Part shown: positions 1-55,214 of the stretch, in pieces
How the letters are laid out: the number at the start of each line of letters is the position of its first letter
Numbering within the stretch: the first letter of the stretch is position 1
Virus record (IMG/VR): IMGVR_UViG_3300033571_020201
Location: 1-55,214 of that record
Strand: one strand, 5' to 3'
Length of the DNA stretch: 55,214 nt
Source: a virus
The notes under the pieces: model-generated
Databases searched by the model: none
What the model was told of the DNA's origin: nothing
Seen by the model: the letters and a program-made list of their open reading frames with translations, nothing else
Program-made: the position numbers and the translations under genes

Positions 1-42
1 GCTTCATTAATGATAGAAATACTGTCTAAGAACTTTAGAAAT

Positions 43-522
43 TCATTCTTTGATTTTATTCTTATTTGTTGCTTTGTCATTTACACTAAATTTTATACTA
101 CTTTTCTCTAAAATCTCTGTAATTACCTTAAGTTGAGTTTTTATTTCGTAAAGGTAACTCGATGTCTCGTTGAGCCTCTTAATAATTTTCTCTACATGCA
201 CATTCTCTTGCATAGCAGCAGGGCTAAAGAGCTCAAGTTGTTGTTCTACAGGTTGTTGCGGAACAGGAGCTGGTTCAGGTACAGCATGTATTGCCGGGGC
301 AGGCATTTGATATACCTGCTCCGGAGTTGCTTGATACTGAGAATGTTGATGCGCCTGTTGAATCTGCTGCATGATTAAAGCCTGCTGTAATTGATTTTGA
401 ATATCACTACTAACTGGTCTCAAGTCTTTAGCAGATTGAACGATCATTTGATCGGCCTGTTTTGCTTGTGCATGTACAGTACCGAAAAACTGAACGAGTG
501 CTTGTTGTTCTTCAGGTGTCAT
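43..522 (-). CDS. Hypothetical Pro/Gln-rich protein downstream of gp32
   Basis: 159 residues, family not recognised. The middle (about residues 40-100) is rich in Gln, Pro and Ala and looks disordered. Residues 105-145 look helical, with regularly spaced Leu and Ile, so a coiled coil is possible. It begins 6 bases after the gp32 stop codon on the same strand and is probably cotranscribed. A TATAAT hexamer (528-533) ends 5 bases before the start codon, but no matching -35 is seen. A role in replication is suggested only by its position. Confidence 0.6.
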   Translation of the reverse strand: MTPEEQQALVQFFGTVHAQAKQADQMIVQSAKDLRPVSSDIQNQLQQALIMQQIQQAHQHSQYQATPEQVYQMPAPAIHAVPEPAPVPQQPVEQQLELFSPAAMQENVHVEKIIKRLNETSSYLYEIKTQLKVITEILEKSSIKFSVNDKATNKNKIKE

Positions 523-528
523 ATAGTA

Positions 529-1389
529 TTATAGGTCTTTAAGCAAGTCATCGATATCGTCGAACGAATCTGTCTCATCAAACGCCGTGGTAACTGCTTC
601 TACTGATCTTGTAGTCTCTTTCGGAGCAGGAACAGCAGCACGTTCAACACGAACTTCCTCATGTGCGGATTCTGTCTTGCAGAAGTAATGCTCGTCGAGC
701 ATCTGCTTCAACTCATCTACCGACTTAAGAGGAAAGACTTTAGTCAAGTCAAACACACTATCATAGATCTTCTTCTGCTCATCTTCTGACAAGTTAAGTT
801 TACCAGCCGATGTAAATCGAGAAGATACATAAGTAGGATATTCACCCTGATTTTCACACTTAATCTTAAAGCTAACACCGCTCGTGCTCAAGTCAAAGAT
901 ACGTGGACCGAACTCTTCTGAATCCTCACCTTCAATTGCTTCCATAATAATCTTATGCAATTGCTTACCGTAACGAAGAATTTTGACTTTACCGTTGTTA
1001 TCTGGATTCGTCGGATCATCGATAACGTACACATTAACAAGGTACTTCTCAGTTCTCTTAATAGCTTTTGCACGCTCTTTTTCTTCTTCCGTACCCATAC
1101 GAAGAGTACGATAACGTTCTTCTGCAATCGGGTCACGCTCACCAAATGTCATCGGCGAAAGCGCTTGTACGTATTGACCTGTTGCAAATGATACCCAGCC
1201 ATGATTAAAGTAGTGGAAGAATGTATTCTTCGGATCACTTGCAAATGGTAGTAGTCGTACAGTGTATGTATTACCCGGAGTCGTTTTCATGATCTCCGTG
1301 TAAGTAGCATTGCCACCATTTTCGTTATTGTTCTTTGCAAGAGCGTCCTTAATCGACTGGAACATTGAATTATTAAATGCCTTACTCAT
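529..1389 (-). CDS. 32: Single-stranded DNA-binding protein, gp32 family
   Basis: 286 residues, close to T4 gp32 (301). It coats single-stranded DNA in replication, recombination and repair. Matches to T4 gp32 include the early RLLPF and NHGW segments, the VIDDPTNPDNNGKV stretch (T4 has a similar DP..P.N.GKV), a GKQLHKII helix, and an acidic C-terminal tail ending DDIDDLLKDL, which is very like the T4 protein-interaction tail. Oddly, the T4 zinc site (His64, Cys77, Cys87, Cys90) is not kept: the aligned stretch, residues 78-91, has no cysteine, although the His in NHGW remains. The gene follows the gp59-like gene directly, as in the T4 neighbourhood. Confidence 0.9.
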   Translation of the reverse strand: MSKAFNNSMFQSIKDALAKNNNENGGNATYTEIMKTTPGNTYTVRLLPFASDPKNTFFHYFNHGWVSFATGQYVQALSPMTFGERDPIAEERYRTLRMGTEEEKERAKAIKRTEKYLVNVYVIDDPTNPDNNGKVKILRYGKQLHKIIMEAIEGEDSEEFGPRIFDLSTSGVSFKIKCENQGEYPTYVSSRFTSAGKLNLSEDEQKKIYDSVFDLTKVFPLKSVDELKQMLDEHYFCKTESAHEEVRVERAAVPAPKETTRSVEAVTTAFDETDSFDDIDDLLKDL

Positions 1390-1390
1390 A

Positions 1391-2062
1391 TTATTTGTTT
1401 TCTTTCTGTTGTTTGTTTGTTTTTTCTAGTTGTTGTTTGATAATGTCAAGAGCCTTACTTAATGTATGTTTTAGTTTAGTTGACTTACAGTAATTAATTC
1501 TCGTTTCATTATTAATGATATTAAAGTCTGGAATTAAAAAATCAAGTAGTTCTTGACCAACAGACCTTAAATTTTTATTACAGTCCAAAGCATGGAGCAC
1601 GTAAAAGTTGACGCTATGATCTTTAAGATGTTGAATAATAATTGGCATTGTACCAACAATCATCGACTTATATTGATCTAGTGTAATATTATTTATTCTA
1701 CAGTACTTGTATATAAATGCACAAGCGTTTTTACACCTTTCAATAACTTCATCACTATCTGGATCTTCCTTTTCACGAGACTTAACGTATGTAGTATAAC
1801 ATTTTAACGCTTTACGTGTAAGAAAAAAATCTATAGGTGTATAGTCTACTGTACCATAGACTTTATATGGCGCGATAAAAAACTCATCAATGTTTATCGA
1901 TGAGTTTCTTTCAAATAGAGACGAAAGCTTTCGTAGTACGAGTGTTGTCGTAGCATCGATAGCTGTAAAATCTTTTCTTACCTTGAACGGCTTGTTGTTT
2001 GCTTTACGATACGCGATATTATATGAATTATAGAGTCTTTTTTCAAATTCACTTAACGACAT
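1391..2062 (-). CDS. Putative replicative helicase loader, gp59-like
   Basis: 223 residues, near the T4 gp59 length (217), and directly upstream of gp32. gp59 loads gp41 helicase onto gp32-coated forks. Similarity is weak but runs in order: an FFIAPYKVYG-like helix, a helix containing ACAFIYKYC, and a segment near residue 145 (HLKDHSVNFYVLHALD) that parallels the T4 segment before its last helices. The C-terminus is Lys/Gln-rich. It overlaps the upstream gene by 10 bases, suggesting translational coupling. The call rests on length, helical pattern and position, so an unrelated replication accessory protein is possible. Confidence 0.5.
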   Translation of the reverse strand: MSLSEFEKRLYNSYNIAYRKANNKPFKVRKDFTAIDATTTLVLRKLSSLFERNSSINIDEFFIAPYKVYGTVDYTPIDFFLTRKALKCYTTYVKSREKEDPDSDEVIERCKNACAFIYKYCRINNITLDQYKSMIVGTMPIIIQHLKDHSVNFYVLHALDCNKNLRSVGQELLDFLIPDFNIINNETRINYCKSTKLKHTLSKALDIIKQQLEKTNKQQKENK

Positions 2063-2346
2063 AATTTTTTCTTAGAGTTCAAGTACTTCGTAATATACTT
2101 ACTTTTAGTAATAGTAGGATCGTACTCTAAGAATATTCTAGACACTTCTATGTTAGAATCAACTCCAATTAACTCTTTACATACTTCTCTCAGCTTCTCA
2201 TCTTGAAGCGTCAGGACAAATACATTCTGAAAACTCAACTTTTTGCCTTTAAGTAAAGTGCACAAAGAACAGAAACTTAAAAGCATGTGTTCAGTTTCAC
2301 GATCAATAATATTTTGCGATGGATTTACTACTGGTGTTAGGTGCAT
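2053..2346 (-). CDS. Hypothetical protein between DHH phosphoesterase and gp59-like gene
   Basis: 97 residues, mixed helical, with a basic C-terminus (KSKYITKYLNSKKKLCR). It overlaps both neighbours by 10 bases, typical of a tightly coupled operon. In T4 the late co-activator gp33 lies near gp59, but the hydrophobic clamp-binding C-terminus of gp33 is absent here, so that name is not used. No family recognised. Confidence 0.6.
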   Translation of the reverse strand: MHLTPVVNPSQNIIDRETEHMLLSFCSLCTLLKGKKLSFQNVFVLTLQDEKLREVCKELIGVDSNIEVSRIFLEYDPTITKSKYITKYLNSKKKLCR

Positions 2347-3224
2347 GGTACTAAAGTTTTTGTGAAGTTAAGAAACTGTGAAGTGATTGTACCGCCTGCA
2401 GCGTATTCATGGCCTCCTCCATCGCATAAAATTTCCGCTAATTTATTAAGTTTCATATCACAACCAGTTTTTTTCTTACGAAAAGAAACTTTCTGTGAAG
2501 CAGTGTTAACAATAATTGCAATATCAGCGTTATGCTTTTTAAGAGCGTAGTGTGCTAGTTCGTTTATACTACTATTTGCTACACAGCTAATTACACTATA
2601 ACCCTTTATTTGTCCTTTAAAATATGTTGCGTTATCAATAGCATCTTTTAGCTTGTTACAAAACAGCTTATACGCATTTTGTTCGTGTGATGTATATGAA
2701 CCTACACCATTTTTAAATCGCTGTATAAACTTTTCGCCCTTTGGTGCGTTATAGCTATGATAAATGGAATTCAGCTTTAGTGTATCAGGGTACACTAGGC
2801 TGTAACTATCATAATCATCAACAAGACCGAATAACTCTTTTTGCGCTTGTGTCAAAGTCTTATCTAATACCTTTCCAAACTTTTGTAGGATGAGTTTGCA
2901 GCAAGATGAACAGTCTTCAATAATAACTTTTGCTGTCTTATATCTATCTTTAACGTCTACATGAGACTTATGATGATCTATAATTACAACTTTTTCATGA
3001 TCTACAACAGAAACAATTTCATCTGGCACCCAAACATCGACAATATAAATTCTGTCAAAGTTATCATAGTTAGCAGCAGCCCACCCTTTGTAAGTGCCTG
3101 CAAAATTCCCATCATTAACATCAAAGACGGAAAAATTCGCACGGTTATCACCATACATTAATTGTAGAGCTAACGCCGATCCTGCACCATCAAGATCATT
3201 ATCTGTCCATATAGCTATATTCAC
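2337..3224 (-). CDS. DHH-family phosphoesterase
   Basis: 295 residues. DHH-superfamily hydrolases (RecJ, NrnA oligoribonuclease/pAp phosphatase) use a two-metal site. Here the first motif DNDLD is at residues 8-12, the signature DHH lies within IIDHHKSH near residue 82, an acidic DDYDSY motif follows near residue 137, and a DHHA1-like GGGHEYAAGG is near residue 270. The size suits an NrnA-like oligonucleotide phosphodiesterase rather than full RecJ. The start codon is GTG. It leads the operon that runs into the gp59-like and gp32 genes, which suggests nucleotide salvage or strand processing at the fork. The exact substrate is not known. Confidence 0.8.
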   Translation of the reverse strand: MNIAIWTDNDLDGAGSALALQLMYGDNRANFSVFDVNDGNFAGTYKGWAAANYDNFDRIYIVDVWVPDEIVSVVDHEKVVIIDHHKSHVDVKDRYKTAKVIIEDCSSCCKLILQKFGKVLDKTLTQAQKELFGLVDDYDSYSLVYPDTLKLNSIYHSYNAPKGEKFIQRFKNGVGSYTSHEQNAYKLFCNKLKDAIDNATYFKGQIKGYSVISCVANSSINELAHYALKKHNADIAIIVNTASQKVSFRKKKTGCDMKLNKLAEILCDGGGHEYAAGGTITSQFLNFTKTLVPCT

Positions 3225-3254
3225 CAGTGTATTTACTTAGCATATAGCAAATTG

Positions 3255-4583
3255 CTACGCTTCACTTAAAGCTGTTAGTATTTTAAATGTACTATCACTA
3301 AAATCATCTGACATAACTGGATCCTCATCTGACTGTAAAATAGATAAAGTCGAGTAATCTATTCGCATCGCTTGAGTAGTTCCTCGTGCACCATATCGAT
3401 TTTTCATCATACCTAACCTAATTACCCCTAACTCTCTATCTTCATCATTCTGGAAAATAGACGCGATACAGTCTGCAGTAGCACACAAGCCAATACTCTC
3501 TGATATTGTAGTCATATCTGGGTTCTCGGTATTAAATCCAGACCGGTTAATCTGAGTAGCAGATATAATAGGACACTCAAATGTATACGACATTGCACGT
3601 ACTTGTTCTGCAATGTATTTGATACGTTCATATGAGTTATTACCCACAGTTGAATGCATTAGATTGATATAATCCAGTACAATCGCATCAATTCTAATAC
3701 CTGTATCAGTTATCTTTTTAATATAGCCTTTAAGATAGTTAGGAGTGATAGTAGATGGCGGAAATTCTTTGATTAAGATTCTTCCATTCGTATCATCACG
3801 ATTTTCTGTTAGCATTGTCTTCAGTGTACCAGTGCTTGTAGATAGGTCGTTGATCGCTATTTTCGTAATGTTAGAGCAAATACGTCTAGCGTAAAGTAGT
3901 TCCGACATTTCGAGAGTAATAAGCAATACTGTTTTACCTTGATTTGCAATATTTGCAGCAATGTTACCTAAAAAGATAGACTTACCTATATTTGATTCAC
4001 CTGCGAAGATATATAACGCTCTTCCATCTTTTAGAAACCCTCCATTCAGCAAATCATCGAGCCATGGCCATTTCGATGGAATCGATTGCTGCACACACTG
4101 AAGATCTTCAATAATTTTATCAACATCACCGTATAAGTCTAGTCCTTTATCTGTTACAAGATTTATACTACACGATTTTTCTATCTTTGATAAAATAGAA
4201 GATGTGTCAATCTCACCGGATGCAATATCACCCGCGACTTCAAGCATAGTATGATAAACTGCTTTCTCTTTTAAGAAGCGCTCAGTATTATCATACAACT
4301 CATCTTTATCGAGGTTTTTATCTATTGATCTCAACGATTCGATTACAGTCTTATATGACTCTTTTAACTCATCAGTCGTTAGATACGATTTAAGTTCTGT
4401 GTTATTAGGAAGCTTGTTCCTCTTTTCATAGAATGCTGTAATAATTTTAAAGATTGTACCAATGTTCTTATCTTTAAAATATGCTGGCTTAACATAATCC
4501 GCAATAGACGCGAGATATGTAGAGTCTGAAAGTGCTTTAAAGCAAAGAATCTTCTCAAAAAAATCGTTATCTAATTTACTCAC
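3255..4583 (-). CDS. 41: Replicative DNA helicase, gp41 (DnaB-like)
   Basis: 442 residues, close to T4 gp41. It is the hexameric 5'-3' helicase that unwinds the fork and partners primase. The N-terminal helical domain (about 1-150) is followed by a RecA-like core with Walker A GESNIGKS near residue 197, an LITLEMSELLYARR segment, Walker B AIVLDYINLM near residue 302, and a SATQINRSG motif. The start is GTG. A promoter TTGAAT-N16-TATTCT lies 7 bases upstream, inside the end of the neighbouring glycosyltransferase gene. Confidence 0.92.
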   Translation of the reverse strand: MSKLDNDFFEKILCFKALSDSTYLASIADYVKPAYFKDKNIGTIFKIITAFYEKRNKLPNNTELKSYLTTDELKESYKTVIESLRSIDKNLDKDELYDNTERFLKEKAVYHTMLEVAGDIASGEIDTSSILSKIEKSCSINLVTDKGLDLYGDVDKIIEDLQCVQQSIPSKWPWLDDLLNGGFLKDGRALYIFAGESNIGKSIFLGNIAANIANQGKTVLLITLEMSELLYARRICSNITKIAINDLSTSTGTLKTMLTENRDDTNGRILIKEFPPSTITPNYLKGYIKKITDTGIRIDAIVLDYINLMHSTVGNNSYERIKYIAEQVRAMSYTFECPIISATQINRSGFNTENPDMTTISESIGLCATADCIASIFQNDEDRELGVIRLGMMKNRYGARGTTQAMRIDYSTLSILQSDEDPVMSDDFSDSTFKILTALSEA

Positions 4584-4590
4584 TGGTATA

Positions 4591-4618
4591 AGAATAGTCT
4601 TGGTGTTATATTATTCAA
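4591..4618 (-). promoter_or_regulatory. Early/middle sigma-70-type promoter for gp41
   Basis: On the minus strand, -35 TTGAAT (4613-4618), a 16-base spacer and -10 TATTCT (4591-4596), then 7 bases to the GTG start. Transcription would begin at or next to the start codon. Confidence 0.6.
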
Positions 4619-5276
4619 CTTTTTTATCTTTCCACTTATTGAGAAAGTATTCTTGGCCTGCATTAAACTCATCTGTGAACTCTCTCAAGCCTGGCGATGC
4701 ATGAGTAATCATAATATCACCAACACCGACCTTAAAACCTTGTTTATGTGCTTCAAGACTATAAGAAAGATCATAAAAGTGAAAACCAGCAGGATTGGAT
4801 TCATCAAACTTAACTTTTTCAAATACAGATCGCTTAATAGCCATAAACACACCGTCGATAAGAACAGCTCTATGAGGATATACTCCGAACGATGTCATAT
4901 GCTTCTTTCCATCTTCTGCTAAATGAGCTACAGCGCCATGTAGATTACCGCTATTAAACCCACCACCCATTAAATGCCATAAAGCAGGTGCTTCTAACTT
5001 ACACTGTGTTGAACCTGCTACACCAATTACATCATATTCAACTTGTAACTGTTGAAGCTTCTTAAAAAGATCGGATTCGACGATGATATCGTCATGCATT
5101 AAAACAAGAGTTTCAATATCTTCGTTTAGCGAAAATTCAATCGCCTTGTTATACAGTTTTGCTAGTGGCTGTGTATTGTCTTCTTTAAAGAAGATGTTAT
5201 AGTCACTCTTATTATTCTTATAGAGAAGTGTATCTTCCTTTTTACCTTTAGTTGCTGAGAAAAAAAATGTTTTCAT
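4611..5276 (-). CDS. Glycosyltransferase, GT-A/StrF-like
   Basis: 221 residues. It shows the single-domain GT-A pattern: an N-terminal strand with KxxN contacts, LVLMHDDIIVE (a DD metal-binding motif, near residue 63), a GVAG strand, an HLMGGGF loop, and a FHFYDLSYSLEAHKQGFKVG segment near the end typical of GT2/StrF-like enzymes. It would transfer a sugar from a nucleotide sugar; donor and acceptor are unknown. It overlaps the amidotransferase gene upstream by 4 bases, so the two are probably translated together. It lies in the replication module, away from the main glycosylation island. Confidence 0.75.
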   Translation of the reverse strand: MKTFFFSATKGKKEDTLLYKNNKSDYNIFFKEDNTQPLAKLYNKAIEFSLNEDIETLVLMHDDIIVESDLFKKLQQLQVEYDVIGVAGSTQCKLEAPALWHLMGGGFNSGNLHGAVAHLAEDGKKHMTSFGVYPHRAVLIDGVFMAIKRSVFEKVKFDESNPAGFHFYDLSYSLEAHKQGFKVGVGDIMITHASPGLREFTDEFNAGQEYFLNKWKDKKVE

Positions 5277-5878
5277 AGAAAAATAAATGGGGATTGTGTA
5301 TCGAACTTACCGTATTCTATCCAGCTGCTGTTATCATATTTCATAATAACGCCTTCTAGAATAATTTTCATACCTTCAACAAATAGAGATGATACATCAC
5401 CTTGATCGTTATAGTGGAGTAACGAACCCTGTCTAAGTATAAATTTATCGTATGTTTTTTTATTAATTATAAATAGTGCAAAAGTACCTTTGAGTCTATT
5501 AACTACAGACTGTATATCATTGCATTCTTCGAGCAGATTAACTATACACTGAGTATCTACTCGTATATTCGGATCTAGTTCCTTATGGTTCGTTAAGACA
5601 CCATTATGAAACACTAGCCAGTTTAAAGTTTCAAATGGGTGAGAGGTTTTTACATCCCATTCACGTACATCCGATGTCGGTGCTTGTACATGGCCTATAA
5701 AATGTTCCTTGATATCTCTATCAAGATTATCCATGTCAAATAACCCCGGAAATCTATCAATACTAATAGAGTCTTTATCAATTCTAACAAGACTTGAAGC
5801 GAATGTACCCCTCGACTTATTAAGATCGACTAATCTTTTAAACCTATTTACATCTGTTGATGATACTATTGCGCACAT
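5273..5878 (-). CDS. Class II glutamine amidotransferase domain protein
   Basis: 201 residues, an N-terminal-nucleophile amidotransferase domain with nothing attached. Cys2 (MCAIV) is the expected catalytic nucleophile once Met1 is removed. FIGHVQAPT near residue 70 and FHNGVLTNH near residue 102 match the glutamine-binding motifs of the family, and a DTQCI and GTFALFI pattern follows. Such domains release ammonia from glutamine for a partner synthase. No synthase domain is present, so a separate partner is needed. QueC is encoded 1.5 kb away on the same strand; fused GAT-QueC proteins make archaeosine-type bases, so QueC is a candidate partner (inference). Confidence 0.75.
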   Translation of the reverse strand: MCAIVSSTDVNRFKRLVDLNKSRGTFASSLVRIDKDSISIDRFPGLFDMDNLDRDIKEHFIGHVQAPTSDVREWDVKTSHPFETLNWLVFHNGVLTNHKELDPNIRVDTQCIVNLLEECNDIQSVVNRLKGTFALFIINKKTYDKFILRQGSLLHYNDQGDVSSLFVEGMKIILEGVIMKYDNSSWIEYGKFDTQSPFIFL

Positions 5879-5902
5879 ATATTAAATATTACTACTACCC
5901 TG

Positions 5903-5910
5903 TATAAATA
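5903..5910 (+). promoter_or_regulatory. Late promoter TATAAATA
   Basis: Exact match to the T4 late -10 consensus read by gp55. It ends 8 bases before the ATG at 5919. Confidence 0.75.
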
Positions 5911-5918
5911 TAGTATAT

Positions 5919-7430
5919 ATGAGATCTTTCGATAATCTACTTAAACGATATGCAATTGTTGCTGAAGCAAAAGTGTCTCCATTTGCTTCTTCTCACCCAT
6001 CGTTCGGTGGAGTAACAAAACAAATGTCAGCACGTGGGATGAGTTCTGCGCCATACGACACTGTCAAATTTATCGCAACATTTTTAAATAATCTTGATAT
6101 TATTGACTCTGCTGAGTTAAGTTCTGTACTTAAGGCTGCGGGATTTAAGGGTAAGCAATTAGCTTTGCTTGATGTTATTAAAGCTAAGAGTGCAGATATC
6201 GTAGCTAAAAGTCAAGAAATTGCTGATGCGATGCCAGAAGCTCTTGAAGATTATATTAACCGAGCAACTATCAACAGAGGCCGCGATACAATGGCTAATC
6301 TCGGTGTTGAAGGCGGTAGCGGCGGTCGTACTGAGAAGTATGCAAAGCAAGCTGCTGAGCGTGCAGAGAAGAAGAAGGTAGCTGCACAAAATAAGATGCA
6401 GAAGCAAGCTCTTAAAGCTGCTGCAAAGAGTGAGGATAGCGGTGTACAAAATGCAGTAGATGTACTTGTAAGTACTCTCGATACTACCGATAAAATTCTA
6501 ATGGGTCAAGAAGGACGCGGTATTGTCAGCGCAGGGTTAGGCCTTAAAGGCGCTGAGGATGTTAATCTTGATTTCGATGATATCGATATTTCTATTGGTG
6601 ATGTCGGCGAAGTTCGTGATACGCTCATCGATAAATTAGTAAAGTTCTTTAATAAACAAGGTAAGTACACTGCAGAAAAAACTCGTCGTGGTTTAAATGT
6701 TGAAGGCCCTACAGGTTCTTTTGGTACTGATGTCGAAGATGTTCAGGATATGATTACCACTCTTGTTATGAGAGCTTACCCAGATATTGATGGCGACCAA
6801 ATCATTGTAGACCTCAATGCAGGTTCACCATCAGAAGATGAGGAGTATGATCCTGAAAAAGCTGACATTGACAACGATGGCGAAACAGAAGACTGGGAAG
6901 AAGGGCTCGCTAAAAAGCGTGGGTTTGTTTCACAAGGTGAAGAGGATGAAGAAGGCGGAGTTCAAACACTTAAACATCTTTTAAAAGGACTTGGATTTAA
7001 AGCAGCAAAACCGGGGTTAAATACATATTATTCTGACGCTGATAAAATTATCGAGCTCTATGGTATACCGATGAGAGCTGGTCATTATGCTGATATTTTT
7101 GTTGCTATTACTGATAATCCAAATGAACCATATACACTTGTTGATGCTGAAGGTAGCACTGAGTTTACAAACGCTAACGATATTGTAAAAGAATTACAAA
7201 AGCGTAGTGGTAGCACCGAAGACGAAGAATATGGATGCGGTTGCGAGGATGAAGAATGTAACTGTGAAGAAGAGTCTATGGTTTCCGAAAGTTACACTTC
7301 TGTTTATTTAACAGAGATGACTCGTAAGTCGTATGGAAAAGCACCCGCTCCACAAACTGTTACATTTAAAGAGCGGATGAAGCCTAAGACAATCTGGCAA
7401 CTGAACGAATTAAGAAACTACGGTCTCTAA
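5919..7430 (+). CDS. Putative late virion-internal protein with capsid-targeting-like N-terminus
   Basis: 503 residues, family not recognised. The first 16 residues (MRSFDNLLKRYAIVAE, then AK) form a short amphipathic helix ending in Glu before Ala, resembling T4 capsid-targeting sequences removed by the gp21 protease. Residues 120-180 are Lys/Ala-rich and probably helical. Acidic stretches follow, including DIDNDGETEDWEEG near residue 313, an EF-hand-like Asp/Asn loop. Near residue 435 is a Cys-rich acidic run (CGCEDEECNC) that could bind metal. An exact late promoter sits 8 bases upstream. Its 3' end overlaps queC by 21 bases on the opposite strand. A packaged head protein is inferred from these features. 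Confidence 0.75.
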   Translation: MRSFDNLLKRYAIVAEAKVSPFASSHPSFGGVTKQMSARGMSSAPYDTVKFIATFLNNLDIIDSAELSSVLKAAGFKGKQLALLDVIKAKSADIVAKSQEIADAMPEALEDYINRATINRGRDTMANLGVEGGSGGRTEKYAKQAAERAEKKKVAAQNKMQKQALKAAAKSEDSGVQNAVDVLVSTLDTTDKILMGQEGRGIVSAGLGLKGAEDVNLDFDDIDISIGDVGEVRDTLIDKLVKFFNKQGKYTAEKTRRGLNVEGPTGSFGTDVEDVQDMITTLVMRAYPDIDGDQIIVDLNAGSPSEDEEYDPEKADIDNDGETEDWEEGLAKKRGFVSQGEEDEEGGVQTLKHLLKGLGFKAAKPGLNTYYSDADKIIELYGIPMRAGHYADIFVAITDNPNEPYTLVDAEGSTEFTNANDIVKELQKRSGSTEDEEYGCGCEDEECNCEEESMVSESYTSVYLTEMTRKSYGKAPAPQTVTFKERMKPKTIWQLNELRNYGL

Positions 7431-8177
7431 TTTAGTGCAGTGTTCTATTTCATAAAGCTCGTCAAGCTTATCTTGCTGAGCATATATGATAGGATCCACG
7501 TAACCAGCTTCGATAAAGCCTCTTATACGTAGACTAGAGGATGGTGTCGTGGCATCAGCTAAGCCGTCCTCTCTATTACTATAGCATGTCCATGTATCGC
7601 TAAATTTAACACCTAGACGCACTCCTTCTCTAACAATATCAGCTTTAGACATAGTTAGAAGAGGAGCATCTATCTTAATTTGATGTTGTCTATTTTGTGA
7701 TACTAATTCGTTATACTTAGATACGAACATATCTGTTGTATCCCAGTATCCTGCTAGTGAATCTACTTGTGCTGCTCCATACCAAACATCCTGTGCACCT
7801 AAGCTTTCAGCATAAGCACAGCAAATACTTAAAAACATTTGATTTCTAAACGGTACATATGATACAGGTTGTGCATCTCCAGCCATCTTACTAATATCAG
7901 GATTGTCAATATCTAGATTGGTAAGAGACGAAGTAGGTGAGATACCTTTAATGTAAGATACGTCTAATATCTTATTTGTAAATTTTACATTAGGATATTT
8001 CTTTATCAGGTTTTGCTTTTGAAGTTCCACACACTGCAATTCTTTGCTGTGTCTCTGCCCATAATCAAAGGTTACTGTGTGTATCTCCTTATAGCCTCTA
8101 TCTGCCGCCATAAACAATAGTACGGACGAATCCATACCACCGGAAAATGCTAGAACGAGTTTGTTATTTGTCATCAT
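7410..8177 (-). CDS. queC: 7-cyano-7-deazaguanine (preQ0) synthase QueC, variant
   Basis: 255 residues, usual QueC size. QueC converts 7-carboxy-7-deazaguanine to preQ0 using ATP and ammonia. The PP-loop SGGMDSS lies at residues 14-20, followed by TVTFDYGQRHSKEL, VPFRNQMFLSICCAYAESLG and a WYGAAQVDS segment, all typical. Odd: after TWTCYSN the normal zinc-binding Cys triad (CG.CPSC before LR..GF) reads DATTPSSS, so three of four zinc ligands are missing. The gene follows uvsX and a possible S4-like remnant. With folE, queD and queE in this window it completes a preQ0 pathway. Confidence 0.88.
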   Translation of the reverse strand: MMTNNKLVLAFSGGMDSSVLLFMAADRGYKEIHTVTFDYGQRHSKELQCVELQKQNLIKKYPNVKFTNKILDVSYIKGISPTSSLTNLDIDNPDISKMAGDAQPVSYVPFRNQMFLSICCAYAESLGAQDVWYGAAQVDSLAGYWDTTDMFVSKYNELVSQNRQHQIKIDAPLLTMSKADIVREGVRLGVKFSDTWTCYSNREDGLADATTPSSSLRIRGFIEAGYVDPIIYAQQDKLDELYEIEHCTKLETVVS

Positions 8178-8327
8178 GTATAATAATATCTTTCTCTGTT
8201 AGTTTACGATCATTAAGCTTAATTGCACCTGCTTTAAGATCGTTTTTATAACTGTCTTTGATTTTTCTATATTAAAAACAGTCTTCCATACCCATTGAAT
8301 AAACTCAACTGTCTTCAACTGTTTCAT
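8164..8327 (-). pseudogene. Possible frameshifted S4-domain-like mini-gene between uvsX and queC
   Basis: An ATG at 8327, inside the uvsX 3' end, opens a frame beginning MKQLKTVEF. After a run of five A (minus strand, about 8240-8245) the sense continues in the -1 frame as DLKAGAIKLNDRKL and stops at 8164, overlapping the queC start. The joined product of about 55 residues resembles the RNA-binding S4 motif (L..GAIK.N..K). The continuous frame instead ends after about 40 residues. It may be a broken gene, a programmed -1 frameshift or a sequencing error. Confidence 0.35.
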
Positions 8328-9450
8328 AATCTTCAAGAATTTCATCTACTTCATCATCTTGCTCTTCTTGTGATGAGTTAGATGTCGAGTACTTCCATTC
8401 AACCGCAATTTTCTTTTCGAGCTCTGGTATGAATGTATTTTCCCATAAATCAACATTCTTTCTAAAATTTTTGTAGTATCCTAGCTTAGTGCCATCTGGC
8501 AGCTGGTAAGTTGAACCAGTTTGAACAAGAATACCGAAACCAACAAGTAGATCGAGCAGGCCGTGATACTTGTTCAATCCATTGGCAAACGAAAGGTACA
8601 TCTCTACTTCAAGATATTGCTTAATGAATCGATTTTTACGCGTAAGAGCTCTTAGAATAACACCGCTATAACTCTTCTGACCGACTGCAATTGTCTTATC
8701 GATCGTCTTGCCGCCATCATCCTTCATAGGCTTACGAGCGATCTGTACAGTTACAGATGGGAGATAAATTACAGACTTACCACCTGGCATATTTTTCTCT
8801 AATGATGGGAAGAGCTCCATCGGGTTATCGTACACATGCGATGTACAGATAACTGTAGTACGTGTAAGAGCACCCATATTAGTTAAAGTTTGCATAAGCG
8901 TTTTCATCGCTCTAGCTTTAGTACCCGTATCCTGACTTGTATTATCTTTATCCATTCGCTTAAAATCCATCTCTGACTGAAGGTTACTCAGAGAGTCTAC
9001 AGCGATAACGAACTGACCACTTAACTGCTTCTCTTCTACTCTGTTGAGGAAATTAAAAATAGAATTACGTGTCTGTTCGATAGTCTTACACGGCACATAT
9101 TTTACTTTTGAAATATCTAGACCTGCAGCTTCTGCACTCTCCGGATCAACAGCATTCTCAGTATCAAAGATAACTACATGCTTACCCATCTGCTGAGCAT
9201 TCGCCAAAATGCGCAACAAGAAACCTGTCTTAAATGTTTGTGATTCGCCAGCAAGAACAGTTACTCTTCCAGCTGGAATACCTTTGAAGCACGAGCCAGA
9301 TATAATTGCGTTAAGTGCATATGAGCCTGTATCGATCCAATCATCAACCCTACTCAGGGTACTCTTATCTAGCCATGTTGCATAAGGATTAGCTTCATTT
9401 AGCAAATCCAAAGCTGATTCTACTTCTTTTTCAATTGAACTTTTTGCCAT
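8305..9450 (-). CDS. uvsX: RecA-like recombinase UvsX
   Basis: 381 residues, matching the UvsX length. It forms filaments on single-stranded DNA and drives strand exchange, partnering UvsY and gp32. Walker A-like GESQTFKT is near residue 73, HVVIFDTENAVDPE follows as in UvsX/RecA, FVIAVDSLSNLQSE (Walker B) is near residue 150, and the TRTTVICTSHVYDN strand is near residue 200. The C-terminus is acidic (EEQDDEVDEILEDYE). An 11-base inverted repeat overlapping its promoter lies just before the start. Confidence 0.93.
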   Translation of the reverse strand: MAKSSIEKEVESALDLLNEANPYATWLDKSTLSRVDDWIDTGSYALNAIISGSCFKGIPAGRVTVLAGESQTFKTGFLLRILANAQQMGKHVVIFDTENAVDPESAEAAGLDISKVKYVPCKTIEQTRNSIFNFLNRVEEKQLSGQFVIAVDSLSNLQSEMDFKRMDKDNTSQDTGTKARAMKTLMQTLTNMGALTRTTVICTSHVYDNPMELFPSLEKNMPGGKSVIYLPSVTVQIARKPMKDDGGKTIDKTIAVGQKSYSGVILRALTRKNRFIKQYLEVEMYLSFANGLNKYHGLLDLLVGFGILVQTGSTYQLPDGTKLGYYKNFRKNVDLWENTFIPELEKKIAVEWKYSTSNSSQEEQDDEVDEILEDYETVEDS

Positions 9451-9452
9451 AT

Positions 9453-9487
9453 ACTAGATTATACTATAATAATCATTATAATCTAGT
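9453..9487. repeat. 11-base perfect inverted repeat overlapping the uvsX promoter
   Basis: ACTAGATTATA (9453-9463) and TATAATCTAGT (9477-9487) are exact reverse complements, 13 bases apart. The arms contain the proposed -35 and -10 elements of uvsX, so the repeat could be an operator for a dimeric regulator. Confidence 0.7.
9458..9485 (-). promoter_or_regulatory. Early/middle promoter for uvsX
   Basis: Minus strand: TAGATT (9480-9485), 16-base spacer, TATAAT (9458-9463), then 7 bases to the ATG. The -35 differs by one base from the TTGATT seen before other early genes. Confidence 0.55.
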
Positions 9488-9490
9488 GTC

Positions 9491-9706
9491 TCATTTACCT
9501 TTCTTTTTGCGTCCACTCTTCATATTTGCGCACCAGTGAGCCATACGTTGTCTTTCACCACTACTATTTTTAGCAATCTTACGTAGCTCTGTTACACTCT
9601 TTTTACAGTTGACACCTTTTCTTTTTGCTAAACCTTTACGGCCTGGCTTTTTACCATCAGCGTAATTTTCAGTTAATAACATATTCACTAGTTCGTCAAA
9701 GCTCAT
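9491..9706 (-). CDS. Small basic late protein with targeting-like N-terminus
   Basis: 71 residues, very rich in Lys and Arg. It begins MSFDELVNMLLTE then N, a short amphipathic peptide ending in L-T-E, as expected for a gp21 protease site. The remainder (GRKGLAKRKGVNC..., ending in NMKSGRKKKGK) is basic and has a QRMAHWCANMKSGR segment I associate with small proteins of aquatic T4-like phages. A late promoter ends 5 bases upstream on the minus strand, within an otherwise early region. A packaged DNA-binding head protein is the likely role. The N-terminal peptide nearly repeats inside the protein at 30008-30346. Confidence 0.75.
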   Translation of the reverse strand: MSFDELVNMLLTENYADGKKPGRKGLAKRKGVNCKKSVTELRKIAKNSSGERQRMAHWCANMKSGRKKKGK

Positions 9707-9711
9707 AACTC

Positions 9712-9719
9712 TATTTATA
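9712..9719 (-). promoter_or_regulatory. Late promoter TATAAATA (minus strand)
   Basis: Exact late consensus read leftward, ending 5 bases before the ATG at 9706. It is the clearest late promoter on this strand. Confidence 0.75.
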
Positions 9720-9739
9720 CAAAATAAAAAGACTACTCT

Positions 9740-9747
9740 ATAAATAT
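9740..9747 (+). promoter_or_regulatory. Late promoter TATAAATA
   Basis: Exact consensus, ending 5 bases before the ATG at 9753. It lies back to back with the minus-strand late promoter 20 bases away. Confidence 0.75.
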
Positions 9748-9752
9748 TTTTT

Positions 9753-10400
9753 ATGATACTAGACGTACCTACACACCAACTTAAATTAACTGGAGTTTAT
9801 AAAATAACAAATATTATAACTGAAAAAGTTTACATCGGCAGTACTACTAACAGTTTTTATAAGCGTTGGCAGGCTTATAAAAACTGTTATAAAAATAGCA
9901 TAAATAGAAAATTTCTAACAGCCATTAACAAATACGGTATAGAAAATTTTAAATTCTCTGTAATTGAGTTAGTTGGCGATAACAGTATTACAAGAGCAAG
10001 AGAAGAACACTACATACATATGTATAATGCTGTTAATAACGGTTATAATATTAAGTATACAGGATGTGGAGGGAATGGAGGTGCGAACAAAGGTAAGAAA
10101 TACCCTACGCCGTCAACTGAAATTGTCTTACGTAGAGCGATTGGTATTAGTGCTGCATCTCGCGGTAAACAAAAATCCAAATCGCACTGCGAAGCTATAT
10201 CTAGAGCAAAAAAAGGCTGTAAACCAACACACTCGCTCTTTGTGCAAATTTATGATATATATGAAGACAAAATACTTACCTTTAACTCTGCGACGGACGC
10301 TGCTAAAAAACTAGGCTGCAGTCTCGATTCAGTCTGCAGCCTAGTTAGAGGTAAAACAAAAGTACTTCTTAGAAGATTTAGTCGTCAGAAAATAACTTGA
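9753..10400 (+). CDS. GIY-YIG homing endonuclease with NUMOD-like C-terminus
   Basis: 215 residues. The catalytic domain has GVY at residues 14-16 and VYIG at 26-29, then SFYKRW, a helix with NKYGIENF, and REEHYIHMYNAVNNGYN containing the expected catalytic Glu. The C-terminal part (FNSATDAAKKLGCSLDSVCSLVRGK) resembles a NUMOD1 helix-turn-helix that contacts DNA. It is a free-standing, probably selfish gene lying opposite to its neighbours, with its own late promoter. Its 3' end overlaps the convergent gene by 23 bases and contains that gene's apparent terminator. Confidence 0.85.
   Translation: MILDVPTHQLKLTGVYKITNIITEKVYIGSTTNSFYKRWQAYKNCYKNSINRKFLTAINKYGIENFKFSVIELVGDNSITRAREEHYIHMYNAVNNGYNIKYTGCGGNGGANKGKKYPTPSTEIVLRRAIGISAASRGKQKSKSHCEAISRAKKGCKPTHSLFVQIYDIYEDKILTFNSATDAAKKLGCSLDSVCSLVRGKTKVLLRRFSRQKIT
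10305..10346 (-). terminator. Rho-independent terminator for the 10378-10713 gene, inside the homing endonuclease gene
   Basis: A perfect 13-base inverted repeat (10309-10321 and 10334-10346) with a 12-base loop. Read leftward, the stem runs into six T. It lies 32 bases past the stop of the minus-strand gene. Confidence 0.7.
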
Positions 10401-10713
10401 TTACCTCTGGTTCGTCCTGAGCAGGACGAGGAGTATTAAAGCTGTGATACTGCTTAATAATATCGCTATTAAGCTCTACAGAGCTTTCTACAATCGATGC
10501 ACGGTTAAAAGTCCAGTTATTTTGGGTTTTTGACTCAGGTGTCAAAAGCTCCATAAAAATATATGGAAATGATTGAACCTGTAACTGACTTTGATTAGGC
10601 TGTACATGTAGAATAATCGGATTGTTCAATGTAAGAGTTGCATCTGTTTTTTCAACAACTTTACCTACTACCACGCGACCGATATGGTCGATAATTACTT
10701 GAATGTCACTCAT
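10378..10713 (-). CDS. Hypothetical small beta-rich protein
   Basis: 111 residues, function unknown. The N-terminal half (IGRVVVGKVVEKTDATLTLNNP...) looks like alternating beta strands of an Sm- or SH3-like fold; the C-terminal part is polar and ends acidic (EVIKLFSDD). It has its own promoter (TTGAAA-N16-TATTAT, 7 bases before ATG) and its own terminator, so it is probably an early single-gene unit. Confidence 0.7.
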   Translation of the reverse strand: MSDIQVIIDHIGRVVVGKVVEKTDATLTLNNPIILHVQPNQSQLQVQSFPYIFMELLTPESKTQNNWTFNRASIVESSVELNSDIIKQYHSFNTPRPAQDEPEVIKLFSDD

Positions 10714-10720
10714 CTTGTTA

Positions 10721-10748
10721 ATAATAAACTATTAGTCTTCTTTTTCAA
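10721..10748 (-). promoter_or_regulatory. Early/middle promoter for the 10378-10713 gene
   Basis: TTGAAA (10743-10748), 16-base spacer, TATTAT (10721-10726), 7 bases to ATG. Confidence 0.55.
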
Positions 10749-10986
10749 CTTTTTGTTTTCCTTTTGTTTTATCAAAAGAAAGATCTACTCGCTCTCTCCA
10801 TGTAAGCAATGCGCGTCTCATACTTTCAATATCTTTGTGGTTATTAGTACCAGAACCATCATCAACTCCTTGCATGATGTTAGCTACTACCTGAAGTACT
10901 GCATTAATTCCATTTGCTTTTCCTCTCCAGTATGCTGGATGTGCCTTAGCTGTTTCATCATAAACCGGGTAATCTAAATATTCCAT
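10732..10986 (-). CDS. Hypothetical protein, 84 residues
   Basis: Family not recognised. It has a central helix (ANGINAVLQVVANIMQG) and a basic/acidic C-terminus. It lies between gp43 and the 10378-10713 gene, and its promoter places transcription start at the ATG. An early accessory protein is suggested by context only. Confidence 0.65.
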   Translation of the reverse strand: MEYLDYPVYDETAKAHPAYWRGKANGINAVLQVVANIMQGVDDGSGTNNHKDIESMRRALLTWRERVDLSFDKTKGKQKVEKED

Positions 10987-10992
10987 ACAAAC

Positions 10993-11020
10993 TATTTACA
11001 GTTATCACAAACTTTATCAA
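10993..11020 (-). promoter_or_regulatory. Early/middle promoter for the 10732-10986 gene
   Basis: TTGATA (11015-11020), 16-base spacer, TAAATA (10993-10998), 6 bases to ATG. The -10 also reads as a weak late-like TGTAAATA. Confidence 0.45.
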
Positions 11021-13620
11021 CTAAAAAGATCAGCGAGTTCAGTTCTAATATTCATACTAGGTTTACGAATCTGCCAATCAACACATTCATAAAATCTCTC
11101 GATAGACTGATATAGAATTTTCTCAAACATTTTCTCATAATCAATCTTAAAGAGGTCGCGAAACTCTTCTGGGTAGGTATATTTAAAACCAATAACATCA
11201 ATCTTATACTTGTTAGGTTGTTGCACATAAAGGTATCGCACCTTATCACCTGAGTTAATGACTTCATACTTATTATCAATACCTAGCTTATTAGTAAGAG
11301 TATTGTGAAGATACGCAGCCTTTACATGAATAGGTGTACCTTTACCTACATTCATATCCTTACACTTAGGACTGTACTTCTCGTACCCCTTTAACCCCAT
11401 AACTGATGCTATATCCTCTTCGGGCAAAGTCTTGAATATATCGTATGCCTCTTTCAGAGCCTTATTTGTTAACTGACGTGAGCGTGTAGTTAACATCGTC
11501 TCGATAATGTTCTTAGCGTAGGGTTTAACAGCATTTGGCATAGATGTACGAACAACCTCTACTCCTGTATACTTAAACTTATCCGACTTAATGCCTTCAT
11601 CATCGAGTACATGAATAACATATCGTTTCTTCTGTAACATCAACGCAGTATCTGCAATAGATTCACGTTTAAAGATAAATCTCGAATCTTTCGATCTCAG
11701 CGCACTTACAGCCCACTTGTTAATATTGTCATTAAGATAGTTTTCAATGTCTTGAATTGTTTTATAAAACTTATCAGTTATATTCTTTGACTCATCACAA
11801 AGCGGTACAGCATGTTCAATACACTTAAGTGAGAAGTAACAGCTATCAGTATCAGAATAAATCCAGCTACTATCAAGTTCAGATTGATCTGTTACACCGA
11901 AGTTGTCAGATAGAAACTGCTGCAGCAACTTACCAGCTTGCTTAATAACAGCTTGTCCGGTAAGTGTAACAGAGGAAGCAATATCGTCATCACCAATTGG
12001 AGCTTGTTTATTGCCCATGAACCCATATGTTGAGTTCAACAAAACCTTTTGAACCATCTGCAAGGTGTTAGCTCTTGATATCTCTACTGCTACCTGTCTG
12101 AGTTGTTTCTCTAGGTCAGCGTTTGACTTATCAGTTTTATATCTCTCATTTAGTTCGTACTGCTTCTTCTTGAGATCAGCTAGCTTACCCTTTACAATCT
12201 TACGTTGATCGTAATAGTAATCGAGAAACTCAGGTATAATACCTTTTCGTTTTTGGGTAAATAGGAAACCTGCTTTAGATAGAGCGCACTCCTCGTGCTT
12301 AATAAACTGTGCGAACTTCTCATTCGTAAGCGTTAGCGTTTTACCAGATACATGATGAATATTAACTGTACTATCGTTAACCTTCTCGACGCGTCCTACC
12401 TTTGTCTCTGGAGAGAGATTAAGAGAAATCATCACATTCGGGTATAGAGAGTTAGCATCGAAGGATACCACATTCGACTGAAACCCTCTCTTTGGCTCAG
12501 ACACATATGCACCAGGATTCTTACCACTATCTTGTTTACGTATAAAGGTTGATATAATCTCGCCTCTATTTCTCGCTCTAATAGTTAAAGCACCTGTAAT
12601 AACCGACAGAGTTCCCATTGCACCTTCTAAGGTCGTAAGACCAACATAAGAAAGCATCTTTAACAGGTTAACATATTGCAGCTTTTCTTCTAGCTTGACA
12701 ATAATGTTAACGTCCATAATGTTGTAATCAATGAACTTATTCCAGTCAGTATCAGCAAGAGTCGCAAGGTCAATATCACCATAATCGATCTTGTTCATAC
12801 CTAACTCGAGCTCACCAATAGCATCAAGCTTATATGACTCTCTCAACTTAAGACAGAAGCGTCTATAGATATCCATGTAGTCAATACACGATACACCTTC
12901 GATGTAATATCTCTTTTGTTGCTTGCCGTACTTACCTATAATCTCACGAAAATAAACACGTCCTGTTGGTGATAAGCGATTTACATAATCTTCACCCATT
13001 AGTCTCTCGCACCTATTAATAATGTAAGGTATGTCAAAGAACTCGGACGACCAGCCTGATAACACATCCGGGTAATCTTCTTCCAAATACTCGATAAACT
13101 TGATAAACAAATCGCGCTCATTCTTACAATGAGTATAAACAATATCTTTACGGTCCGTCTTATAAGCACCTGTACCAAATGTATAGTATGTCTTACTAAG
13201 AGTATCGTAACACGTAATTACATTAATCGGATGTGTTGGGTTATTGGTATCTGGAAACCCTTCATTCGATGGACTGTATGTCTCAATATCGAGAAATACT
13301 ACTTTGAGATCGTTCTTAGTAAATTCCGGTGTTTCATTGACCTTCCAAAATGTGTCTAATAGATACTGCTGCACAGTCGATATATTTTCATATATTCGTC
13401 TAATGCCAGATGTGTTTACAAACTTATTTCTATCATAAGATGTGTTAAACACCTTCTTTGTTACACGTGTCTGATAAATCGATTTTTTCTCACCCTTTGT
13501 ATCCTCCACATAAAGATAGGGACTAAAGGATGTATCGTAACTAACTCTGTTACCATCCTCGTCCCATGTAAAAAGCTTAATAGACCTTGATCGGCTATCG
13601 TATACTGCGTTCCTATACAT
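11017..13620 (-). CDS. 43: DNA polymerase, family B, gp43
   Basis: 867 residues, near T4 gp43 (898). It is the replicative polymerase with 3'-5' proofreading. Exonuclease motif I (FLDIETYS) is near residue 110, and WSSEFFDIPYIINRC follows. Polymerase motif A FDANSLYPNV is near residue 388, motif B KVLLNSTYGFMGN near 525, and motif C YSDTDS near 588, then a KKRYV segment. The last residues (ELADLFS) resemble the short hydrophobic clamp-binding tail of T4 gp43. No intein or split is seen. The promoter is TGGAAT-N16-TATACT. Confidence 0.96.
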   Translation of the reverse strand: MYRNAVYDSRSRSIKLFTWDEDGNRVSYDTSFSPYLYVEDTKGEKKSIYQTRVTKKVFNTSYDRNKFVNTSGIRRIYENISTVQQYLLDTFWKVNETPEFTKNDLKVVFLDIETYSPSNEGFPDTNNPTHPINVITCYDTLSKTYYTFGTGAYKTDRKDIVYTHCKNERDLFIKFIEYLEEDYPDVLSGWSSEFFDIPYIINRCERLMGEDYVNRLSPTGRVYFREIIGKYGKQQKRYYIEGVSCIDYMDIYRRFCLKLRESYKLDAIGELELGMNKIDYGDIDLATLADTDWNKFIDYNIMDVNIIVKLEEKLQYVNLLKMLSYVGLTTLEGAMGTLSVITGALTIRARNRGEIISTFIRKQDSGKNPGAYVSEPKRGFQSNVVSFDANSLYPNVMISLNLSPETKVGRVEKVNDSTVNIHHVSGKTLTLTNEKFAQFIKHEECALSKAGFLFTQKRKGIIPEFLDYYYDQRKIVKGKLADLKKKQYELNERYKTDKSNADLEKQLRQVAVEISRANTLQMVQKVLLNSTYGFMGNKQAPIGDDDIASSVTLTGQAVIKQAGKLLQQFLSDNFGVTDQSELDSSWIYSDTDSCYFSLKCIEHAVPLCDESKNITDKFYKTIQDIENYLNDNINKWAVSALRSKDSRFIFKRESIADTALMLQKKRYVIHVLDDEGIKSDKFKYTGVEVVRTSMPNAVKPYAKNIIETMLTTRSRQLTNKALKEAYDIFKTLPEEDIASVMGLKGYEKYSPKCKDMNVGKGTPIHVKAAYLHNTLTNKLGIDNKYEVINSGDKVRYLYVQQPNKYKIDVIGFKYTYPEEFRDLFKIDYEKMFEKILYQSIERFYECVDWQIRKPSMNIRTELADLFS

Positions 13621-13627
13621 CTATCAT

Positions 13628-13655
13628 AGTATAGGATAGTTCGTTAAGGATTCCA
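13628..13655 (-). promoter_or_regulatory. Early/middle promoter for gp43
   Basis: TGGAAT (13650-13655), 16-base spacer, TATACT (13628-13633), 7 bases to ATG. It overlaps the end of the upstream glycosyltransferase gene. Confidence 0.5.
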
Positions 13656-14882
13656 CTTCTTAAGATAGACTCTATCTGGAGAGCCAAACGGTGTTGTTTG
13701 CGCCTCTATATGACATCCAATGTTTTCTGGTCTCTCGAGGAATCGCGATTCTCCTATCTCGCGAAGCATAGCAATGTTATTATTGTATTGCTTGCGGTCT
13801 GATAGAATTTGATCAAGTTTTTGTTCGAGATCATCACCTGTTTTAAACTTGAGAAAATCTGGAGCATCTTTATAAGTCTCCATATCTTGTAAAAGACACG
13901 GTAAACCGAGTGTACATGCTTCAATATACTTAATGTCTGATTTTGATCTATTGAAGCTGTTATCAAGCAGTGGTGCAATCATGGCTTGTGCGTTAAGATC
14001 ATTAATAAATGATGGGTATTCTTGCAAGGATTTCCATGAATGGTATTCTATCTTACCTTGAATTACAAGATCTACTAGCTTCGGAGGATATGACCCAACA
14101 AAAATCCACTGATACTTGTTAACTGTCTTTCTCACCATATCAATAACATGCGAGAAGTCATCAATACCGTTGTTTTTATTATCAACATCGTAGTGTGCTC
14201 CTGAACCAGTATACAAGATCCGTGGCTTTCGCTTATTTTTTAAGTATTGATCTTTTATACGATTAGGGTTGTAGAGATGACCCATCCAAAAGTATGGTAC
14301 AAAGTTCGGAATTACAGTCACTTCTTTTTTACCCGTCTTTTCCTTGTAGAGATTGCGAATATAATCACAAGTAAGAGTGACTTCATCACACATATTGATC
14401 ATTTCGATACAGTTATTGCGTACCTCGTCTGTATCAAAAGCAAACTTAAATCTATTGTAATTTGGAATATCCTCTCTAAAAACAACATCATCTACCTCGT
14501 AAATCATTTTGAAGCCGTGTTCAGCGCCAATCTGTCTGATATACTTCATAAACTCCTTCTGCTCAGGAGATGCCTGCCTCTGAAATTTTACCGACTTTAC
14601 ACCAGCATACCAACGCGGGTCGAGTATCATTGATGTAACAGTGTTAGACATTCCTAATCCCATCATGTTAACTAGATACTCAGGCCACAGCAATCTATAT
14701 GCACCGCAACCTGAATAGTCGCCAGCGTAGTTTAAGAAACGCGGTGTGCTAGCTTCTACAGGAACTGGCTTAGATTTTTTCGCAGGCTCTGGCGCGAAAG
14801 CACCAAATGGAGTTACGAATGGTTGCGGATAAGGCGAGGAATTATACATATTAATATGTATATGAGAATTTGATCTTATCAA
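13644..14882 (-). CDS. GT-B glycosyltransferase (GT4-like) between gp43 and gp46
   Basis: 412 residues. After a Pro-rich N-terminus (about 1-45), a GT-B layout is seen: GDYSGCGAYRLLWP (nucleotide-sugar enzymes often have a Gly-rich loop here), KMIYEVDDVVF, VTVIPNFVP (the domain-linking NxV/P element), ILYTGSGAHYD at the start of the second domain, and SDIKYIEACTLGLPCLLQD, the usual E-containing donor-binding motif near residue 340. Donor and acceptor are unknown; DNA or virion glycosylation are both possible. Its 3' end carries the gp43 promoter. Confidence 0.8.
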   Translation of the reverse strand: MIRSNSHIHINMYNSSPYPQPFVTPFGAFAPEPAKKSKPVPVEASTPRFLNYAGDYSGCGAYRLLWPEYLVNMMGLGMSNTVTSMILDPRWYAGVKSVKFQRQASPEQKEFMKYIRQIGAEHGFKMIYEVDDVVFREDIPNYNRFKFAFDTDEVRNNCIEMINMCDEVTLTCDYIRNLYKEKTGKKEVTVIPNFVPYFWMGHLYNPNRIKDQYLKNKRKPRILYTGSGAHYDVDNKNNGIDDFSHVIDMVRKTVNKYQWIFVGSYPPKLVDLVIQGKIEYHSWKSLQEYPSFINDLNAQAMIAPLLDNSFNRSKSDIKYIEACTLGLPCLLQDMETYKDAPDFLKFKTGDDLEQKLDQILSDRKQYNNNIAMLREIGESRFLERPENIGCHIEAQTTPFGSPDRVYLKKWNP

Positions 14883-14883
14883 C

Positions 14884-16698
14884 TTATTCGGTGTAATTAA
14901 CTCGACGTGTTATACCGCCTGATTTCTCAAGGAAAATAATATCGCCCGTAACTGCTTTGAGCGATTCTTTTCTGTGTGATATTACATATACACACTCTGA
15001 AAGCTGTTCAGCACGCTCGAGAAGAATATCAGTTACAATCTCAATACCCCTACTATCAAAAGACGAGTCAAACAACTCGTCATAAATAGCTATATTGTAG
15101 CTAACACCTCCTTGAAGTCTACGTATATCAGAAAACGCAAACAAACATGCAAGGTCGATTGCTTTGCGCTCAGCTCCGGAGAAGTTGAAGTAGGAACAAA
15201 CCTTACCTTGATCGTTAACAATTTCTTCCTCAAAGTATTCATTAAATATACACTGCGAGTTAGAATCTAGCTTTTTAAGATAGTAATGCAATTTACTATT
15301 AAGTAGTTCGAGAAGTTTGTTTACAATATATGATTTAACGCCTTCCTCACTTACAATAAACTTAACTACATCAAGTTTAGATAAAGTCTTATTAAGCTTA
15401 TTTACACTATCGCTTACCTCATCTTTTTGTAAGCGAGCGTTATCAATATGAGAAGTAAACTCATCACTACTATCCTCTAGATGCTTCAAATCTTCATCAA
15501 GTTCATCTTGCCACTTATTCAATTGAGCTATACGGTCTTCGAGATTACGTAGTTTTTGAATATTGAGATTGTTAGCAACTATCTGTTTACGTGTTGTATC
15601 TATAGCTGTTTTTATTTTATTTCTCTTCTCTCTCAAGCTTTGAATAGCAAGATTTTCTACACTTAGATTATTAGTGCATTCAGTAATATCCTTTTTGATA
15701 GCAGTTTTTTCTGAATCAATAAGTTCTTTATCGTGCTCTGTTACAGGTCTTAAACAGACAGGGCATGTTGCATCTGATGTACCTATTGTTTTATACTTTG
15801 ATGCCTGCTGGTTTATATAGCTTTTAATATCAGCTATAGCTTCAACCTTCTGAGTAATCTCATCTTCAGTTTTACTATCTAACTCTTCAAGCTTACCAAT
15901 CGTCTCATTAGCTTTACTAACATCAACAATGCTAATATTTTCAATCTGTGCTGCTATATTAGTAATCTCATCTGCGTTACTTTTTTGACGAGACAAATAT
16001 AACTCTCTCTTTTCATTTTTACGCTCTTCGAGCTTTTGTTGTTGTGTAACAAACGAGTTATATGTCGAGGTTAACTCCTCGAGACGTGCATTGCCAATAT
16101 CATATTCTCTTTTAGTTTCAAGATACTCCTGTCTAATAGTTGAAACCATCTTACTAAAGACCTCCATACCAAAGATATCTTCGATAAACTTACGTTTCTC
16201 GACTTTATTCTTTGACATAAATGATGTAGCGTTATTAACAGACATAATAACGCAGTTTTGAAAGATAGATGTTGATGCACTCATAATACTACAGATATGC
16301 TTTGTAGTATTAGCAATACTATCTCTAGTAATATCTATATCATTTTCATAAAACTGAACCTTATTAGGATTTAGAGTTCTAATAATATGATATGAGTTCG
16401 AACCTGTAGTAGTCTCAACACGAAACCTTAACTCTGCTACTGCAGTACCACCAATAATATTGTTTACAATTAGATCTTTTTTAGGTAAAGGCCTTAGAGT
16501 CTCTCCAAAGATAGCAAAATTAATACCATCAGCGAGCGTGCTCTTTCCAATGCCATTCTGTCTATCAGGTTTATCGAGGTTATTGCCTGTAATAACATTA
16601 ATACCTGTGTTAAACTCTATTGAGACTGGTTCTTCTCCTACAGATAAGAAATTTTGTAGGACTATTTTATCAAAAATTACTCTCTTCATACTAAGCAA
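14884..16698 (-). CDS. 46: Recombination nuclease subunit gp46 (Rad50/SbcC-like)
   Basis: 604 residues, near T4 gp46 (560). It is an SMC-like ATPase that pairs with gp47 to resect DNA ends. Walker A NGIGKSTL is near residue 50, long coiled coils flank a zinc hook CPVC near residue 312, a signature-like FNFSGAERKAIDLACLFAF lies near 510, and Walker B IAIYDELFDSSFDSRG near 537. It overlaps gp47 by 13 bases. Confidence 0.94.
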   Translation of the reverse strand: MLSMKRVIFDKIVLQNFLSVGEEPVSIEFNTGINVITGNNLDKPDRQNGIGKSTLADGINFAIFGETLRPLPKKDLIVNNIIGGTAVAELRFRVETTTGSNSYHIIRTLNPNKVQFYENDIDITRDSIANTTKHICSIMSASTSIFQNCVIMSVNNATSFMSKNKVEKRKFIEDIFGMEVFSKMVSTIRQEYLETKREYDIGNARLEELTSTYNSFVTQQQKLEERKNEKRELYLSRQKSNADEITNIAAQIENISIVDVSKANETIGKLEELDSKTEDEITQKVEAIADIKSYINQQASKYKTIGTSDATCPVCLRPVTEHDKELIDSEKTAIKKDITECTNNLSVENLAIQSLREKRNKIKTAIDTTRKQIVANNLNIQKLRNLEDRIAQLNKWQDELDEDLKHLEDSSDEFTSHIDNARLQKDEVSDSVNKLNKTLSKLDVVKFIVSEEGVKSYIVNKLLELLNSKLHYYLKKLDSNSQCIFNEYFEEEIVNDQGKVCSYFNFSGAERKAIDLACLFAFSDIRRLQGGVSYNIAIYDELFDSSFDSRGIEIVTDILLERAEQLSECVYVISHRKESLKAVTGDIIFLEKSGGITRRVNYTE

Positions 16699-17729
16699 CG
16701 CTTATACAGATCAACTGTGTATCCAAGTATATCCTTTTTATTTTCAACATCAAGAATATTAATAAACTCCTCAATAGCTTCTTCGATATTAATACCTGAA
16801 AGATCTTTATTTGTAAACGCAGGCTCATCGTTAATGATGATATCATACTCAGTAGCTATATGTTCTGGTTGTAGCAGAGACAGCTTACGAGTTAAAAGTG
16901 TCATATCATCAACTGTAACACTTTTATCAACTTTAATTTTAACAAAATTACCCTTAAGTAACGTGCTTAATTCAGTAGCAGAATAGTTATTATATGCTAA
17001 CTCGCCAAGAGATAGCTTTACATATCGTGGAGAGATACAATTCTCAACAAACTCGTATTTATTTGTATCTATATCAAGTATATAGTAACCTTTGGAGTTG
17101 TTTGCATCGCTAAAGTCCATCTGAAATGGGTTACCGCAATACAGAATAGTTCCTTTCTTAAGTTTCTTTTCATGACGAGTATGAAAGTGGCCTGAAATCG
17201 TCAATGGAGATCGCGAAACAACGTCTTTTATCTTAAGACCATCTTCACATACCTTCATTCCATTCATGTTAAAGCTTTCGATTTCAAAGTGACCAAAGAT
17301 AATATCACTATTTGGAATTTGTTCGATTGCAGTATTCCATGGGCAGAATGTGAGAATTTTATCAAACGCAGTAATTGTCTTAACATCGTCAATAATAGTT
17401 ACATTACTACGGCCCTTAAACACAGACATTGAATGCACATCTACTCTGTGTTTATAATAGATGTCGTGATTACCTATAAGAATAATAAGGTTAAACTCTG
17501 ATAATGCATTCAATATATCTGCAGATACCTGTAGTGTATTAACAGAAATTTCACTTCTGTTATGATGCCAGTCTCCGCAAAAAATAATATCAGTTATACC
17601 TCTTCTACGAATATCTTCTGCAAACCAATCAACCCACTCTCTTGCAATTTCATGCCATCTAGAGCTATTTGAGTGTACGCCGAGATGAAGATCCGATATT
17701 ACAGCTACTTTCTTTTGATTAATCTTCAT
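16686..17729 (-). CDS. 47: Recombination endonuclease subunit gp47 (Mre11/SbcD-like)
   Basis: About 347 residues, matching T4 gp47 (339). It is a calcineurin-like phosphoesterase acting with gp46. Metal-binding motifs: VAVISDLHLGVHS near the start, FCGDWHH, LIGNHD, and SGHFHTRHEK. The open frame extends upstream to 17798, but MKINQKKVAVISDLHLG gives the normal N-terminus, so the ATG at 17729 is chosen; an ATG at 17741 or 17747 is possible. It overlaps the end of the gp55 gene by 11 bases. Confidence 0.92.
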   Translation of the reverse strand: MKINQKKVAVISDLHLGVHSNSSRWHEIAREWVDWFAEDIRRRGITDIIFCGDWHHNRSEISVNTLQVSADILNALSEFNLIILIGNHDIYYKHRVDVHSMSVFKGRSNVTIIDDVKTITAFDKILTFCPWNTAIEQIPNSDIIFGHFEIESFNMNGMKVCEDGLKIKDVVSRSPLTISGHFHTRHEKKLKKGTILYCGNPFQMDFSDANNSKGYYILDIDTNKYEFVENCISPRYVKLSLGELAYNNYSATELSTLLKGNFVKIKVDKSVTVDDMTLLTRKLSLLQPEHIATEYDIIINDEPAFTNKDLSGINIEEAIEEFINILDVENKKDILGYTVDLYKRCLV

Positions 17730-18192
17730 TGTAGTAGTCATCGTCATCGCTCTTGGTAGGTGATACATATACAAAACTGTTACATGTTTTTGGATCACTC
17801 ATTATATCAGCATAGACTCGTTCGCGGTAGTTCTTTTCCGCTTCGTGATGACGTTTTTCTTTTTTAATTCTGTTTACAAAAGCATTATACGCGATTGTCG
17901 TAAAGTATGAAAAGGGATTACACTCATCCGCACCACCTCGATCTGTTCTTTTATCGAAACTATACTTTTTACGTTTAAGAGCAGAGTACATTTTAATAAG
18001 AGCATCACCAATCATCTCCTCTTTATAGGTGTAATTAATAAACGAACTACTATAACTCAAACCATATGCAATCTTATTAATGTTCTCTGCGAGATCGTCC
18101 GTCAAAACATCTGTTTCGTAAAACGCTCTAAGTGATCTACTAAACTCTTTTGGTTCGACATAGTATCTCTCCTTATCTTTGTTTTTAGCCAT
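17719..18192 (-). CDS. 55: Late-transcription sigma factor gp55
   Basis: 157 residues (T4 gp55: 185). It redirects host RNA polymerase to late promoters of the TATAAATA type, many of which are seen in this window. The core YKEEMIGDALIKMYSALK, then SFD..., NPFSYFTTIAYNAFVNRIKKEKR matches the sigma region 2-like helices of T4 gp55 closely. The C-terminal tail (SDDDDYYNED) is acidic with two Tyr and may stand in for the T4 clamp-binding tail SLDFLYEAND. It heads the gp55-gp47-gp46 operon. Confidence 0.9.
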   Translation of the reverse strand: MAKNKDKERYYVEPKEFSRSLRAFYETDVLTDDLAENINKIAYGLSYSSSFINYTYKEEMIGDALIKMYSALKRKKYSFDKRTDRGGADECNPFSYFTTIAYNAFVNRIKKEKRHHEAEKNYRERVYADIMSDPKTCNSFVYVSPTKSDDDDYYNED

Positions 18193-18198
18193 AACCGT

Positions 18199-18226
18199 AT
18201 TATATCAGATGTAGGGTATAAATCAA
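18199..18226 (-). promoter_or_regulatory. Early/middle promoter for gp55-gp47-gp46
   Basis: Exact TTGATT (18221-18226), 16-base spacer, TATAAT (18199-18204), 6 bases to the gp55 ATG. Confidence 0.65.
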
Positions 18227-19653
18227 GCTAGTTTAACATTTTTCTGAGTATATCTGATAAACTCTTTCTTATATATCTCTTTTCGTTTATCGCTATGCTG
18301 TCTACTATATTCTAGCTCGTCTCTAATATCAAAGATGTTAAGTAGTGTTTTATTTTCATGCAAACGTAGCCCCCTACCAATAGATTGAACTGTTCTGATG
18401 AATGATTTACCTCCGCTAGCAAAAATAATATTGTGAATGTTTTTAATATTTACACCAGTTGAGAAAATAGCACTAATAGCTATACAGACAACATTATTTG
18501 TACCTTCCATTATAGCTTTTATCTTGTCTCTCTCATCAACATCCATTGAGCCAGATATAAAGAAGACAGCTTTATCAGTATTTTTACTCAGTACCTCATA
18601 CAATGCTTCGCCGTGAGCGATCTGATTAACAAGTATAAGAGTGTTATTGCTAAGTTTATCACATAACTTATATAGTAAGTCATTTCTCTGCTGGTTTGAA
18701 AAAATAAACTCCAATTCATCCCTATATTTACTGTCTGTTCTCTGTTCTACACGTGTATTATATGTAATACCAAGTATTGTTACTTCAACATTTGTTAAAA
18801 ATTTCTCATCTCTTAACTCTACACTCGGTTTTTCATACAAAACCGGTCCAAATTTACCGTACAATGACCACAACTCAAGATTATCTTGCGGTAATGTACC
18901 TGTAAACCCATATTTTCTATGAGTTTTTATTTTTGAAACAATTTTAGTTAACTCATTACCATGCTTTGCTCTGTGTACCTCATCAACTATTAGTAGGTCA
19001 ACATACTTTACCCATTCTTCATCAGCAAAACGACTACATAATACACCTGTATTACATATAATTACATTAGCATCCATGTCTGGTACATCACTACCTGTCC
19101 ACTTTGTAGTTTTATAGGTGATACCATACAATTTTAGCTCATCATATGTTTGTTTTACTAGACCTAGGTCAGGTACAATGAGTAAACACTTAAAAGTTAC
19201 CTTATTACTACAGTTTCTATAGTAATTCTCTATTAAAGTCGCTGTTGTTAGTGTTTTTCCTGCACCTGTACCGAGAATACACAGTCCTCTACCGGTTTTT
19301 AACCCGTTTTTAATGGTTTCGCACTGATAATCACGTAAATTGTACGTCATATCAGTAAAAACACTGTCAAACACAGGGGATTCCAGTGCTTTCTGTAGTG
19401 TTTTACTCAAAACAACAGGAGTATTGATGGATTTTGATATCAAAAACTGTCTAACCTGCCAATATAACCCTAAATCGCACTGTCCTGTAGGGGTAATTAT
19501 GTACTTTCTACTAGCAATATGCCTATATCTTCTACGAATAAATGCTGGAACATCATTCGGTACCGAAAAATGCTCGCGAATCTGTGAAAAAATCTCTTCG
19601 TCACCACGTATTAAAAGCTTTTGAGTGCTATTATTATAGTCTAATTCAATCAC
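18223..19653 (-). CDS. uvsW: RNA-DNA/branched-DNA helicase UvsW
   Basis: 476 residues, near T4 UvsW (503). It is an SF2 helicase that unwinds R-loops and branched DNA late in infection. An N-terminal domain (about 1-95) precedes a Q-motif-like YNLRDYQ; Walker A GTGAGKT is near residue 126, LLIVDEVHRAKH (DEVH box) near 222, GFTGTLPQ (motif III), and SIGRGLRLHE (motif VI) near 425. The ATG overlaps the uvsY stop by 4 bases, as in the T4 uvsY-uvsW neighbourhood. Confidence 0.92.
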   Translation of the reverse strand: MIELDYNNSTQKLLIRGDEEIFSQIREHFSVPNDVPAFIRRRYRHIASRKYIITPTGQCDLGLYWQVRQFLISKSINTPVVLSKTLQKALESPVFDSVFTDMTYNLRDYQCETIKNGLKTGRGLCILGTGAGKTLTTATLIENYYRNCSNKVTFKCLLIVPDLGLVKQTYDELKLYGITYKTTKWTGSDVPDMDANVIICNTGVLCSRFADEEWVKYVDLLIVDEVHRAKHGNELTKIVSKIKTHRKYGFTGTLPQDNLELWSLYGKFGPVLYEKPSVELRDEKFLTNVEVTILGITYNTRVEQRTDSKYRDELEFIFSNQQRNDLLYKLCDKLSNNTLILVNQIAHGEALYEVLSKNTDKAVFFISGSMDVDERDKIKAIMEGTNNVVCIAISAIFSTGVNIKNIHNIIFASGGKSFIRTVQSIGRGLRLHENKTLLNIFDIRDELEYSRQHSDKRKEIYKKEFIRYTQKNVKLA

Positions 19654-20045
19654 AATTGTTCAAGTTTTTGAATTTCAATGATGTTTTTAATATCCCAACC
19701 AACTTGGTTCAGTACTGAAGTAGCTTTGTCAAGGTACTCAATAACGAACTCGTACTCCTTAATTTGATCGTTTAATGAACTAATTTCACTTGAAGATTCT
19801 GCAGCAATTTCAGCTGCCTGCGGCGTTAATTTAACAGGAGATGTCTCTTGAATACGCTTAACAAGCTGTTTTTTAAGATTTTTCTTAGCTTTTTGTAAAG
19901 AATGTAATTCAATTTTAGCATCAATTAACCGTGCTGCCCAGAAATGCTTACGTGATGGAAGACGTAATTGTACCTCTTTAATGTTAAAATCATTAATTAT
20001 AAGGTCTTGTCCTATCTCATCCTTATATTTTTTTATTAAATCCAC
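19650..20045 (-). CDS. uvsY: Recombination mediator UvsY
   Basis: 131 residues (T4 UvsY: 137), directly before uvsW as in T4. UvsY helps load UvsX on gp32-coated DNA. The layout matches: an N-terminal region, a central helix with FWAARLIDAKIELHSLQKAKK (T4 has YSKWLNKHS..KKEM), and a C-terminal helix AT.VLNQVGWDIKNIIEIQKLE that parallels the T4 C-terminus. The start is GTG at 20045. Confidence 0.8.
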   Translation of the reverse strand: MDLIKKYKDEIGQDLIINDFNIKEVQLRLPSRKHFWAARLIDAKIELHSLQKAKKNLKKQLVKRIQETSPVKLTPQAAEIAAESSSEISSLNDQIKEYEFVIEYLDKATSVLNQVGWDIKNIIEIQKLEQL

Positions 20046-20051
20046 ATATTC

Positions 20052-20079
20052 ATTATAAACATAACTAACAATAAATCAA
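20052..20079 (-). promoter_or_regulatory. Early/middle promoter for uvsY-uvsW
   Basis: Exact TTGATT (20074-20079), 16-base spacer, TATAAT (20052-20057), 6 bases to the GTG start. Confidence 0.65.
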
Positions 20080-20107
20080 CTATAATGTGGTATTGTTAAT
20101 TTTACAG

Positions 20108-20115
20108 CATAAATA
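20108..20115 (+). promoter_or_regulatory. Late promoter CATAAATA
   Basis: One base from the T4 consensus, 8 bases before the ATG at 20124. First late promoter of the internal-protein block. Confidence 0.7.
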
Positions 20116-20123
20116 AAGTTATA

Positions 20124-20342
20124 ATGGAGGGTCGAAAAACATTTAAACAGTTTTATGAAAATATAACTGTATCTGACGCACTTGGCGGGTCTCCAGATTC
20201 AAGTAATAGTATATCTGGATCAGATTTTTATGCTAGAGGTGATGCAAGAGTACCAAAATTATTAGGTGTATACTCTAGAAGAGGTAGAGTTAAAACAAAA
20301 AAACGTAAAAAGCGTAAGAAACGTAAAGGTAAAAAGAAATAA
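20124..20342 (+). CDS. Small basic putative internal head protein
   Basis: 72 residues. The start MEGRKTFKQFYE then N is an amphipathic targeting-like peptide with an F-Y-E end. The middle (SISGSDFYARGDARVPKLLG) is a pattern I recall from small proteins of marine T4-like phages. The tail is almost pure Lys/Arg, expected to bind DNA. A late promoter lies just upstream. A protein packaged with the DNA is inferred. Confidence 0.7.
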   Translation: MEGRKTFKQFYENITVSDALGGSPDSSNSISGSDFYARGDARVPKLLGVYSRRGRVKTKKRKKRKKRKGKKK

Positions 20343-20413
20343 ATTATATTATTTCACCTTTATCATTTAATCCTCAGATTTATTTACACTCAAAAAAATA
20401 AAATCAACTGTCA

Positions 20414-20839
20414 ATGGAAAAAAAATTTGGACACTGGGTACTTTCCTTAGAGAATAATCGAGAAATTGTTAAGCCTTATGGGTTTATCTACTTGATTACA
20501 AATAAAACTAATGGTAAAAAGTATATTGGAAAGAAACAATGTTTGACAATACTTAAAAGAAAACCTCTTAAAGGTAAAAAGAATAAGCGTCACGAAGAAA
20601 AAGAGACAGATTGGAAAGAATATACTTCATCTTGCAGAGAACTAAATGAAGATATCAAAACACACGGTAAAGATAATTTTACATTTGAGATATTAAAGTG
20701 GTGTGAATCAAAATTTGATTTAGCATACAGTGAGATTAAAATGCAAATTGAAAGAGAGGTTCTCTTTGATGAACAATATTACAACGGCATTATAAACATA
20801 CGTGTATCAAGACCAAAACACAAACCTTCAACAATGTAA
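20414..20839 (+). CDS. GIY-YIG nuclease family protein
   Basis: 141 residues. YGFIYLITNKTNGKKYIGKKQ (residues 22-42) is a GIY-YIG core variant; DWKEYTSSCRELNEDIKTHGKDNFTFEIL follows, with EREVLFDEQYYN carrying the likely catalytic Glu. There is no separate DNA-binding domain, so it may be a structure-specific or free-standing homing nuclease. No clear promoter is seen; read-through from the late promoter at 20108 is possible. Confidence 0.7.
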   Translation: MEKKFGHWVLSLENNREIVKPYGFIYLITNKTNGKKYIGKKQCLTILKRKPLKGKKNKRHEEKETDWKEYTSSCRELNEDIKTHGKDNFTFEILKWCESKFDLAYSEIKMQIEREVLFDEQYYNGIINIRVSRPKHKPSTM

Positions 20840-21215
20840 AGTTATTGATCTTCATAAAATTATTGAAGATTCACTGGCTCAAACATGTTATCAGTGTGAT
20901 ATTTTAGGTTTAAATTGTGATTTCTCACTGAAAGATGTAGAGAGTTTGTTCTACCACAACTTCATTGTTGGGTATGTTGAAGCAAAAAAGTTACACATTA
21001 ATGATCAAATTACATTTTTCTTTAAAAAAAGACTGGTAGATCCTGTGTATATACAGTATATAGGTAAAGTTTTTAAAATATTAAAGATAAATAATGCTAA
21101 CAAGCCTAAAAACTTTATAAAAAAGTTAAGAGACTTCGCGAAGTCTCATAATCTTAAGTATGTAGAACAGTCTTTACTTACAGATTGTACTAATAAACTC
21201 GCGCTGTTGAAATAA
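20802..21215 (+). CDS. Hypothetical protein after GIY-YIG gene
   Basis: 137 residues, family not recognised. The proposed GTG start at 20802 lies inside the preceding gene, and no in-frame ATG is near, so the start is uncertain. Four Cys cluster near residues 12-40 (including QTCYQCDILGLNCD). The stop codon lies within the next late promoter. Confidence 0.5.
   Translation: MYQDQNTNLQQCKVIDLHKIIEDSLAQTCYQCDILGLNCDFSLKDVESLFYHNFIVGYVEAKKLHINDQITFFFKKRLVDPVYIQYIGKVFKILKINNANKPKNFIKKLRDFAKSHNLKYVEQSLLTDCTNKLALLK
21130..21147. repeat. 18-base perfect palindrome inside the 20802-21215 gene
   Basis: GAGACTTCG followed at once by CGAAGTCTC. It could form a tight RNA hairpin or a protein-binding site. 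No T-run follows on the plus strand. Confidence 0.6.
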
Positions 21216-21218
21216 ATA
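21211..21218 (+). promoter_or_regulatory. Late promoter AATAAATA
   Basis: It ends 5 bases before the ATG at 21224 and contains the stop codon of the preceding gene. Confidence 0.6.
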
Positions 21219-21223
21219 CCTTT

Positions 21224-21637
21224 ATGAGTAAATTTCTCAAATTATTGGAACAGGCTAAGCCAGTTGATGTAGGTAGTAAGCAAGAAATGATGCATAAATT
21301 GGCAGAATTGTTTAACTTGATTGATAGCGTAGAAGTGTCATCTGACGGTGAAAATATTATGGTTGATGTAGGAGGAAAGACACTTAAGCTATCTGTAGTT
21401 AGTGGAGATGAAGAAGAAGATAGTGAAGATCCAGCTTCTATTATTAATCGCAATGTTAAAGATTTGGCAGCCGAGCCACCTGTTAACGGAAAATTTGCTC
21501 CTATCAATAGAGATGCGCAGAGAGCGGTTAAGCAGAAGGATACAGTTGATAGACAAGCAGTAAATTCATTCACTGCTGTAATAAACAGACTTAAAAGTGC
21601 TATAACAGCTTTTAATTCTAAACAACCAAGGTATTAA
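21224..21637 (+). CDS. Putative internal head protein
   Basis: 137 residues, not recognised. It begins MSKFLKLLE then Q, a short targeting-like peptide with an L-L-E end. Residues 25-60 look beta-rich (VEVSSDGENIMVDVGGKTLKL), an acidic DEEEDSEDP follows, and the C-terminal helix is basic. Late promoter 5 bases upstream; first of a tight run of four late genes. Confidence 0.7.
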   Translation: MSKFLKLLEQAKPVDVGSKQEMMHKLAELFNLIDSVEVSSDGENIMVDVGGKTLKLSVVSGDEEEDSEDPASIINRNVKDLAAEPPVNGKFAPINRDAQRAVKQKDTVDRQAVNSFTAVINRLKSAITAFNSKQPRY

Positions 21638-21643
21638 GATATA

Positions 21644-22375
21644 ATGAAAAAAACAGATAAACTCTTTGAGAGATATTTTCAATTATTAAATGAGCAAGAG
21701 CCCGAACCTGTAGCAGATCCGGCTGCCGAACAACCAGCTCCTCCAACAGGTGGACCAGTAATTGACGAGAATCAGAAGTATATGATTAAAGTGTTGACGC
21801 ATGCGTTTATCTTTAATCCAACGCTGTTTAGTAAAGATGTTCAGACAAGAATATCTAACGACATAAAAAGAATTTCAAAATCTGTAAACGTTCCGATCGC
21901 GAAAACTGTTGAGGAAATCACATCTATTATTTGTATGGATAATAGCCTCTGTAGAGATCTAAAAGGTGATCAAAAATTAAAAACAGAATCAAAGACACTT
22001 AAGCTCATTAATAAAATATTAGTTTTATTAGAACAACCAGCTGATGCAACGGAACCTCAAGCAGAAGATGCTGCTGCTACAGAACAAGAAGTGGCTCCAC
22101 AACCCGAACCGCAACCTGAAGCTAAACCATCTCAACTTTCACTTGAGGAGATTTTTCCGTTGTATAGAGAGTTAATTATGAAGGCTTTAGCGCATACACC
22201 AACAGATGATGAGTTAATGATGCTTAAGCCTGTAGTAGACGAGTTTACTGATGTAGACCCAACTAAAATTGAAAATTTCATCTCAAAAACACTCAATCAG
22301 TCATTGCAAGATAATGAACTTGAGGATAATCTATCAGAACTTGAATCTCCAGTAGAGGAAATAGAACTTGATTAA
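21644..22375 (+). CDS. Pro/Glu-rich putative internal head protein
   Basis: 243 residues, not recognised. N-terminus MKKTDKLFERYFQLLNE then Q is a clear amphipathic helix ending L-N-E. Two Pro/Glu/Ala-rich linkers (about 20-42 and 128-160) separate helical segments of similar design (residues 45-115 and 163-225, each with FxxTL/LPxxxEL-type helices), so an internal duplication is possible. It lies 6 bases after the preceding gene. Confidence 0.7.
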   Translation: MKKTDKLFERYFQLLNEQEPEPVADPAAEQPAPPTGGPVIDENQKYMIKVLTHAFIFNPTLFSKDVQTRISNDIKRISKSVNVPIAKTVEEITSIICMDNSLCRDLKGDQKLKTESKTLKLINKILVLLEQPADATEPQAEDAAATEQEVAPQPEPQPEAKPSQLSLEEIFPLYRELIMKALAHTPTDDELMMLKPVVDEFTDVDPTKIENFISKTLNQSLQDNELEDNLSELESPVEEIELD

Positions 22376-22376
22376 A

Positions 22377-23579
22377 ATGTCTAATAAAGAACTAAGTAAA
22401 TTATACAAAGAAGCAGTAGCTCCAATCGGTCACTTTGTAGAAAGTAGACACATTGTAAGAGGTTTAAGCGAAAGTGTCTCATTATACCGCAAAAATGGTG
22501 ATGAATATGAGCTTTTAGGCGATATTGACGACGAATTTTATAATGATACTCTTAAAAGATACATTAAGCTGGGCTCTACTAATTCAATAGAAACGAGAAA
22601 GATTATTCAGGCAGTTCTCAAGAAAAATAATGGTGCTACTACTGATAATTTGAATATTTTTCAGAGCTATGTCGAGGAAGGCGGCTTTGTTATAGATGAA
22701 AATACACTAAAAGCAGGTGAGGAATTTATGCTTAGATGTATTGAAAATAATACAGGCATTCTACTTGACAGTTTTATTGAGACAATCTATGGTGATAATG
22801 TAAACGTAAATAATAAGTACTTTTCAGAAGCGTGGAATACAAGCCCGGCTTCGACAGTAATGGGTAGAGCAGGTTCAGGTGAATTGTTTTTAGCGTTCTT
22901 TTGTAACGGTGTTAAGCCTCAAAAAGGTGATTTACGCGTAGGTAGTGAAGATATTGAACTTAAAGGTTATAATGGCAGGCTGTATAAGAGTGCTAAGATT
23001 GATACAGCTCATGCATTAAGTGAACTAGCTGATGGCGATTATAAAAATGATGAAGAGTTATTTGCTGGTATAGCTGATGTAGTAGGCATACTAGCAGGTA
23101 CTGATGAATTTAATAGTGATGTACAATCTCTCTTAAGTTCGGAAGATCTGAGAAGCGAAGTTGTAGAAAATTATGTTTATTTTAAACGTAGGGGTAAATT
23201 TCCAGCGCTTAGTATTATTGTTAAAGTAGCAGGAGTAGTTCAGTTGCTTGCTTATAAAGAAGCTCAAAAATTTGATTCGATGATTGCATTTAATAATAAT
23301 TTAGGTGGTAATAACATCTGGATGCAGTTTATAAATTTTAAAGATTTATCTAACATACAAGAAGTTTGGAACCGTGTTAATAGTCTTCAGAGTAACATAC
23401 GAACCGCAGTGAGAACTGATGGGTTTGGGTTCTCGTTACAAGCTAACATAGATAAAAATACTAATATGGTTCGTAAATCTGCACAAGATACTGAGAGTGA
23501 CTTTAAAAAACAGCGTGTTTCAGCTCGTAAGACAGATACAAAAGATGTAAAAGTTGGTTCACTTCTTTCGGACATATAA
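22377..23579 (+). CDS. PD-(D/E)XK nuclease-like putative internal protein
   Basis: About 400 residues. The frame opens at TTG 22368, but ATG 22377, one base after the previous stop, gives MSNKELSKLYKE then A, again a targeting-like peptide. Near residues 170-205, GSGELFLAFFC, GDLRV (Asp185) and IELKGYNGRLY (Glu194-x-Lys196) fit the E...D...ExK core of PD-(D/E)XK nucleases. The C-terminus is basic. If packaged and injected it could act on host or competing DNA. Nuclease activity is inferred from motifs only. Confidence 0.65.
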   Translation: MSNKELSKLYKEAVAPIGHFVESRHIVRGLSESVSLYRKNGDEYELLGDIDDEFYNDTLKRYIKLGSTNSIETRKIIQAVLKKNNGATTDNLNIFQSYVEEGGFVIDENTLKAGEEFMLRCIENNTGILLDSFIETIYGDNVNVNNKYFSEAWNTSPASTVMGRAGSGELFLAFFCNGVKPQKGDLRVGSEDIELKGYNGRLYKSAKIDTAHALSELADGDYKNDEELFAGIADVVGILAGTDEFNSDVQSLLSSEDLRSEVVENYVYFKRRGKFPALSIIVKVAGVVQLLAYKEAQKFDSMIAFNNNLGGNNIWMQFINFKDLSNIQEVWNRVNSLQSNIRTAVRTDGFGFSLQANIDKNTNMVRKSAQDTESDFKKQRVSARKTDTKDVKVGSLLSDI

Positions 23580-23580
23580 C

Positions 23581-23588
23581 CATAAATA
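23581..23588 (+). promoter_or_regulatory. Late promoter CATAAATA
   Basis: It ends 9 bases before the ATG at 23598. Confidence 0.65.
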
Positions 23589-23597
23589 ACAATTATA

Positions 23598-26102
23598 ATG
23601 ATAAACTTTAAAACGTATTTTAGAATGTTGCTAGAAGGTGGTCAAGCTGCTGACAATTTGGTCAGTGGTTTAATTACAGCAACAGGTAATCAAAAACTAA
23701 AATATACACGCGCAACAGTTTCTCCAACGGTACTTGACGAGATACAGAGCCTGCTTTCTATCTTAAGAAAAAGCAAGCTTATTGATGTAAGAGAACCATC
23801 CTATGTTTTAGGTAGTAGTAGATTGTTTGCAATTAAAGCAGGTTTTAGAGCGCCCGAACCTAATGAGATTGAAACACCAGAAATAATCGATAAAGCACTT
23901 CAATCTAAAAAAGATTTTGGTGATATTGATCTAGATGTTTATTATACACAAGGTGTTAGTGCAGCTGATATAGCTAATTTCTTAAATAGTGAATTTACAG
24001 GCAAATATGCAGCAGCTGCTGCAGGCGGTGAAGTCAATGCTGCTGTTGTTGTTGGTGATTCAAGCCAGGTTATACAGATTGATATCGTCAATATGTCAGA
24101 AAAAGAAGATTTTCTGAAATTTACTCAGTTTTCTAGCTTTGCAGATATAGCTGCAGGTGTTAAGGGAGTAGTTAGAGATCTCTTAATTAGAGGTATAACT
24201 TCGTCTACACCGATTGATAGCAAAAAGATTGAAAGTCTCAAGGCATTAATTCAGAATACTGATCAATATAAGAAATTTGTTGAGAAACACGGTAAAAAAG
24301 GCGAAGTTACATTTAAAATCCGCTATACACTTGGCGGAAGTGGTCTTGCATATAAAATCGCGTGGATGGTTGATGGTAAAGAAAAGGGTTATAGTAGCGG
24401 TGGAGTTCAGTATGATCAACTTCAAAGATTTGTTACTAATGGCGAAGCGAGCAATGTTAATTATAATGAACTGCAAATTATTGCTAACATTCTCGGATTT
24501 AAAACACCAGAACACATGAAGCATGTTGTTGAGATGGCTAAGCTAATTTCAACATTTGACCAAACAAGAAAACAAGAAATTTGGGACAATCTTGTTAAGA
24601 ATATCAAAACAAAAATTCCTGACCCATCAAGAGGTAGAAACGTAGGTCAGATGTCTCTTGATGACGCGAAATCTGCTCTTAATTATCTATTACCATTTTT
24701 TGGCAATGTAACTAATAGTAATATTGATGAATTGTTTACAAAAACAACTGATGATATTTTGAGTGAAGCTGTAAAGATGGTCGCAATTCCTCATATCGAT
24801 CAGATGACTCCTAAAGATTTCTGTAATCTGTTTAGTAGTGATGCATGGGAAGTGTCAGAAAAGTATGATGGTTCAAATGTGTCTTTTGGTTTAGATGAGA
24901 ACAATAATCTATATGTTAAATCAAAACGCGGTAACCCTATTACAGATGCAAATGAATTCTTTCAATTAGCACAGGCTCTTGAAAACGATGTGTTCGAGAG
25001 TTTTGGTAACTTTTTAAACGCTCTCAATAAAAGCAATATAAAGAAACTGCTTTTTAGTCTGCAAGAAAAACTAGATGCACCTATCCAAATCTTCGGAGAG
25101 CTATTTGGTAAGGCTCATATGAATGTTATTGAATATTCGCCAGAGCTTATTGGTAATGGTGCTGTAGTTCTGTTTGGCGCTGTGAAGCTAACAACCAAGA
25201 AGGGCGAAGATATGTCTACAACAAAACTAGGCAGAGATATCTTAGCGCAAGTTGCAGCTACAATAAATGACACAAGTTCTTGGAAAGCTTACACCAAAAA
25301 ACCTGTAGATCTCAAGATTAAAGATATTATTAAAAAGCAAATTACTAGAGTGTGTTCAGCAGAGAATATGGCTGCTATGGCTTCAAGAAAGAGAACAGGA
25401 GACGAAGCCATGTTAAAGGCTAAAGCTGTAAAAGAGTTTGAAAGACTTAAAAGCTTAGTTAAGAGAAATATGCTATCAAGTATTAGAAGTGTTCCGTCTT
25501 CTCTTGGTGCTAAAGAAATTGAAGGTACCATTATTAGAAACATGGAGACAGGTGCAATTGCCAAGTTGGTTGATCTTGAAGACTTCGGTCGTCGTAGAGT
25601 AGAACAATGGGCAGGTGTTGATGCATTAAAAGAGTATAGAAAGAATCTATATAACGAGCTTAAGAATAATATTCTTAAAAATGCTGACATCTTTATTCTG
25701 ACTGATAAGCAAATGCAAAAACTTACAGATGCTATTGAAACACGTGGATCTAAGTTTAAAACACTAGATGAAATGTTAGATGTATTCTATGGTGATGCAG
25801 CTAGTGAAGTAGAGTTTTTGGAATCGAAGAAGATGGTAGCAGCTCTTGTAGCTACACTTAAAGAGTATAAGTTGGATATTGAGAGAGCAATGTTTCAGAT
25901 CGATGATCAAGATACTAAAGCTAAAACTGATACCCAAAACGCTATTAACGCTGAGAAATCTCGTATAGATAACTTCATTAAGGCTCTTGAAAATAGATTA
26001 CATAATAACGAAAACCCATACCTATCCGTAATAGGATTTGTTTTGAGTCCTAAGTTTATTGATGAGCTTAAAGCTAAATTCTTAAAAGCTGCGACAGCGT
26101 AA
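23598..26102 (+). CDS. Two-domain nucleotidyltransferase / RNA-ligase-like putative internal protein
   Basis: 834 residues. It starts MINFKTYFRMLLE then G, a targeting-like peptide with an L-L-E end. Residues 65-170 fit a polymerase-beta-type nucleotidyltransferase: LGSS at 71-74, DIDLD at 109-113, and a third Asp in IQIDIV at 162. Residues 400-665 fit a covalent nucleotidyltransferase (ligase) domain: KYDGSN (Lys422), FGELFG (Glu501), EGTIIRN (Glu642) and AKLVD (Lys656), the order expected for motifs I, III, IV and V. The C-terminus (680-834) is helical. It has its own late promoter. It may be a packaged enzyme that repairs or modifies RNA (inference); no matching fusion is known to me. Confidence 0.75.
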   Translation: MINFKTYFRMLLEGGQAADNLVSGLITATGNQKLKYTRATVSPTVLDEIQSLLSILRKSKLIDVREPSYVLGSSRLFAIKAGFRAPEPNEIETPEIIDKALQSKKDFGDIDLDVYYTQGVSAADIANFLNSEFTGKYAAAAAGGEVNAAVVVGDSSQVIQIDIVNMSEKEDFLKFTQFSSFADIAAGVKGVVRDLLIRGITSSTPIDSKKIESLKALIQNTDQYKKFVEKHGKKGEVTFKIRYTLGGSGLAYKIAWMVDGKEKGYSSGGVQYDQLQRFVTNGEASNVNYNELQIIANILGFKTPEHMKHVVEMAKLISTFDQTRKQEIWDNLVKNIKTKIPDPSRGRNVGQMSLDDAKSALNYLLPFFGNVTNSNIDELFTKTTDDILSEAVKMVAIPHIDQMTPKDFCNLFSSDAWEVSEKYDGSNVSFGLDENNNLYVKSKRGNPITDANEFFQLAQALENDVFESFGNFLNALNKSNIKKLLFSLQEKLDAPIQIFGELFGKAHMNVIEYSPELIGNGAVVLFGAVKLTTKKGEDMSTTKLGRDILAQVAATINDTSSWKAYTKKPVDLKIKDIIKKQITRVCSAENMAAMASRKRTGDEAMLKAKAVKEFERLKSLVKRNMLSSIRSVPSSLGAKEIEGTIIRNMETGAIAKLVDLEDFGRRRVEQWAGVDALKEYRKNLYNELKNNILKNADIFILTDKQMQKLTDAIETRGSKFKTLDEMLDVFYGDAASEVEFLESKKMVAALVATLKEYKLDIERAMFQIDDQDTKAKTDTQNAINAEKSRIDNFIKALENRLHNNENPYLSVIGFVLSPKFIDELKAKFLKAATA

Positions 26103-26119
26103 TAACACTGACTGTGTAG

Positions 26120-26127
26120 CATAAATA
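26120..26127 (+). promoter_or_regulatory. Late promoter CATAAATA
   Basis: It ends 5 bases before the ATG at 26133. Confidence 0.65.
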
Positions 26128-26132
26128 AGTGT

Positions 26133-26531
26133 ATGAGGCACTCACTTAATGATATAGCAAGGGCGTATACTACCATACGCGAGGCTGCTATGCCTGTTAT
26201 GGTAACTACTAATGTACCTGCTGATCACTTAGAATTTGAAGGCGGTTACAATGAAGATGAAACAGCTGAGACTGGCGAATGCGAGTCTTCTGATATTGAA
26301 ATGGCGTTAAATCAGCTACGTAAAATTATTGAAGTTACACCTGAACTGCTTTCTATTCTCGAGCATAAATCTGATCTCGATGGATGGGCTTTAATTAAAT
26401 TGGCTAAAGCTGCAGACTATATCGGTGGTGTACACGACTACTACAAGTACAAAGAAGACAGTAGCTGTCAAGATGACGAGCAGGATGACGATCATTCAAT
26501 AATGTTTAGTGTCGGTTATGAGAACCTCTAA
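26133..26531 (+). CDS. Small acidic putative internal head protein
   Basis: 132 residues. MRHSLNDIARAYTTIRE then A is a targeting-like peptide with an I-R-E end. An acidic linker is followed by a helical region, ALNQLRKIIEVTPELLSILEHKSDLDGWALIKLAKAADYIG, a pattern I associate with short head proteins of aquatic T4-like phages. The C-terminus is Asp/Glu-rich. It overlaps the next gene by 14 bases. Confidence 0.7.
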   Translation: MRHSLNDIARAYTTIREAAMPVMVTTNVPADHLEFEGGYNEDETAETGECESSDIEMALNQLRKIIEVTPELLSILEHKSDLDGWALIKLAKAADYIGGVHDYYKYKEDSSCQDDEQDDDHSIMFSVGYENL

Positions 26532-26964
26532 GAATACATTTAAAAAGTTTTACGAAGCAACTGTCATCGGTCTTATCGAAGAGATCGATATACAAGGCAT
26601 TGGTAAAATACTTGCAAAGGTAGATAGTGGTAACTCAGCTCATCCAGTTATACACGGTACTGATGTTACAAGACAAGGCGACAAAGTTCTTTTTACAACT
26701 GTTGGTGGGAAGAGAATTATCAAAGACATTGTAGATATGATTAATATCAATATTGGTGGTGGTCATATCGAGCAACGACCTGTTGTAACATTTAGAGTAA
26801 AATTTGCTGGTCAGACCTTTGACAATGTAGCCTTTAGCGTTGGAAATAGAGAGACCAATGAATACAAAGTACTCATTGGTCGTGATTTTATTAAGCAGTT
26901 AGATGCTCTAATTGATGTTAATGCTAAGCGTATTAGCACTGATAACATCAAAGTAGATTATTAA
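26518..26964 (+). CDS. Retropepsin-like (RimB/COG4067-type) protein, putative internal protein
   Basis: 148 residues from the ATG at 26518; a GTG at 26509 in frame is less likely. It starts [13 protein letters not shown] then A, a targeting-like peptide. The rest is a pepsin-like half: [14 protein letters not shown] with Asp36-Ser-Gly as the catalytic loop, a flap region near residue 60, [22 protein letters not shown], and [14 protein letters not shown] at the end, matching the G-R-x-F-I/L motif of the RimB-type aspartyl protease family. A small late aspartyl protease could mature head proteins or act in the host after injection. Its end overlaps folE by 4 bases on the other strand. Confidence 0.7.
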
Positions 26965-27626
26965 CTAGACATATCAACAAACTTGTAAAACTCACTACGA
27001 GTTTTCTCATCGTTCATAAAGTCGCCAGACAACTTACTAGTAACCATATAACATCCTTCATGTTTTACACCTCTGTGACAAGCGCAAGTATGTTGTGCTT
27101 TTACAACAACAGCAACACCTTGATTGCCTTCACAGACTTGATTAATTGCAGAATGAATTTGTAAAGTCATCGACTCTTGGATTTGCGGACGTCTTGCATA
27201 GAACTCTACGATACGATTCAACTTACTAAGACCGATAACCTTACCCTCTTTAGATGGAATATAAGCTACATGCGCTACACCAGTAAAAGCAAGGTGGTGG
27301 TGACTACATAGTGATTTAACAGGAATATTGCACTGCGCAATAATACCGTCATATCCATCAGAAGGAAAAGCAGTAATAGATGGAGGTAAATTATAGCAAC
27401 CAGATGCGATATCATTAACAAAAGCTTTTGCTACACGCATCGGAGTATTAGCAGAATTAGGATCTTGTCTCCAATCAAATCCAAGAGCATCGAGATATTT
27501 TTCATAAGCCTTAGCTGCACGTTTAATAATGTGTTGTTTCTCTTTTTCAGTGCGAGGATTGTTATCATTAGCTTGAGGCAGCTTTACAAGTTCGCCAATA
27601 TCAGAGGTATCGTCAAATTCATCCAT
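26961..27626 (-). CDS. folE: GTP cyclohydrolase I FolE
   Basis: 221 residues, typical size. It converts GTP to dihydroneopterin triphosphate, the first step to preQ0 (and folate). Zinc and active-site motifs are intact: [41 protein letters not shown], and [15 protein letters not shown]. Residues 1-35 are an extra acidic/polar extension. Its promoter places transcription start at the ATG. With queD, queE and queC it completes the 7-deazaguanine route. Confidence 0.93.
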
Positions 27627-27633
27627 ATAATCG

Positions 27634-27661
27634 ATTATAGGCTATCAATTAAAAAAATCAA
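27634..27661 (-). promoter_or_regulatory. Early/middle promoter for folE
   Basis: Exact TTGATT (27656-27661), 16-base spacer, TATAAT (27634-27639), 7 bases to ATG. Confidence 0.65.
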
Positions 27662-27666
27662 CAAGA

Positions 27667-27674
27667 CATAAATA
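27667..27674 (+). promoter_or_regulatory. Late promoter CATAAATA
   Basis: Its last base is the A of an upstream in-frame ATG (27674), so that ATG cannot be the used start; the next ATG, 27680, is 5 bases downstream, as at other late genes. Confidence 0.65.
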
Positions 27675-27679
27675 TGGTT

Positions 27680-28480
27680 ATGAGAAAAGCGTCTCAAAGA
27701 CAATTAGTTAACGAAGCATTTAGTGATGTAATGCGTGGTATAGGTTCAGCATTAAAGCAGACAAACATAGGTCAAGCATTTTTATCAGATATTGCGCCTA
27801 TAACTAAATTTGCTAAAGCATTTAATAAACAACAACCTGCAGCAGTTTTAAAGCACGAACTTAAAAATAGATATTTTCGAACATTCGATTATAAGTCAGT
27901 TAAAATCGGTAAAGCAACAAAACTTCCTGGAGACGCTAAAAAAGATAATAGAGTATCCATACCATTTTCAGCAATGCTAATTAAAAAAGTTAGCAAAGAT
28001 CAGTCCACAGGAAACATAACTGGCGGTAAATTGCCTATAGAAAAATTTACAGCGGTTTTGTCAAGAGATAAAAAGAGTCTTGACGGTAACTATCAGTTAG
28101 AAATTATAAAGGACGCAACAGGTAATGTTATTGGAGCAGATCAAGGTTCAAGCAAGAGTTCTTCAAGTAAAATATCTCAGAAAATATGGACAGATATTCT
28201 TGCAGATGTTGGTAAGCTTAGAACATTTAATGTAGATGAAGTACTAAAACTTATTGCATTGAGTACTGGTTATACCGTAAAAGATCTTAAGGATTATGAT
28301 AATAAACGCCTTGCTAATACAATTAATCAAGATGTAACTAGCAACAAGCGTGATTTACAAAATACTACAAAGTACCTCAAAACACAACAATTACTAGAAA
28401 AGAATCAGCAAACACAGTTGCAATTGATAGAGAGCAGTTATAATCTTATACATGAGCTATCAATCAACAAAAGTAATTGA
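27680..28480 (+). CDS. Putative internal head protein
   Basis: About 266 residues, not recognised. The start at 27680 is chosen because the late promoter covers the earlier ATG. MRKASQRQLVNE then A is targeting-like with a V-N-E end. The body is basic and helical with a beta-rich middle (residues 60-150), a Ser/Lys linker (SSKSSSSK) near 160, and a Gln-rich C-terminal helix. A packaged DNA-associated protein is inferred. Confidence 0.7.
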   Translation: MRKASQRQLVNEAFSDVMRGIGSALKQTNIGQAFLSDIAPITKFAKAFNKQQPAAVLKHELKNRYFRTFDYKSVKIGKATKLPGDAKKDNRVSIPFSAMLIKKVSKDQSTGNITGGKLPIEKFTAVLSRDKKSLDGNYQLEIIKDATGNVIGADQGSSKSSSSKISQKIWTDILADVGKLRTFNVDEVLKLIALSTGYTVKDLKDYDNKRLANTINQDVTSNKRDLQNTTKYLKTQQLLEKNQQTQLQLIESSYNLIHELSINKSN

Positions 28481-28520
28481 ACTAAAAAGTTGCATTTTAC
28501 ATGAAAGCTCTTAACATAAG

Positions 28521-29159
28521 ATGTATATGAATTATAAATCGACTAAAATACTAAATCTAGGGTCCTGCGCATTTAGACAGCCGAATGCAGCATACAACAG
28601 GCAAGATGCAGGTAATAACTCGCAAAGATGTAGTAAGCTTCATGGTTATAGGCTTAAAGCTAAATTCTGGTTTGGTTGCTCTGAATTAGATGATAAAAAC
28701 TGGGTTCAAGATTTTGGTGGCTTCGGACCAATAAAAGAATTATTTGCTAATCAATTTGATCATACGACCTGCTTATCATACGACGACCCACTTCTACCAC
28801 TCTTTAAAGAGCTCGATAGTAAGGGTGGTCTCGATCTCAGGATTATGCCTGAAGGTACTGGTATCGAAAAGATTGCTAAATTTTGTTATGATAACATGCA
28901 AGCGTTTGTTAGCAATCAAAGTAGTGGTAGAGTCTGGGTTGAAAAGGTTGAAGTCTTTGAACACGAAGATAATTCTGCACTTTATGTTCCGTCAGACTCC
29001 AAAAACATCTCTGCAGAGACAGAGCAAGGTGATGTAGCATCTCAAACAATTACTGTTAACTATGCATCCCAAGAATCACCTGCTAGGCTTGGCGCTAATG
29101 TAGGTTCTAATGTTTCTCCTGGAAAGGGTAACTGGTTCGCAGGTACTACTTGGGGTTGA
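28521..29159 (+). CDS. queD: 6-carboxytetrahydropterin synthase QueD, divergent
   Basis: 212 residues, longer than usual QueD (about 120-150). It would convert dihydroneopterin triphosphate to 6-carboxytetrahydropterin. CSKLHGYRLKAKFWFG (C-x3-H-G pattern), WVQDFGGFGPIK, and FDHTTCLSYDDP match QueD. The usual second zinc His is Tyr (HGY rather than HGH), and the first zinc His is not evident in the CAFRQPNAAYN segment. The C-terminal 40 residues are an extra Gly/Ser-rich tail. ATG 28521 is listed; ATG 28527 is equally possible. A strong terminator follows. Confidence 0.8.
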   Translation: MYMNYKSTKILNLGSCAFRQPNAAYNRQDAGNNSQRCSKLHGYRLKAKFWFGCSELDDKNWVQDFGGFGPIKELFANQFDHTTCLSYDDPLLPLFKELDSKGGLDLRIMPEGTGIEKIAKFCYDNMQAFVSNQSSGRVWVEKVEVFEHEDNSALYVPSDSKNISAETEQGDVASQTITVNYASQESPARLGANVGSNVSPGKGNWFAGTTWG

Positions 29160-29174
29160 TTCTTATTAGAGTAT

Positions 29175-29215
29175 AAAAAACGCGCACAATTAATTGTGCG
29201 CGTTTTTTTTTTTTT
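29175..29215. terminator. Bidirectional Rho-independent terminator between queD and phoH
   Basis: A 34-base perfect palindrome (29175-29208) with a GC-rich core CGCGCACAAT, flanked by A-run and T-run (to 29215). It would end both converging transcripts. Confidence 0.9.
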
Positions 29216-29216
29216 G

Positions 29217-29966
29217 TTAATGAGGATTTACTTTTTGAAGTACTTTTACGATATACTTCAAGATTTTGCTACGCACGATCTCAGCTTCACCAAATCTAAA
29301 GCAATGTATATTCATATCTGCGGATTGAGGAGTGTCAAATGCATCAATAATACGAGTAATACATGTCATCTTACCAATGTCTGCCTGGAAAGAGTCGCCG
29401 CAAAGAACATACTTTGTATTTTTACCGAAGCGGGTTAGAATAGTTGTAATTTCGCCTATTGTTAAGTTTTGGATTTCATCAACAATAACAATAGAATCAT
29501 TAAATGTTAAGCCTCTAACAAAGTTAACAGGTACAGCTTTAAGTACACCAAGCGACTGCAAGTATGAGCAAGTAGTATTATCAGTAATTTCTTGAACCTT
29601 TTCGATGAGAGGCATAGCATAAGGCATGAACTTATCATCAACTTCACCTGGCAGAGCTCCAATAGATCTTGACGCAGATTCAACAACAGATCTAATGTAG
29701 ATAATGTTTTTTATCTTTCGTTCTTGAAGTAATTCAAGAGCAGCGAGAACCCCTAAGTAGCTCTTAGCGCTACCGGCCGGGCCATCGACGAGCACCATAT
29801 TAGTGTCATCTCGCTTAATGCAATCGTAGACTGCTTTATGCTTTTCATTAAAATGAAACGGCTTTTTTACCTTGAAGCTTGATAGAGACCAGTTTACCTG
29901 CAGAGATTCTTCAATCTCAGTATCTACCACCGACGACTTACGCTTACGCGCTGTTTTAGTAGCCAT
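29217..29966 (-). CDS. phoH: PhoH-family P-loop ATPase
   Basis: 249 residues, typical of phage PhoH. Walker A GPAGSAKS is near residue 65, IRSVVESASRSIGALPGEVDDKF follows, and VIVDEIQNLT (Walker B) is near 162, then VLCGDSFQAD. The N-terminus is basic (KTARKRKSS). PhoH is common in aquatic phages; its role is unsettled, with RNA-binding ATPase activity proposed for the family. A weak late-like ACTAAATA (29980-29987, minus) lies 13 bases upstream. Confidence 0.9.
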   Translation of the reverse strand: MATKTARKRKSSVVDTEIEESLQVNWSLSSFKVKKPFHFNEKHKAVYDCIKRDDTNMVLVDGPAGSAKSYLGVLAALELLQERKIKNIIYIRSVVESASRSIGALPGEVDDKFMPYAMPLIEKVQEITDNTTCSYLQSLGVLKAVPVNFVRGLTFNDSIVIVDEIQNLTIGEITTILTRFGKNTKYVLCGDSFQADIGKMTCITRIIDAFDTPQSADMNIHCFRFGEAEIVRSKILKYIVKVLQKVNPH

Positions 29967-29994
29967 ATTGTTGTATTATTATTTAGTCTAATAC

Positions 29995-30002
29995 TATAAA
30001 TA
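29995..30002 (+). promoter_or_regulatory. Late promoter TATAAATA
   Basis: Exact consensus, ending 5 bases before the GTG start at 30008. Confidence 0.75.
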
Positions 30003-30007
30003 TTACT

Positions 30008-30346
30008 GTGCCATACATAAGAAAAGGAAAATGTGTTTATAGAAAAGATACTGGTAAGAAGGTAGGATGCTCTGAAACAGTTGAAGAGGCAAAAGAATAT
30101 ATTAAAGCATTATATGCTAATGCTGATGATGAAGAAACGTTTATTCATGGTGTAAAGACTGTAAACGAAGAACTTAGCTTTGACGAGCTAGTTAACATTA
30201 TTCTAGAAAAGGCTAAACCTAAGAAAAAGAGTAAGTTAAGATCAAAATGCCAAGCAAAAGCGAAGGCTAAATATGATGTATGGCCTAGTGCGTATGCATC
30301 AGGATATGTGCAACGTTGTGTAAGAAGGGGAGGTAAGATAGGCTAA
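30008..30346 (+). CDS. Small basic late protein with WPSAYASG motif and internal targeting-like peptide
   Basis: 112 residues, GTG start. The N-terminal part (MPYIRKGKCVYRKDTGKKVGCS) is a compact module. Residues 57-68 (LSFDELVNIILE then K) nearly repeat the N-terminal peptide of the 9491-9706 protein. The C-terminal part is basic with YDVWPSAYASGYVQRC, a motif I recall from many virus-encoded small proteins. A late promoter ends 5 bases upstream. The design suggests a DNA-binding head protein, perhaps made as a precursor cut after the internal Glu. Confidence 0.7.
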   Translation: MPYIRKGKCVYRKDTGKKVGCSETVEEAKEYIKALYANADDEETFIHGVKTVNEELSFDELVNIILEKAKPKKKSKLRSKCQAKAKAKYDVWPSAYASGYVQRCVRRGGKIG

Positions 30347-30588
30347 TGGAGCAGATGTCGCAAAGATTGTTACTTGAGAATCTAGATGAGTGGTTTGCTT
30401 CTCATGTAGATAAGAAAGGTAAGAAGTTTAAGGGTTGGATTAACTGTAAGACAGGAGGACCGTGTGGTCGCAAAAACACTTCAAAGGGATCATACCCCGC
30501 TTGTAGACCTACAAAAGCGCAATGTAAACAGATAAAGGGTAAGATGTATAAAAAGAAAAGTTCGAAGAGAGTTAAGTGGAAGAAATAA
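30346..30588 (+). CDS. Small Cys/Lys-rich late protein
   Basis: 80 residues. MEQMSQRLLLE then N gives a targeting-like peptide with an L-L-E end. The rest (GWINCKTGGPCGRK, YPACRPTKAQCK) has four Cys in a zinc-ribbon-like spacing, and the tail is Lys-rich. It overlaps the previous stop by one base and is probably coexpressed. The family resembles small virus proteins of the DUF5872 type, from memory. Confidence 0.65.
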   Translation: MEQMSQRLLLENLDEWFASHVDKKGKKFKGWINCKTGGPCGRKNTSKGSYPACRPTKAQCKQIKGKMYKKKSSKRVKWKK

Positions 30589-30632
30589 TATAGTTGAATT
30601 TAGAGCAATTTTTTATTAAGTGACAGGTGGAG

Positions 30633-30640
30633 AATAAATA
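30633..30640 (+). promoter_or_regulatory. Late promoter AATAAATA
   Basis: It ends 5 bases before the ATG at 30646. Confidence 0.6.
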
Positions 30641-30645
30641 TCATT

Positions 30646-31374
30646 ATGCCTGTCTATCTTTTACTAAAACAACACAATACAACAAAAAAATACTATCTGT
30701 GTAAAAGAACAACTAACGATGTACGTACTGTGTTTACTTATCTAGGCTCAGGTAAGAGGTGGCTAAACCATCTTAATAAACATGGTAAAGATATTAATAC
30801 TGCTATTTTAGAAATTGCATCTAGTAATTCAGAGCTAAAGCAAAAGGCAGCATTTTATAATAAAGTGTGGAGGGTTGGAACTAATCCCTTATTTATGAAT
30901 TTAAGACCTGAAGAAGGAGACGGTGGAGATACGTGGATGTTTACAGAAAATATAGATGAACGTAGAGCAGTCGTGTCTCAAAGACTGAAAGAGTTTAACT
31001 GCACGGAGAGAGGTCGTTTAATACGAAAAAGAGTTGGTTTAATAACAAGACAGAATCAATTAGGATTGACAATGAAAGAACGGTTAGGGGAAGGCTATGT
31101 GGATAGTAGAAAGGGAAAAAAATTTAATGAGATATATTGCGAAGGGTATGTACACCCTCAGCAGAGACCGTTCAAGATAACTCTGACACGTACAGGTGAG
31201 TATTGGATATTTAATAACGAGACAGAATTTAAAAATAAGCTAAATCTCAATCCAGACCCAACACTAAGAAAATTAAAAAAGGAAGGAATGCTGGTAATTA
31301 AACAAGTTAAAGTAAATTCAAGACATAACTTTGCAAAAAATGATACGTTGATTTTTGAGTATTTAAACTTATAA
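30646..31374 (+). CDS. Putative homing endonuclease
   Basis: 242 residues. The N-terminal part (TTKKYYLCKRT..., TYLGSGKRWLNHLNKHGKDINTAILE) resembles the core of phage free-standing endonucleases that carry a YxGSGKxW segment. A helix rich in Arg follows, then a C-terminal DNA-binding-like part ending with a small beta segment. It sits between the basic-protein genes and queE with a late-type promoter, suggesting a selfish insertion. Catalytic residues are not certain. Confidence 0.6.
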   Translation: MPVYLLLKQHNTTKKYYLCKRTTNDVRTVFTYLGSGKRWLNHLNKHGKDINTAILEIASSNSELKQKAAFYNKVWRVGTNPLFMNLRPEEGDGGDTWMFTENIDERRAVVSQRLKEFNCTERGRLIRKRVGLITRQNQLGLTMKERLGEGYVDSRKGKKFNEIYCEGYVHPQQRPFKITLTRTGEYWIFNNETEFKNKLNLNPDPTLRKLKKEGMLVIKQVKVNSRHNFAKNDTLIFEYLNL

Positions 31375-31375
31375 T
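31348..31375 (+). promoter_or_regulatory. Early/middle promoter for queE
   Basis: Exact TTGATT (31348-31353), 16-base spacer, TATAAT (31370-31375), 6 bases to ATG. It lies inside the end of the preceding gene. Confidence 0.65.
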
Positions 31376-31381
31376 CGTCAT

Positions 31382-32149
31382 ATGATTGATATTGATAACG
31401 AGTTTCTGCTTTTTGCTGGTCAAGATAACATACCTGAAATCTTTTATACTATTGAAGGTGAAGGAGAGTTTGTAGGGCACCCATCAGTATTCTTTAGATT
31501 CTTCGGCTGCAATCTTACTTGCAAAGGCTTCGCATCTGTTGACTCGCCGCATGGTTGCGATTCGTATGTTTCGTGGTCCATAAAAAATAAACTGAGTTTT
31601 AGAGAAACATTTGACATTATCGAGAGAGAAAAGTTTGTAGATAAACTACGTGAAGGTGCAATAATGAAGCTCACCGGTGGTGAGCCGTTAGTAAGACAAA
31701 AGCAGCTCTTAAAATTCATTTACGCATTCCAAGAGCGTTACGACTTCCTTCCTCGTATTGATTTTGAAACTAACGCAACACTTATGCCTGATGAAGAATG
31801 GTTGGAGTTGTGTGCAACGTTTACTACTTCACCTAAGCTAACCACTAATGGTGATCCTGGAGAGAAGACATATAAACCTGAAGTTCTCAAATGGCATGTA
31901 GCTAATGGATCAGGATTCAAATTTGTTATCTCGAGATCTGAAGATATTGATGAGATCTGGCGTAAGTATGTTAATGATCAAGAAGGTATCAATGTACCTC
32001 TCGATAGAATTTGGTTTATGCCTTGCTGTGGATCACGACAAGAGCATATCGATCTCGCTCCAGCAGTTGCTGAGTATGCTAAAGCAATGCATGTTAAATT
32101 TAGTCCGAGATTACATTTGCTAGTCTGGGATAAAGCTTTAAAAGTTTAA
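31382..32149 (+). CDS. queE: 7-carboxy-7-deazaguanine synthase QueE (radical SAM)
   Basis: 255 residues. It rearranges 6-carboxytetrahydropterin to 7-carboxy-7-deazaguanine using a 4Fe-4S cluster and SAM. Cys43, Cys47 and Cys59 form a CX3CX11C cluster motif, a lengthened form of the usual radical SAM motif that also occurs in some QueE. IEGEGEFVGHPSVFFRFFGC precedes it; MKLTGGEPLVR (the GGEP motif) and TSPKLT follow as in QueE. It has its own early promoter and is followed closely by a ferritin-like gene. Confidence 0.9.
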   Translation: MIDIDNEFLLFAGQDNIPEIFYTIEGEGEFVGHPSVFFRFFGCNLTCKGFASVDSPHGCDSYVSWSIKNKLSFRETFDIIEREKFVDKLREGAIMKLTGGEPLVRQKQLLKFIYAFQERYDFLPRIDFETNATLMPDEEWLELCATFTTSPKLTTNGDPGEKTYKPEVLKWHVANGSGFKFVISRSEDIDEIWRKYVNDQEGINVPLDRIWFMPCCGSRQEHIDLAPAVAEYAKAMHVKFSPRLHLLVWDKALKV

Positions 32150-32153
32150 TACT

Positions 32154-32519
32154 ATGAAATTGACAGTAATATTAGGTACACTCAATCAGATTAAAACTGA
32201 TCACTGGCAAACCAAATCACATGCTGAACATACAGCTCTCGGAGACGCTTATGAGGCACTTGATGGTCTATTTGATAAGTTCGTTGAACTTGTTTATGGA
32301 CGTCAAGGCATCCCAGCTCTACAGAATAATACAGGTTCTGTATACAAAGCTAGTTTCGAACCATATAAGGATGATGTGCTCAAACGATACGTCTCGCTCA
32401 TGAAAGAAGTTATGGAACATCTTTATGACGTGGCAGGAGATGCTGGCGATCTTAAAAATGTGGCAGATGAAATCGAAGGTGAGTTCAATCATTTACTTTA
32501 TAAGCTCCAACAAAAATAA
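32154..32519 (+). CDS. Ferritin-like helical protein (DUF5856/Dps-like)
   Basis: 121 residues, all-helical. The segment TDHWQTKSHAEHTALGDAYEALDGLFDKFVE has His and Glu spacing like Dps/ferritin-like iron sites (H-W ... H ... D/E ... D ... E). It lies 4 bases after queE. A role in iron handling for the iron-sulfur enzyme is only a guess; this family is widespread in phages with unknown function. Confidence 0.55.
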   Translation: MKLTVILGTLNQIKTDHWQTKSHAEHTALGDAYEALDGLFDKFVELVYGRQGIPALQNNTGSVYKASFEPYKDDVLKRYVSLMKEVMEHLYDVAGDAGDLKNVADEIEGEFNHLLYKLQQK

Positions 32520-32540
32520 GGAACTACCTTATAATGAGGC

Positions 32541-33143
32541 GTGAAAAATCATAAAATTTTAGTACTCAATAAATTCTACTTTCCTATTGGTGTCGAAGGT
32601 ATTGAAAAAACCTTCGGTAATATTTTTTCTGGATCAGTAGTACCATTAGACGTCAGTTACGAGACTGACGATCATGGAGATATTTTGTTTGAGAATATCG
32701 AATACTTTGCAGCAGTAAAAGGTGCAGAGGAATGGATTAAACTTCCTATCAGACCATACGACGAATACTTGCAAACTGCAAGAGGTCCTGTTCGAGTTCC
32801 TACTGTAGTAATCTGCGCTAATTACGATAAGATCATCTACAATAAGGTTCAGTTTCCTACTAAATCTAACATCTATAAGAGAGATAACTTCACTTGCGTT
32901 TACACAGGCAAAAAACTATCTAAAGATGAGCTTAGTATCGACCACGTAATACCTAAAAGTAAGGGTGGTAATGATACTTGGGAAAATCTTGTGACGTGTG
33001 ATCGTATGTTAAACTCTAAAAAAGGTAGTTTAACTCTCGCTGAAGCTGGCTTGAAGTTAGCGTACAAGCCATACAAACCTAAAAACGGAATGATCTTCGA
33101 TTCTTTCAAAGAAGAGTGGTCTGCGTTCTTGAAAAATGTATAA
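32541..33143 (+). CDS. HNH endonuclease
   Basis: 200 residues, GTG start. The N-terminal half resembles the domain seen in HNH proteins of cyanobacteria and phages (VLNKFYFPIGVEG). The nuclease core NFTCVYTGKKLSKDELSIDHVIPKSKGGNDTWENLVTCD (about 115-155) has the catalytic DH and the N, but only a partial Cys set. The last 27 residues (ending EEWSAFLKNV) are repeated nearly exactly at the end of the 37046-37324 gene, marking a recombination joint. TATAAT lies 5 bases upstream without a clear -35. Confidence 0.8.
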   Translation: MKNHKILVLNKFYFPIGVEGIEKTFGNIFSGSVVPLDVSYETDDHGDILFENIEYFAAVKGAEEWIKLPIRPYDEYLQTARGPVRVPTVVICANYDKIIYNKVQFPTKSNIYKRDNFTCVYTGKKLSKDELSIDHVIPKSKGGNDTWENLVTCDRMLNSKKGSLTLAEAGLKLAYKPYKPKNGMIFDSFKEEWSAFLKNV

Positions 33144-33175
33144 TGTAGTGTATATATTATACATATGAGAATTGC
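33065..33175 (+). repeat. 111-base direct repeat, copy A
   Basis: It matches 37246-37356 with about six mismatches by eye and no gap. It covers the end of the HNH gene, the spacer and the first codons of the truncated kinase. Confidence 0.85.
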
Positions 33176-33389
33176 GTTTAGTGGAACAGGGAACAGCGGT
33201 AAGACAACACTAGTAAAAAACTTTCTGGCTGTTTGGCCTAACTACAAGCAGCCAGAAAAAACTTATAGAGATCTTCTAAAAGAAGGTCAACTGAAGCATA
33301 GTAAAGATACTATTCCTAACGAAAAGAAGAGGGCTATGATGGAAGATCAATTTAAAGTTTATTATGATAAATGGGAAGCTAATAAGTAA
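33165..33389 (+). pseudogene. Truncated copy of P-loop kinase gene
   Basis: 74 residues. The first 50 match the 243-residue kinase at 37346-38077 (MRIA.SGT...GKTTL.KNFLAVW, EKTYRD.LKE). After KHSKDT the sequence diverges and soon stops. The Walker A is kept but the rest of the fold is lost, so it is probably a remnant left by recombination. Confidence 0.75.
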
Positions 33390-33411
33390 GCATACGCCGG
33401 ACTCATCGAGG

Positions 33412-34005
33412 ATGTTTCATATAGTCATCCCAACATATGGCGGAGGACCCAAGCTAGAAGTTATAGTCAATTGTTTTCTTGCACAAACTTGTCAAGATTA
33501 CCATATATCTATTGTGTCAGATGGTCCAGAGCAAGAGACAGCCAAGCAGCTTGAGAGATATTATGATATAGAAAATTTTTCCTATTACCATTTAGATAAG
33601 AGGTATAACGACTGGGGACATACCCCGAGGGAGTTTGGTATATATCAATCAAATTGCGAGTTTACATTAATGTCTGGGTATGATAACTACTACGTTCCAA
33701 CATTTATAGAGGAGTTTAAAAAAGCTGCAAGGTTTACATCGAATGTAAAATTTATATTTTGTGACATGATACATAACCATGTTATAAATGGATCTTCATA
33801 TAACGGGCATATAGACTCTGTGTTAGAATCTGGGCGTATTGATATAGGAAACTTTGCGACCAATACAGATTTATTAAAACTTGTAGGTTACAAATCTAGA
33901 TCTTACGCAGCTGACTGGGATCTGGTAGAATCTCTCATACCCTACTTGAAGCAACCAGAGAATAACATAATAAAAATACCAAAAACACTATACATACACA
34001 ATTAA
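33412..34005 (+). CDS. Glycosyltransferase family 2
   Basis: About 197 residues, starting MFHIVIPTYGGGPKLEV. The frame is open from 33364, but the ATG at 33412 gives the usual GT2 start. IPTYGG, HISIVSDGPEQET, YYHLDKRYNDWGHTPREFG and MSGYDNYY fit the GT-A fold, although the DxD motif is replaced by YDN. First gene of the glycosylation island. Confidence 0.75.
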   Translation: MFHIVIPTYGGGPKLEVIVNCFLAQTCQDYHISIVSDGPEQETAKQLERYYDIENFSYYHLDKRYNDWGHTPREFGIYQSNCEFTLMSGYDNYYVPTFIEEFKKAARFTSNVKFIFCDMIHNHVINGSSYNGHIDSVLESGRIDIGNFATNTDLLKLVGYKSRSYAADWDLVESLIPYLKQPENNIIKIPKTLYIHN

Positions 34006-34637
34006 TGAAAACAGATATAATAGTTGCGAGATACAATGAAAATGTGGAGTGGCTTAATTCTTTAAACTCAAAAGCACAGATTTTTTTGTATAATAAAGGT
34101 CAACATAGCGATGATAGTATACAGCTGCCAAACATAGGCAGAGAAGCGCATACATATATACATCATATAATTAGTAATTATAATAATTTAAGCGATTATA
34201 ATATTTTTTGTCAAGGTGACCCATTTCCACATTGCGGTAATTTTATAAGCCATGTTAATAGTGTTGTGGATGGAGCTGAGTGTGTAAATGAATTTAAATG
34301 GTTAACTAACGGCCTATATAACACACTAAATAACGGCGGTCCTTATCATACTGTTGACTTGCGAATAGATGAATATCTAAGCAGGATAGGAATGGGACAT
34401 ATAGATGTATCGGGTGTATTTCAATTCGGTCCGGGAGCGCAATTCATCGCAACAGGTGAGTGTCTGCGTAAGAGACCTGTAGAATTTTATATGGGTATAA
34501 TACAAACGTTTGACCTCACTACGTACGATCAGAGATTTAGAGATAGTGATTATATTGAGGGTAGAAGTGTAGAACAATTCTACCATATTGCATGTATTCT
34601 AGAGAGAGTGTGGGAGAAAATTTTAACGGTTTATTAA
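34005..34637 (+). CDS. DUF3431-type glycosyltransferase-like protein
   Basis: 210 residues. DIIVARYNENVEWL, YNKG, LPNIGREAHTYIHHIISNYNNL and NIFCQGDPFPHC are the hallmark segments of DUF3431, linked to cell-surface glycan genes. It shares one base with the previous stop and is probably co-translated with the fusion gene downstream. Confidence 0.75.
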   Translation: MKTDIIVARYNENVEWLNSLNSKAQIFLYNKGQHSDDSIQLPNIGREAHTYIHHIISNYNNLSDYNIFCQGDPFPHCGNFISHVNSVVDGAECVNEFKWLTNGLYNTLNNGGPYHTVDLRIDEYLSRIGMGHIDVSGVFQFGPGAQFIATGECLRKRPVEFYMGIIQTFDLTTYDQRFRDSDYIEGRSVEQFYHIACILERVWEKILTVY

Positions 34638-34645
34638 ATAGATTT

Positions 34646-36460
34646 ATGCGTAAAATAATAGTTACCCCAGCTGGTAGAGAGAGGTATTTGAAAATTCTAC
34701 TAACATATTTACAGAGATATAGAGATGAATTTGATAGGTGGGATATATGGCTCAATACGGTAAATCAGAGTGATATCGATTATATAACAGCCTTAGAATC
34801 TGAATATGACTTTATCAAGATTAAATATCCAAGTGTACAAATAGATGGTAGTTCTTCAGTAGCTATCAGCTCATCAATAGCTAGTTTTTTTGTGGATTAT
34901 ATATCACCTGATGAGGTTTATGTTAGGTTAGATGATGATATTGTTTTTATTGAGAAAGGATCACTTGCGAAATTATTTAATCGGCGTATTGAAGACACGG
35001 AGTCGTTTTTATTGTATGGGAATATAATAAATAATGCGATACTGACACACATCCAACAGCGCGCAGGTAATCTAAAAATAGACTATGGGTGTTCAGGATA
35101 TACATGCATGTGTAATATTGGGTGGAATACACCAGAATTTGCTGTAAATGTTCATAGAGACTTCTTGGATAGCTATGAGAGGGGTAATAATTTTAAAATT
35201 CCTGATTGGATCTTATATGATTTTGAGCGTGTATCAATCAACGTTATATCATGGCGTGGGGATGAGTTTGCTAAATTTGGTGGTGTAGTTGATGTGGATG
35301 AAGAACAGTGGCTATCTGTAAATAAACCAAGGGAGATTGGAAGGTTTAATAGAGTAGTAGGTGATACTCTATTCTCACACTACGCTTTTTATCCTCAGAG
35401 AGAGCTTATGGATTCAACAGATATTCTCAAACAATATGAAGAGCTTGCTAATACAAATAGAATGAAAATTAAGATAGTTGGTAGTGGTCTTTCAGGAGCT
35501 GTGGCAGCATATTTACTCAAAAGTGCAGGTCATTCGGTAAAAATGTTTGAGAGTAGAAATCATATAGGAGGTAATTGTTATGATAGTAACATGTGTGGTA
35601 CGACGGTACATAATTATGGTCCTCATATATTTCATACGGATGATGATGAGGTATTTAAATTGCTATCTAAATTTACTGAATGGGAGGATTTTGAATATAA
35701 GCCAATTGGTAACACTAAATTAGGTCCCATATCACTACCCTATAGTAGGAAGTCCGTTCAACAACTTGGAAGGGAGTTAACACAAGAAGAAATCATTGAA
35801 AATATCTTCGTTGATTATTCTGAAAAACAGTGGGGAACAGATTTTGATAATATTCCAAAATCGATAACAAACAGAATTCCAAAAACCAAAGATAGTGAAG
35901 ATCCAACATGGTTCGAGGGCCAAAAATATCAATGTATACCCAAGGAGGGTTATACTAAGATGTTCGAAAAGATGTTATCGGGTATAGATATTAAGCTCGG
36001 GTGCGGTCGCGATGAATGGAAAGATGGAGACTGTGATCTTGTAATATTCACAGGTAGGGTCGATGAGTTTTACAATTTTAAATTTGGAGAGTTGCCGTAT
36101 AGATCATTAACTTTCACGCACGAGGTAACATCTAAAAAACAAGATGTATGTGTTTATAATGAATGTAATAAGACAAATGACTATACAAGAAAATATGATC
36201 ATAGCTTTTTTACATCTAACCATAAGGGGTTAACGGTTATAACAAAAGAATTTTCTAAAGAATGTGAAGATGGAGATGTTCCATTTTACCCTATTCCGTG
36301 GGGTGATGGTATGAAAATGTATGCAAAATACAAAGAGCTTGCAGATCAGGAAGATGGTGTGTTATTTATAGGTAGGCTTGCTACATATACATATTTGGAT
36401 ATGTGGATGGCTGTTAAGCAAGCAATTTTAAAGTTGAGAAATAAAGGTCTTATACTATAA
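34646..36460 (+). CDS. Glycosyltransferase / UDP-galactopyranose mutase fusion
   Basis: About 604 residues. The frame opens at 34592, but ATG 34646, 8 bases after the previous stop, is preferred. Residues 1-270 are GT-A-like (VTPAGRERYLKILLTYLQRY, DEVYVRLDDDIVFIEKGSLAKLF with a DDD motif near 100). From residue 273 a complete UDP-galactopyranose mutase begins: GSGLSGAVAA (FAD-binding), FESRNHIGGNCYD, YGPHIFHTDDDEVF, YSEKQWG, YQCIPKEGYTKMFEKML, GRLATYTYLDM. The mutase makes UDP-galactofuranose; the attached transferase may use it at once. I know of no phage protein with this order. Confidence 0.85.
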   Translation: MRKIIVTPAGRERYLKILLTYLQRYRDEFDRWDIWLNTVNQSDIDYITALESEYDFIKIKYPSVQIDGSSSVAISSSIASFFVDYISPDEVYVRLDDDIVFIEKGSLAKLFNRRIEDTESFLLYGNIINNAILTHIQQRAGNLKIDYGCSGYTCMCNIGWNTPEFAVNVHRDFLDSYERGNNFKIPDWILYDFERVSINVISWRGDEFAKFGGVVDVDEEQWLSVNKPREIGRFNRVVGDTLFSHYAFYPQRELMDSTDILKQYEELANTNRMKIKIVGSGLSGAVAAYLLKSAGHSVKMFESRNHIGGNCYDSNMCGTTVHNYGPHIFHTDDDEVFKLLSKFTEWEDFEYKPIGNTKLGPISLPYSRKSVQQLGRELTQEEIIENIFVDYSEKQWGTDFDNIPKSITNRIPKTKDSEDPTWFEGQKYQCIPKEGYTKMFEKMLSGIDIKLGCGRDEWKDGDCDLVIFTGRVDEFYNFKFGELPYRSLTFTHEVTSKKQDVCVYNECNKTNDYTRKYDHSFFTSNHKGLTVITKEFSKECEDGDVPFYPIPWGDGMKMYAKYKELADQEDGVLFIGRLATYTYLDMWMAVKQAILKLRNKGLIL

Positions 36461-36461
36461 T
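36434..36461 (+). promoter_or_regulatory. Early/middle promoter for DUF366 copy 1
   Basis: TTGAGA (36434-36439), 16-base spacer, TATAAT (36456-36461), 6 bases to ATG. Confidence 0.55.
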
Positions 36462-36467
36462 ACACTT

Positions 36468-37049
36468 ATGATTATTACTCAGCAAGTATATAATGGTCCG
36501 TTAATTAAGGAAAGATTCGCTTATAGATTCCTTAACAAGAAAGTTAATCCAGTTGGTGACATCGTTGCATTTAGAGCTCCGATGTATGTAAGTGATGACC
36601 TAATCGATCTCGAAGATTCTCTGTCTAAAGATTTTATCTATAGTGAGGATGCTATTAACTTCTGTTGGGAGATTCCTAACCTAGATAAATTCGGCGCGGT
36701 TGCGTTTCAGCGTTGGTTCAATACCAATATTGCGACTATTTTATCTAGATATATCGACAAGCCTATCAATATGAAAGGTGATGACTTGATGGTTCGTGAT
36801 AGTTTTGTTGGTTCAGATAAGGTTGTTAGAGAAGTAGGTAAATGCAGTGTATCTATTACATACTCCAAAGATAATGTAGCTATTGGACATACAGGTATCA
36901 ATATTAGAGCAGGTAAACAAGCGCCAGGCTTTGCATACTCTACCAATCTTAGCGATGAACTTGTTAATCATTTTATGGAAGAAGTAATTGTTACATTCTA
37001 TAAAGAGATTAACGATATCTTCGTCGCAACTTCTAAAGTCATTGTATGA
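36468..37049 (+). CDS. DUF366 family protein, copy 1
   Basis: 193 residues. FRAPMYVSDDLIDLEDSL, MKGDDLMVRD and KCSVSITYSKDNVAIGHTGINI match DUF366, a family of unknown function that, as I recall, is related to the biotin/lipoate ligase fold. It shares the same overall sequence with 43594-44175 (a paralogue), and both are followed with a 4-base overlap by a gp62-like gene. It has its own early promoter. Confidence 0.75.
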   Translation: MIITQQVYNGPLIKERFAYRFLNKKVNPVGDIVAFRAPMYVSDDLIDLEDSLSKDFIYSEDAINFCWEIPNLDKFGAVAFQRWFNTNIATILSRYIDKPINMKGDDLMVRDSFVGSDKVVREVGKCSVSITYSKDNVAIGHTGINIRAGKQAPGFAYSTNLSDELVNHFMEEVIVTFYKEINDIFVATSKVIV

Positions 37050-37324
37050 ATTTCTTCGAAACTCTCAACTTCCTCTTCTACAAGAAGAGGGAGAAGCAGC
37101 TAGATGTAGATATTGAGACTGCTAGTGCGTTCAGTTCATATATGACGAACAGATGGTGGTCTTTTTACGACAAGGATTCAGCCTTATTCACTAATAACGT
37201 TCTCAATAGATTGGCGAGTGTGTTTGATGATAGGTCTGAGCAGTTCAAGCCATACAAACCTAAAAACGGAATGATTTTCGATTCTTTCAAAGAAGAGTGG
37301 TCTGCGTTCTTGAAAAATGTCTAA
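37046..37324 (+). pseudogene. Truncated gp62-like gene fused to the HNH C-terminus
   Basis: 92 residues. Residues 1-66 match the start of the gp62-like protein at 44172-44552 (MNFF, MTNRWWSF.DK, LN...VFDDRS). The final 27 residues are the C-terminal tail of the HNH protein at 32541-33143. The basic segment that follows in the intact copy is missing, so clamp-loader function is unlikely. Confidence 0.75.
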
Positions 37325-37356
37325 TATGGTGTATATATTAGATATATGAGAATTGC
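37246..37356 (+). repeat. 111-base direct repeat, copy B
   Basis: Partner of 33065-33175. It joins the gp62-like remnant to the HNH tail, spacer and start of the intact kinase. Confidence 0.85.
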
Positions 37357-38077
37357 TATATCCGGAACTGCTTGTACAGGTAAGACAACACTTTTAAAAA
37401 ACTTTCTAGCTGTCTGGGATAAGTACACGACGCCAGAGAAGACTTATCGAGATTTTCTCAAAGAAAATAATCTTTCGCATTCATCTGAAACAACAAAAGA
37501 CACTCAGTGGTCTATTCTCAACTTTATGGTTGATGAGATGCAAAAGACTGATAAGGATTCAATGGTGATTTATGATAGGTGTCCTCTCGATAACCTCGCA
37601 TATACTCTATGGGCCTTCGGCAAAGGTATTGATGGTTTTGATAAACAATTTGTAGATAATTGTATCGCGATTACAAAAGAGTCTATGAGACACTTAGATA
37701 TAATCTTTTTGTTGCGATATGACCCATCTATTCCTATTGAAGATGATGGAGTGAGAGATGCAGATAAAGAGTATATTATTGAAATTGATAATATATTCGG
37801 TGCATTGTATGAGCAGTATAGGCAGAATTATGATGCAGATATTTTCTTCCCAGTGAACGATTCACCTGCTCTTATAGATCTACCTACTAGTATACAAGGT
37901 AGAATTGATACAATCGCAGAGTATGTAACTACTGATGGAGGCTTCTATGGTGAAGAAAGTTCAATCTTTGCTCCAGATAAGCTAGACGAACTCGAAGCAC
38001 TTGTTAAACAGCAAGCAGCTGCTCTTCAGCAAGAAAAAGAGGAAAAAGAGTTGTGGAGTAAGTTCGGTCTCAAATAA
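37346..38077 (+). CDS. P-loop kinase/AAA_28-like protein
   Basis: 243 residues. Walker A SGTACTGKTTL at residues 6-16, then VIYDRCPLDNLAYTLWAFG (a DR lid/substrate segment as in nucleotide kinases and NadR-type ATPases) and IIFLLRYDP. The C-terminus is a coiled coil (residues 210-243). A nucleotide or small-molecule kinase is likely; the substrate is unknown. Its truncated relative is at 33165-33389. Confidence 0.7.
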   Translation: MRIAISGTACTGKTTLLKNFLAVWDKYTTPEKTYRDFLKENNLSHSSETTKDTQWSILNFMVDEMQKTDKDSMVIYDRCPLDNLAYTLWAFGKGIDGFDKQFVDNCIAITKESMRHLDIIFLLRYDPSIPIEDDGVRDADKEYIIEIDNIFGALYEQYRQNYDADIFFPVNDSPALIDLPTSIQGRIDTIAEYVTTDGGFYGEESSIFAPDKLDELEALVKQQAAALQQEKEEKELWSKFGLK

Positions 38078-38829
38078 TGAGAGTATTAGTTGTCTGTCCT
38101 ACATATGGTAGACTGCACTACTTAGGTAGAATGCTAGCTGGATTCCTGTCTCAGACGCATCCTAATAAAGAGCTTGTTTTTATTAACGACAATAAAAATG
38201 TTACACTGCAATGCAACTATAGTAATGTACATTGTATCAATCTAGATAAGAGAATTATATTACCTGATAAGCGTAATATAGGAGTTGCGTTTGGGTCATA
38301 TGATATCTATATGCCACATGACGATGATGATATATTCTTACCTAGTCGAATTGCTCACCGTGTTAAAATACACACAACAGAAGGTATTGAATCAACTGTT
38401 GATACAACCGGGTATGTAGTGTATCAAGGGAAGTTTGATAAAAGCAAAAGTATGAGTGTTACGTTTTGCTCATATACACGTGATGCGTTTTTTAAGATTG
38501 GAGGTTATCATCATCATCAAAATATTGGTGATGATCAAGAGTTTTATAATAAGTTGCGCGAAAATCCTAAGCATAAAGTGCTTGATGCAACATATGATGC
38601 TGTTTATAACTATAGTGGGGTAAACTATCATGCAACCTTTGCAAAACAAGAAGATGTTGATGAGATTGCGTATAATCAATTAGTTGATATGGATTTATTA
38701 GGAAAAACGTTTACAATAATACCAGACTATACAGAATACAAAAAGTTTATTGATCTTGAGAGACGATACGCTCAAACAAATGAGCCAGTCGCAGTAAAGT
38801 TTAATAGTGATGGTACAATAATAATATGA
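38077..38829 (+). CDS. Glycosyltransferase family 2
   Basis: 250 residues. VVCPTYGRLHYLGRMLAGFLSQTHPNKELVFINDN is a classic GT2 N-terminus; IYMPHDDDDIFLPSRI holds the metal-binding Asp cluster near residue 88, and FKIGGYHHHQNIGDDQEFYNKL the acceptor-side ED/DD motif. It overlaps both neighbours by a few bases. Confidence 0.85.
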   Translation: MRVLVVCPTYGRLHYLGRMLAGFLSQTHPNKELVFINDNKNVTLQCNYSNVHCINLDKRIILPDKRNIGVAFGSYDIYMPHDDDDIFLPSRIAHRVKIHTTEGIESTVDTTGYVVYQGKFDKSKSMSVTFCSYTRDAFFKIGGYHHHQNIGDDQEFYNKLRENPKHKVLDATYDAVYNYSGVNYHATFAKQEDVDEIAYNQLVDMDLLGKTFTIIPDYTEYKKFIDLERRYAQTNEPVAVKFNSDGTIII

Positions 38830-39662
38830 GCGAGAAAAAAGAAAAGATCGGAGTAGGTATCATTACATGCAACCGTAAGGATTACCTAGTTAATTTGTTA
38901 GAGTCTATAGCTAACCGTAATGACCTCGAGCTCGTCGTTGTTAACGATGGCGACCCTCTCGAAATCCCTGGTTGGAATTATTATGTCATTAATAATGAGA
39001 CTAATCTCGGTGTAGGTAAATCTAAGAATAAAGCAATGCAACACCTTCTTGATAAGGGATGCGATTACATCTTTATTATAGAGGATGATATGATTGTGTT
39101 AGATGATACAATCTTTGAAAAATACATTCAAGCAAGCAAGGTTAGCGGTATACAGCATTTTAACTACGGTCCCGGGTCACCTTTTAACCGTAAGCAGACA
39201 ATCTCGAATTTTGATTTGCACAACAGACACCTGCTCGATCAGCACTCAGAACCTAATCCTAAGTTAGTTATAGAATACGGTAACGATATAAAAGTCTCAT
39301 TATTTGAGCATACTGTTGCTATGTTTAGTTTCTTTACTCGTAAGGTCTTAGAAGAAGTCGGCTTAATTGACGAAAATTATTATAACGCTTGGGAACATGT
39401 AGACCATACATATTGCATTATAAAGGCTGGTTACCATCCACCGTTTTGGTGGTTTGCAGACATTTATGAAAGTCACAAGTATCTTACTGAAGCACCAGGA
39501 GCTATAGATAATTCATCTATAGCGAACAAGACCGAACAGTGGGAGAAGAATGTATATGGTGGTAGAGAGATTTATAAACAGAAACACGGTCACTATCCGA
39601 ATGAGCCGCCATATGTAACTAAAGATCAAGTTATACAAAAATTAAAAGACATAAGAAAGTGA
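38826..39662 (+). CDS. Glycosyltransferase family 2
   Basis: 278 residues. GIITCNRKDYLVNLLESI, LVVVNDG, YIFIIEDDMIVLDDTIFEKY (EDD motif near 87) and LIDENYYNAWEHVDHTYCIIKAGY are characteristic. It overlaps the previous gene by 4 bases and the next by 4 bases through GTGA. Confidence 0.85.
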   Translation: MSEKKEKIGVGIITCNRKDYLVNLLESIANRNDLELVVVNDGDPLEIPGWNYYVINNETNLGVGKSKNKAMQHLLDKGCDYIFIIEDDMIVLDDTIFEKYIQASKVSGIQHFNYGPGSPFNRKQTISNFDLHNRHLLDQHSEPNPKLVIEYGNDIKVSLFEHTVAMFSFFTRKVLEEVGLIDENYYNAWEHVDHTYCIIKAGYHPPFWWFADIYESHKYLTEAPGAIDNSSIANKTEQWEKNVYGGREIYKQKHGHYPNEPPYVTKDQVIQKLKDIRK

Positions 39663-40438
39663 TAGGTGAAATAGTAACATATGGTAAAGGATATACTTTA
39701 ACACCTGGAGTTAAAGTTTTTATTAGAAGTGCGGTAAAGACAGGTAACAAAGTTACAATTATTGGCTCGCAGTTAGGTAATGATATAAAAGATTTTGCAG
39801 AGGAGTATGGAGTTGCAATCTTTGATAGTGAAATACTTTCAAAAAAATATAATGTAAACGAATCACTTTCACCATACACTCTTAAAGTAATTTATTTTTA
39901 TCTATACTGCAAGCATGTATGTACATCTGAAAATGTCTATTTGTGTGATTTTACCGATATATATTTTCAGAAAAATGTCTTTGAATTAGTACAGAATGAT
40001 AAGACGTATGTAACTAGTGAAAATAAAATAATTGGTTCATGTCAAACAAATGCAACATGGATTAATATTTGTTATAATCACGATATCTTTAACTTGTTAA
40101 GAAAACACGAGATATTAAATGGCGGTAGTATTTTAGGAAAGCGAGAAGCTTGTATGTACTTGCTTGATGAAATGTGTAAAGATATGGGTAGTATAATTGC
40201 ACGTGTAGGCAATTATCAAAATATAGATCAAGCCTCTATGAATAAAGTTGTTTATTTTGATCAGTACAGTTATAACATTCTTAACAGTGGTCAAATATTG
40301 AACGCAGCTCATTCAATGGATTCGCACGTATCGTGTGTCGGTGATGTTTATACTATTGATGGTATAACACCGTTTGTTCTCCATCAGCAAGATGTTATTA
40401 AAAGTGTAGAAGGTAAATTGTATGATAGATTCGGTTGA
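39659..40438 (+). CDS. Glycosyltransferase-like protein (GT-A, uncertain family)
   Basis: 259 residues, GTG start coupled to the preceding stop. NVYLCDFTDIYFQKNVFELV near residue 100 has a D-x-x-D metal-binding pattern like that of GT8/nucleotide-diphospho-sugar transferases; NGGSILGKREACMYLLDEM follows as the acceptor segment. Context in the island supports the call. Confidence 0.65.
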   Translation: MIGEIVTYGKGYTLTPGVKVFIRSAVKTGNKVTIIGSQLGNDIKDFAEEYGVAIFDSEILSKKYNVNESLSPYTLKVIYFYLYCKHVCTSENVYLCDFTDIYFQKNVFELVQNDKTYVTSENKIIGSCQTNATWINICYNHDIFNLLRKHEILNGGSILGKREACMYLLDEMCKDMGSIIARVGNYQNIDQASMNKVVYFDQYSYNILNSGQILNAAHSMDSHVSCVGDVYTIDGITPFVLHQQDVIKSVEGKLYDRFG

Positions 40439-41165
40439 TGTTATAATTTTATCGTTAGTTACGAACGATGATTCGTTTAAAAAGACTCAGAAATGTATAG
40501 ATTCATATATTGATACTGCTGATGAATTAATTAGAAAAATCTATGTTGTAGAATCAAATGAAAATTTTTCTGGTAATTATAACCAGAAAAAGGTCGAGGT
40601 TATAAAGCCAGGTGTGGAATTTAACTATAATAAGTTTTACAATATAGCTTTAGAAAAGTGTACCGCGCAGTATGTAATGGGTCCTAATAACGATATAGAG
40701 ATCCAACCTAATTGTTTGCAAACTATTGTAAAAGAGTTTGAACAAAATAAAGAACTGTCTTCGATTTGTCCTATTGATAGAGACTGGCATAGACATACAA
40801 CGATGTACTTGCCTAATAATGAAAAACTATATTATGGATACGAGGTATCTCTTCATATGTTTGGCTGTGTATTTTGTTGTAGACGAAGCGTTTTTGAAAA
40901 GATCGGTTACCTAGACGAGGCATTTTATTTCTTCTATCAAGATAATGATTATGCTATGTGCCTAGAACGCAATAACTTATTACACGGTGTTCATACTGGG
41001 GCTCGTGTTAAACATATATCCGGCTTTTCAAATGAGAATGCGCCAGCGCGTTGCAAGTATACATCCGAAAATATGAATGCACAGGGAGATATTTTAGCTA
41101 AAAAGTGGAACAGCGAACCATTTAAATCTGGAGGTTATAAGCAATATAGAGATTATAAATTATGA
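40422..41165 (+). CDS. Glycosyltransferase family 2
   Basis: 247 residues. DVIILSLVTNDDSFKKTQKCIDSY, a YVMGPNNDIEIQPNCLQTIVKEF segment with NDIE in place of DxD, and a FEKIGYLDEAFYFFYQDNDYAMCLERN acceptor motif. It overlaps neighbours on both sides. Confidence 0.8.
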   Translation: MIDSVDVIILSLVTNDDSFKKTQKCIDSYIDTADELIRKIYVVESNENFSGNYNQKKVEVIKPGVEFNYNKFYNIALEKCTAQYVMGPNNDIEIQPNCLQTIVKEFEQNKELSSICPIDRDWHRHTTMYLPNNEKLYYGYEVSLHMFGCVFCCRRSVFEKIGYLDEAFYFFYQDNDYAMCLERNNLLHGVHTGARVKHISGFSNENAPARCKYTSENMNAQGDILAKKWNSEPFKSGGYKQYRDYKL

Positions 41166-42112
41166 AAAAAGTAGCATTTCACTCTAATCAACTAGGTATA
41201 AGAGGAACAGAGGTAGCACTGTATGATTACGCGTGTGGTAACGAAGATGTATTGAACAACAAATCTTATATCATATCAGATAAAAATAAAGACATGGTAG
41301 CTCTTCCAAAGTTTCGTGCTCGGTTTGAAGGTAGAATATTTCTGTATGATGATTTCGCAGAAGTTGAGGACTTCTTAAAACAAGAAGGTATCGAATATAT
41401 TTACTATATAAAAGCTGGTGACAATGATGGTAAGTTAGTAAGTAATGCAACAAATTTAGTTCATGCTGTATTTCAAAATTATACGCCTCATGGAGAAAAA
41501 TATGTATATATAGCGCAATGGTTAGCTAAAAAAATGTGCGGTGATAGTAGTAATTATGTTCCACATATTATATCTTTACCTGCACAGACAGCAAATATTA
41601 GAGAACTATTGAATATACCAGATGATGCAACGGTACTAGGTCGTCATGGCGGTTTAAATGAATTTGATTTTGAGTTTACAAAGCGTGCAATAGCAGAATC
41701 TCTTAATCTTCGCGGTGATTTGTATTATATTTTTATGAATACTACGCCATTTATTAACCATGACCGCGTAAAATTCATACAAGGTACGCACAATTTGCAG
41801 AATAAATCAAACTTTATTTGCTCGTGCGATGCTATGATACACGGAAGACAGCATGGCGAAACATTCGGTTTAGCGATAGGTGAATTTTTATATCACGATA
41901 AACCCATAATACTGTGTAAACATGGCTACGATCAAGGTCACCACTCTATGGTGCATACAGGCGGTCATTGGTATAGTGATTACGATAGCTGCTTACGTCA
42001 ACTGCTAAATTTTAGGAAAAATAATTTCGGGCCTGGTACCTACAAAAAATTAGTAAGTGAATATACAGCAGAAAACGTTATGAATAGTTTCAATTTAAAA
42101 TTTTTAGGGTAA
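41162..42112 (+). CDS. GT-B glycosyltransferase (GT4-like)
   Basis: 316 residues. VAFHSNQLGIRGTEVALYDYA is a GT4-like acceptor loop. VLGRHGGLNEFDFEF marks the second domain, and AMIHGRQHGETFGLAIGEFLYHDKPIIL is the donor-binding E-x7-E motif near residue 235. It shares 4 bases with the preceding gene. Confidence 0.8.
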   Translation: MKKVAFHSNQLGIRGTEVALYDYACGNEDVLNNKSYIISDKNKDMVALPKFRARFEGRIFLYDDFAEVEDFLKQEGIEYIYYIKAGDNDGKLVSNATNLVHAVFQNYTPHGEKYVYIAQWLAKKMCGDSSNYVPHIISLPAQTANIRELLNIPDDATVLGRHGGLNEFDFEFTKRAIAESLNLRGDLYYIFMNTTPFINHDRVKFIQGTHNLQNKSNFICSCDAMIHGRQHGETFGLAIGEFLYHDKPIILCKHGYDQGHHSMVHTGGHWYSDYDSCLRQLLNFRKNNFGPGTYKKLVSEYTAENVMNSFNLKFLG

Positions 42113-42137
42113 TATATAAAAATGAAAAATACTATAT

Positions 42138-42995
42138 TTGACAAAGGGAGACCACGTCGATTATCAAAATGATTGTTTATTGATAGGTTTAAAAGAAATG
42201 TTCGGTAGTGATGTCGTTGATTATAATAAGCAATTGCATAACTACGAATCGTATGACGAGCAAATGGCTAAGCAGTTGTATGGTATGGGTATGTCTGTCG
42301 CCAGAGTTTTACCTGACCTCGAGGTTGATAGAACAGATATTACATCTAAGATCAGAAATCATTATTACGATTATGTTATATACGGATCAATCTGGCGCTG
42401 TAATGATCACATCGATGAGATATTAAAATATTATAAGCCTCATGAGGTTATCGCTGTTGATGGAGAAGATGAGATTAATATACACAAGTCATTTAACGGG
42501 GGAGTTCAATACTTTAAAAGAGAGTTAGTGTATAGTCACGATAGATTAAACCCCATATCATTCAGTATACCTACATCAAAGGTTAATTTTAATAAAAGTA
42601 AAATTAAAGATAAGGCATATATAACCCCGCTCGACAGGTCTACATATATTTATAATAACGAGAAGGACTACTATAATGATTACAATGAAGCTAGATTCGG
42701 TGTAGCCGTTAAAAAGGCAGGGTGGGATTGTATGAGACACTATGAAATTATGTGTAATGGTTGCATACCATTATTTTTAGATATTGATAAGTGCCCTAGT
42801 TTAACTATGACAGATTTTCCTAAACAACTATGCCTGGATGCTTTACGCTTATATGCTAAGGAAGGACCTGTCAAAGCTTACGAAGAATTAATAGATAAAT
42901 TCGAAAATCACTTTAATCAGAATAATACAACGCTTAGAGTTGCAGAAAAATTTGTTAGAAAGATACAAGAATATGGAAAGATACGACATAATTAA
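42138..42995 (+). CDS. Putative glycosyltransferase, possibly frameshifted at its start
   Basis: 285 residues from a TTG at 42138. RFGVAVKKAGWDCMRHYEIMCNGCIPLFLDIDKCPSLTMTDFPKQL resembles the late, substrate-binding part of exostosin-like or GT-B sugar transferases. An ATG at 42122 opens another frame that reads MKNTIFDKG and then diverges; removing one G from the run at 42146-42148 joins it to this frame as MKNTIFDKGDHVDYQND. The natural start is therefore probably 42122. Confidence 0.65.
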   Translation: MTKGDHVDYQNDCLLIGLKEMFGSDVVDYNKQLHNYESYDEQMAKQLYGMGMSVARVLPDLEVDRTDITSKIRNHYYDYVIYGSIWRCNDHIDEILKYYKPHEVIAVDGEDEINIHKSFNGGVQYFKRELVYSHDRLNPISFSIPTSKVNFNKSKIKDKAYITPLDRSTYIYNNEKDYYNDYNEARFGVAVKKAGWDCMRHYEIMCNGCIPLFLDIDKCPSLTMTDFPKQLCLDALRLYAKEGPVKAYEELIDKFENHFNQNNTTLRVAEKFVRKIQEYGKIRHN

Positions 42996-43545
42996 TACAC
43001 TGATACGTAAGTATGGTTATAAATCATACTTAGAAATAGGTACACAACACGGCAATGCGTTTACTAAGATTGACATACCTCACAAAGTTTGCGTTGGCCC
43101 TGTTAAACGCTACGATCAACTGACATATGAAATGACATCAGATGAATTTTTCGCTAATAATAAAGAAAAATTCGATATTATATTCGTTGATGGGTTGCAT
43201 CTGGAAGAACAATGTTCGTTAGATATAAAAAATTCTTTAAAAGTGTTAAACAAAAACGGTACAATTGTTGTGCATGATTGTTTGCCGCACTGTGAAGAAT
43301 TTATTAAAGTTCAGTGGAATGGTACTGTCTTTAGGTCTATTATTGATTTAAGATATAATAACCCGAATGTTGTAATAGAAGTAGTTGATACAGACAATGG
43401 ATGCGGGGTCATAAGAAGAGGTAAACAGAGCTTGTATAATGCAGTAGATATTAATACAGCAAAAACTTACAGCTTTTTTGCAAATAATAGAGACGAACTA
43501 ATGAATGTAATATCTACTGACGAGTTTTTATTAAAATACTCATAA
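42973..43545 (+). CDS. SAM-dependent methyltransferase (class I)
   Basis: About 190 residues from ATG 42973; the frame opens at 42940. YKSYLEIGTQHGNAFTKI is the SAM-binding motif I, KFDIIFVDGLHLEEQC the motif II acidic/HLEEQ region typical of Methyltransf_24, and NGTIVVHDCLPHCEEF follows. Such genes often modify sugars or small molecules in glycan clusters. It is the last gene of the island. Confidence 0.8.
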   Translation: MERYDIINTLIRKYGYKSYLEIGTQHGNAFTKIDIPHKVCVGPVKRYDQLTYEMTSDEFFANNKEKFDIIFVDGLHLEEQCSLDIKNSLKVLNKNGTIVVHDCLPHCEEFIKVQWNGTVFRSIIDLRYNNPNVVIEVVDTDNGCGVIRRGKQSLYNAVDINTAKTYSFFANNRDELMNVISTDEFLLKYS

Positions 43546-43559
43546 GTAGTTAAAGTAGC

Positions 43560-43587
43560 TTGAAAAGTAATAATCGCATTATATTAT
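43560..43587 (+). promoter_or_regulatory. Early/middle promoter for DUF366 copy 2
   Basis: TTGAAA (43560-43565), 16-base spacer, TATTAT (43582-43587), 6 bases to ATG. Confidence 0.55.
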
Positions 43588-43593
43588 ATTGAT

Positions 43594-44175
43594 ATGATAA
43601 TTGAACAACCTATCTACAATGGAGATCTGATTCATAAACGCTTTGCTTATAAGTACTTTAAGAAAGATGTTGCACCTTGTGGTAATATCGTATCGTTTAG
43701 AGCGCCAATGTTTGTAAGTGACAATCTTATCGACCTCGAGGATCTACTAACTAAAGATTATATCTATAGTGATGATGCAGTTAATTTCTGCTGGGAGATT
43801 CCGAATATGTGCCCTGCTGGTGCTGTAGCATTTCAACGTCTTTTGAATACCGGTATTGCAAATATCCTTGCAGGTCTTATTAGAAAGCCTATTGAGATGA
43901 AGGGCGATGATTTGATGGTACACGATAAGTTTATTGGTTCAGATAAAACGGAACGCGAGGTTGGTAAAGTGAGTGTATCTATTACCTACTCAAAAGACGG
44001 TGTAGCTATTGGTCATACTGGAATTAATATTAATGCCGGTAAGAAAGCTCCTGGATTCGCATATAATACTCATCTAACTGACGAAGGCGTTAAAGAGCTT
44101 CAATTAGCAGTAATCGAGTATTTCAACCGTGAAGTTGCTGATATTTTTGTAGCCACGTCTAAGGTGATTGTATGA
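43594..44175 (+). CDS. DUF366 family protein, copy 2
   Basis: 193 residues, the same length as copy 1 and very similar throughout (FRAPMFVSDNLIDLEDLL, MKGDDLMVHD, KVSVSITYSKDGVAIGHTGINI). Both copies end in the same ATSKVIV and overlap the next gene by 4 bases. Function unknown. Confidence 0.75.
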   Translation: MIIEQPIYNGDLIHKRFAYKYFKKDVAPCGNIVSFRAPMFVSDNLIDLEDLLTKDYIYSDDAVNFCWEIPNMCPAGAVAFQRLLNTGIANILAGLIRKPIEMKGDDLMVHDKFIGSDKTEREVGKVSVSITYSKDGVAIGHTGININAGKKAPGFAYNTHLTDEGVKELQLAVIEYFNREVADIFVATSKVIV

Positions 44176-44552
44176 ACTTCTTTACATTAATACAGAACCT
44201 CTTATTTAAACCTGTAAAGAAAGACGATGTAACAGCTGAAGAAATTCAGCTGTTCGTCCCTTTTATGATTAATAGGTGGTTGTCATTTTCTGACAAGTCG
44301 AAAGCAGTATTTGTTAATCATACGCTCAATAAGTTTTCAGGGTTGTTTGATGATAAAGTAGAACTGTATAAGCTGTATGATAACCTAATTCCGAAATCAA
44401 GGTTTAAACGTATACAGTATGTTAAAAAGGTAAAGAAGGACGAAGAAGCTAAAACAGAGGATGAGCTACTTTTTATTCAAGCAAAAAATAACTGCTTATC
44501 TACAAGAGAGTTAAAAATGTATATGGCATTATCTGAAACTGCTTGTAAATAG
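44172..44552 (+). CDS. Putative clamp-loader small subunit, gp62-like
   Basis: 126 residues. FMINRWLSFSDKSKAVFVNHTLNK and YDNLIPKSRFKRIQYVKK match the conserved pattern of phage gp62-type proteins (FMVxxxLS...N, then L..P..KR). gp62 partners gp44 to load the gp45 clamp. T4 gp62 is longer (187), and gp44/gp45 are not in this window, so this is a family-level call. A broken paralogue is at 37046-37324. Confidence 0.55.
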   Translation: MNFFTLIQNLLFKPVKKDDVTAEEIQLFVPFMINRWLSFSDKSKAVFVNHTLNKFSGLFDDKVELYKLYDNLIPKSRFKRIQYVKKVKKDEEAKTEDELLFIQAKNNCLSTRELKMYMALSETACK

Positions 44553-44559
44553 TCTTATA

Positions 44560-44952
44560 ATGCCTGCTGATATTGATATTATTAAACCAACAAAGAGTCT
44601 TATTGACCTTTCCGCCGTCCAATCTGGAGACTTTGGTCTCGATGATTTTGAATTAAGCTTCTTGTTCGATGATATTATTCTTGTTGAGTATATCGACATG
44701 GCTGAAACAGGCGAGGTAATGAGAAATGGTTTGTATATACCAACAAACGCTCTTACTAAAGCGTGGCGTAAAGCTGTTGTTATTTTGACAGGTCCGAATA
44801 TAAAATATGTTAAGAAAGATGATATTGTCATCTTCCCTAACAATCTCGGTGTAACTGTTGCTAATATTGACATTACCGGTCACGGGAAAATTAAGAGTGG
44901 TATCTTCCTTAACGAAAGCAGAGTGTTTGGTATTTGTAAGAAGAAGCAGTAA
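44560..44952 (+). CDS. Putative GroES-like co-chaperonin (gp31 type)
   Basis: 130 residues. FDDIILVEYIDMAETGEVMRNGLYIPTNALTKAWRKAVVILTGPNIKYVKKDDIVIFPNNLGV follows the GroES fold order: strand, mobile loop region, GxxIP, a VxxVGP-like turn and a dome element. T4 gp31 helps GroEL fold gp23. A weak TGTAAATA late-like element lies 8 bases upstream. Head-assembly function is likely but not proven. Confidence 0.55.
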   Translation: MPADIDIIKPTKSLIDLSAVQSGDFGLDDFELSFLFDDIILVEYIDMAETGEVMRNGLYIPTNALTKAWRKAVVILTGPNIKYVKKDDIVIFPNNLGVTVANIDITGHGKIKSGIFLNESRVFGICKKKQ

Positions 44953-44954
44953 TT

Positions 44955-45326
44955 ATGGATGTAGGTACATTAGAATCTCTTTTACTTAGCAATGTACTAG
45001 ATGTACGCTTTGTAAGACGTAGACCTATTAAAGGTAAACCACTTACAAGGCGTATGCTTTGTACAAAGAGCTATGATTTACTCAATACTACAAATGGTAA
45101 GGTTGTTTTAAACTACAGGCCCCCGAAAAACGGTCATCAATTTAGCGAAAATAAGAAAGGTGCATTAGTAGTTTGGGATATTCTAATGCAAGATTACAGG
45201 GTCGTTTCTACAGAGAATGTACAAATTATTAACACTATTCCTGCAAATAATGATTTTTGGGAATACTTTAACAAAAATATCTTTGTTTTAAATACTGAGC
45301 AAAAGATTAACTTTATGGATTCATGA
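44955..45326 (+). CDS. Hypothetical DUF2693-like protein
   Basis: 123 residues, 2 bases after the GroES-like gene. DVRFVRRRPIKGKPLTRRMLCTKSYDLLNTTNGKVVLNYRPP, then VVWDILMQDYRVVS, fits small beta-rich proteins found in aquatic T4-like phages. No catalytic residues are apparent. Confidence 0.6.
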   Translation: MDVGTLESLLLSNVLDVRFVRRRPIKGKPLTRRMLCTKSYDLLNTTNGKVVLNYRPPKNGHQFSENKKGALVVWDILMQDYRVVSTENVQIINTIPANNDFWEYFNKNIFVLNTEQKINFMDS

Positions 45327-45664
45327 GTATCGATTATTACAGCGAAAAACTACAAAAGCTCCTTCAGTCTAATGTTGTTATAAAGTGCAACAAGAAGACG
45401 CTTAGATCTGGTGTTATAAAATTGTTTAACATTAAACAATACTTTATCAAGTTTTATATCCAAACAGATAAAAAAGAAGAGAAAGTTTTAGAGTTGCCGT
45501 ATCCGTTTCTCATACAAGAAAACGAGAGAGGTGTAACGCTTAATTATCATCTAACATCTCTCTCAAATAATCATAAGGAGATGAATAAGTTACTCAATAG
45601 TATTAACGCGAGTAGCAGCAATAAAATTTATAATAATATTATCACTATTACTACTGTAAACTAA
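45323..45664 (+). CDS. Hypothetical protein, 113 residues
   Basis: Overlaps the previous gene by 4 bases. Lys-rich N-terminal half, Asn/Ser-rich C-terminal half. No family recognised. It lies just before the DinG-like helicase. Confidence 0.55.
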   Translation: MSIDYYSEKLQKLLQSNVVIKCNKKTLRSGVIKLFNIKQYFIKFYIQTDKKEEKVLELPYPFLIQENERGVTLNYHLTSLSNNHKEMNKLLNSINASSSNKIYNNIITITTVN

Positions 45665-45688
45665 ACGAACTAGGCTATAATCATATTA

Positions 45689-47329
45689 ATGAGTGTAGAC
45701 CTTCTCAATTCCTTTCCAGAAAAGTTTAAGCCTAGTAAATCGCAAGTCAAGTTACTTTCTAGTATAGAAGATGCCTTTAAGTCAGGTGTAAAGTTTGTTG
45801 TGTGTAGTGCGCCAACAGGATCAGGTAAATCTTTCATATCAAAGACACTAGGCAATGCTGCTAACCAAGCTAGTGATAAATTTACTGATCTAGTTAATAG
45901 TTATAAGATCTTTAAGCGTGGACCTGGGGGTGATTATGCTTACGAAGATGCAATTTATGAAGAAAAACCATTTGGTGCATTTGCCCTCACTTTAACTAAA
46001 GCACTTCAAGATCAGTACAAAGAGTTATTTACAGACTCGGGTATGCTTAAAGGTAAAGTAAACTACCAGTGTACTTATGATAATGACTTTACTGTCGAGC
46101 ACGCTCCGTGTGTACATATTAGAGCAATCAGAGATATGTGCTGGGAAAAGAATACATGCCCGTATTATGTCAATCGTAATAATGTAATAACGAGTAACTT
46201 TTCTGTACTTAACTATAATATGTTTTTTTCTCTGCCTGACCATGTTAAGCGTAGAGAGTATATTATCTGCGACGAAGCATCTGAAATCGAAGATATGCTC
46301 GTTAAAGAGTTTTCGTGTGAAATCGTTTTTGATGTATTGAAGCGATCAAAGATTGACGTTCCGTCTGTTCCGCTATCGACGGAATATGATAAGATTAATA
46401 GGTGGGTAAATACGCTTACTAATAGAGTAGGTGATAGACTAGATGATGTTACTGCTAAATTGAGCGATAAAGATCTTAAAACGAGTGCAGTTCAATCAGC
46501 AATTAGAATCGAGTTCGATGTATTAACAAAGCTTCATAACAAGCTTAAGACACTACTAGCTACATGGCATGATAGTGAGTATGTTGTAGATCGATTTGAT
46601 AAAGGTATTCGGTTTATACCTCTAAAGGTAGATAAGTTAGCTGAAAAGATCTTTAAGTTTGCTGATAAAATTGTATTGATGTCTGCAACTATTATTGACC
46701 CTGCTAGCTTCTGTAAGACACTGGGTATTAAAGATTACAAATATATTGAAGCTGATTCTACATTCGACCCTGAAAAGGCACCTATATACATAACTACAAA
46801 AGTAAAATTAAACTACAACAACTTACAGACAAACCTACCAGGTATCATTAAGCAGATTCAAACGATCTGCGATATGCATCCGAATGATAAAGGTATTATC
46901 CATACACAGACAAATGCTATTACAGCTGCATTAAAAGGTAAGTTGCGTAATAAAAGAATGCTTTACAGAGAGGCAGGTGTACGTAATGAAGAGATTCTAG
47001 ATGTACATTACAATACAGACGAGCCAACTATTCTTGTTTCGCCTAGTATGTCTCATGGTGTTGACTTAAAAGGAGACTTAGCTAAGTTTCAAATTATTAT
47101 CAAAGCGCCATACTTACCAATTGCAGATAAACGCATCGAACGTCTTATGAAAGAGGACTTTAGCTGGTATCAGAATAAGATGTTAAGTTCGTTTATTCAA
47201 GCTTGTGGACGGGGTGTTAGATCTAAAGATGATAGTTGTGTAACATATGTTATGGATGGTGCTATTGCTGAGGCTATCATGAGAGCGAAAAGTAAAGTAC
47301 CTAAATACTTTCTAGACCGTTTCATGTAG
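45689..47329 (+). CDS. DinG/XPD-like SF2 helicase
   Basis: 546 residues. Walker A APTGSGKS is at residues 41-48, EYIICDEASE (DEAx box) near 194, IVLMSATI near 330, and a SFIQACGRGVRS motif VI near 508. Between Walker A and the DEAS box, four Cys (near residues 127, 140, 150 and 156) match the position of the Fe-S cluster in DinG/XPD helicases. It may unwind DNA or R-loops. TATAAT lies 7 bases upstream with a weak -35 (CTGTAA). Confidence 0.8.
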   Translation: MSVDLLNSFPEKFKPSKSQVKLLSSIEDAFKSGVKFVVCSAPTGSGKSFISKTLGNAANQASDKFTDLVNSYKIFKRGPGGDYAYEDAIYEEKPFGAFALTLTKALQDQYKELFTDSGMLKGKVNYQCTYDNDFTVEHAPCVHIRAIRDMCWEKNTCPYYVNRNNVITSNFSVLNYNMFFSLPDHVKRREYIICDEASEIEDMLVKEFSCEIVFDVLKRSKIDVPSVPLSTEYDKINRWVNTLTNRVGDRLDDVTAKLSDKDLKTSAVQSAIRIEFDVLTKLHNKLKTLLATWHDSEYVVDRFDKGIRFIPLKVDKLAEKIFKFADKIVLMSATIIDPASFCKTLGIKDYKYIEADSTFDPEKAPIYITTKVKLNYNNLQTNLPGIIKQIQTICDMHPNDKGIIHTQTNAITAALKGKLRNKRMLYREAGVRNEEILDVHYNTDEPTILVSPSMSHGVDLKGDLAKFQIIIKAPYLPIADKRIERLMKEDFSWYQNKMLSSFIQACGRGVRSKDDSCVTYVMDGAIAEAIMRAKSKVPKYFLDRFM

Positions 47330-47337
47330 ACTAAATA
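47330..47337 (+). promoter_or_regulatory. Late promoter ACTAAATA
   Basis: Two bases from the consensus, ending 5 bases before the GTG start at 47343. Confidence 0.5.
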
Positions 47338-47342
47338 GTCTT

Positions 47343-48449
47343 GTGAAAAATAAATCGTTCTTCTTCGAAATAAAAGACATCATGACGCAGTTTGTCGCTG
47401 CGTTTGATGACTGTGTTATTTCAAGATATAACAAAAATAGAGTCGAGCAAGAGCAGATCGAAGTACGCTATGTGTTCAAACCAAAAGAACGGGTTATATA
47501 TGATATTGTAAATAAGGCTCAAAATTTAACGCTACCTGTTGTTGCTGTAAATATTACTGGTATATCTCGAGACCCATCTCGTGTTTTTAATAAGCTAGAA
47601 CCTACATATCTACCTCTTGCGTACCCTGGTGGTAATTTAAAGTCTTCAAAACTACTACAACCTGTACCTGTAAATATAACAGTGTCGTTCTCTATACTGA
47701 CAAAGTATTTGTTAGATATGGATCAGATACTAAGCAACTTTATACCGTATTCAGATCCATATATTATATTATCGTGGCTAGTACCTACAGAGTTAGGCCT
47801 ACCTAATACAGAAATAAGAACTGAAGTATTGTGGTCAGGAGACATATCGCTTACAACGCCAATTGAAACTACATACTCTGATCAATTTCAAGTTGCAGCT
47901 GATACAACATTTACAATCAAGGCGTGGCTGTTTAAGCAAGAGCAAGAGCCTGAAGGTATAATATATCGTATTAATAATAACTTCCACACTGTTGGTACAG
48001 GTCAAATATTCAATTTGATTAACCCTTACAAGGTTCTAAGCTCGTACGAAACCACAGATGTCGTTACTGTTTCAGGTTCACCGGGTATAACTAATTTATT
48101 TTATACAATGTCTGGTACTACAGTTCCAGTAACAACACCAATTACGATACAGCGGGATCGAGATAATCAGTTTATTATATGGGGTAAGAACTTTGAATAT
48201 AGTACGAGTTTTTACTTGAGTAGCAATAAACCGAATTTCTTTAGTAATTATACACAGTTAAGTACCTTCTATAATCCTTTAATTAGTGCTTATAATGTAG
48301 ATAACTATACAAGTATATTAAATAGTAATATAGCTACTATCTACATGCCAATGAGTACACTGTCTGCTACAGGTGATATTGTTATTGTAGCTGCAAATGA
48401 TGTAGGTTGGGCAGCAACAAGTAATGGATATGTTGTAACTGTTGACTAA
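47343..48449 (+). CDS. 15: Tail sheath stabilizer, gp15-like, with C-terminal extension
   Basis: 368 residues (T4 gp15: 272), GTG start. The first 200 residues match gp15: IEVRYVFKPKERVIYDI, LPVVAVNITGIS, PVPVNITVSFSILTKYLLDMDQILSNFIPYSDPYIILSW. gp15 caps the tail tube and sheath. Residues 200-368 are an added beta-rich domain rich in Thr, Ser and Asn, perhaps immunoglobulin-like. It lies directly before portal rather than in the T4 13-14-15-16 order. Confidence 0.75.
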   Translation: MKNKSFFFEIKDIMTQFVAAFDDCVISRYNKNRVEQEQIEVRYVFKPKERVIYDIVNKAQNLTLPVVAVNITGISRDPSRVFNKLEPTYLPLAYPGGNLKSSKLLQPVPVNITVSFSILTKYLLDMDQILSNFIPYSDPYIILSWLVPTELGLPNTEIRTEVLWSGDISLTTPIETTYSDQFQVAADTTFTIKAWLFKQEQEPEGIIYRINNNFHTVGTGQIFNLINPYKVLSSYETTDVVTVSGSPGITNLFYTMSGTTVPVTTPITIQRDRDNQFIIWGKNFEYSTSFYLSSNKPNFFSNYTQLSTFYNPLISAYNVDNYTSILNSNIATIYMPMSTLSATGDIVIVAANDVGWAATSNGYVVTVD

Positions 48450-48452
48450 ATA
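48445..48452 (+). promoter_or_regulatory. Late promoter ACTAAATA
   Basis: It contains the gp15 stop codon and ends 9 bases before the portal ATG. Confidence 0.45.
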
Positions 48453-48461
48453 ACATAACAA

Positions 48462-50267
48462 ATGCCTAGTACAACTCCAAATCAGAACCAAAATTATACT
48501 GGAGATTCAGGTCGTTCATCTACCTTTGGAAGAAACTTGATGTCGTACATCAAGAACCGTATACCTTATGCAAATATCATTGATACAGAGGAGAACGAGT
48601 TAAACCCAAAATATCGTACATTTGCAGACGTGGGCATGAGACGAAGTGAAGCTCTTGCTAAAAACTCTGTATCTGTTTCAAATCCGTATAACAACTTACC
48701 TATTGGTGCAATGGGTAAAGACACTTCATTCGGGAGTGTCATGTATGCAAACATACAAGAAAATAAAGGTGCGAGAATAAGAGACTATAGAGTTATGGCA
48801 GCATACTCTGATGTATCCGATGCTCTAGATGAAATTTGCGACGAGAGTATTAATACTGATGAAGACGGTAATGAGTTAAATATTAAGTTTCGCGATGTTG
48901 AGTTAACAAGTTCAGAGCGCGAGAACATCGTTGAAGAGTTTAACAAGTATGCTAATTACTACGATTTTAAAAACAAAGGCTGGCAGTACTTCAGACAATT
49001 CTTAATCGAAGGAGAGCTATTCTTTGAACAGATTATTCATTCTGAATATGTAGAAGAAGGTGTTCTCGGTGTTTTAAACATTCCGTCAGAGCTTATTGAC
49101 CCTGTATATAACAATATTCAGAACATGATGGTAAAAGGGTTTATATACCGTAAACCTATTTTCGACCCTGCAAAGCCAGATAAGATCGAGAAGTACGAAT
49201 ATATACCACTTGATGAGAATCAGATAGTATATATTAACTCCGGTCTAATGAACGAGAATATGACTTTTGTTGTACCGTTCCTTGAAAACGCTAGAAGATC
49301 GTATAGACAGCTGTCTCTTATTGAAGACGCGATTGTTATTTACAGACTTGTAAGAGCGCCAGAACGTCTTGTCTTTAACGTTGATGTTGGTAACATGCCA
49401 GCTCCAAAAGCTGAAGCATATCTCAAGAAACTTATAAGTAATTATTGGTCGTCTAAGACATTTGATATTAATCAGAATGATATTGTTAAGAAATTTAATC
49501 CACAATCAATGTTGGATGCATTCTGGTTTCCAAAAAGACAGGGTTCAGAAGGTTCTAGTGTTACTACTCTACCAGGTGGTCAGAATCTTGGCGAGCTAGC
49601 AGACCTAATGTACTTTATTAAGAAGTTATATAGGTCTCTTAAAGTGCCTACATCTCGTCTTGACCCTGAAGATTCATTTAAGGATGGTCAAGAGATCTTA
49701 AGAGAAGAGCTTAAATTTGCAAGATTTGTCATTCGTCAGCAACAGCGTTTTGCGAGTGGTATAAAGAAAGGCTTTATTACACATCTTAAGTTAAAAGGCC
49801 TATGGGAAAAACACAATTTAAGTGAAATTAATCTAGATATTGCGTTTAATGTTCCTACTAACTTCTATGAGTTGAGAAATAATCAACGAATGGAGATGAA
49901 GGTTGCAGCATATAATAATGTCGCTTCGAATGAGTTTATCTCGAAGACCTTCGCTCAGAAGAAATATCTTGGATGGAAGGATAAAGATATTCTTGCTAAT
50001 AGAGAGTTCCTCAGAAAAGATGCAGAATTACAATGGGAGCTTGGTCAGATTAGTCAAAGCGGTCCGGGGTGGCGTGAAGCTGCTATGGCTGGTGAATTAG
50101 GTGGAGGTGCTGAAGGCGGTGTAGAAGGTGGATTAGGAGCTGGTGGCGCAGGCCCAGGAGGAGCTCCTCCAGAATTTACAGGTGGTCCAGCAGCACCAGA
50201 GGGCGGTGAACCAGCGCCAGAGGGTGTAGAAGCTGAAGCTCCTGCAGCTGAAGCGCCTCCTGCTTAA
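48462..50267 (+). CDS. 20: Portal protein gp20
   Basis: 601 residues (T4 gp20: 524). It forms the dodecameric portal. DYRVMAAYSDVSDALDEICDE, IHSEYVEEGVLGVLNIPSELIDPVYNN, YSDEDSFKDGQEILREELKFARF-type segments and MNENMTFVVPFLENARRSYRQLSLIEDAIVIYRLVRAPERLVFNVDVGNMP are well conserved in T4-like portals. The last 60 residues are an unusual Gly/Ala/Pro/Glu low-complexity tail. Confidence 0.93.
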   Translation: MPSTTPNQNQNYTGDSGRSSTFGRNLMSYIKNRIPYANIIDTEENELNPKYRTFADVGMRRSEALAKNSVSVSNPYNNLPIGAMGKDTSFGSVMYANIQENKGARIRDYRVMAAYSDVSDALDEICDESINTDEDGNELNIKFRDVELTSSERENIVEEFNKYANYYDFKNKGWQYFRQFLIEGELFFEQIIHSEYVEEGVLGVLNIPSELIDPVYNNIQNMMVKGFIYRKPIFDPAKPDKIEKYEYIPLDENQIVYINSGLMNENMTFVVPFLENARRSYRQLSLIEDAIVIYRLVRAPERLVFNVDVGNMPAPKAEAYLKKLISNYWSSKTFDINQNDIVKKFNPQSMLDAFWFPKRQGSEGSSVTTLPGGQNLGELADLMYFIKKLYRSLKVPTSRLDPEDSFKDGQEILREELKFARFVIRQQQRFASGIKKGFITHLKLKGLWEKHNLSEINLDIAFNVPTNFYELRNNQRMEMKVAAYNNVASNEFISKTFAQKKYLGWKDKDILANREFLRKDAELQWELGQISQSGPGWREAAMAGELGGGAEGGVEGGLGAGGAGPGGAPPEFTGGPAAPEGGEPAPEGVEAEAPAAEAPPA

Positions 50268-50270
50268 ATA
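50263..50270 (+). promoter_or_regulatory. Late promoter CTTAAATA
   Basis: It contains the portal stop codon and ends 7 bases before the ATG at 50278. Weakest of the late set. Confidence 0.4.
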
Positions 50271-50277
50271 ATATTAT

Positions 50278-51423
50278 ATGTCAACAGCGTGTCAAATATC
50301 TCCGATTTCAGCGTTCCAATCTACTAATCTTAACAATAAGATTGAGACATTTAGCGATCTCGGTGATAGAATAAAGAGGTCATTAGGTTGGCCAGTTATA
50401 TCTATCGAAGTTCATCAAGATCAACTCTTTCAAAATATCCAGATGGCAGTTGAGTTCTTCTCAAAGTACGCTGGATATACAGAAGAGTTTATTGTATTCG
50501 ATTCGAATCTATACGAGAGAAACAAAGGTATACGTTTAGATGTATTGTTTACTTTAGGTAGAACAACCTTAACTAATGAGCAGAAGGTGTCAAAATCATC
50601 TGCAAATAATAATCCAGACTATACGGTCACACTCCCCCCGACAGTATATGTTGCTACCTCTGCTCTTGATTCTACGCTGTTTTCAGGTTCATCTGCACTA
50701 TCCAGTCTATTTACAGATGGCATATATGAATTAGAGCTACTCGACCAATCGCTTTACAGTTCTGTAACTGCATACAATAACTCACTAGCTACTCATTTTA
50801 AACCATCAGTTAAAAGAAATGTATCGCTTCAAGGTCAAACTACAACAGCTACTAATTACTCTAATGTATATGATTATGACCTTATGGATTATAGAAAGGT
50901 TATTTCTGTAATTAACTTTGAGGAGGGCTCAAGTCAAAGTATCAATACTCTGTTTACTATCGAACAAACACTCGCCCAGCAAACATACTTTAGCTATGCG
51001 ATGGGCAACTATGGGTTTGACCTTGTATCGTGGTATACTGTTAAAGAGTGGTTAGATACCCGCGAAAAAGTTCTAGCTACACGTAAAGATATTAAGTTTG
51101 ATGAACGTACGCAATATCTAACAATGTACCCTCAACCAGGATCATCTATGTTCTATGGTGTTTTAGGTTGTTATGTAGAGAGACCGATTAGAGATCTCGT
51201 GAAGGAACAGTGGGTATATGCTTATGCTCTTGCTCTTACTAAGATTACTATTGGGCGAATCCGTGGTAGATTTGGTAATGTTAGTCTACTTGGAGGTGGT
51301 AGTTTAAACACTGATATTCTTCAAGAGGGTCTTAACGAGAAAGCTGAACTAGAAAAAGCTCTTATGGAGGGTGCAAACCCTGGTTTTGGCGATGGTTCAC
51401 CACCATTATTTTTCTTAGGTTAA
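50278..51423 (+). CDS. Putative neck/virion structural protein
   Basis: 381 residues. DLGDRIKRSLGWPVISIEVHQDQLFQNIQMAVEFFSKYAGYTEEF is a segment typical of a neck/structural family in marine T4-like phages. A Ser/Thr-rich middle and a Gly-rich C-terminus (FGDGSPPLFFLG) follow. It lies between portal and the gp4-like gene. A head-tail connector role is likely. Confidence 0.65.
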   Translation: MSTACQISPISAFQSTNLNNKIETFSDLGDRIKRSLGWPVISIEVHQDQLFQNIQMAVEFFSKYAGYTEEFIVFDSNLYERNKGIRLDVLFTLGRTTLTNEQKVSKSSANNNPDYTVTLPPTVYVATSALDSTLFSGSSALSSLFTDGIYELELLDQSLYSSVTAYNNSLATHFKPSVKRNVSLQGQTTTATNYSNVYDYDLMDYRKVISVINFEEGSSQSINTLFTIEQTLAQQTYFSYAMGNYGFDLVSWYTVKEWLDTREKVLATRKDIKFDERTQYLTMYPQPGSSMFYGVLGCYVERPIRDLVKEQWVYAYALALTKITIGRIRGRFGNVSLLGGGSLNTDILQEGLNEKAELEKALMEGANPGFGDGSPPLFFLG

Positions 51424-51854
51424 TGAATAAAAACTATAGACAAGGAATCTTCACACCTAAAAATGCTGATAAATTTATCGGTACAAAAGCTGTTTATAGA
51501 TCGGGTCTAGAGCTTAAATTCATGAGATTTTGTGATAACAATCCTAATGTACTAAAGTGGTCTAGTGAGAATGTTGTTATACCTTATATATCACCTATAG
51601 ATGGTAGAGTTCACAGATACTTTGTTGATAACTTTGTTGTTATTAAAGAAGGTAACCAAATTAAAAAGTATCTTGTCGAGATTAAGCCATACAAACAAAC
51701 AATGTCGCCAACTACTAAGTATAGAAAGAGAGAGCATCTTCTATATGAACAACAAATGTATAGCGTTAACCAGGCTAAATGGGCAAGTGCTAGAGAGTTT
51801 TGCGCTAAAAAGGGCTTAGAGTTTCTAATTCTGACAGAAAAAGATCTAGGCTAA
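51423..51854 (+). CDS. 4: Head completion protein gp4-like (PD-(D/E)XK)
   Basis: 143 residues (T4 gp4: 150). AVYRSGLELKFMRFCDNNPNVLKWSSENVVIPYISPIDGRVHRYFVDNFVV and KKYLVEIKPYKQ (Asp and ExK of a nuclease-like fold) match gp4, which finishes packaged heads. It shares one base with the preceding gene. Confidence 0.8.
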   Translation: MNKNYRQGIFTPKNADKFIGTKAVYRSGLELKFMRFCDNNPNVLKWSSENVVIPYISPIDGRVHRYFVDNFVVIKEGNQIKKYLVEIKPYKQTMSPTTKYRKREHLLYEQQMYSVNQAKWASAREFCAKKGLEFLILTEKDLG

Positions 51855-51897
51855 TTAGTAAAAGATACAGATTTCTAACATTTTTGCATCAGTTAGA

Positions 51898-51905
51898 TAT
51901 AAATA
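51898..51905 (+). promoter_or_regulatory. Late promoter TATAAATA
   Basis: Exact consensus, ending 6 bases before the gp21 ATG. Confidence 0.75.
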
Positions 51906-51911
51906 ACTTAT

Positions 51912-52577
51912 ATGGCACTAAAGCTAAACTTGCTAGTTGAGAAACCTCAAGCAGAAGATCAATATCAATACGTCTTCGAAGAGGCAAATCGCAATGCACC
52001 ATCGACACTTTACATCAAAGGCCCGTACATGGTTGCTAACGCTGTTAACAAGAATAGAAGAATGTATCCTCGTGAAGAGCTTCAACGCGAAGTTCAGAGA
52101 TATACAGAAGAGATGATTGTTCCGGGTCGTGCAATGGGAGAGCTAAATCACCCAGCGACTGCAGATGTCGATCTTGAAAGAGCATGTCATGTTATTACTG
52201 AGCTATACGAACATGATAATATCTTTTACGGTAAGTCAAAAGTTCTATCTACACCATGTGGCTTAATTATTAAATCTCTTATCAATGACGGTGTAAAAGT
52301 TGGTATGTCTTCTCGTGCTCTTGGTACCCTTGAAGAAGGCGAAGGTCATAATACAGTAAGAAATCTTAAACTTGTTGCAGTTGACTGTGTTGCTGATCCA
52401 AGCGCTCCATCTGCTTTTGTTAATGGTATTCTTGAATCTAAGCAATGGGTTGTAGCTGAAAATGGTAAGTACGAAGAAATTTATGAAAATTTTGAAGCTG
52501 CTATTAGAAAGCTACCTAGAAAAGATAGAGATGCGTTTTTACGTGACCGCATCTTAAGTTTCTTAAAAAAGATCTAA
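51912..52577 (+). CDS. 21: Prohead core protease gp21
   Basis: 221 residues (T4: 212). It is the serine protease that cleaves gp22, gp23 and internal proteins after short Glu sites. GELNHPATADVDLERACHVITEL near residue 78 holds the catalytic His, VGMSSRALG near 131 the Ser, and VDCVADPSAPSAFVNG follows. Its own N-terminus, MALKLNLLVE then K, has the same Glu-ended design as its likely substrates. Confidence 0.92.
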   Translation: MALKLNLLVEKPQAEDQYQYVFEEANRNAPSTLYIKGPYMVANAVNKNRRMYPREELQREVQRYTEEMIVPGRAMGELNHPATADVDLERACHVITELYEHDNIFYGKSKVLSTPCGLIIKSLINDGVKVGMSSRALGTLEEGEGHNTVRNLKLVAVDCVADPSAPSAFVNGILESKQWVVAENGKYEEIYENFEAAIRKLPRKDRDAFLRDRILSFLKKI

Positions 52578-52606
52578 GTATTTTTTAAAGAAAAGTTCTA
52601 CTATAG

Positions 52607-52614
52607 TATAAATA
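52607..52614 (+). promoter_or_regulatory. Late promoter TATAAATA
   Basis: Exact consensus, ending 8 bases before the ATG at 52623. Confidence 0.75.
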
Positions 52615-52622
52615 ATTAGTAT

Positions 52623-52853
52623 ATGGGTAAGCATAGTGCGACGAAAAAACCTAAAACAAAAGCAAAGGCTAAGAAAGCTACTGCAAAAAAAGTTGTATCT
52701 AAAAAGGTCGTGAAAGAAGCTAGCGATATTGTTAAGTTTATTGAAGCACTTTCTGCAGAAAAATATGCACAGGCTAATAAATATTTGGTGAACATCATTG
52801 AGAAAAAGATTTCTGATAGAATCAGTTCTTCGCTTGATGAGCCTCTATTCTAA
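52623..52853 (+). CDS. Prohead core protein, gp67-like
   Basis: 76 residues. A Lys/Ala-rich N-terminus (residues 4-30) precedes SDIVKFIEALSAEKYAQANKYLVNIIEKKISDRI, a helix like that at the start of T4 gp67 (IEAIKSNDLVAARKLF...). Unlike T4 gp67 there is no acidic tail. Position between gp21 and gp22 supports a core role. Confidence 0.55.
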   Translation: MGKHSATKKPKTKAKAKKATAKKVVSKKVVKEASDIVKFIEALSAEKYAQANKYLVNIIEKKISDRISSSLDEPLF

Positions 52854-52861
52854 TACAATAT

Positions 52862-53728
52862 ATGAAAGTTAAATCACTACTTACAGAAGATGCTGCACAG
52901 ACTCTATCCGAAGAGTCTATTCAAGTTATCGAGCAAGCTTTTATCGAGAAGCTAGACCTTACAGTTGAGGCTGCTCTTGCTAAACAAGATGACTTATATG
53001 CATCTAAACTCGAAGCCCTTATTAAAGCGCTTGATAAAGATCACACAGTTAAGCTTACACGTGTTGTAGAAGCAATTGATCGTAACAACTTCAACAAACT
53101 TAATAAAGTTGTTAAGCGTTATGAAAGAGTTTTAAATCAAGAAGCAAGTGCATTTAAAGCTACTCTTGTTGAATCTATCTCCAACTACCTCGAAGAGTTT
53201 ATTGATGAGGCTATCCCAGCACAAGCCATCATGGAAGCTACCAAGAACAAAACTGCTATTAAAGTTCTTGACAATCTACGTAAAGTTTTAGCTGTTGACT
53301 CAGCTCTTATGTCTGAGTCTGTACAAAGCGCTGTTGTTGATGGCAAACAACAACTTGACACCCTTTCTGAGAAAGTAACTAAGCTTGAAAAAGAAAATGC
53401 TCTTCTTAAAGAGCACTATTCTAAAACAAAAGCTGCACTTATTCTCGAAGAAAAAGTTGCTGGTCTTTCAGACAAGCAAAAAGATTATGTAAAGCGTGTT
53501 CTTAGTGACAAGACTCCGAAGTTTATCGAGGAGAATTTTGACTACACTCTACGCCTTTTCAAGAAGCAAGAAGACGAGCATTTGAAAGTTATCAAAGAGC
53601 AAGCTTTTGAAACAAGAAAAGTTAAAGCAGATAGACCTGTAATCACTGAGAGTGCTCGTAGCACTTCGAAAGAAACATCTTTTAACCCTTACGTGGAAGA
53701 ACTTGAGCGTTTGAATCGCTATAAATAA
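52862..53728 (+). CDS. 22: Prohead core scaffold gp22
   Basis: 288 residues (T4: 269). Long coiled-coil scaffold broken down by gp21 during maturation. It begins MKVKSLLTE then D, with SLSEKVTKLEKENALLKEHYSK coiled coil near residue 170 and FNPYVEELERLNRYK at the end. It lies directly before gp23, as in T4. Its last codons and stop overlap the gp23 late promoter. Confidence 0.9.
   Translation: MKVKSLLTEDAAQTLSEESIQVIEQAFIEKLDLTVEAALAKQDDLYASKLEALIKALDKDHTVKLTRVVEAIDRNNFNKLNKVVKRYERVLNQEASAFKATLVESISNYLEEFIDEAIPAQAIMEATKNKTAIKVLDNLRKVLAVDSALMSESVQSAVVDGKQQLDTLSEKVTKLEKENALLKEHYSKTKAALILEEKVAGLSDKQKDYVKRVLSDKTPKFIEENFDYTLRLFKKQEDEHLKVIKEQAFETRKVKADRPVITESARSTSKETSFNPYVEELERLNRYK
53720..53727 (+). 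promoter_or_regulatory. Late promoter TATAAATA for gp23
   Basis: Exact consensus; it encodes the last Tyr-Lys of gp22 and part of its stop codon. 62 bases lie between it and the gp23 ATG. Confidence 0.8.
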
Positions 53729-53745
53729 TTTCACCCTGAACAATG

Positions 53746-53761
53746 AGGTCTTTACAGACCT
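53746..53761 (+). promoter_or_regulatory. Hairpin in the gp23 mRNA leader
   Basis: AGGTCT and AGACCT, with a 4-base TTAC loop, form a small stem in the only long leader seen. A purine run GAAGGAAAAAA (53771-53781) then precedes the ATG by 8 bases. Confidence 0.55.
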
Positions 53762-53789
53762 GAGTTATTTGAAGGAAAAAACAAAGCAA

Positions 53790-55214
53790 ATGAAAATTAG
53801 ACCGACACAATCTTTTATCGACGGAAACAGAGCAGAGCAACTTCTTGAGAAGTGGGCTCCAGTTCTTAATTTTTCGTCCAGCGAGGTTAAGGCTATTAGC
53901 AATGACAATACCCGTTTGAATACCGCTATTCTTCTTGAGAACCAAGAGCAATGGTGTGAATCGAACACTGCTGGTAACGGCGGTGCTTTCGGTGGTGGTG
54001 CTTCTAACAGCAGCATCTACAATCCAGTCGCAGGTACAATCAACAGCGGCGATAACTACGCTACTGGTGATTCACGTCTTCCTAAGATTCTTATCCCAAT
54101 GATTCGTCGTACATTTCCTGAGCTAATCTCCAACGAGATCGTAGGTGTTCAACCTATGTCTGGTCCGGTAGGTCTCGCTATGGCACTCCGTTATACTTAC
54201 AACTCTGAAGGCCTTGGCACAGGTGTTGATGGTATTTCTGGTACTGTTGGCGGCGCTGGTAACCCTCCTGGTGTCACTGCTGGTTATACCGGTACTGTTG
54301 CTAACAGAGAACTTGGTTATCAATTCCTAGATACACGTTTCACAGGTTCGTCTTCACAAAGACTTTCTGGTGCAGCTGGTGTATTTGATATCAATGCAGC
54401 TGATCGTGGCGTTGCCCAGATCTTGTCTGCGTTTGAAATCACTGGTAACATCCCTCAAGTAGAAGTTAAGTTTGAGAAATCAGCAGTTGAAGCTGGTACA
54501 CGCCGTCTCGGCGCGCGCTGGTCTGTTGAGCTCGAACAAGACCTTAAGAACATGAACGGTATCGATATCGATGCTGAGATCACTAACGCTATGTCGTATG
54601 AGATCCAAGCTGAAATCGACCGTGAAATGATTATCCGTATGATCCAAGCTGCCCTTAACGGTGGTCCACATCAAGGTTATTCGTTCTGGTCTCCTGCTTC
54701 TGCTGACGGTCGCTGGCTCGTTGAGAGAAATAGAGACTTCTATCAAAAACTTATCATTGAAGCAAACAGAATCGCTGCTCGTAACAGACGCGGTGCTGCT
54801 AACTTCATTGTTGCTACACCTCGTGTATGCGCAATTCTTGAAATGCTCCCTGAATTCCAGTGGGTACCTGTTCAAGGCGATGTTGCTACACAACCAACAG
54901 GTGTTGCTAAAGTAGGTTCCGTTGGTGGTCGTTTCTCGGTATATCGCGATACCCGTTCCGAAGTACAGAACTCTACAATCTACGGTAACGTAGGTTATGG
55001 AACTGGAAATGGCATTGAGTATGCTCTCCTTGGTTTCAAGGGTAGCGAATTCTATGACACTGGTATTATCTATTGCCCTTACATTCCTATCATGGTACAA
55101 AGAACAATTGGTCCGAACGATTTCGCTCCACGCGTAGGCTTGCTTACAAGATACGGTGTTGTCGATAACATCTTCGGTTCTAACCTCTACTACCATGTTG
55201 TTATTGTTCAGGGA
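53790..55214 (+). CDS. 23: Major capsid protein gp23 (partial, cut by window end)
   Basis: 475 codons from ATG 53790 without a stop before the edge. Matches to gp23: LNTAILLENQEQW, PMIRRTFPELISNEIVGVQPMSGPVGLAMALRYTY, RLGARWSVELEQDLKNMNGIDIDAEITNAMSYEI..EIDREM, ANFIVATPRVCAILE, and ALLGFKGSEFYDTGIIYCPYIPIMVQRTIGPNDFAPRVGLLTRYG. The N-terminal arm is shorter than in T4, and the T4 cleavage site (FLTE-A at 65) has no clear match; ILLE-N near 50 is a candidate site. Confidence 0.93.
   Translation, partial: MKIRPTQSFIDGNRAEQLLEKWAPVLNFSSSEVKAISNDNTRLNTAILLENQEQWCESNTAGNGGAFGGGASNSSIYNPVAGTINSGDNYATGDSRLPKILIPMIRRTFPELISNEIVGVQPMSGPVGLAMALRYTYNSEGLGTGVDGISGTVGGAGNPPGVTAGYTGTVANRELGYQFLDTRFTGSSSQRLSGAAGVFDINAADRGVAQILSAFEITGNIPQVEVKFEKSAVEAGTRRLGARWSVELEQDLKNMNGIDIDAEITNAMSYEIQAEIDREMIIRMIQAALNGGPHQGYSFWSPASADGRWLVERNRDFYQKLIIEANRIAARNRRGAANFIVATPRVCAILEMLPEFQWVPVQGDVATQPTGVAKVGSVGGRFSVYRDTRSEVQNSTIYGNVGYGTGNGIEYALLGFKGSEFYDTGIIYCPYIPIMVQRTIGPNDFAPRVGLLTRYGVVDNIFGSNLYYHVVIVQG

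Follow-up and report, generated by a model that had tools for sequence, protein, structure and literature searches.

The capsid targeting sequence (CTS) is a known device of phage T4 that has so far been tied mainly to small internal proteins and to Alt. In IPI, IPII and IPIII it is a short N-terminal peptide with (L/I)-x-E before a small residue, and the cargo varies at a locus; Alt, an ADP-ribosyltransferase that is packaged and ejected, is an enzyme from which gp21 removes a short N-terminal propeptide (PMC9026906, from which the rules for the T4 CTS were also taken). In other myoviruses, head-packaged effectors such as MuF- or portal-fused ARTs and Nudix enzymes are inferred from their context to be virion-delivered anti-defence enzymes (PMC9503650). 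Here we describe a 55,214-nucleotide sequence of an aquatic T4-like phage (IMG/VR record IMGVR_UViG_3300033571_020201; hereafter the window) with an island of genes, lettered A to I, whose predicted products begin with tags of the T4 kind. These tags stand on large multi-domain enzymes, whereas the T4 internal proteins are small and DNA-associated (IPI is a nuclease inhibitor). The predicted chemistry of the island (RNA ligation and nucleotidyl transfer, RimB-type proteolysis and HxGH nucleotidyl transfer) differs from that of Alt. MuF and portal effectors, in contrast, are packaged by fusion or inferred from their neighbourhood; apart from Alt, they are not free-standing enzymes that bear a cleaved CTS.

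Table 1. Tagged and tag-related genes in the window; a slash marks the predicted cleavage site.
Gene	Coordinates	Strand	Propeptide or site	Remarks
503-aa protein	5919..7430	+	MRSFDNLLKRYAIVAE/A, 5919-5966	ATAAATA upstream
71-aa basic protein	9491..9706	-	MSFDELVNMLLTE/N, 9668-9706	ATAAATA upstream
A, 72 aa, very basic	20124..20342	+	MEGRKTFKQFYE/N, 20124-20159 (predicted)	ATAAATA upstream
B, 137 aa	21224..21637	+	MSKFLKLLE/Q, 21224-21250	ATAAATA upstream
C, 243 aa, acidic	21644..22375	+	...YFQLLNE/Q, 21644-21694	
D, 400 aa	22377..23579	+	22377-22472 (likely)	PD-(D/E)XK-like motif GDLRVGSEDIELKG
E, 834-aa nucleotidyltransferase-RNA ligase	23598..26102	+	MINFKTYFRMLLE/GG, 23598-23636	
G, 132 aa, acidic	26133..26531	+	...TTIRE/A, 26133-26183	ATAAATA upstream
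H, 148-aa RimB-type retropepsin-like	26518..26964	+	26518-26556	catalytic-type DSGN at 36-39
I, 266 aa, basic	27680..28480	+	MRKASQRQLVNE/A, 27680-27715	ATAAATA upstream
112-aa basic protein	30008..30346	+	internal tag-like segment ELSFDELVNIILE/KAKP	ATAAATA upstream
80-aa basic protein	30346..30588	+	MEQMSQRLLLE/N, 30346-30378	PSSM p=0.0008
gp21 prohead protease	51912..52577	+	MALKLNLLVE/K	PF03420
gp67/68-like small basic core protein	52623..52853	+		assigned by position; ATAAATA upstream
gp22-like scaffold	52862..53728	+	LLTE and LSE sites	assigned by position between gp21 and gp23

All eleven open reading frames named in a first-pass annotation of the window are present with the starts given there; at 22377, 26518 and 27680 the mechanical ORF start lies slightly 5' of the annotated ATG, and it is this ATG that is conserved among relatives. 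The N-terminal tags ending in Glu that the annotation had proposed are real and non-random, except that the cleavage Glu of D had been misplaced at residue 12 and is instead E32. The remark that many of the proteins are very basic is right for 20124, 9491, 30346, 27680 and 26518 and wrong for 5919, 21644 and 26133, which are acidic. The tagged set shows a short N-terminal propeptide with (L/I)-x-E before a small residue, with some departures from strict L/I-x-E (V, F or Y at P3 in some sites, and F or Y at P1' in D2). A crude hydrophobic-x-E rule matches 11% of internal segments and was rejected as too loose by itself, in favour of a PSSM and transfer tests. In the window, 11 of 70 genes reach p<=0.02 against 1.4 expected, a partly circular count because the matrix was built on the tags under test; score alone gives little weight to 9491 (p=0.13) and 27680 (p=0.08). 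The internal segment of the 30008 protein, ELSFDELVNIILE, looks like the start of the 9491 protein.

The tests that count as non-circular are the transfers between the window and T4, the placement of ATAAATA and the conservation of the Glu in orthologues. When ten window tags alone served to train a matrix and 67 T4 genes were scored with it, gp22, gp67, IPIII, IPII and gp68 ranked first to fifth and gp23 and gp24 seventh and eighth, so that known gp21 substrates make up seven of the top eight (p=1e-5, Mann-Whitney test); IPI ranked 28th. The reverse transfer, from a T4-trained matrix to the window tags, gives p=4e-5. A permutation test of N-terminal similarity gives p=0.0004-0.0007 in the window, where it is circular, and p = 0.002, 0.018 and 5e-5 in G007, G008 and G006, respectively, with sets chosen largely by position within the orthologous cluster.

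Orthologues were gathered through the protein body, and their distinct N-termini were then checked for the Glu. It is retained in 26/26 for C (as E/Q, after a propeptide of 16-21 residues), 5/5 for E (as E/GG, with 13 or 21 residues preceding GGQAAD), 15/15 for a 562-aa nucleotidyltransferase-ligase that takes the place of E in relatives (E562), 6/6 for D and 6/6 for D2. No part of the tag is better conserved among orthologues than the Glu position, while propeptide length varies. Protein A has 35 related loci with the site Glu in 16 of 17 distinct N-termini, and I retains it in 10 of 11 by pattern match; relatives of B keep MSKFLxxxE, and G has orthologues at 61 loci, several with an LxE site. 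Relatives of the 5919 protein read ...VLKE/AK and ...SLHE/AK, and N-termini related to that of the 30346 protein occur in four other phages. In about 45 relatives the tag is common to unrelated enzymes of one operon, and in one of them two unrelated enzymes, F (MINFKQFLE/Q) and H (MINFKHFFE/K), have near-identical tags.

It is also evident that the head genes bear such sites, as had been claimed for gp21 and gp22. The gp21 protease is identified by PF03420 (E 1.8e-33, at 52002-52442), and its own tag, or a close variant, is near-invariant among about 80 relatives; the gp22-like protein has its two sites, and the N-terminus of the 52623 protein is variable and basic, followed by Glu before A or S. 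The element ATAAATA lies 3-19 nt 5' of the start in 9 of 14 tagged genes and in 3 of 56 untagged genes (p=5e-6, Fisher's exact test), and 12 of the 70 gene starts in the window are preceded by it against 0.15 expected. Because the count of TATAAATA across the window is at chance level (10 found, 9.7 expected), only the placement of the element is informative. The five tagged genes lacking ATAAATA directly follow a neighbour of the same orientation. The placement of ATAAATA points to late expression of the tagged genes.

Protein E, previously called ligase-like, can be specified further as a PF09414 RNA ligase with a Polβ-type nucleotidyltransferase (NTase) motif. The PF09414 match spans residues 416-657 (E 1.2e-7; 32.5 bits against a cut-off of 27), E also matches the RNA ligase family phrog_548 (E 7.6e-10), and KYDG (422-425), E501 and IQIDIV are conserved. 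The NTase motif, GSS..GDIDLD, was seen by inspection, as were the hGS..DxD and third-Asp motifs expected of an RlaP-type NTase in E and E562; neither protein has a Pfam match to an RlaP-type Polβ NTase. Pfam matches of other kinds, to PipB2, APC and similar families, fell below the cut-off and were disregarded. An AlphaFold2 (AF2) model of E built with five close sequences was unusable (pLDDT 39), a tblastn search with E against named phages gave no match, and E562 matched no solved structure. In the near-identical phages L124 and L126, E is replaced by E562 and a cytidylyltransferase-like enzyme, both tagged, and the island is a changeable cargo locus; the Methylophilales phage Melnitz-3 also has tagged ligase and cytidylyltransferase genes, and S-CRM01 is another cultured relative with tagged enzymes. 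The profiles of E and E562 align only around ligase motif I (probability 38%), so a common origin of the cargo ligases does not follow from the comparison. Packaging of such ligases is also not universal, since relatives of one island ligase type, Syn9 gp183 and S-SM1 GC71, lack the tag. A Polβ-type NTase paired with an RNA ligase is found in jumbo phages as an RlaP NTase with an ATP-grasp ligase, systems predicted to restore lost nucleotides ahead of ligation (PMC7824862); in the window, however, the two predicted activities would be fused in one capsid-tagged protein.

The retropepsin-like assignment of H was correct and is narrowed to RimB type by PF05618 (E 1.1e-6; 29 bits against a cut-off of 27) and by a profile match to 9g58 (E 8e-7), and E13 and DSGN are present in 20 of 20 aligned sequences. 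H shares with RimB of RimABK the family, the DSGN active-site-type motif and the 9g58 match, and differs in its capsid tag; no RimK partner was identified within the window. In a Pelagibacter phage a RimB-type domain is joined to a RimK-like ATP-grasp protein, and in Mosig the homologue of the H domain sits at the C terminus of an ATP-grasp protein. For D, cleavage is likely after E32 (RGLSE/S), which is kept in six orthologues together with GDLxVGSxxIExKG, while orthologues do not share the Glu at residue 12. The PD-(D/E)XK-like motif noted earlier is conserved, but the AF2 model (pLDDT 70) has no fold match in the PDB, so the assignment stays at the level of the motif.

The best outside evidence for packaging comes from a relative of F, an HxGH nucleotidyltransferase that is encoded in sister phages and absent from the window. 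In F, E9 and T29, G31 and H32 are each found in 12 of 12 aligned sequences, and matches to PPAT profiles place it among HxGH nucleotidyltransferases; against the CTP_transf_like cut-off of 21 bits, F of L126 falls just under (18.7) and S-SM1 GC190 above (30.4). The cyanophage core cytidylyltransferase T4-GC190 (S-SM1 SSM1_190, Syn9 gp184) is likewise an HxGH nucleotidyltransferase starting MKKFSAFL(N/S)E/A, and its counterpart F is found in relatives rather than in the window. SSM1_190, which begins MKKFSAFLNE/A before its CTP_transf_like domain and is 38% identical to the island's F2, was detected in purified S-SM1 virions, where its presence and not its N-terminus was reported, and was labelled a virion structural protein (PMC3037559). 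The window-trained matrix ranks GC190 10th of 192 S-SM1 genes, which is not decisive alone. T4-GC15, the second core protein newly found in S-SM1 virions, was set aside as an annotated tail protein with a weak score.

The shared T4 head-loading tag makes it probable that these proteins travel within the virion. The transfer tests with T4 substrates, the positions of the late promoters, tags common to unrelated enzymes and the tagged relative in S-SM1 virions lend good support to the capsid targeting and gp21 cleavage proposed in the first-pass annotation, and we consider it quite probable that the island proteins are packaged in this way. The cargo genes would be transcribed late, alongside the head genes, and the first 9-32 residues would act as a T4-type CTS that docks each protein into the prohead core. 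Cleavage by gp21 after (L/I/V/F/Y)-x-Glu would then yield a mature protein lying amid the packaged DNA; the packaged enzymes would be E, the PD-(D/E)XK-like D and H, plus F in sister phages. By analogy with T4 Alt and internal proteins, the tagged proteins may be delivered to the host with the DNA and could act before phage gene expression. E, with F in relatives, might mend RNA that anti-phage nucleases of the host have cut, with the NTase putting back lost nucleotides and the ligase sealing, and H might alter a host protein, in line with the action of RimB on the ribosomal S6 modification system. The RNA-repair role taken by itself has, in our judgement, a little less than an even chance. 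A fuller reading is tentative and clearly below even: this clade, and Kyanoviridae more widely, would package in the virion and inject an RNA-repair kit (NTase-RNA ligase and HxGH nucleotidyltransferase, plus a nuclease-like partner) that, ahead of all phage gene expression, mends tRNA or other RNA damaged by anticodon or RNA-targeting nucleases already present in the host; a RimB-like protease that resets host ribosome modification would be injected as well.

The tags could be true CTSs on proteins that work in the head or its assembly (DNA condensation, core building, head maturation) instead of being injected as enzymes, with catalytic domains that are incidental or directed at the packaged DNA. 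Several members are small, very basic or acidic and core-like, and the T4 core proteins gp67, gp68 and gp22 have such sites (PMC9026906); however, every aligned orthologue retains the catalytic-type residues (H, F) or motif residues (E), and close relatives swap or lose the enzymes, unlike essential assembly factors. A head role of this kind is unlikely. The enzymes might instead act late within the infected cell, in RNA repair or tRNA or ribosome modification, and share their N-termini through gene conversion or a common ancestry of small ORFs, unpackaged. Phage RNA ligases and RlaP NTases are indeed treated as repair enzymes with no mention of packaging (PMC7824862), and some cyanophage ligase homologues are untagged, but the tags occur on non-homologous folds, a tagged cytidylyltransferase relative is present in virions, and the late-type element and tag pattern are common to the tagged genes and gp21; this we regard as improbable.

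The peptides might direct proteins elsewhere (tail, baseplate, membrane or phage nucleoid), with a coincidental Glu: amphipathic helices are generic targeting signals, and the crude rule is loose. Against this, the window-trained matrix specifically picks T4 gp21 substrates, the phage's own gp21 and gp22 show matching sites, and the Glu stays fixed while length varies, so such a destination is very unlikely.

Packaging by CTS and gp21 draws on a mechanism already known from T4, and the cargo, a probable RNA-repair kit and a RimB-like protease, appears to be new. If true, the CTS would be a general shipping label for enzymes across an extensive group of T4-like phages from water, and many genes called hypothetical or auxiliary metabolic would encode injected effectors, the cyanophage cytidylyltransferase being one example. 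The time of action of such enzymes would move to before transcription, and virion proteomes, read for mature N-termini, would make their targets testable. In addition, the tag offers a simple search handle for the injected effectors of uncultured phages.

The window, a 55,214-base IMG/VR fragment of a T4-like phage, is remote from named phages, since its portal protein shows only ~27% identity to the best-scoring ones. Because it is a fragment, further cargo may lie beyond it. Relatives of the gp21 prohead protease are abundant among viral contigs; 80 loci were kept, and long stretches were read for some. The island, a swappable set of cargo genes, is syntenic across about 45 relatives and adjoins UvsW-like helicase and recombination genes (neighbors named by similarity and position). 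In these relatives, near-identical N-terminal tags are found on unrelated folds. L124, L125 and L126 carry an H (gene 26518) about 91% identical to that in the window, and in place of the 834-aa protein (E834) and D (gene 22377) they bear F, another D and a ligase-like protein of 562 aa (E562); L161 is without D, E and F. The same pattern, a constant tag with changing cargo, has been reported for T4 internal proteins (PMC3012670, PMC9026906).

Features and tags in the window and in relatives (a slash marks the predicted gp21 cut after Glu)
Feature	Location	Match or sequence
gp21 prohead protease	51912-52577	PF03420, E 1.8e-33
Small basic core protein, gp67/68-like	52623-52853	
gp22-like scaffold	52862	
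gp23		start present, truncated by window end
H tag		MKSFKKFFE/A or MINFKHFFE/K
F tag		MINFKLFFE/Q
F2 tag		MKTFKQYLLE/Q
E562 tag		MINFRQYFNILLE/GG
E834 tag		MINFKTYFRMLLE/GG
DUF6267 genes	L156:7717-8946; L159:7643-8947; L175:8001-9248	
Basic 112-aa protein	30008-30346	internal ELSFDELVNIILE/KAKP
Probable homing endonuclease genes	9753-10400; 20414-20839; 30646-31374	GIY-YIG-type, by eye
Segmental duplications	32541-38077; 36468-44552	
Mosig RimB-like fusion	L117:8032-9417	
S-CRM01 821-aa protein	L177:5601-8066	MISFDQFLSE/K

The first-pass annotation had assigned capsid-targeting-like N-termini to eleven proteins, and all these ORFs and N-termini were recovered as described. Because the ORFs were picked by their N-termini, tests not reusing that choice weigh most. 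When a position matrix trained on ten window tags (gp21 and gp22 excluded) was applied to 67 annotated T4 genes, seven gp21 substrates (gp22, gp67, IPIII, IPII, gp68, gp23 and gp24) came out at ranks 1-5, 7 and 8 (P = 1e-5, Mann-Whitney test); IPI (28th) and gp21 (17th) were not picked up among the 67. The reverse test, a T4-trained matrix scoring the window, gave P = 4e-5. ATAAATA lies 3-19 nt upstream of the start in 12 of 70 window genes (0.15 expected). Counting gp21, gp22 and 52623, 9 of the 14 tagged genes have it, versus 3 of the 56 others (P = 5e-6, Fisher's exact test), which is consistent with the late promoters proposed for most of the tagged genes; each of the five tagged genes without ATAAATA is directly behind another same-strand gene. 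Among orthologs gathered via the protein body, the Glu is kept in all distinct N-termini of C (gene 21644; 26/26), E562 (15/15), E834 (5/5), D (6/6) and its counterpart D2 (6/6), and in all 20 aligned H and all 12 aligned F. In D the conserved residue is E32 and not the Glu at residue 12 previously taken as the cut site. P3 is hydrophobic in nearly all orthologs, the exceptions being one in C and one in E562, and propeptide length varies: in the ligase, four distinct forms have 13 residues ahead of GGQAAD, whereas the L005 form has 21.

The gp67/68-like protein and its relatives have a highly variable basic N-terminal part that meets a conserved C-terminal part at a Glu followed by A/S, so that this boundary is probably a gp21 site as well. 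The basic 112-aa protein, overlooked at first, bears its tag-like module mid-protein; the module resembles the N-terminus of 9491 (MSFDELVNMLLTE/N), a protein to which it is otherwise unrelated. The candidate homing endonuclease genes lie beside or inside cargo genes, and 9753 and 30646 each have their own ATAAATA element. The segmental duplications fall within a glycosyltransferase-like island; 32541 and 37046 share a common end (FKEEWSAFLKNV), 33165/37346 are paralogous P-loop proteins, and 36468/43594 and 37046/44172 are paralogous pairs.

Three tagged proteins had been considered probable enzymes. E (gene 23598) matches RNA ligase profiles (PF09414 above cut-off at residues 416-657; phrog_548) and conserves motif I KYDG at 422-425 and E501, which supports its ligase-like assignment. 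By inspection, GSS..GDIDLD and IQIDIV upstream are consistent with a Polβ-type NTase active site. In the 562-567-aa version the elements follow in the same sequence (GSTGK..GDLDI, D120, EKADG), and across 14 sequences these residues vary little or not at all. Such pairing of NTase and ligase is described for RlaP with RNA ligases, a combination predicted to put back missing nucleotides and then ligate (PMC7824862). A third E type, in L156 and L159, is DUF6267 (PF19782; match tested on L159) with the motif K(W/F)DG(A/S)P; KWDGAP/KFDGSP resembles motif I of ATP-dependent ligases. DUF6267 relatives occur in hundreds of cyanophages, with a capsid-tag-like N-terminus in several phages.

The retropepsin-like reading of H likewise agrees with PF05618, a profile match to structure 9g58 and DSGN in all orthologs. 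RimB of this type is described as a retropepsin-like protease in the RimABK ribosome-modification system (PMC11957791). In Pelagibacter phage Mosig, a RimB-like domain sits C-terminally in an annotated glutathione synthetase (RimK-like ATP-grasp), a fusion that suggests a self-contained polyglutamylation on/off enzyme. D conserves GDLxVGSxxIExKG and D2 of the relatives has DITLID..YYISLK, so that both look like PD-(D/E)XK proteins, a motif-level candidate assignment in the case of D, whose AF2 model (pLDDT 70) gave no match in the PDB. F, which the window lacks, is an HxGH nucleotidyltransferase.

F2 shares about 38-44% identity with cytidylyltransferases encoded by cyanophages and related phages, and tblastn places it in 528 phage records. 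Syn9 gp184 starts with MKKFSAFLSE/A and S-SM1 SSM1_190 with MKKFSAFLNE/A, the latter labeled T4-GC190 in its record. Sullivan et al. 2010 (PMC3037559) report that purified virions of S-SM1 contain T4-GC190, which they call "a putative citidylyltransferase"; on this account, a similarly tagged relative of an island enzyme has been seen in virions. Methylophilales phage Melnitz-3 has tagged ligase and cytidylyltransferase genes, and tagged ORFs are present in S-CRM01, P-SSM5 and C48C1. The ligase homologs of Syn9 and S-SM1 bear no tag; tagging is thus not universal in relatives. In Synechococcus phage S-CRM01, the 821-aa protein annotated serine/threonine kinase PKN8 is, from its start, possibly another large capsid-tagged enzyme.

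The mechanism is most likely that of T4 CTS proteins: tagged genes would be transcribed late, the N-terminal helix would dock into the prohead core and gp21 would cut after Glu, steps that the matrix transfer, ATAAATA placement and Glu conservation support; by analogy with T4, the protein would then be retained in the head and delivered along with the DNA. Among enzymes, Alt is known to be delivered by the virion, and the same has been proposed for ART, Macro, NADAR and Nudix proteins (PMC9503650). Full-text searches, which left out preprints and most subscription papers, turned up no mention of RNA ligases, RimB-like proteases or cytidylyltransferases that carry a CTS. Within that scope, it is the cargo that appears new. 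For E, as an NTase-ligase needed ahead of any phage gene expression, the best though tentative fit is the prompt mending of RNA that resident anti-phage nucleases have cut. The target of H would be a host protein, for instance the tail of ribosomal S6.

Follow-up and report, generated by a model that had tools for sequence, protein, structure and literature searches.

How did a single phage genome come to hold two sets of the genes that flank its glycosylation island? The question arises in IMG/VR virus record IMGVR_UViG_3300033571_020201, whose 55,214 bases were analyzed whole and are called the window here, and more precisely in its region 32541-37356, which a preliminary description had read as a mosaic duplication. 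The portal protein of the window showed 27% identity over 89% with the T4-type portals of cultured phages (E 7e-45), and by this kinship we class the virus among the T4-like phages. Megablast of the studied stretch against cultured phages gave no match. The answer that we favor, with a probability of about 0.8, is that approximately 4.1 kb of a co-infecting phage of one lineage (B, near the uncultured relatives L001 and L172) were added between the HNH and kinase genes of a T4-like phage of another lineage (A). Judging by its alignments, lineage A is close to relative L081 on the left and to L082 on the right. The genes, reading frames and repeat copies given below for 32541-44552 lie on the plus strand.

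Gene Order in the Relatives

Searches of IMG/VR gave 210 related places for DUF366 (80 loci kept), 8 for the HNH gene and 98 for the left kinase reading frame (80 kept). In these relatives, the order is constant, namely QueE, HNH, kinase, a variable glycosyltransferase island, DUF366, gp62 and gp31, each anchor being single-copy; in its fuller form, a DUF5856 protein follows QueE, the HNH gene is present in part of the clade, and the gp31-like gene is followed by two small genes and by the helicase, tail and portal genes. The syntenic core comprises QueE, the DUF5856 gene, HNH and kinase on the left, and DUF366, gp62, gp31, helicase and portal on the right. Among close relatives with an HNH gene, this gene always precedes the kinase; in part of the clade, it is absent or too diverged for detection. 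None of the 40 loci holding kinase, DUF366 and gp62 showed a doubled anchor (kinase, HNH, DUF366, gp62 or gp31), and the window, with its two anchor sets, is exceptional. The unduplicated HNH-kinase-DUF366-gp62 order that the preliminary description had predicted does exist, as it is seen whole in L082 and, for its left part, in L081. The islands of the relatives measure 3.3-9.9 kb and match the islands of the window at 0-57% by tblastx (46 loci); the anchors show 34-90% amino acid identity. With conserved flanks, variable content and a T4-like phage as carrier, the locus falls among the hypervariable islands of T4-like phages.

In the window, the backbone of lineage A is represented on the left by a complete HNH endonuclease-like gene (32541-33143; family matches PF13395/PF14279 in the profile search, PF13395 at 1e-10; phrog_16726, 4e-28; 93% amino acid identity to L081). 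On the right stand a complete P-loop kinase (37346-38077; PF13521, 8e-17; AAA_28/thymidylate kinase match; 89% to L081), a glycosyltransferase/methyltransferase island (38077-43545; PF00535, PF13578), which lies in the same place as the islands of the relatives and forms the second cassette, a second copy of DUF366 (43594-44175; 90% to L082) and a complete gp62-like gene (44172-44552; 89% to L082). Both DUF366 copies matched PF04017. The gp62 assignment is made at the level of PHROG 225 only, a profile found in 7 of the 10 relatives scanned (best E 7e-8); the window copies match it weakly (full copy, E 2e-4; cut copy, E 0.06). By this profile, the full copy would correspond to gp62, the small subunit of the T4 clamp loader. 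Also, the glycosyltransferase at 38077-38829, between the kinase and the gene starting at 38826, is missing from that place in L081, and a 46% homologue stands directly before gp62 in L085 and L086, which is another sign of cassette movement.

The Inserted Cassette

At each of its two ends, the inserted block (33306-37250) is of the B type. It carries a family 2 glycosyltransferase of donor type (33364-34005; PF00535, 1.6e-7; 82% amino acid and 79% nucleotide identity to L001), a DUF3431 protein (34005-34637; PF11913, 5e-15) for which no relative was found in IMG/VR, a fusion of a glycosyltransferase-like domain with a UDP-galactopyranose mutase or GLF (34592-36460; PF03275, 2e-54; phrog_4447, 4e-10), and the first copy of DUF366 (36468-37049; PF04017, 2.5e-19). 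The GLF-DUF366 block is common to the window and to L009, L011 and L026. The added genes may provide a further sugar on the virion, the DNA or the host surface, possibly galactofuranose via GLF. The G+C content and the third-position G+C did not clearly distinguish the insert from its neighbours, so that composition could neither date nor trace it. The glycosyltransferase-GLF fusion is in frame, and its matches in other phages start at about 35457-35537, near the start codon of the mutase; this fusion may represent a third seam.

DUF366 (PF04017) is itself a conserved gene, present in 210 uncultured phage loci and weakly similar to the solved structure 2DDZ (E 0.007). A tblastn search against 50,697 cultured phage records returned no match, and a literature search on DUF366 found no paper. 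In part of the clade (L056, L062, L066, L067, L079, L080), the gene directly follows those for QueC and a glutamine amidotransferase, and the window has FolE-, QueD-, QueE- and QueC-like genes together with a glutamine amidotransferase. DUF366 may take part in 7-deazaguanine metabolism. A perfect 34-nt inverted repeat (29175-29208), probably a two-way terminator, lies between the converging QueD-like and PhoH-like genes of the window.

Two Parental Lineages

The DUF366 tree placed copy 1 as sister to L001 (100/99) and copy 2 as sister to L082 (100/99), with copy 2 belonging to a clade of 24 rows (99/93) from which copy 1 is excluded. The gp62 genes gave the same grouping, the cut copy going with L001 and L172 and the full copy with L082. 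Over residues 1-70, the amino acid identity of the cut gp62 with L001 is 94%; over residues 30-70, it is 98% with L172, and in both of these relatives gp62 runs on normally beyond the segment shared with the window. At the nucleotide level, L001 matches the window at 33306-34005 (79%) and at 36425-37250 (81%), both matches ending at the seams, and the window at 37246-38078 matches L081 at 84%. On these comparisons, the two DUF366/gp62 sets come from different phage lineages and are not copies made in this genome. As DUF366 copy 1 is just 91% identical in amino acids to its counterpart in L001, the latter is a relative of the donor and not the donor. Also, the gene that stands between GTa and DUF366 is a different one in L001, and lineage B is thus at least partly mosaic; no single phage was identified as the B source of both the kinase start and the middle genes (DUF3431 and the GLF fusion).

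The Direct Repeat and the Two Seams

A 111-base repeat with about six mismatches had been reported at 33065 and 37246, and the count agrees with this: 33065-33175 and 37246-37356 are identical at 105 of 111 bases, with 77/79 in the HNH tail, 17/21 in the intergenic stretch and 11/11 in the first kinase bases. The direct repeat itself consists of the HNH 3′ end and the intergenic stretch (33065-33164), identical at 94 of 100 bases to the right copy (37246-37345), and its longest stretches without a mismatch measure 30 and 44 nt. The right copy is 93% identical to L081, and each copy has differences of its own. BLAST extended the similarity to 33062-33284 and 37243-37465 (84%, E 2e-64), far above chance, and the self-comparison of the window gave a second repeat, made of DUF366 and the gp62 start (36516-37056 and 43642-44182; 69%, E 2e-58). 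The two kinase starts are identical at 99 of 136 positions. The left one is closest to L101 and L103 (77%), ahead of the right copy (73%) and L081 (71%), and the nearest relative of the right one is L081 (82%). The kinase starts seem to resemble each other as orthologues from two lineages. The simplest account would be that the left kinase start arrived with the foreign block, and that the true duplicate, as it appears, is only about 79-100 bp of the lineage A HNH tail. A decayed in-house copy of the kinase was also considered, and was rejected because the left start is nearer to the alleles of other phages than to the right one.

The left reading frame (33165-33389) had been taken for a truncated kinase. 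The kinase start is indeed cut, its N-terminal 46-50 residues or so belonging to a different allele from that of the gene at 37346, but the frame closes with the C-terminal 26 residues or so of a glycosyltransferase of the L001 type, the alignment with L001 starting at 33306. The seam (33295-33320) lies in a short in-frame homology (D-T-x-P-x). At this place, the sequence is LKHSKDTTPDTQ in the kinase allele of L093 and of three identical loci, LKHSKDTIPNEKK in the window and QSYDTIPDEKK in the glycosyltransferase of L001, the latter gene (6823-7512 of L001) ending in YDTIPDEKKRVMMEDQFKVYYDKWKPEK. This three-way comparison places the change of parent inside a short in-frame match of 11/15 nt, a count made by eye from the sequences of L093 and L001.

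On the right, the reading frame at 37046-37324 joins donor gp62 residues 1-68, recognized by their amino acid identity to L001 and L172, in frame with the last 24 HNH residues, which bears out the earlier observation of a gp62-like copy cut and fused to the HNH tail. The seam (37244-37255) lies in a microhomology, CAAGC(T/C)ATAC, that donor gp62 and the HNH tail hold in the same frame. The sequences are TTCAAGCTATAC for the donor-type L172, TACAAGCCATAC for HNH and TTCAAGCCATAC for the window, with 9 of 10 bases common. A match of 9/10 or better occurs in just 10 of the 170,191 possible 10-nt pairings of gp62 with HNH, and because such pairings are so rare, the right seam was probably guided by this microhomology. 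Both fusions remain in frame to a natural stop, which two seams would reach by chance once in 9, and selection against frame disruption at the seams is possible but unproven. When 33144-37324 (one repeat copy and the insert) was dropped, the remaining sequence aligned with the HNH-kinase region of L081 over 1356 nt at 84% without gaps; thus, no backbone gene was broken by the insertion.

Origin of the Arrangement

T4 replicates in a recombination-dependent manner, and ectopic strand switching with return has been described (PMC3016281). In such replication, a lineage A end at the HNH gene and kinase start would invade the homologous place in B, and the B kinase start, the glycosylation genes, DUF366 and part of gp62 would be copied by this end. 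Return to A would then occur via a match of about 10 nt located some 80-100 nt upstream of the exit point, and this backward step would create the direct repeat of 79-100 bp. The remaining B kinase and the B genes before the glycosyltransferase end would have been lost through a second switch or a deletion, the loss of the B kinase being tolerated since the A kinase was intact. As a result, the sugar-modification island would be larger, and the backbone genes near the insertion point would all have stayed intact. These steps, the change at the left seam included, may have come in another order, and the arrangement is read from one assembled contig.

That the reading rests on a single metagenomic contig also makes one think of an assembly artefact, in which the reads of two co-occurring phages were joined as a chimeric contig, as metagenomes contain both parent types and the exact repeat runs of 30 and 44 nt could mislead a short-k assembler. 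However, the seams lie at imperfect parent matches of 10-15 nt, far below usual assembler overlaps, and both keep the reading frame; misassembly at the 44-nt repeat might re-pair HNH tail and kinase but could not create the seams, and the private differences of the repeat copies also speak against an artefact, which we regard as improbable. Even more doubtful is a tandem duplication made in this genome, from the HNH tail through kinase, glycosyltransferase and DUF366 to the gp62 start, followed by divergence and loss. Gene order alone would fit it, a junction of gp62 with the HNH tail would be expected, and the HNH tails are almost identical, but within about 100 nt the kinase starts differ by 27% and the adjoining HNH tail by 2.5%, and the two glycosyltransferase sets have no common repeat in the self-comparison. 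Moreover, neither DUF366 copy is the closest relative of the other in the tree; each is sister to a different relative, which contradicts the mutual kinship of duplicates, and the claim of a mosaic duplication of the phage's own genes had to be abandoned on this ground.

Phage HNH genes are often homing endonucleases, as is generally known, and one seam lies inside the HNH gene, so that HNH could be imagined to have cut the DNA of the other phage, a faulty homing repair then joining its tail to gp62. We consider this the least credible of the alternatives: the HNH gene occupies one fixed place in the close relatives having it, like a resident gene, no cut site or insertion polymorphism was seen at gp62, and the recombination machinery alone would be enough. 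The proposed addition of a lineage B cassette by template switching also bears on the earlier proposal that recombination had opened sites for glycosylation genes. Recombination did build the structure, but in the relatives that span the locus the island already lies between kinase and DUF366, and recombination therefore brought a second set of sugar genes and opened no sites.

Relation to Known Systems

The arrangement of the window belongs to the known modular exchange in the hypervariable region of T4-like phages, of which it is a well-preserved example and not a new system. In the hyperplastic regions of these phages, a conserved core flanks variable, swappable genes with a presumed role in adapting the phage to its host (PMC2984593). 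The window shares with them the conserved core around variable genes and a T4-like portal; its island, rich in sugar genes, lies between the kinase and DUF366-gp62. Unlike these regions, the window keeps both sets, with both seams readable. Replacement flexible genomic islands of aquatic bacteria, for which homologous recombination in the flanks and no hallmarks of illegitimate recombination were reported (PMC4033161), are similar in that glycosylation sets are exchanged between relatives via conserved flanks. However, those are replacements in cellular genomes, whereas in the window a phage gained genes by addition, and a short direct repeat and a seam at a microhomology are present. The modular shuffling that PeSL mediate in T4-type phages (Arbiol 2010; Comeau 2014; as cited in PMC4503421) resembles the present case, in the account given there, by a short repeated sequence between genes at the shuffling point. 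The present case differs from that account in that the seams of the window are in coding sequence and that the shared 21-nt A/T-rich intergenic stretch holds no conserved stem-loop. A PeSL cassette was rejected, as the folds of this stretch are weak and not conserved across the relatives.

When about 170 related loci were compared with themselves, none showed similar repeats flanking the anchors. IMG/VR yielded no further contig carrying one or the other seam, the arrangement being unique in the set, and exact IMG/VR searches with the right seam and with a 26-nt core of the HNH tail found nothing. It is conceivable, though unlikely in our view, that the kinase/HNH and DUF366-gp62 anchors serve the clade as points of template switching, by which whole cassettes are added to its glycosylation islands, and that recombination between the short repeats removes them again, in which case cassette number would be reversible and switchable.

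For annotation, the "truncated kinase" and the "gp62 fragment" should be regarded as recombination seams and not as genes. When phages exchange surface-sugar genes, as a rule only the finished mosaic is visible. In the window, the two seams and the two parent types are legible, which makes the exchange step, with its homologous exit, microhomology return and leftover repeat, testable.
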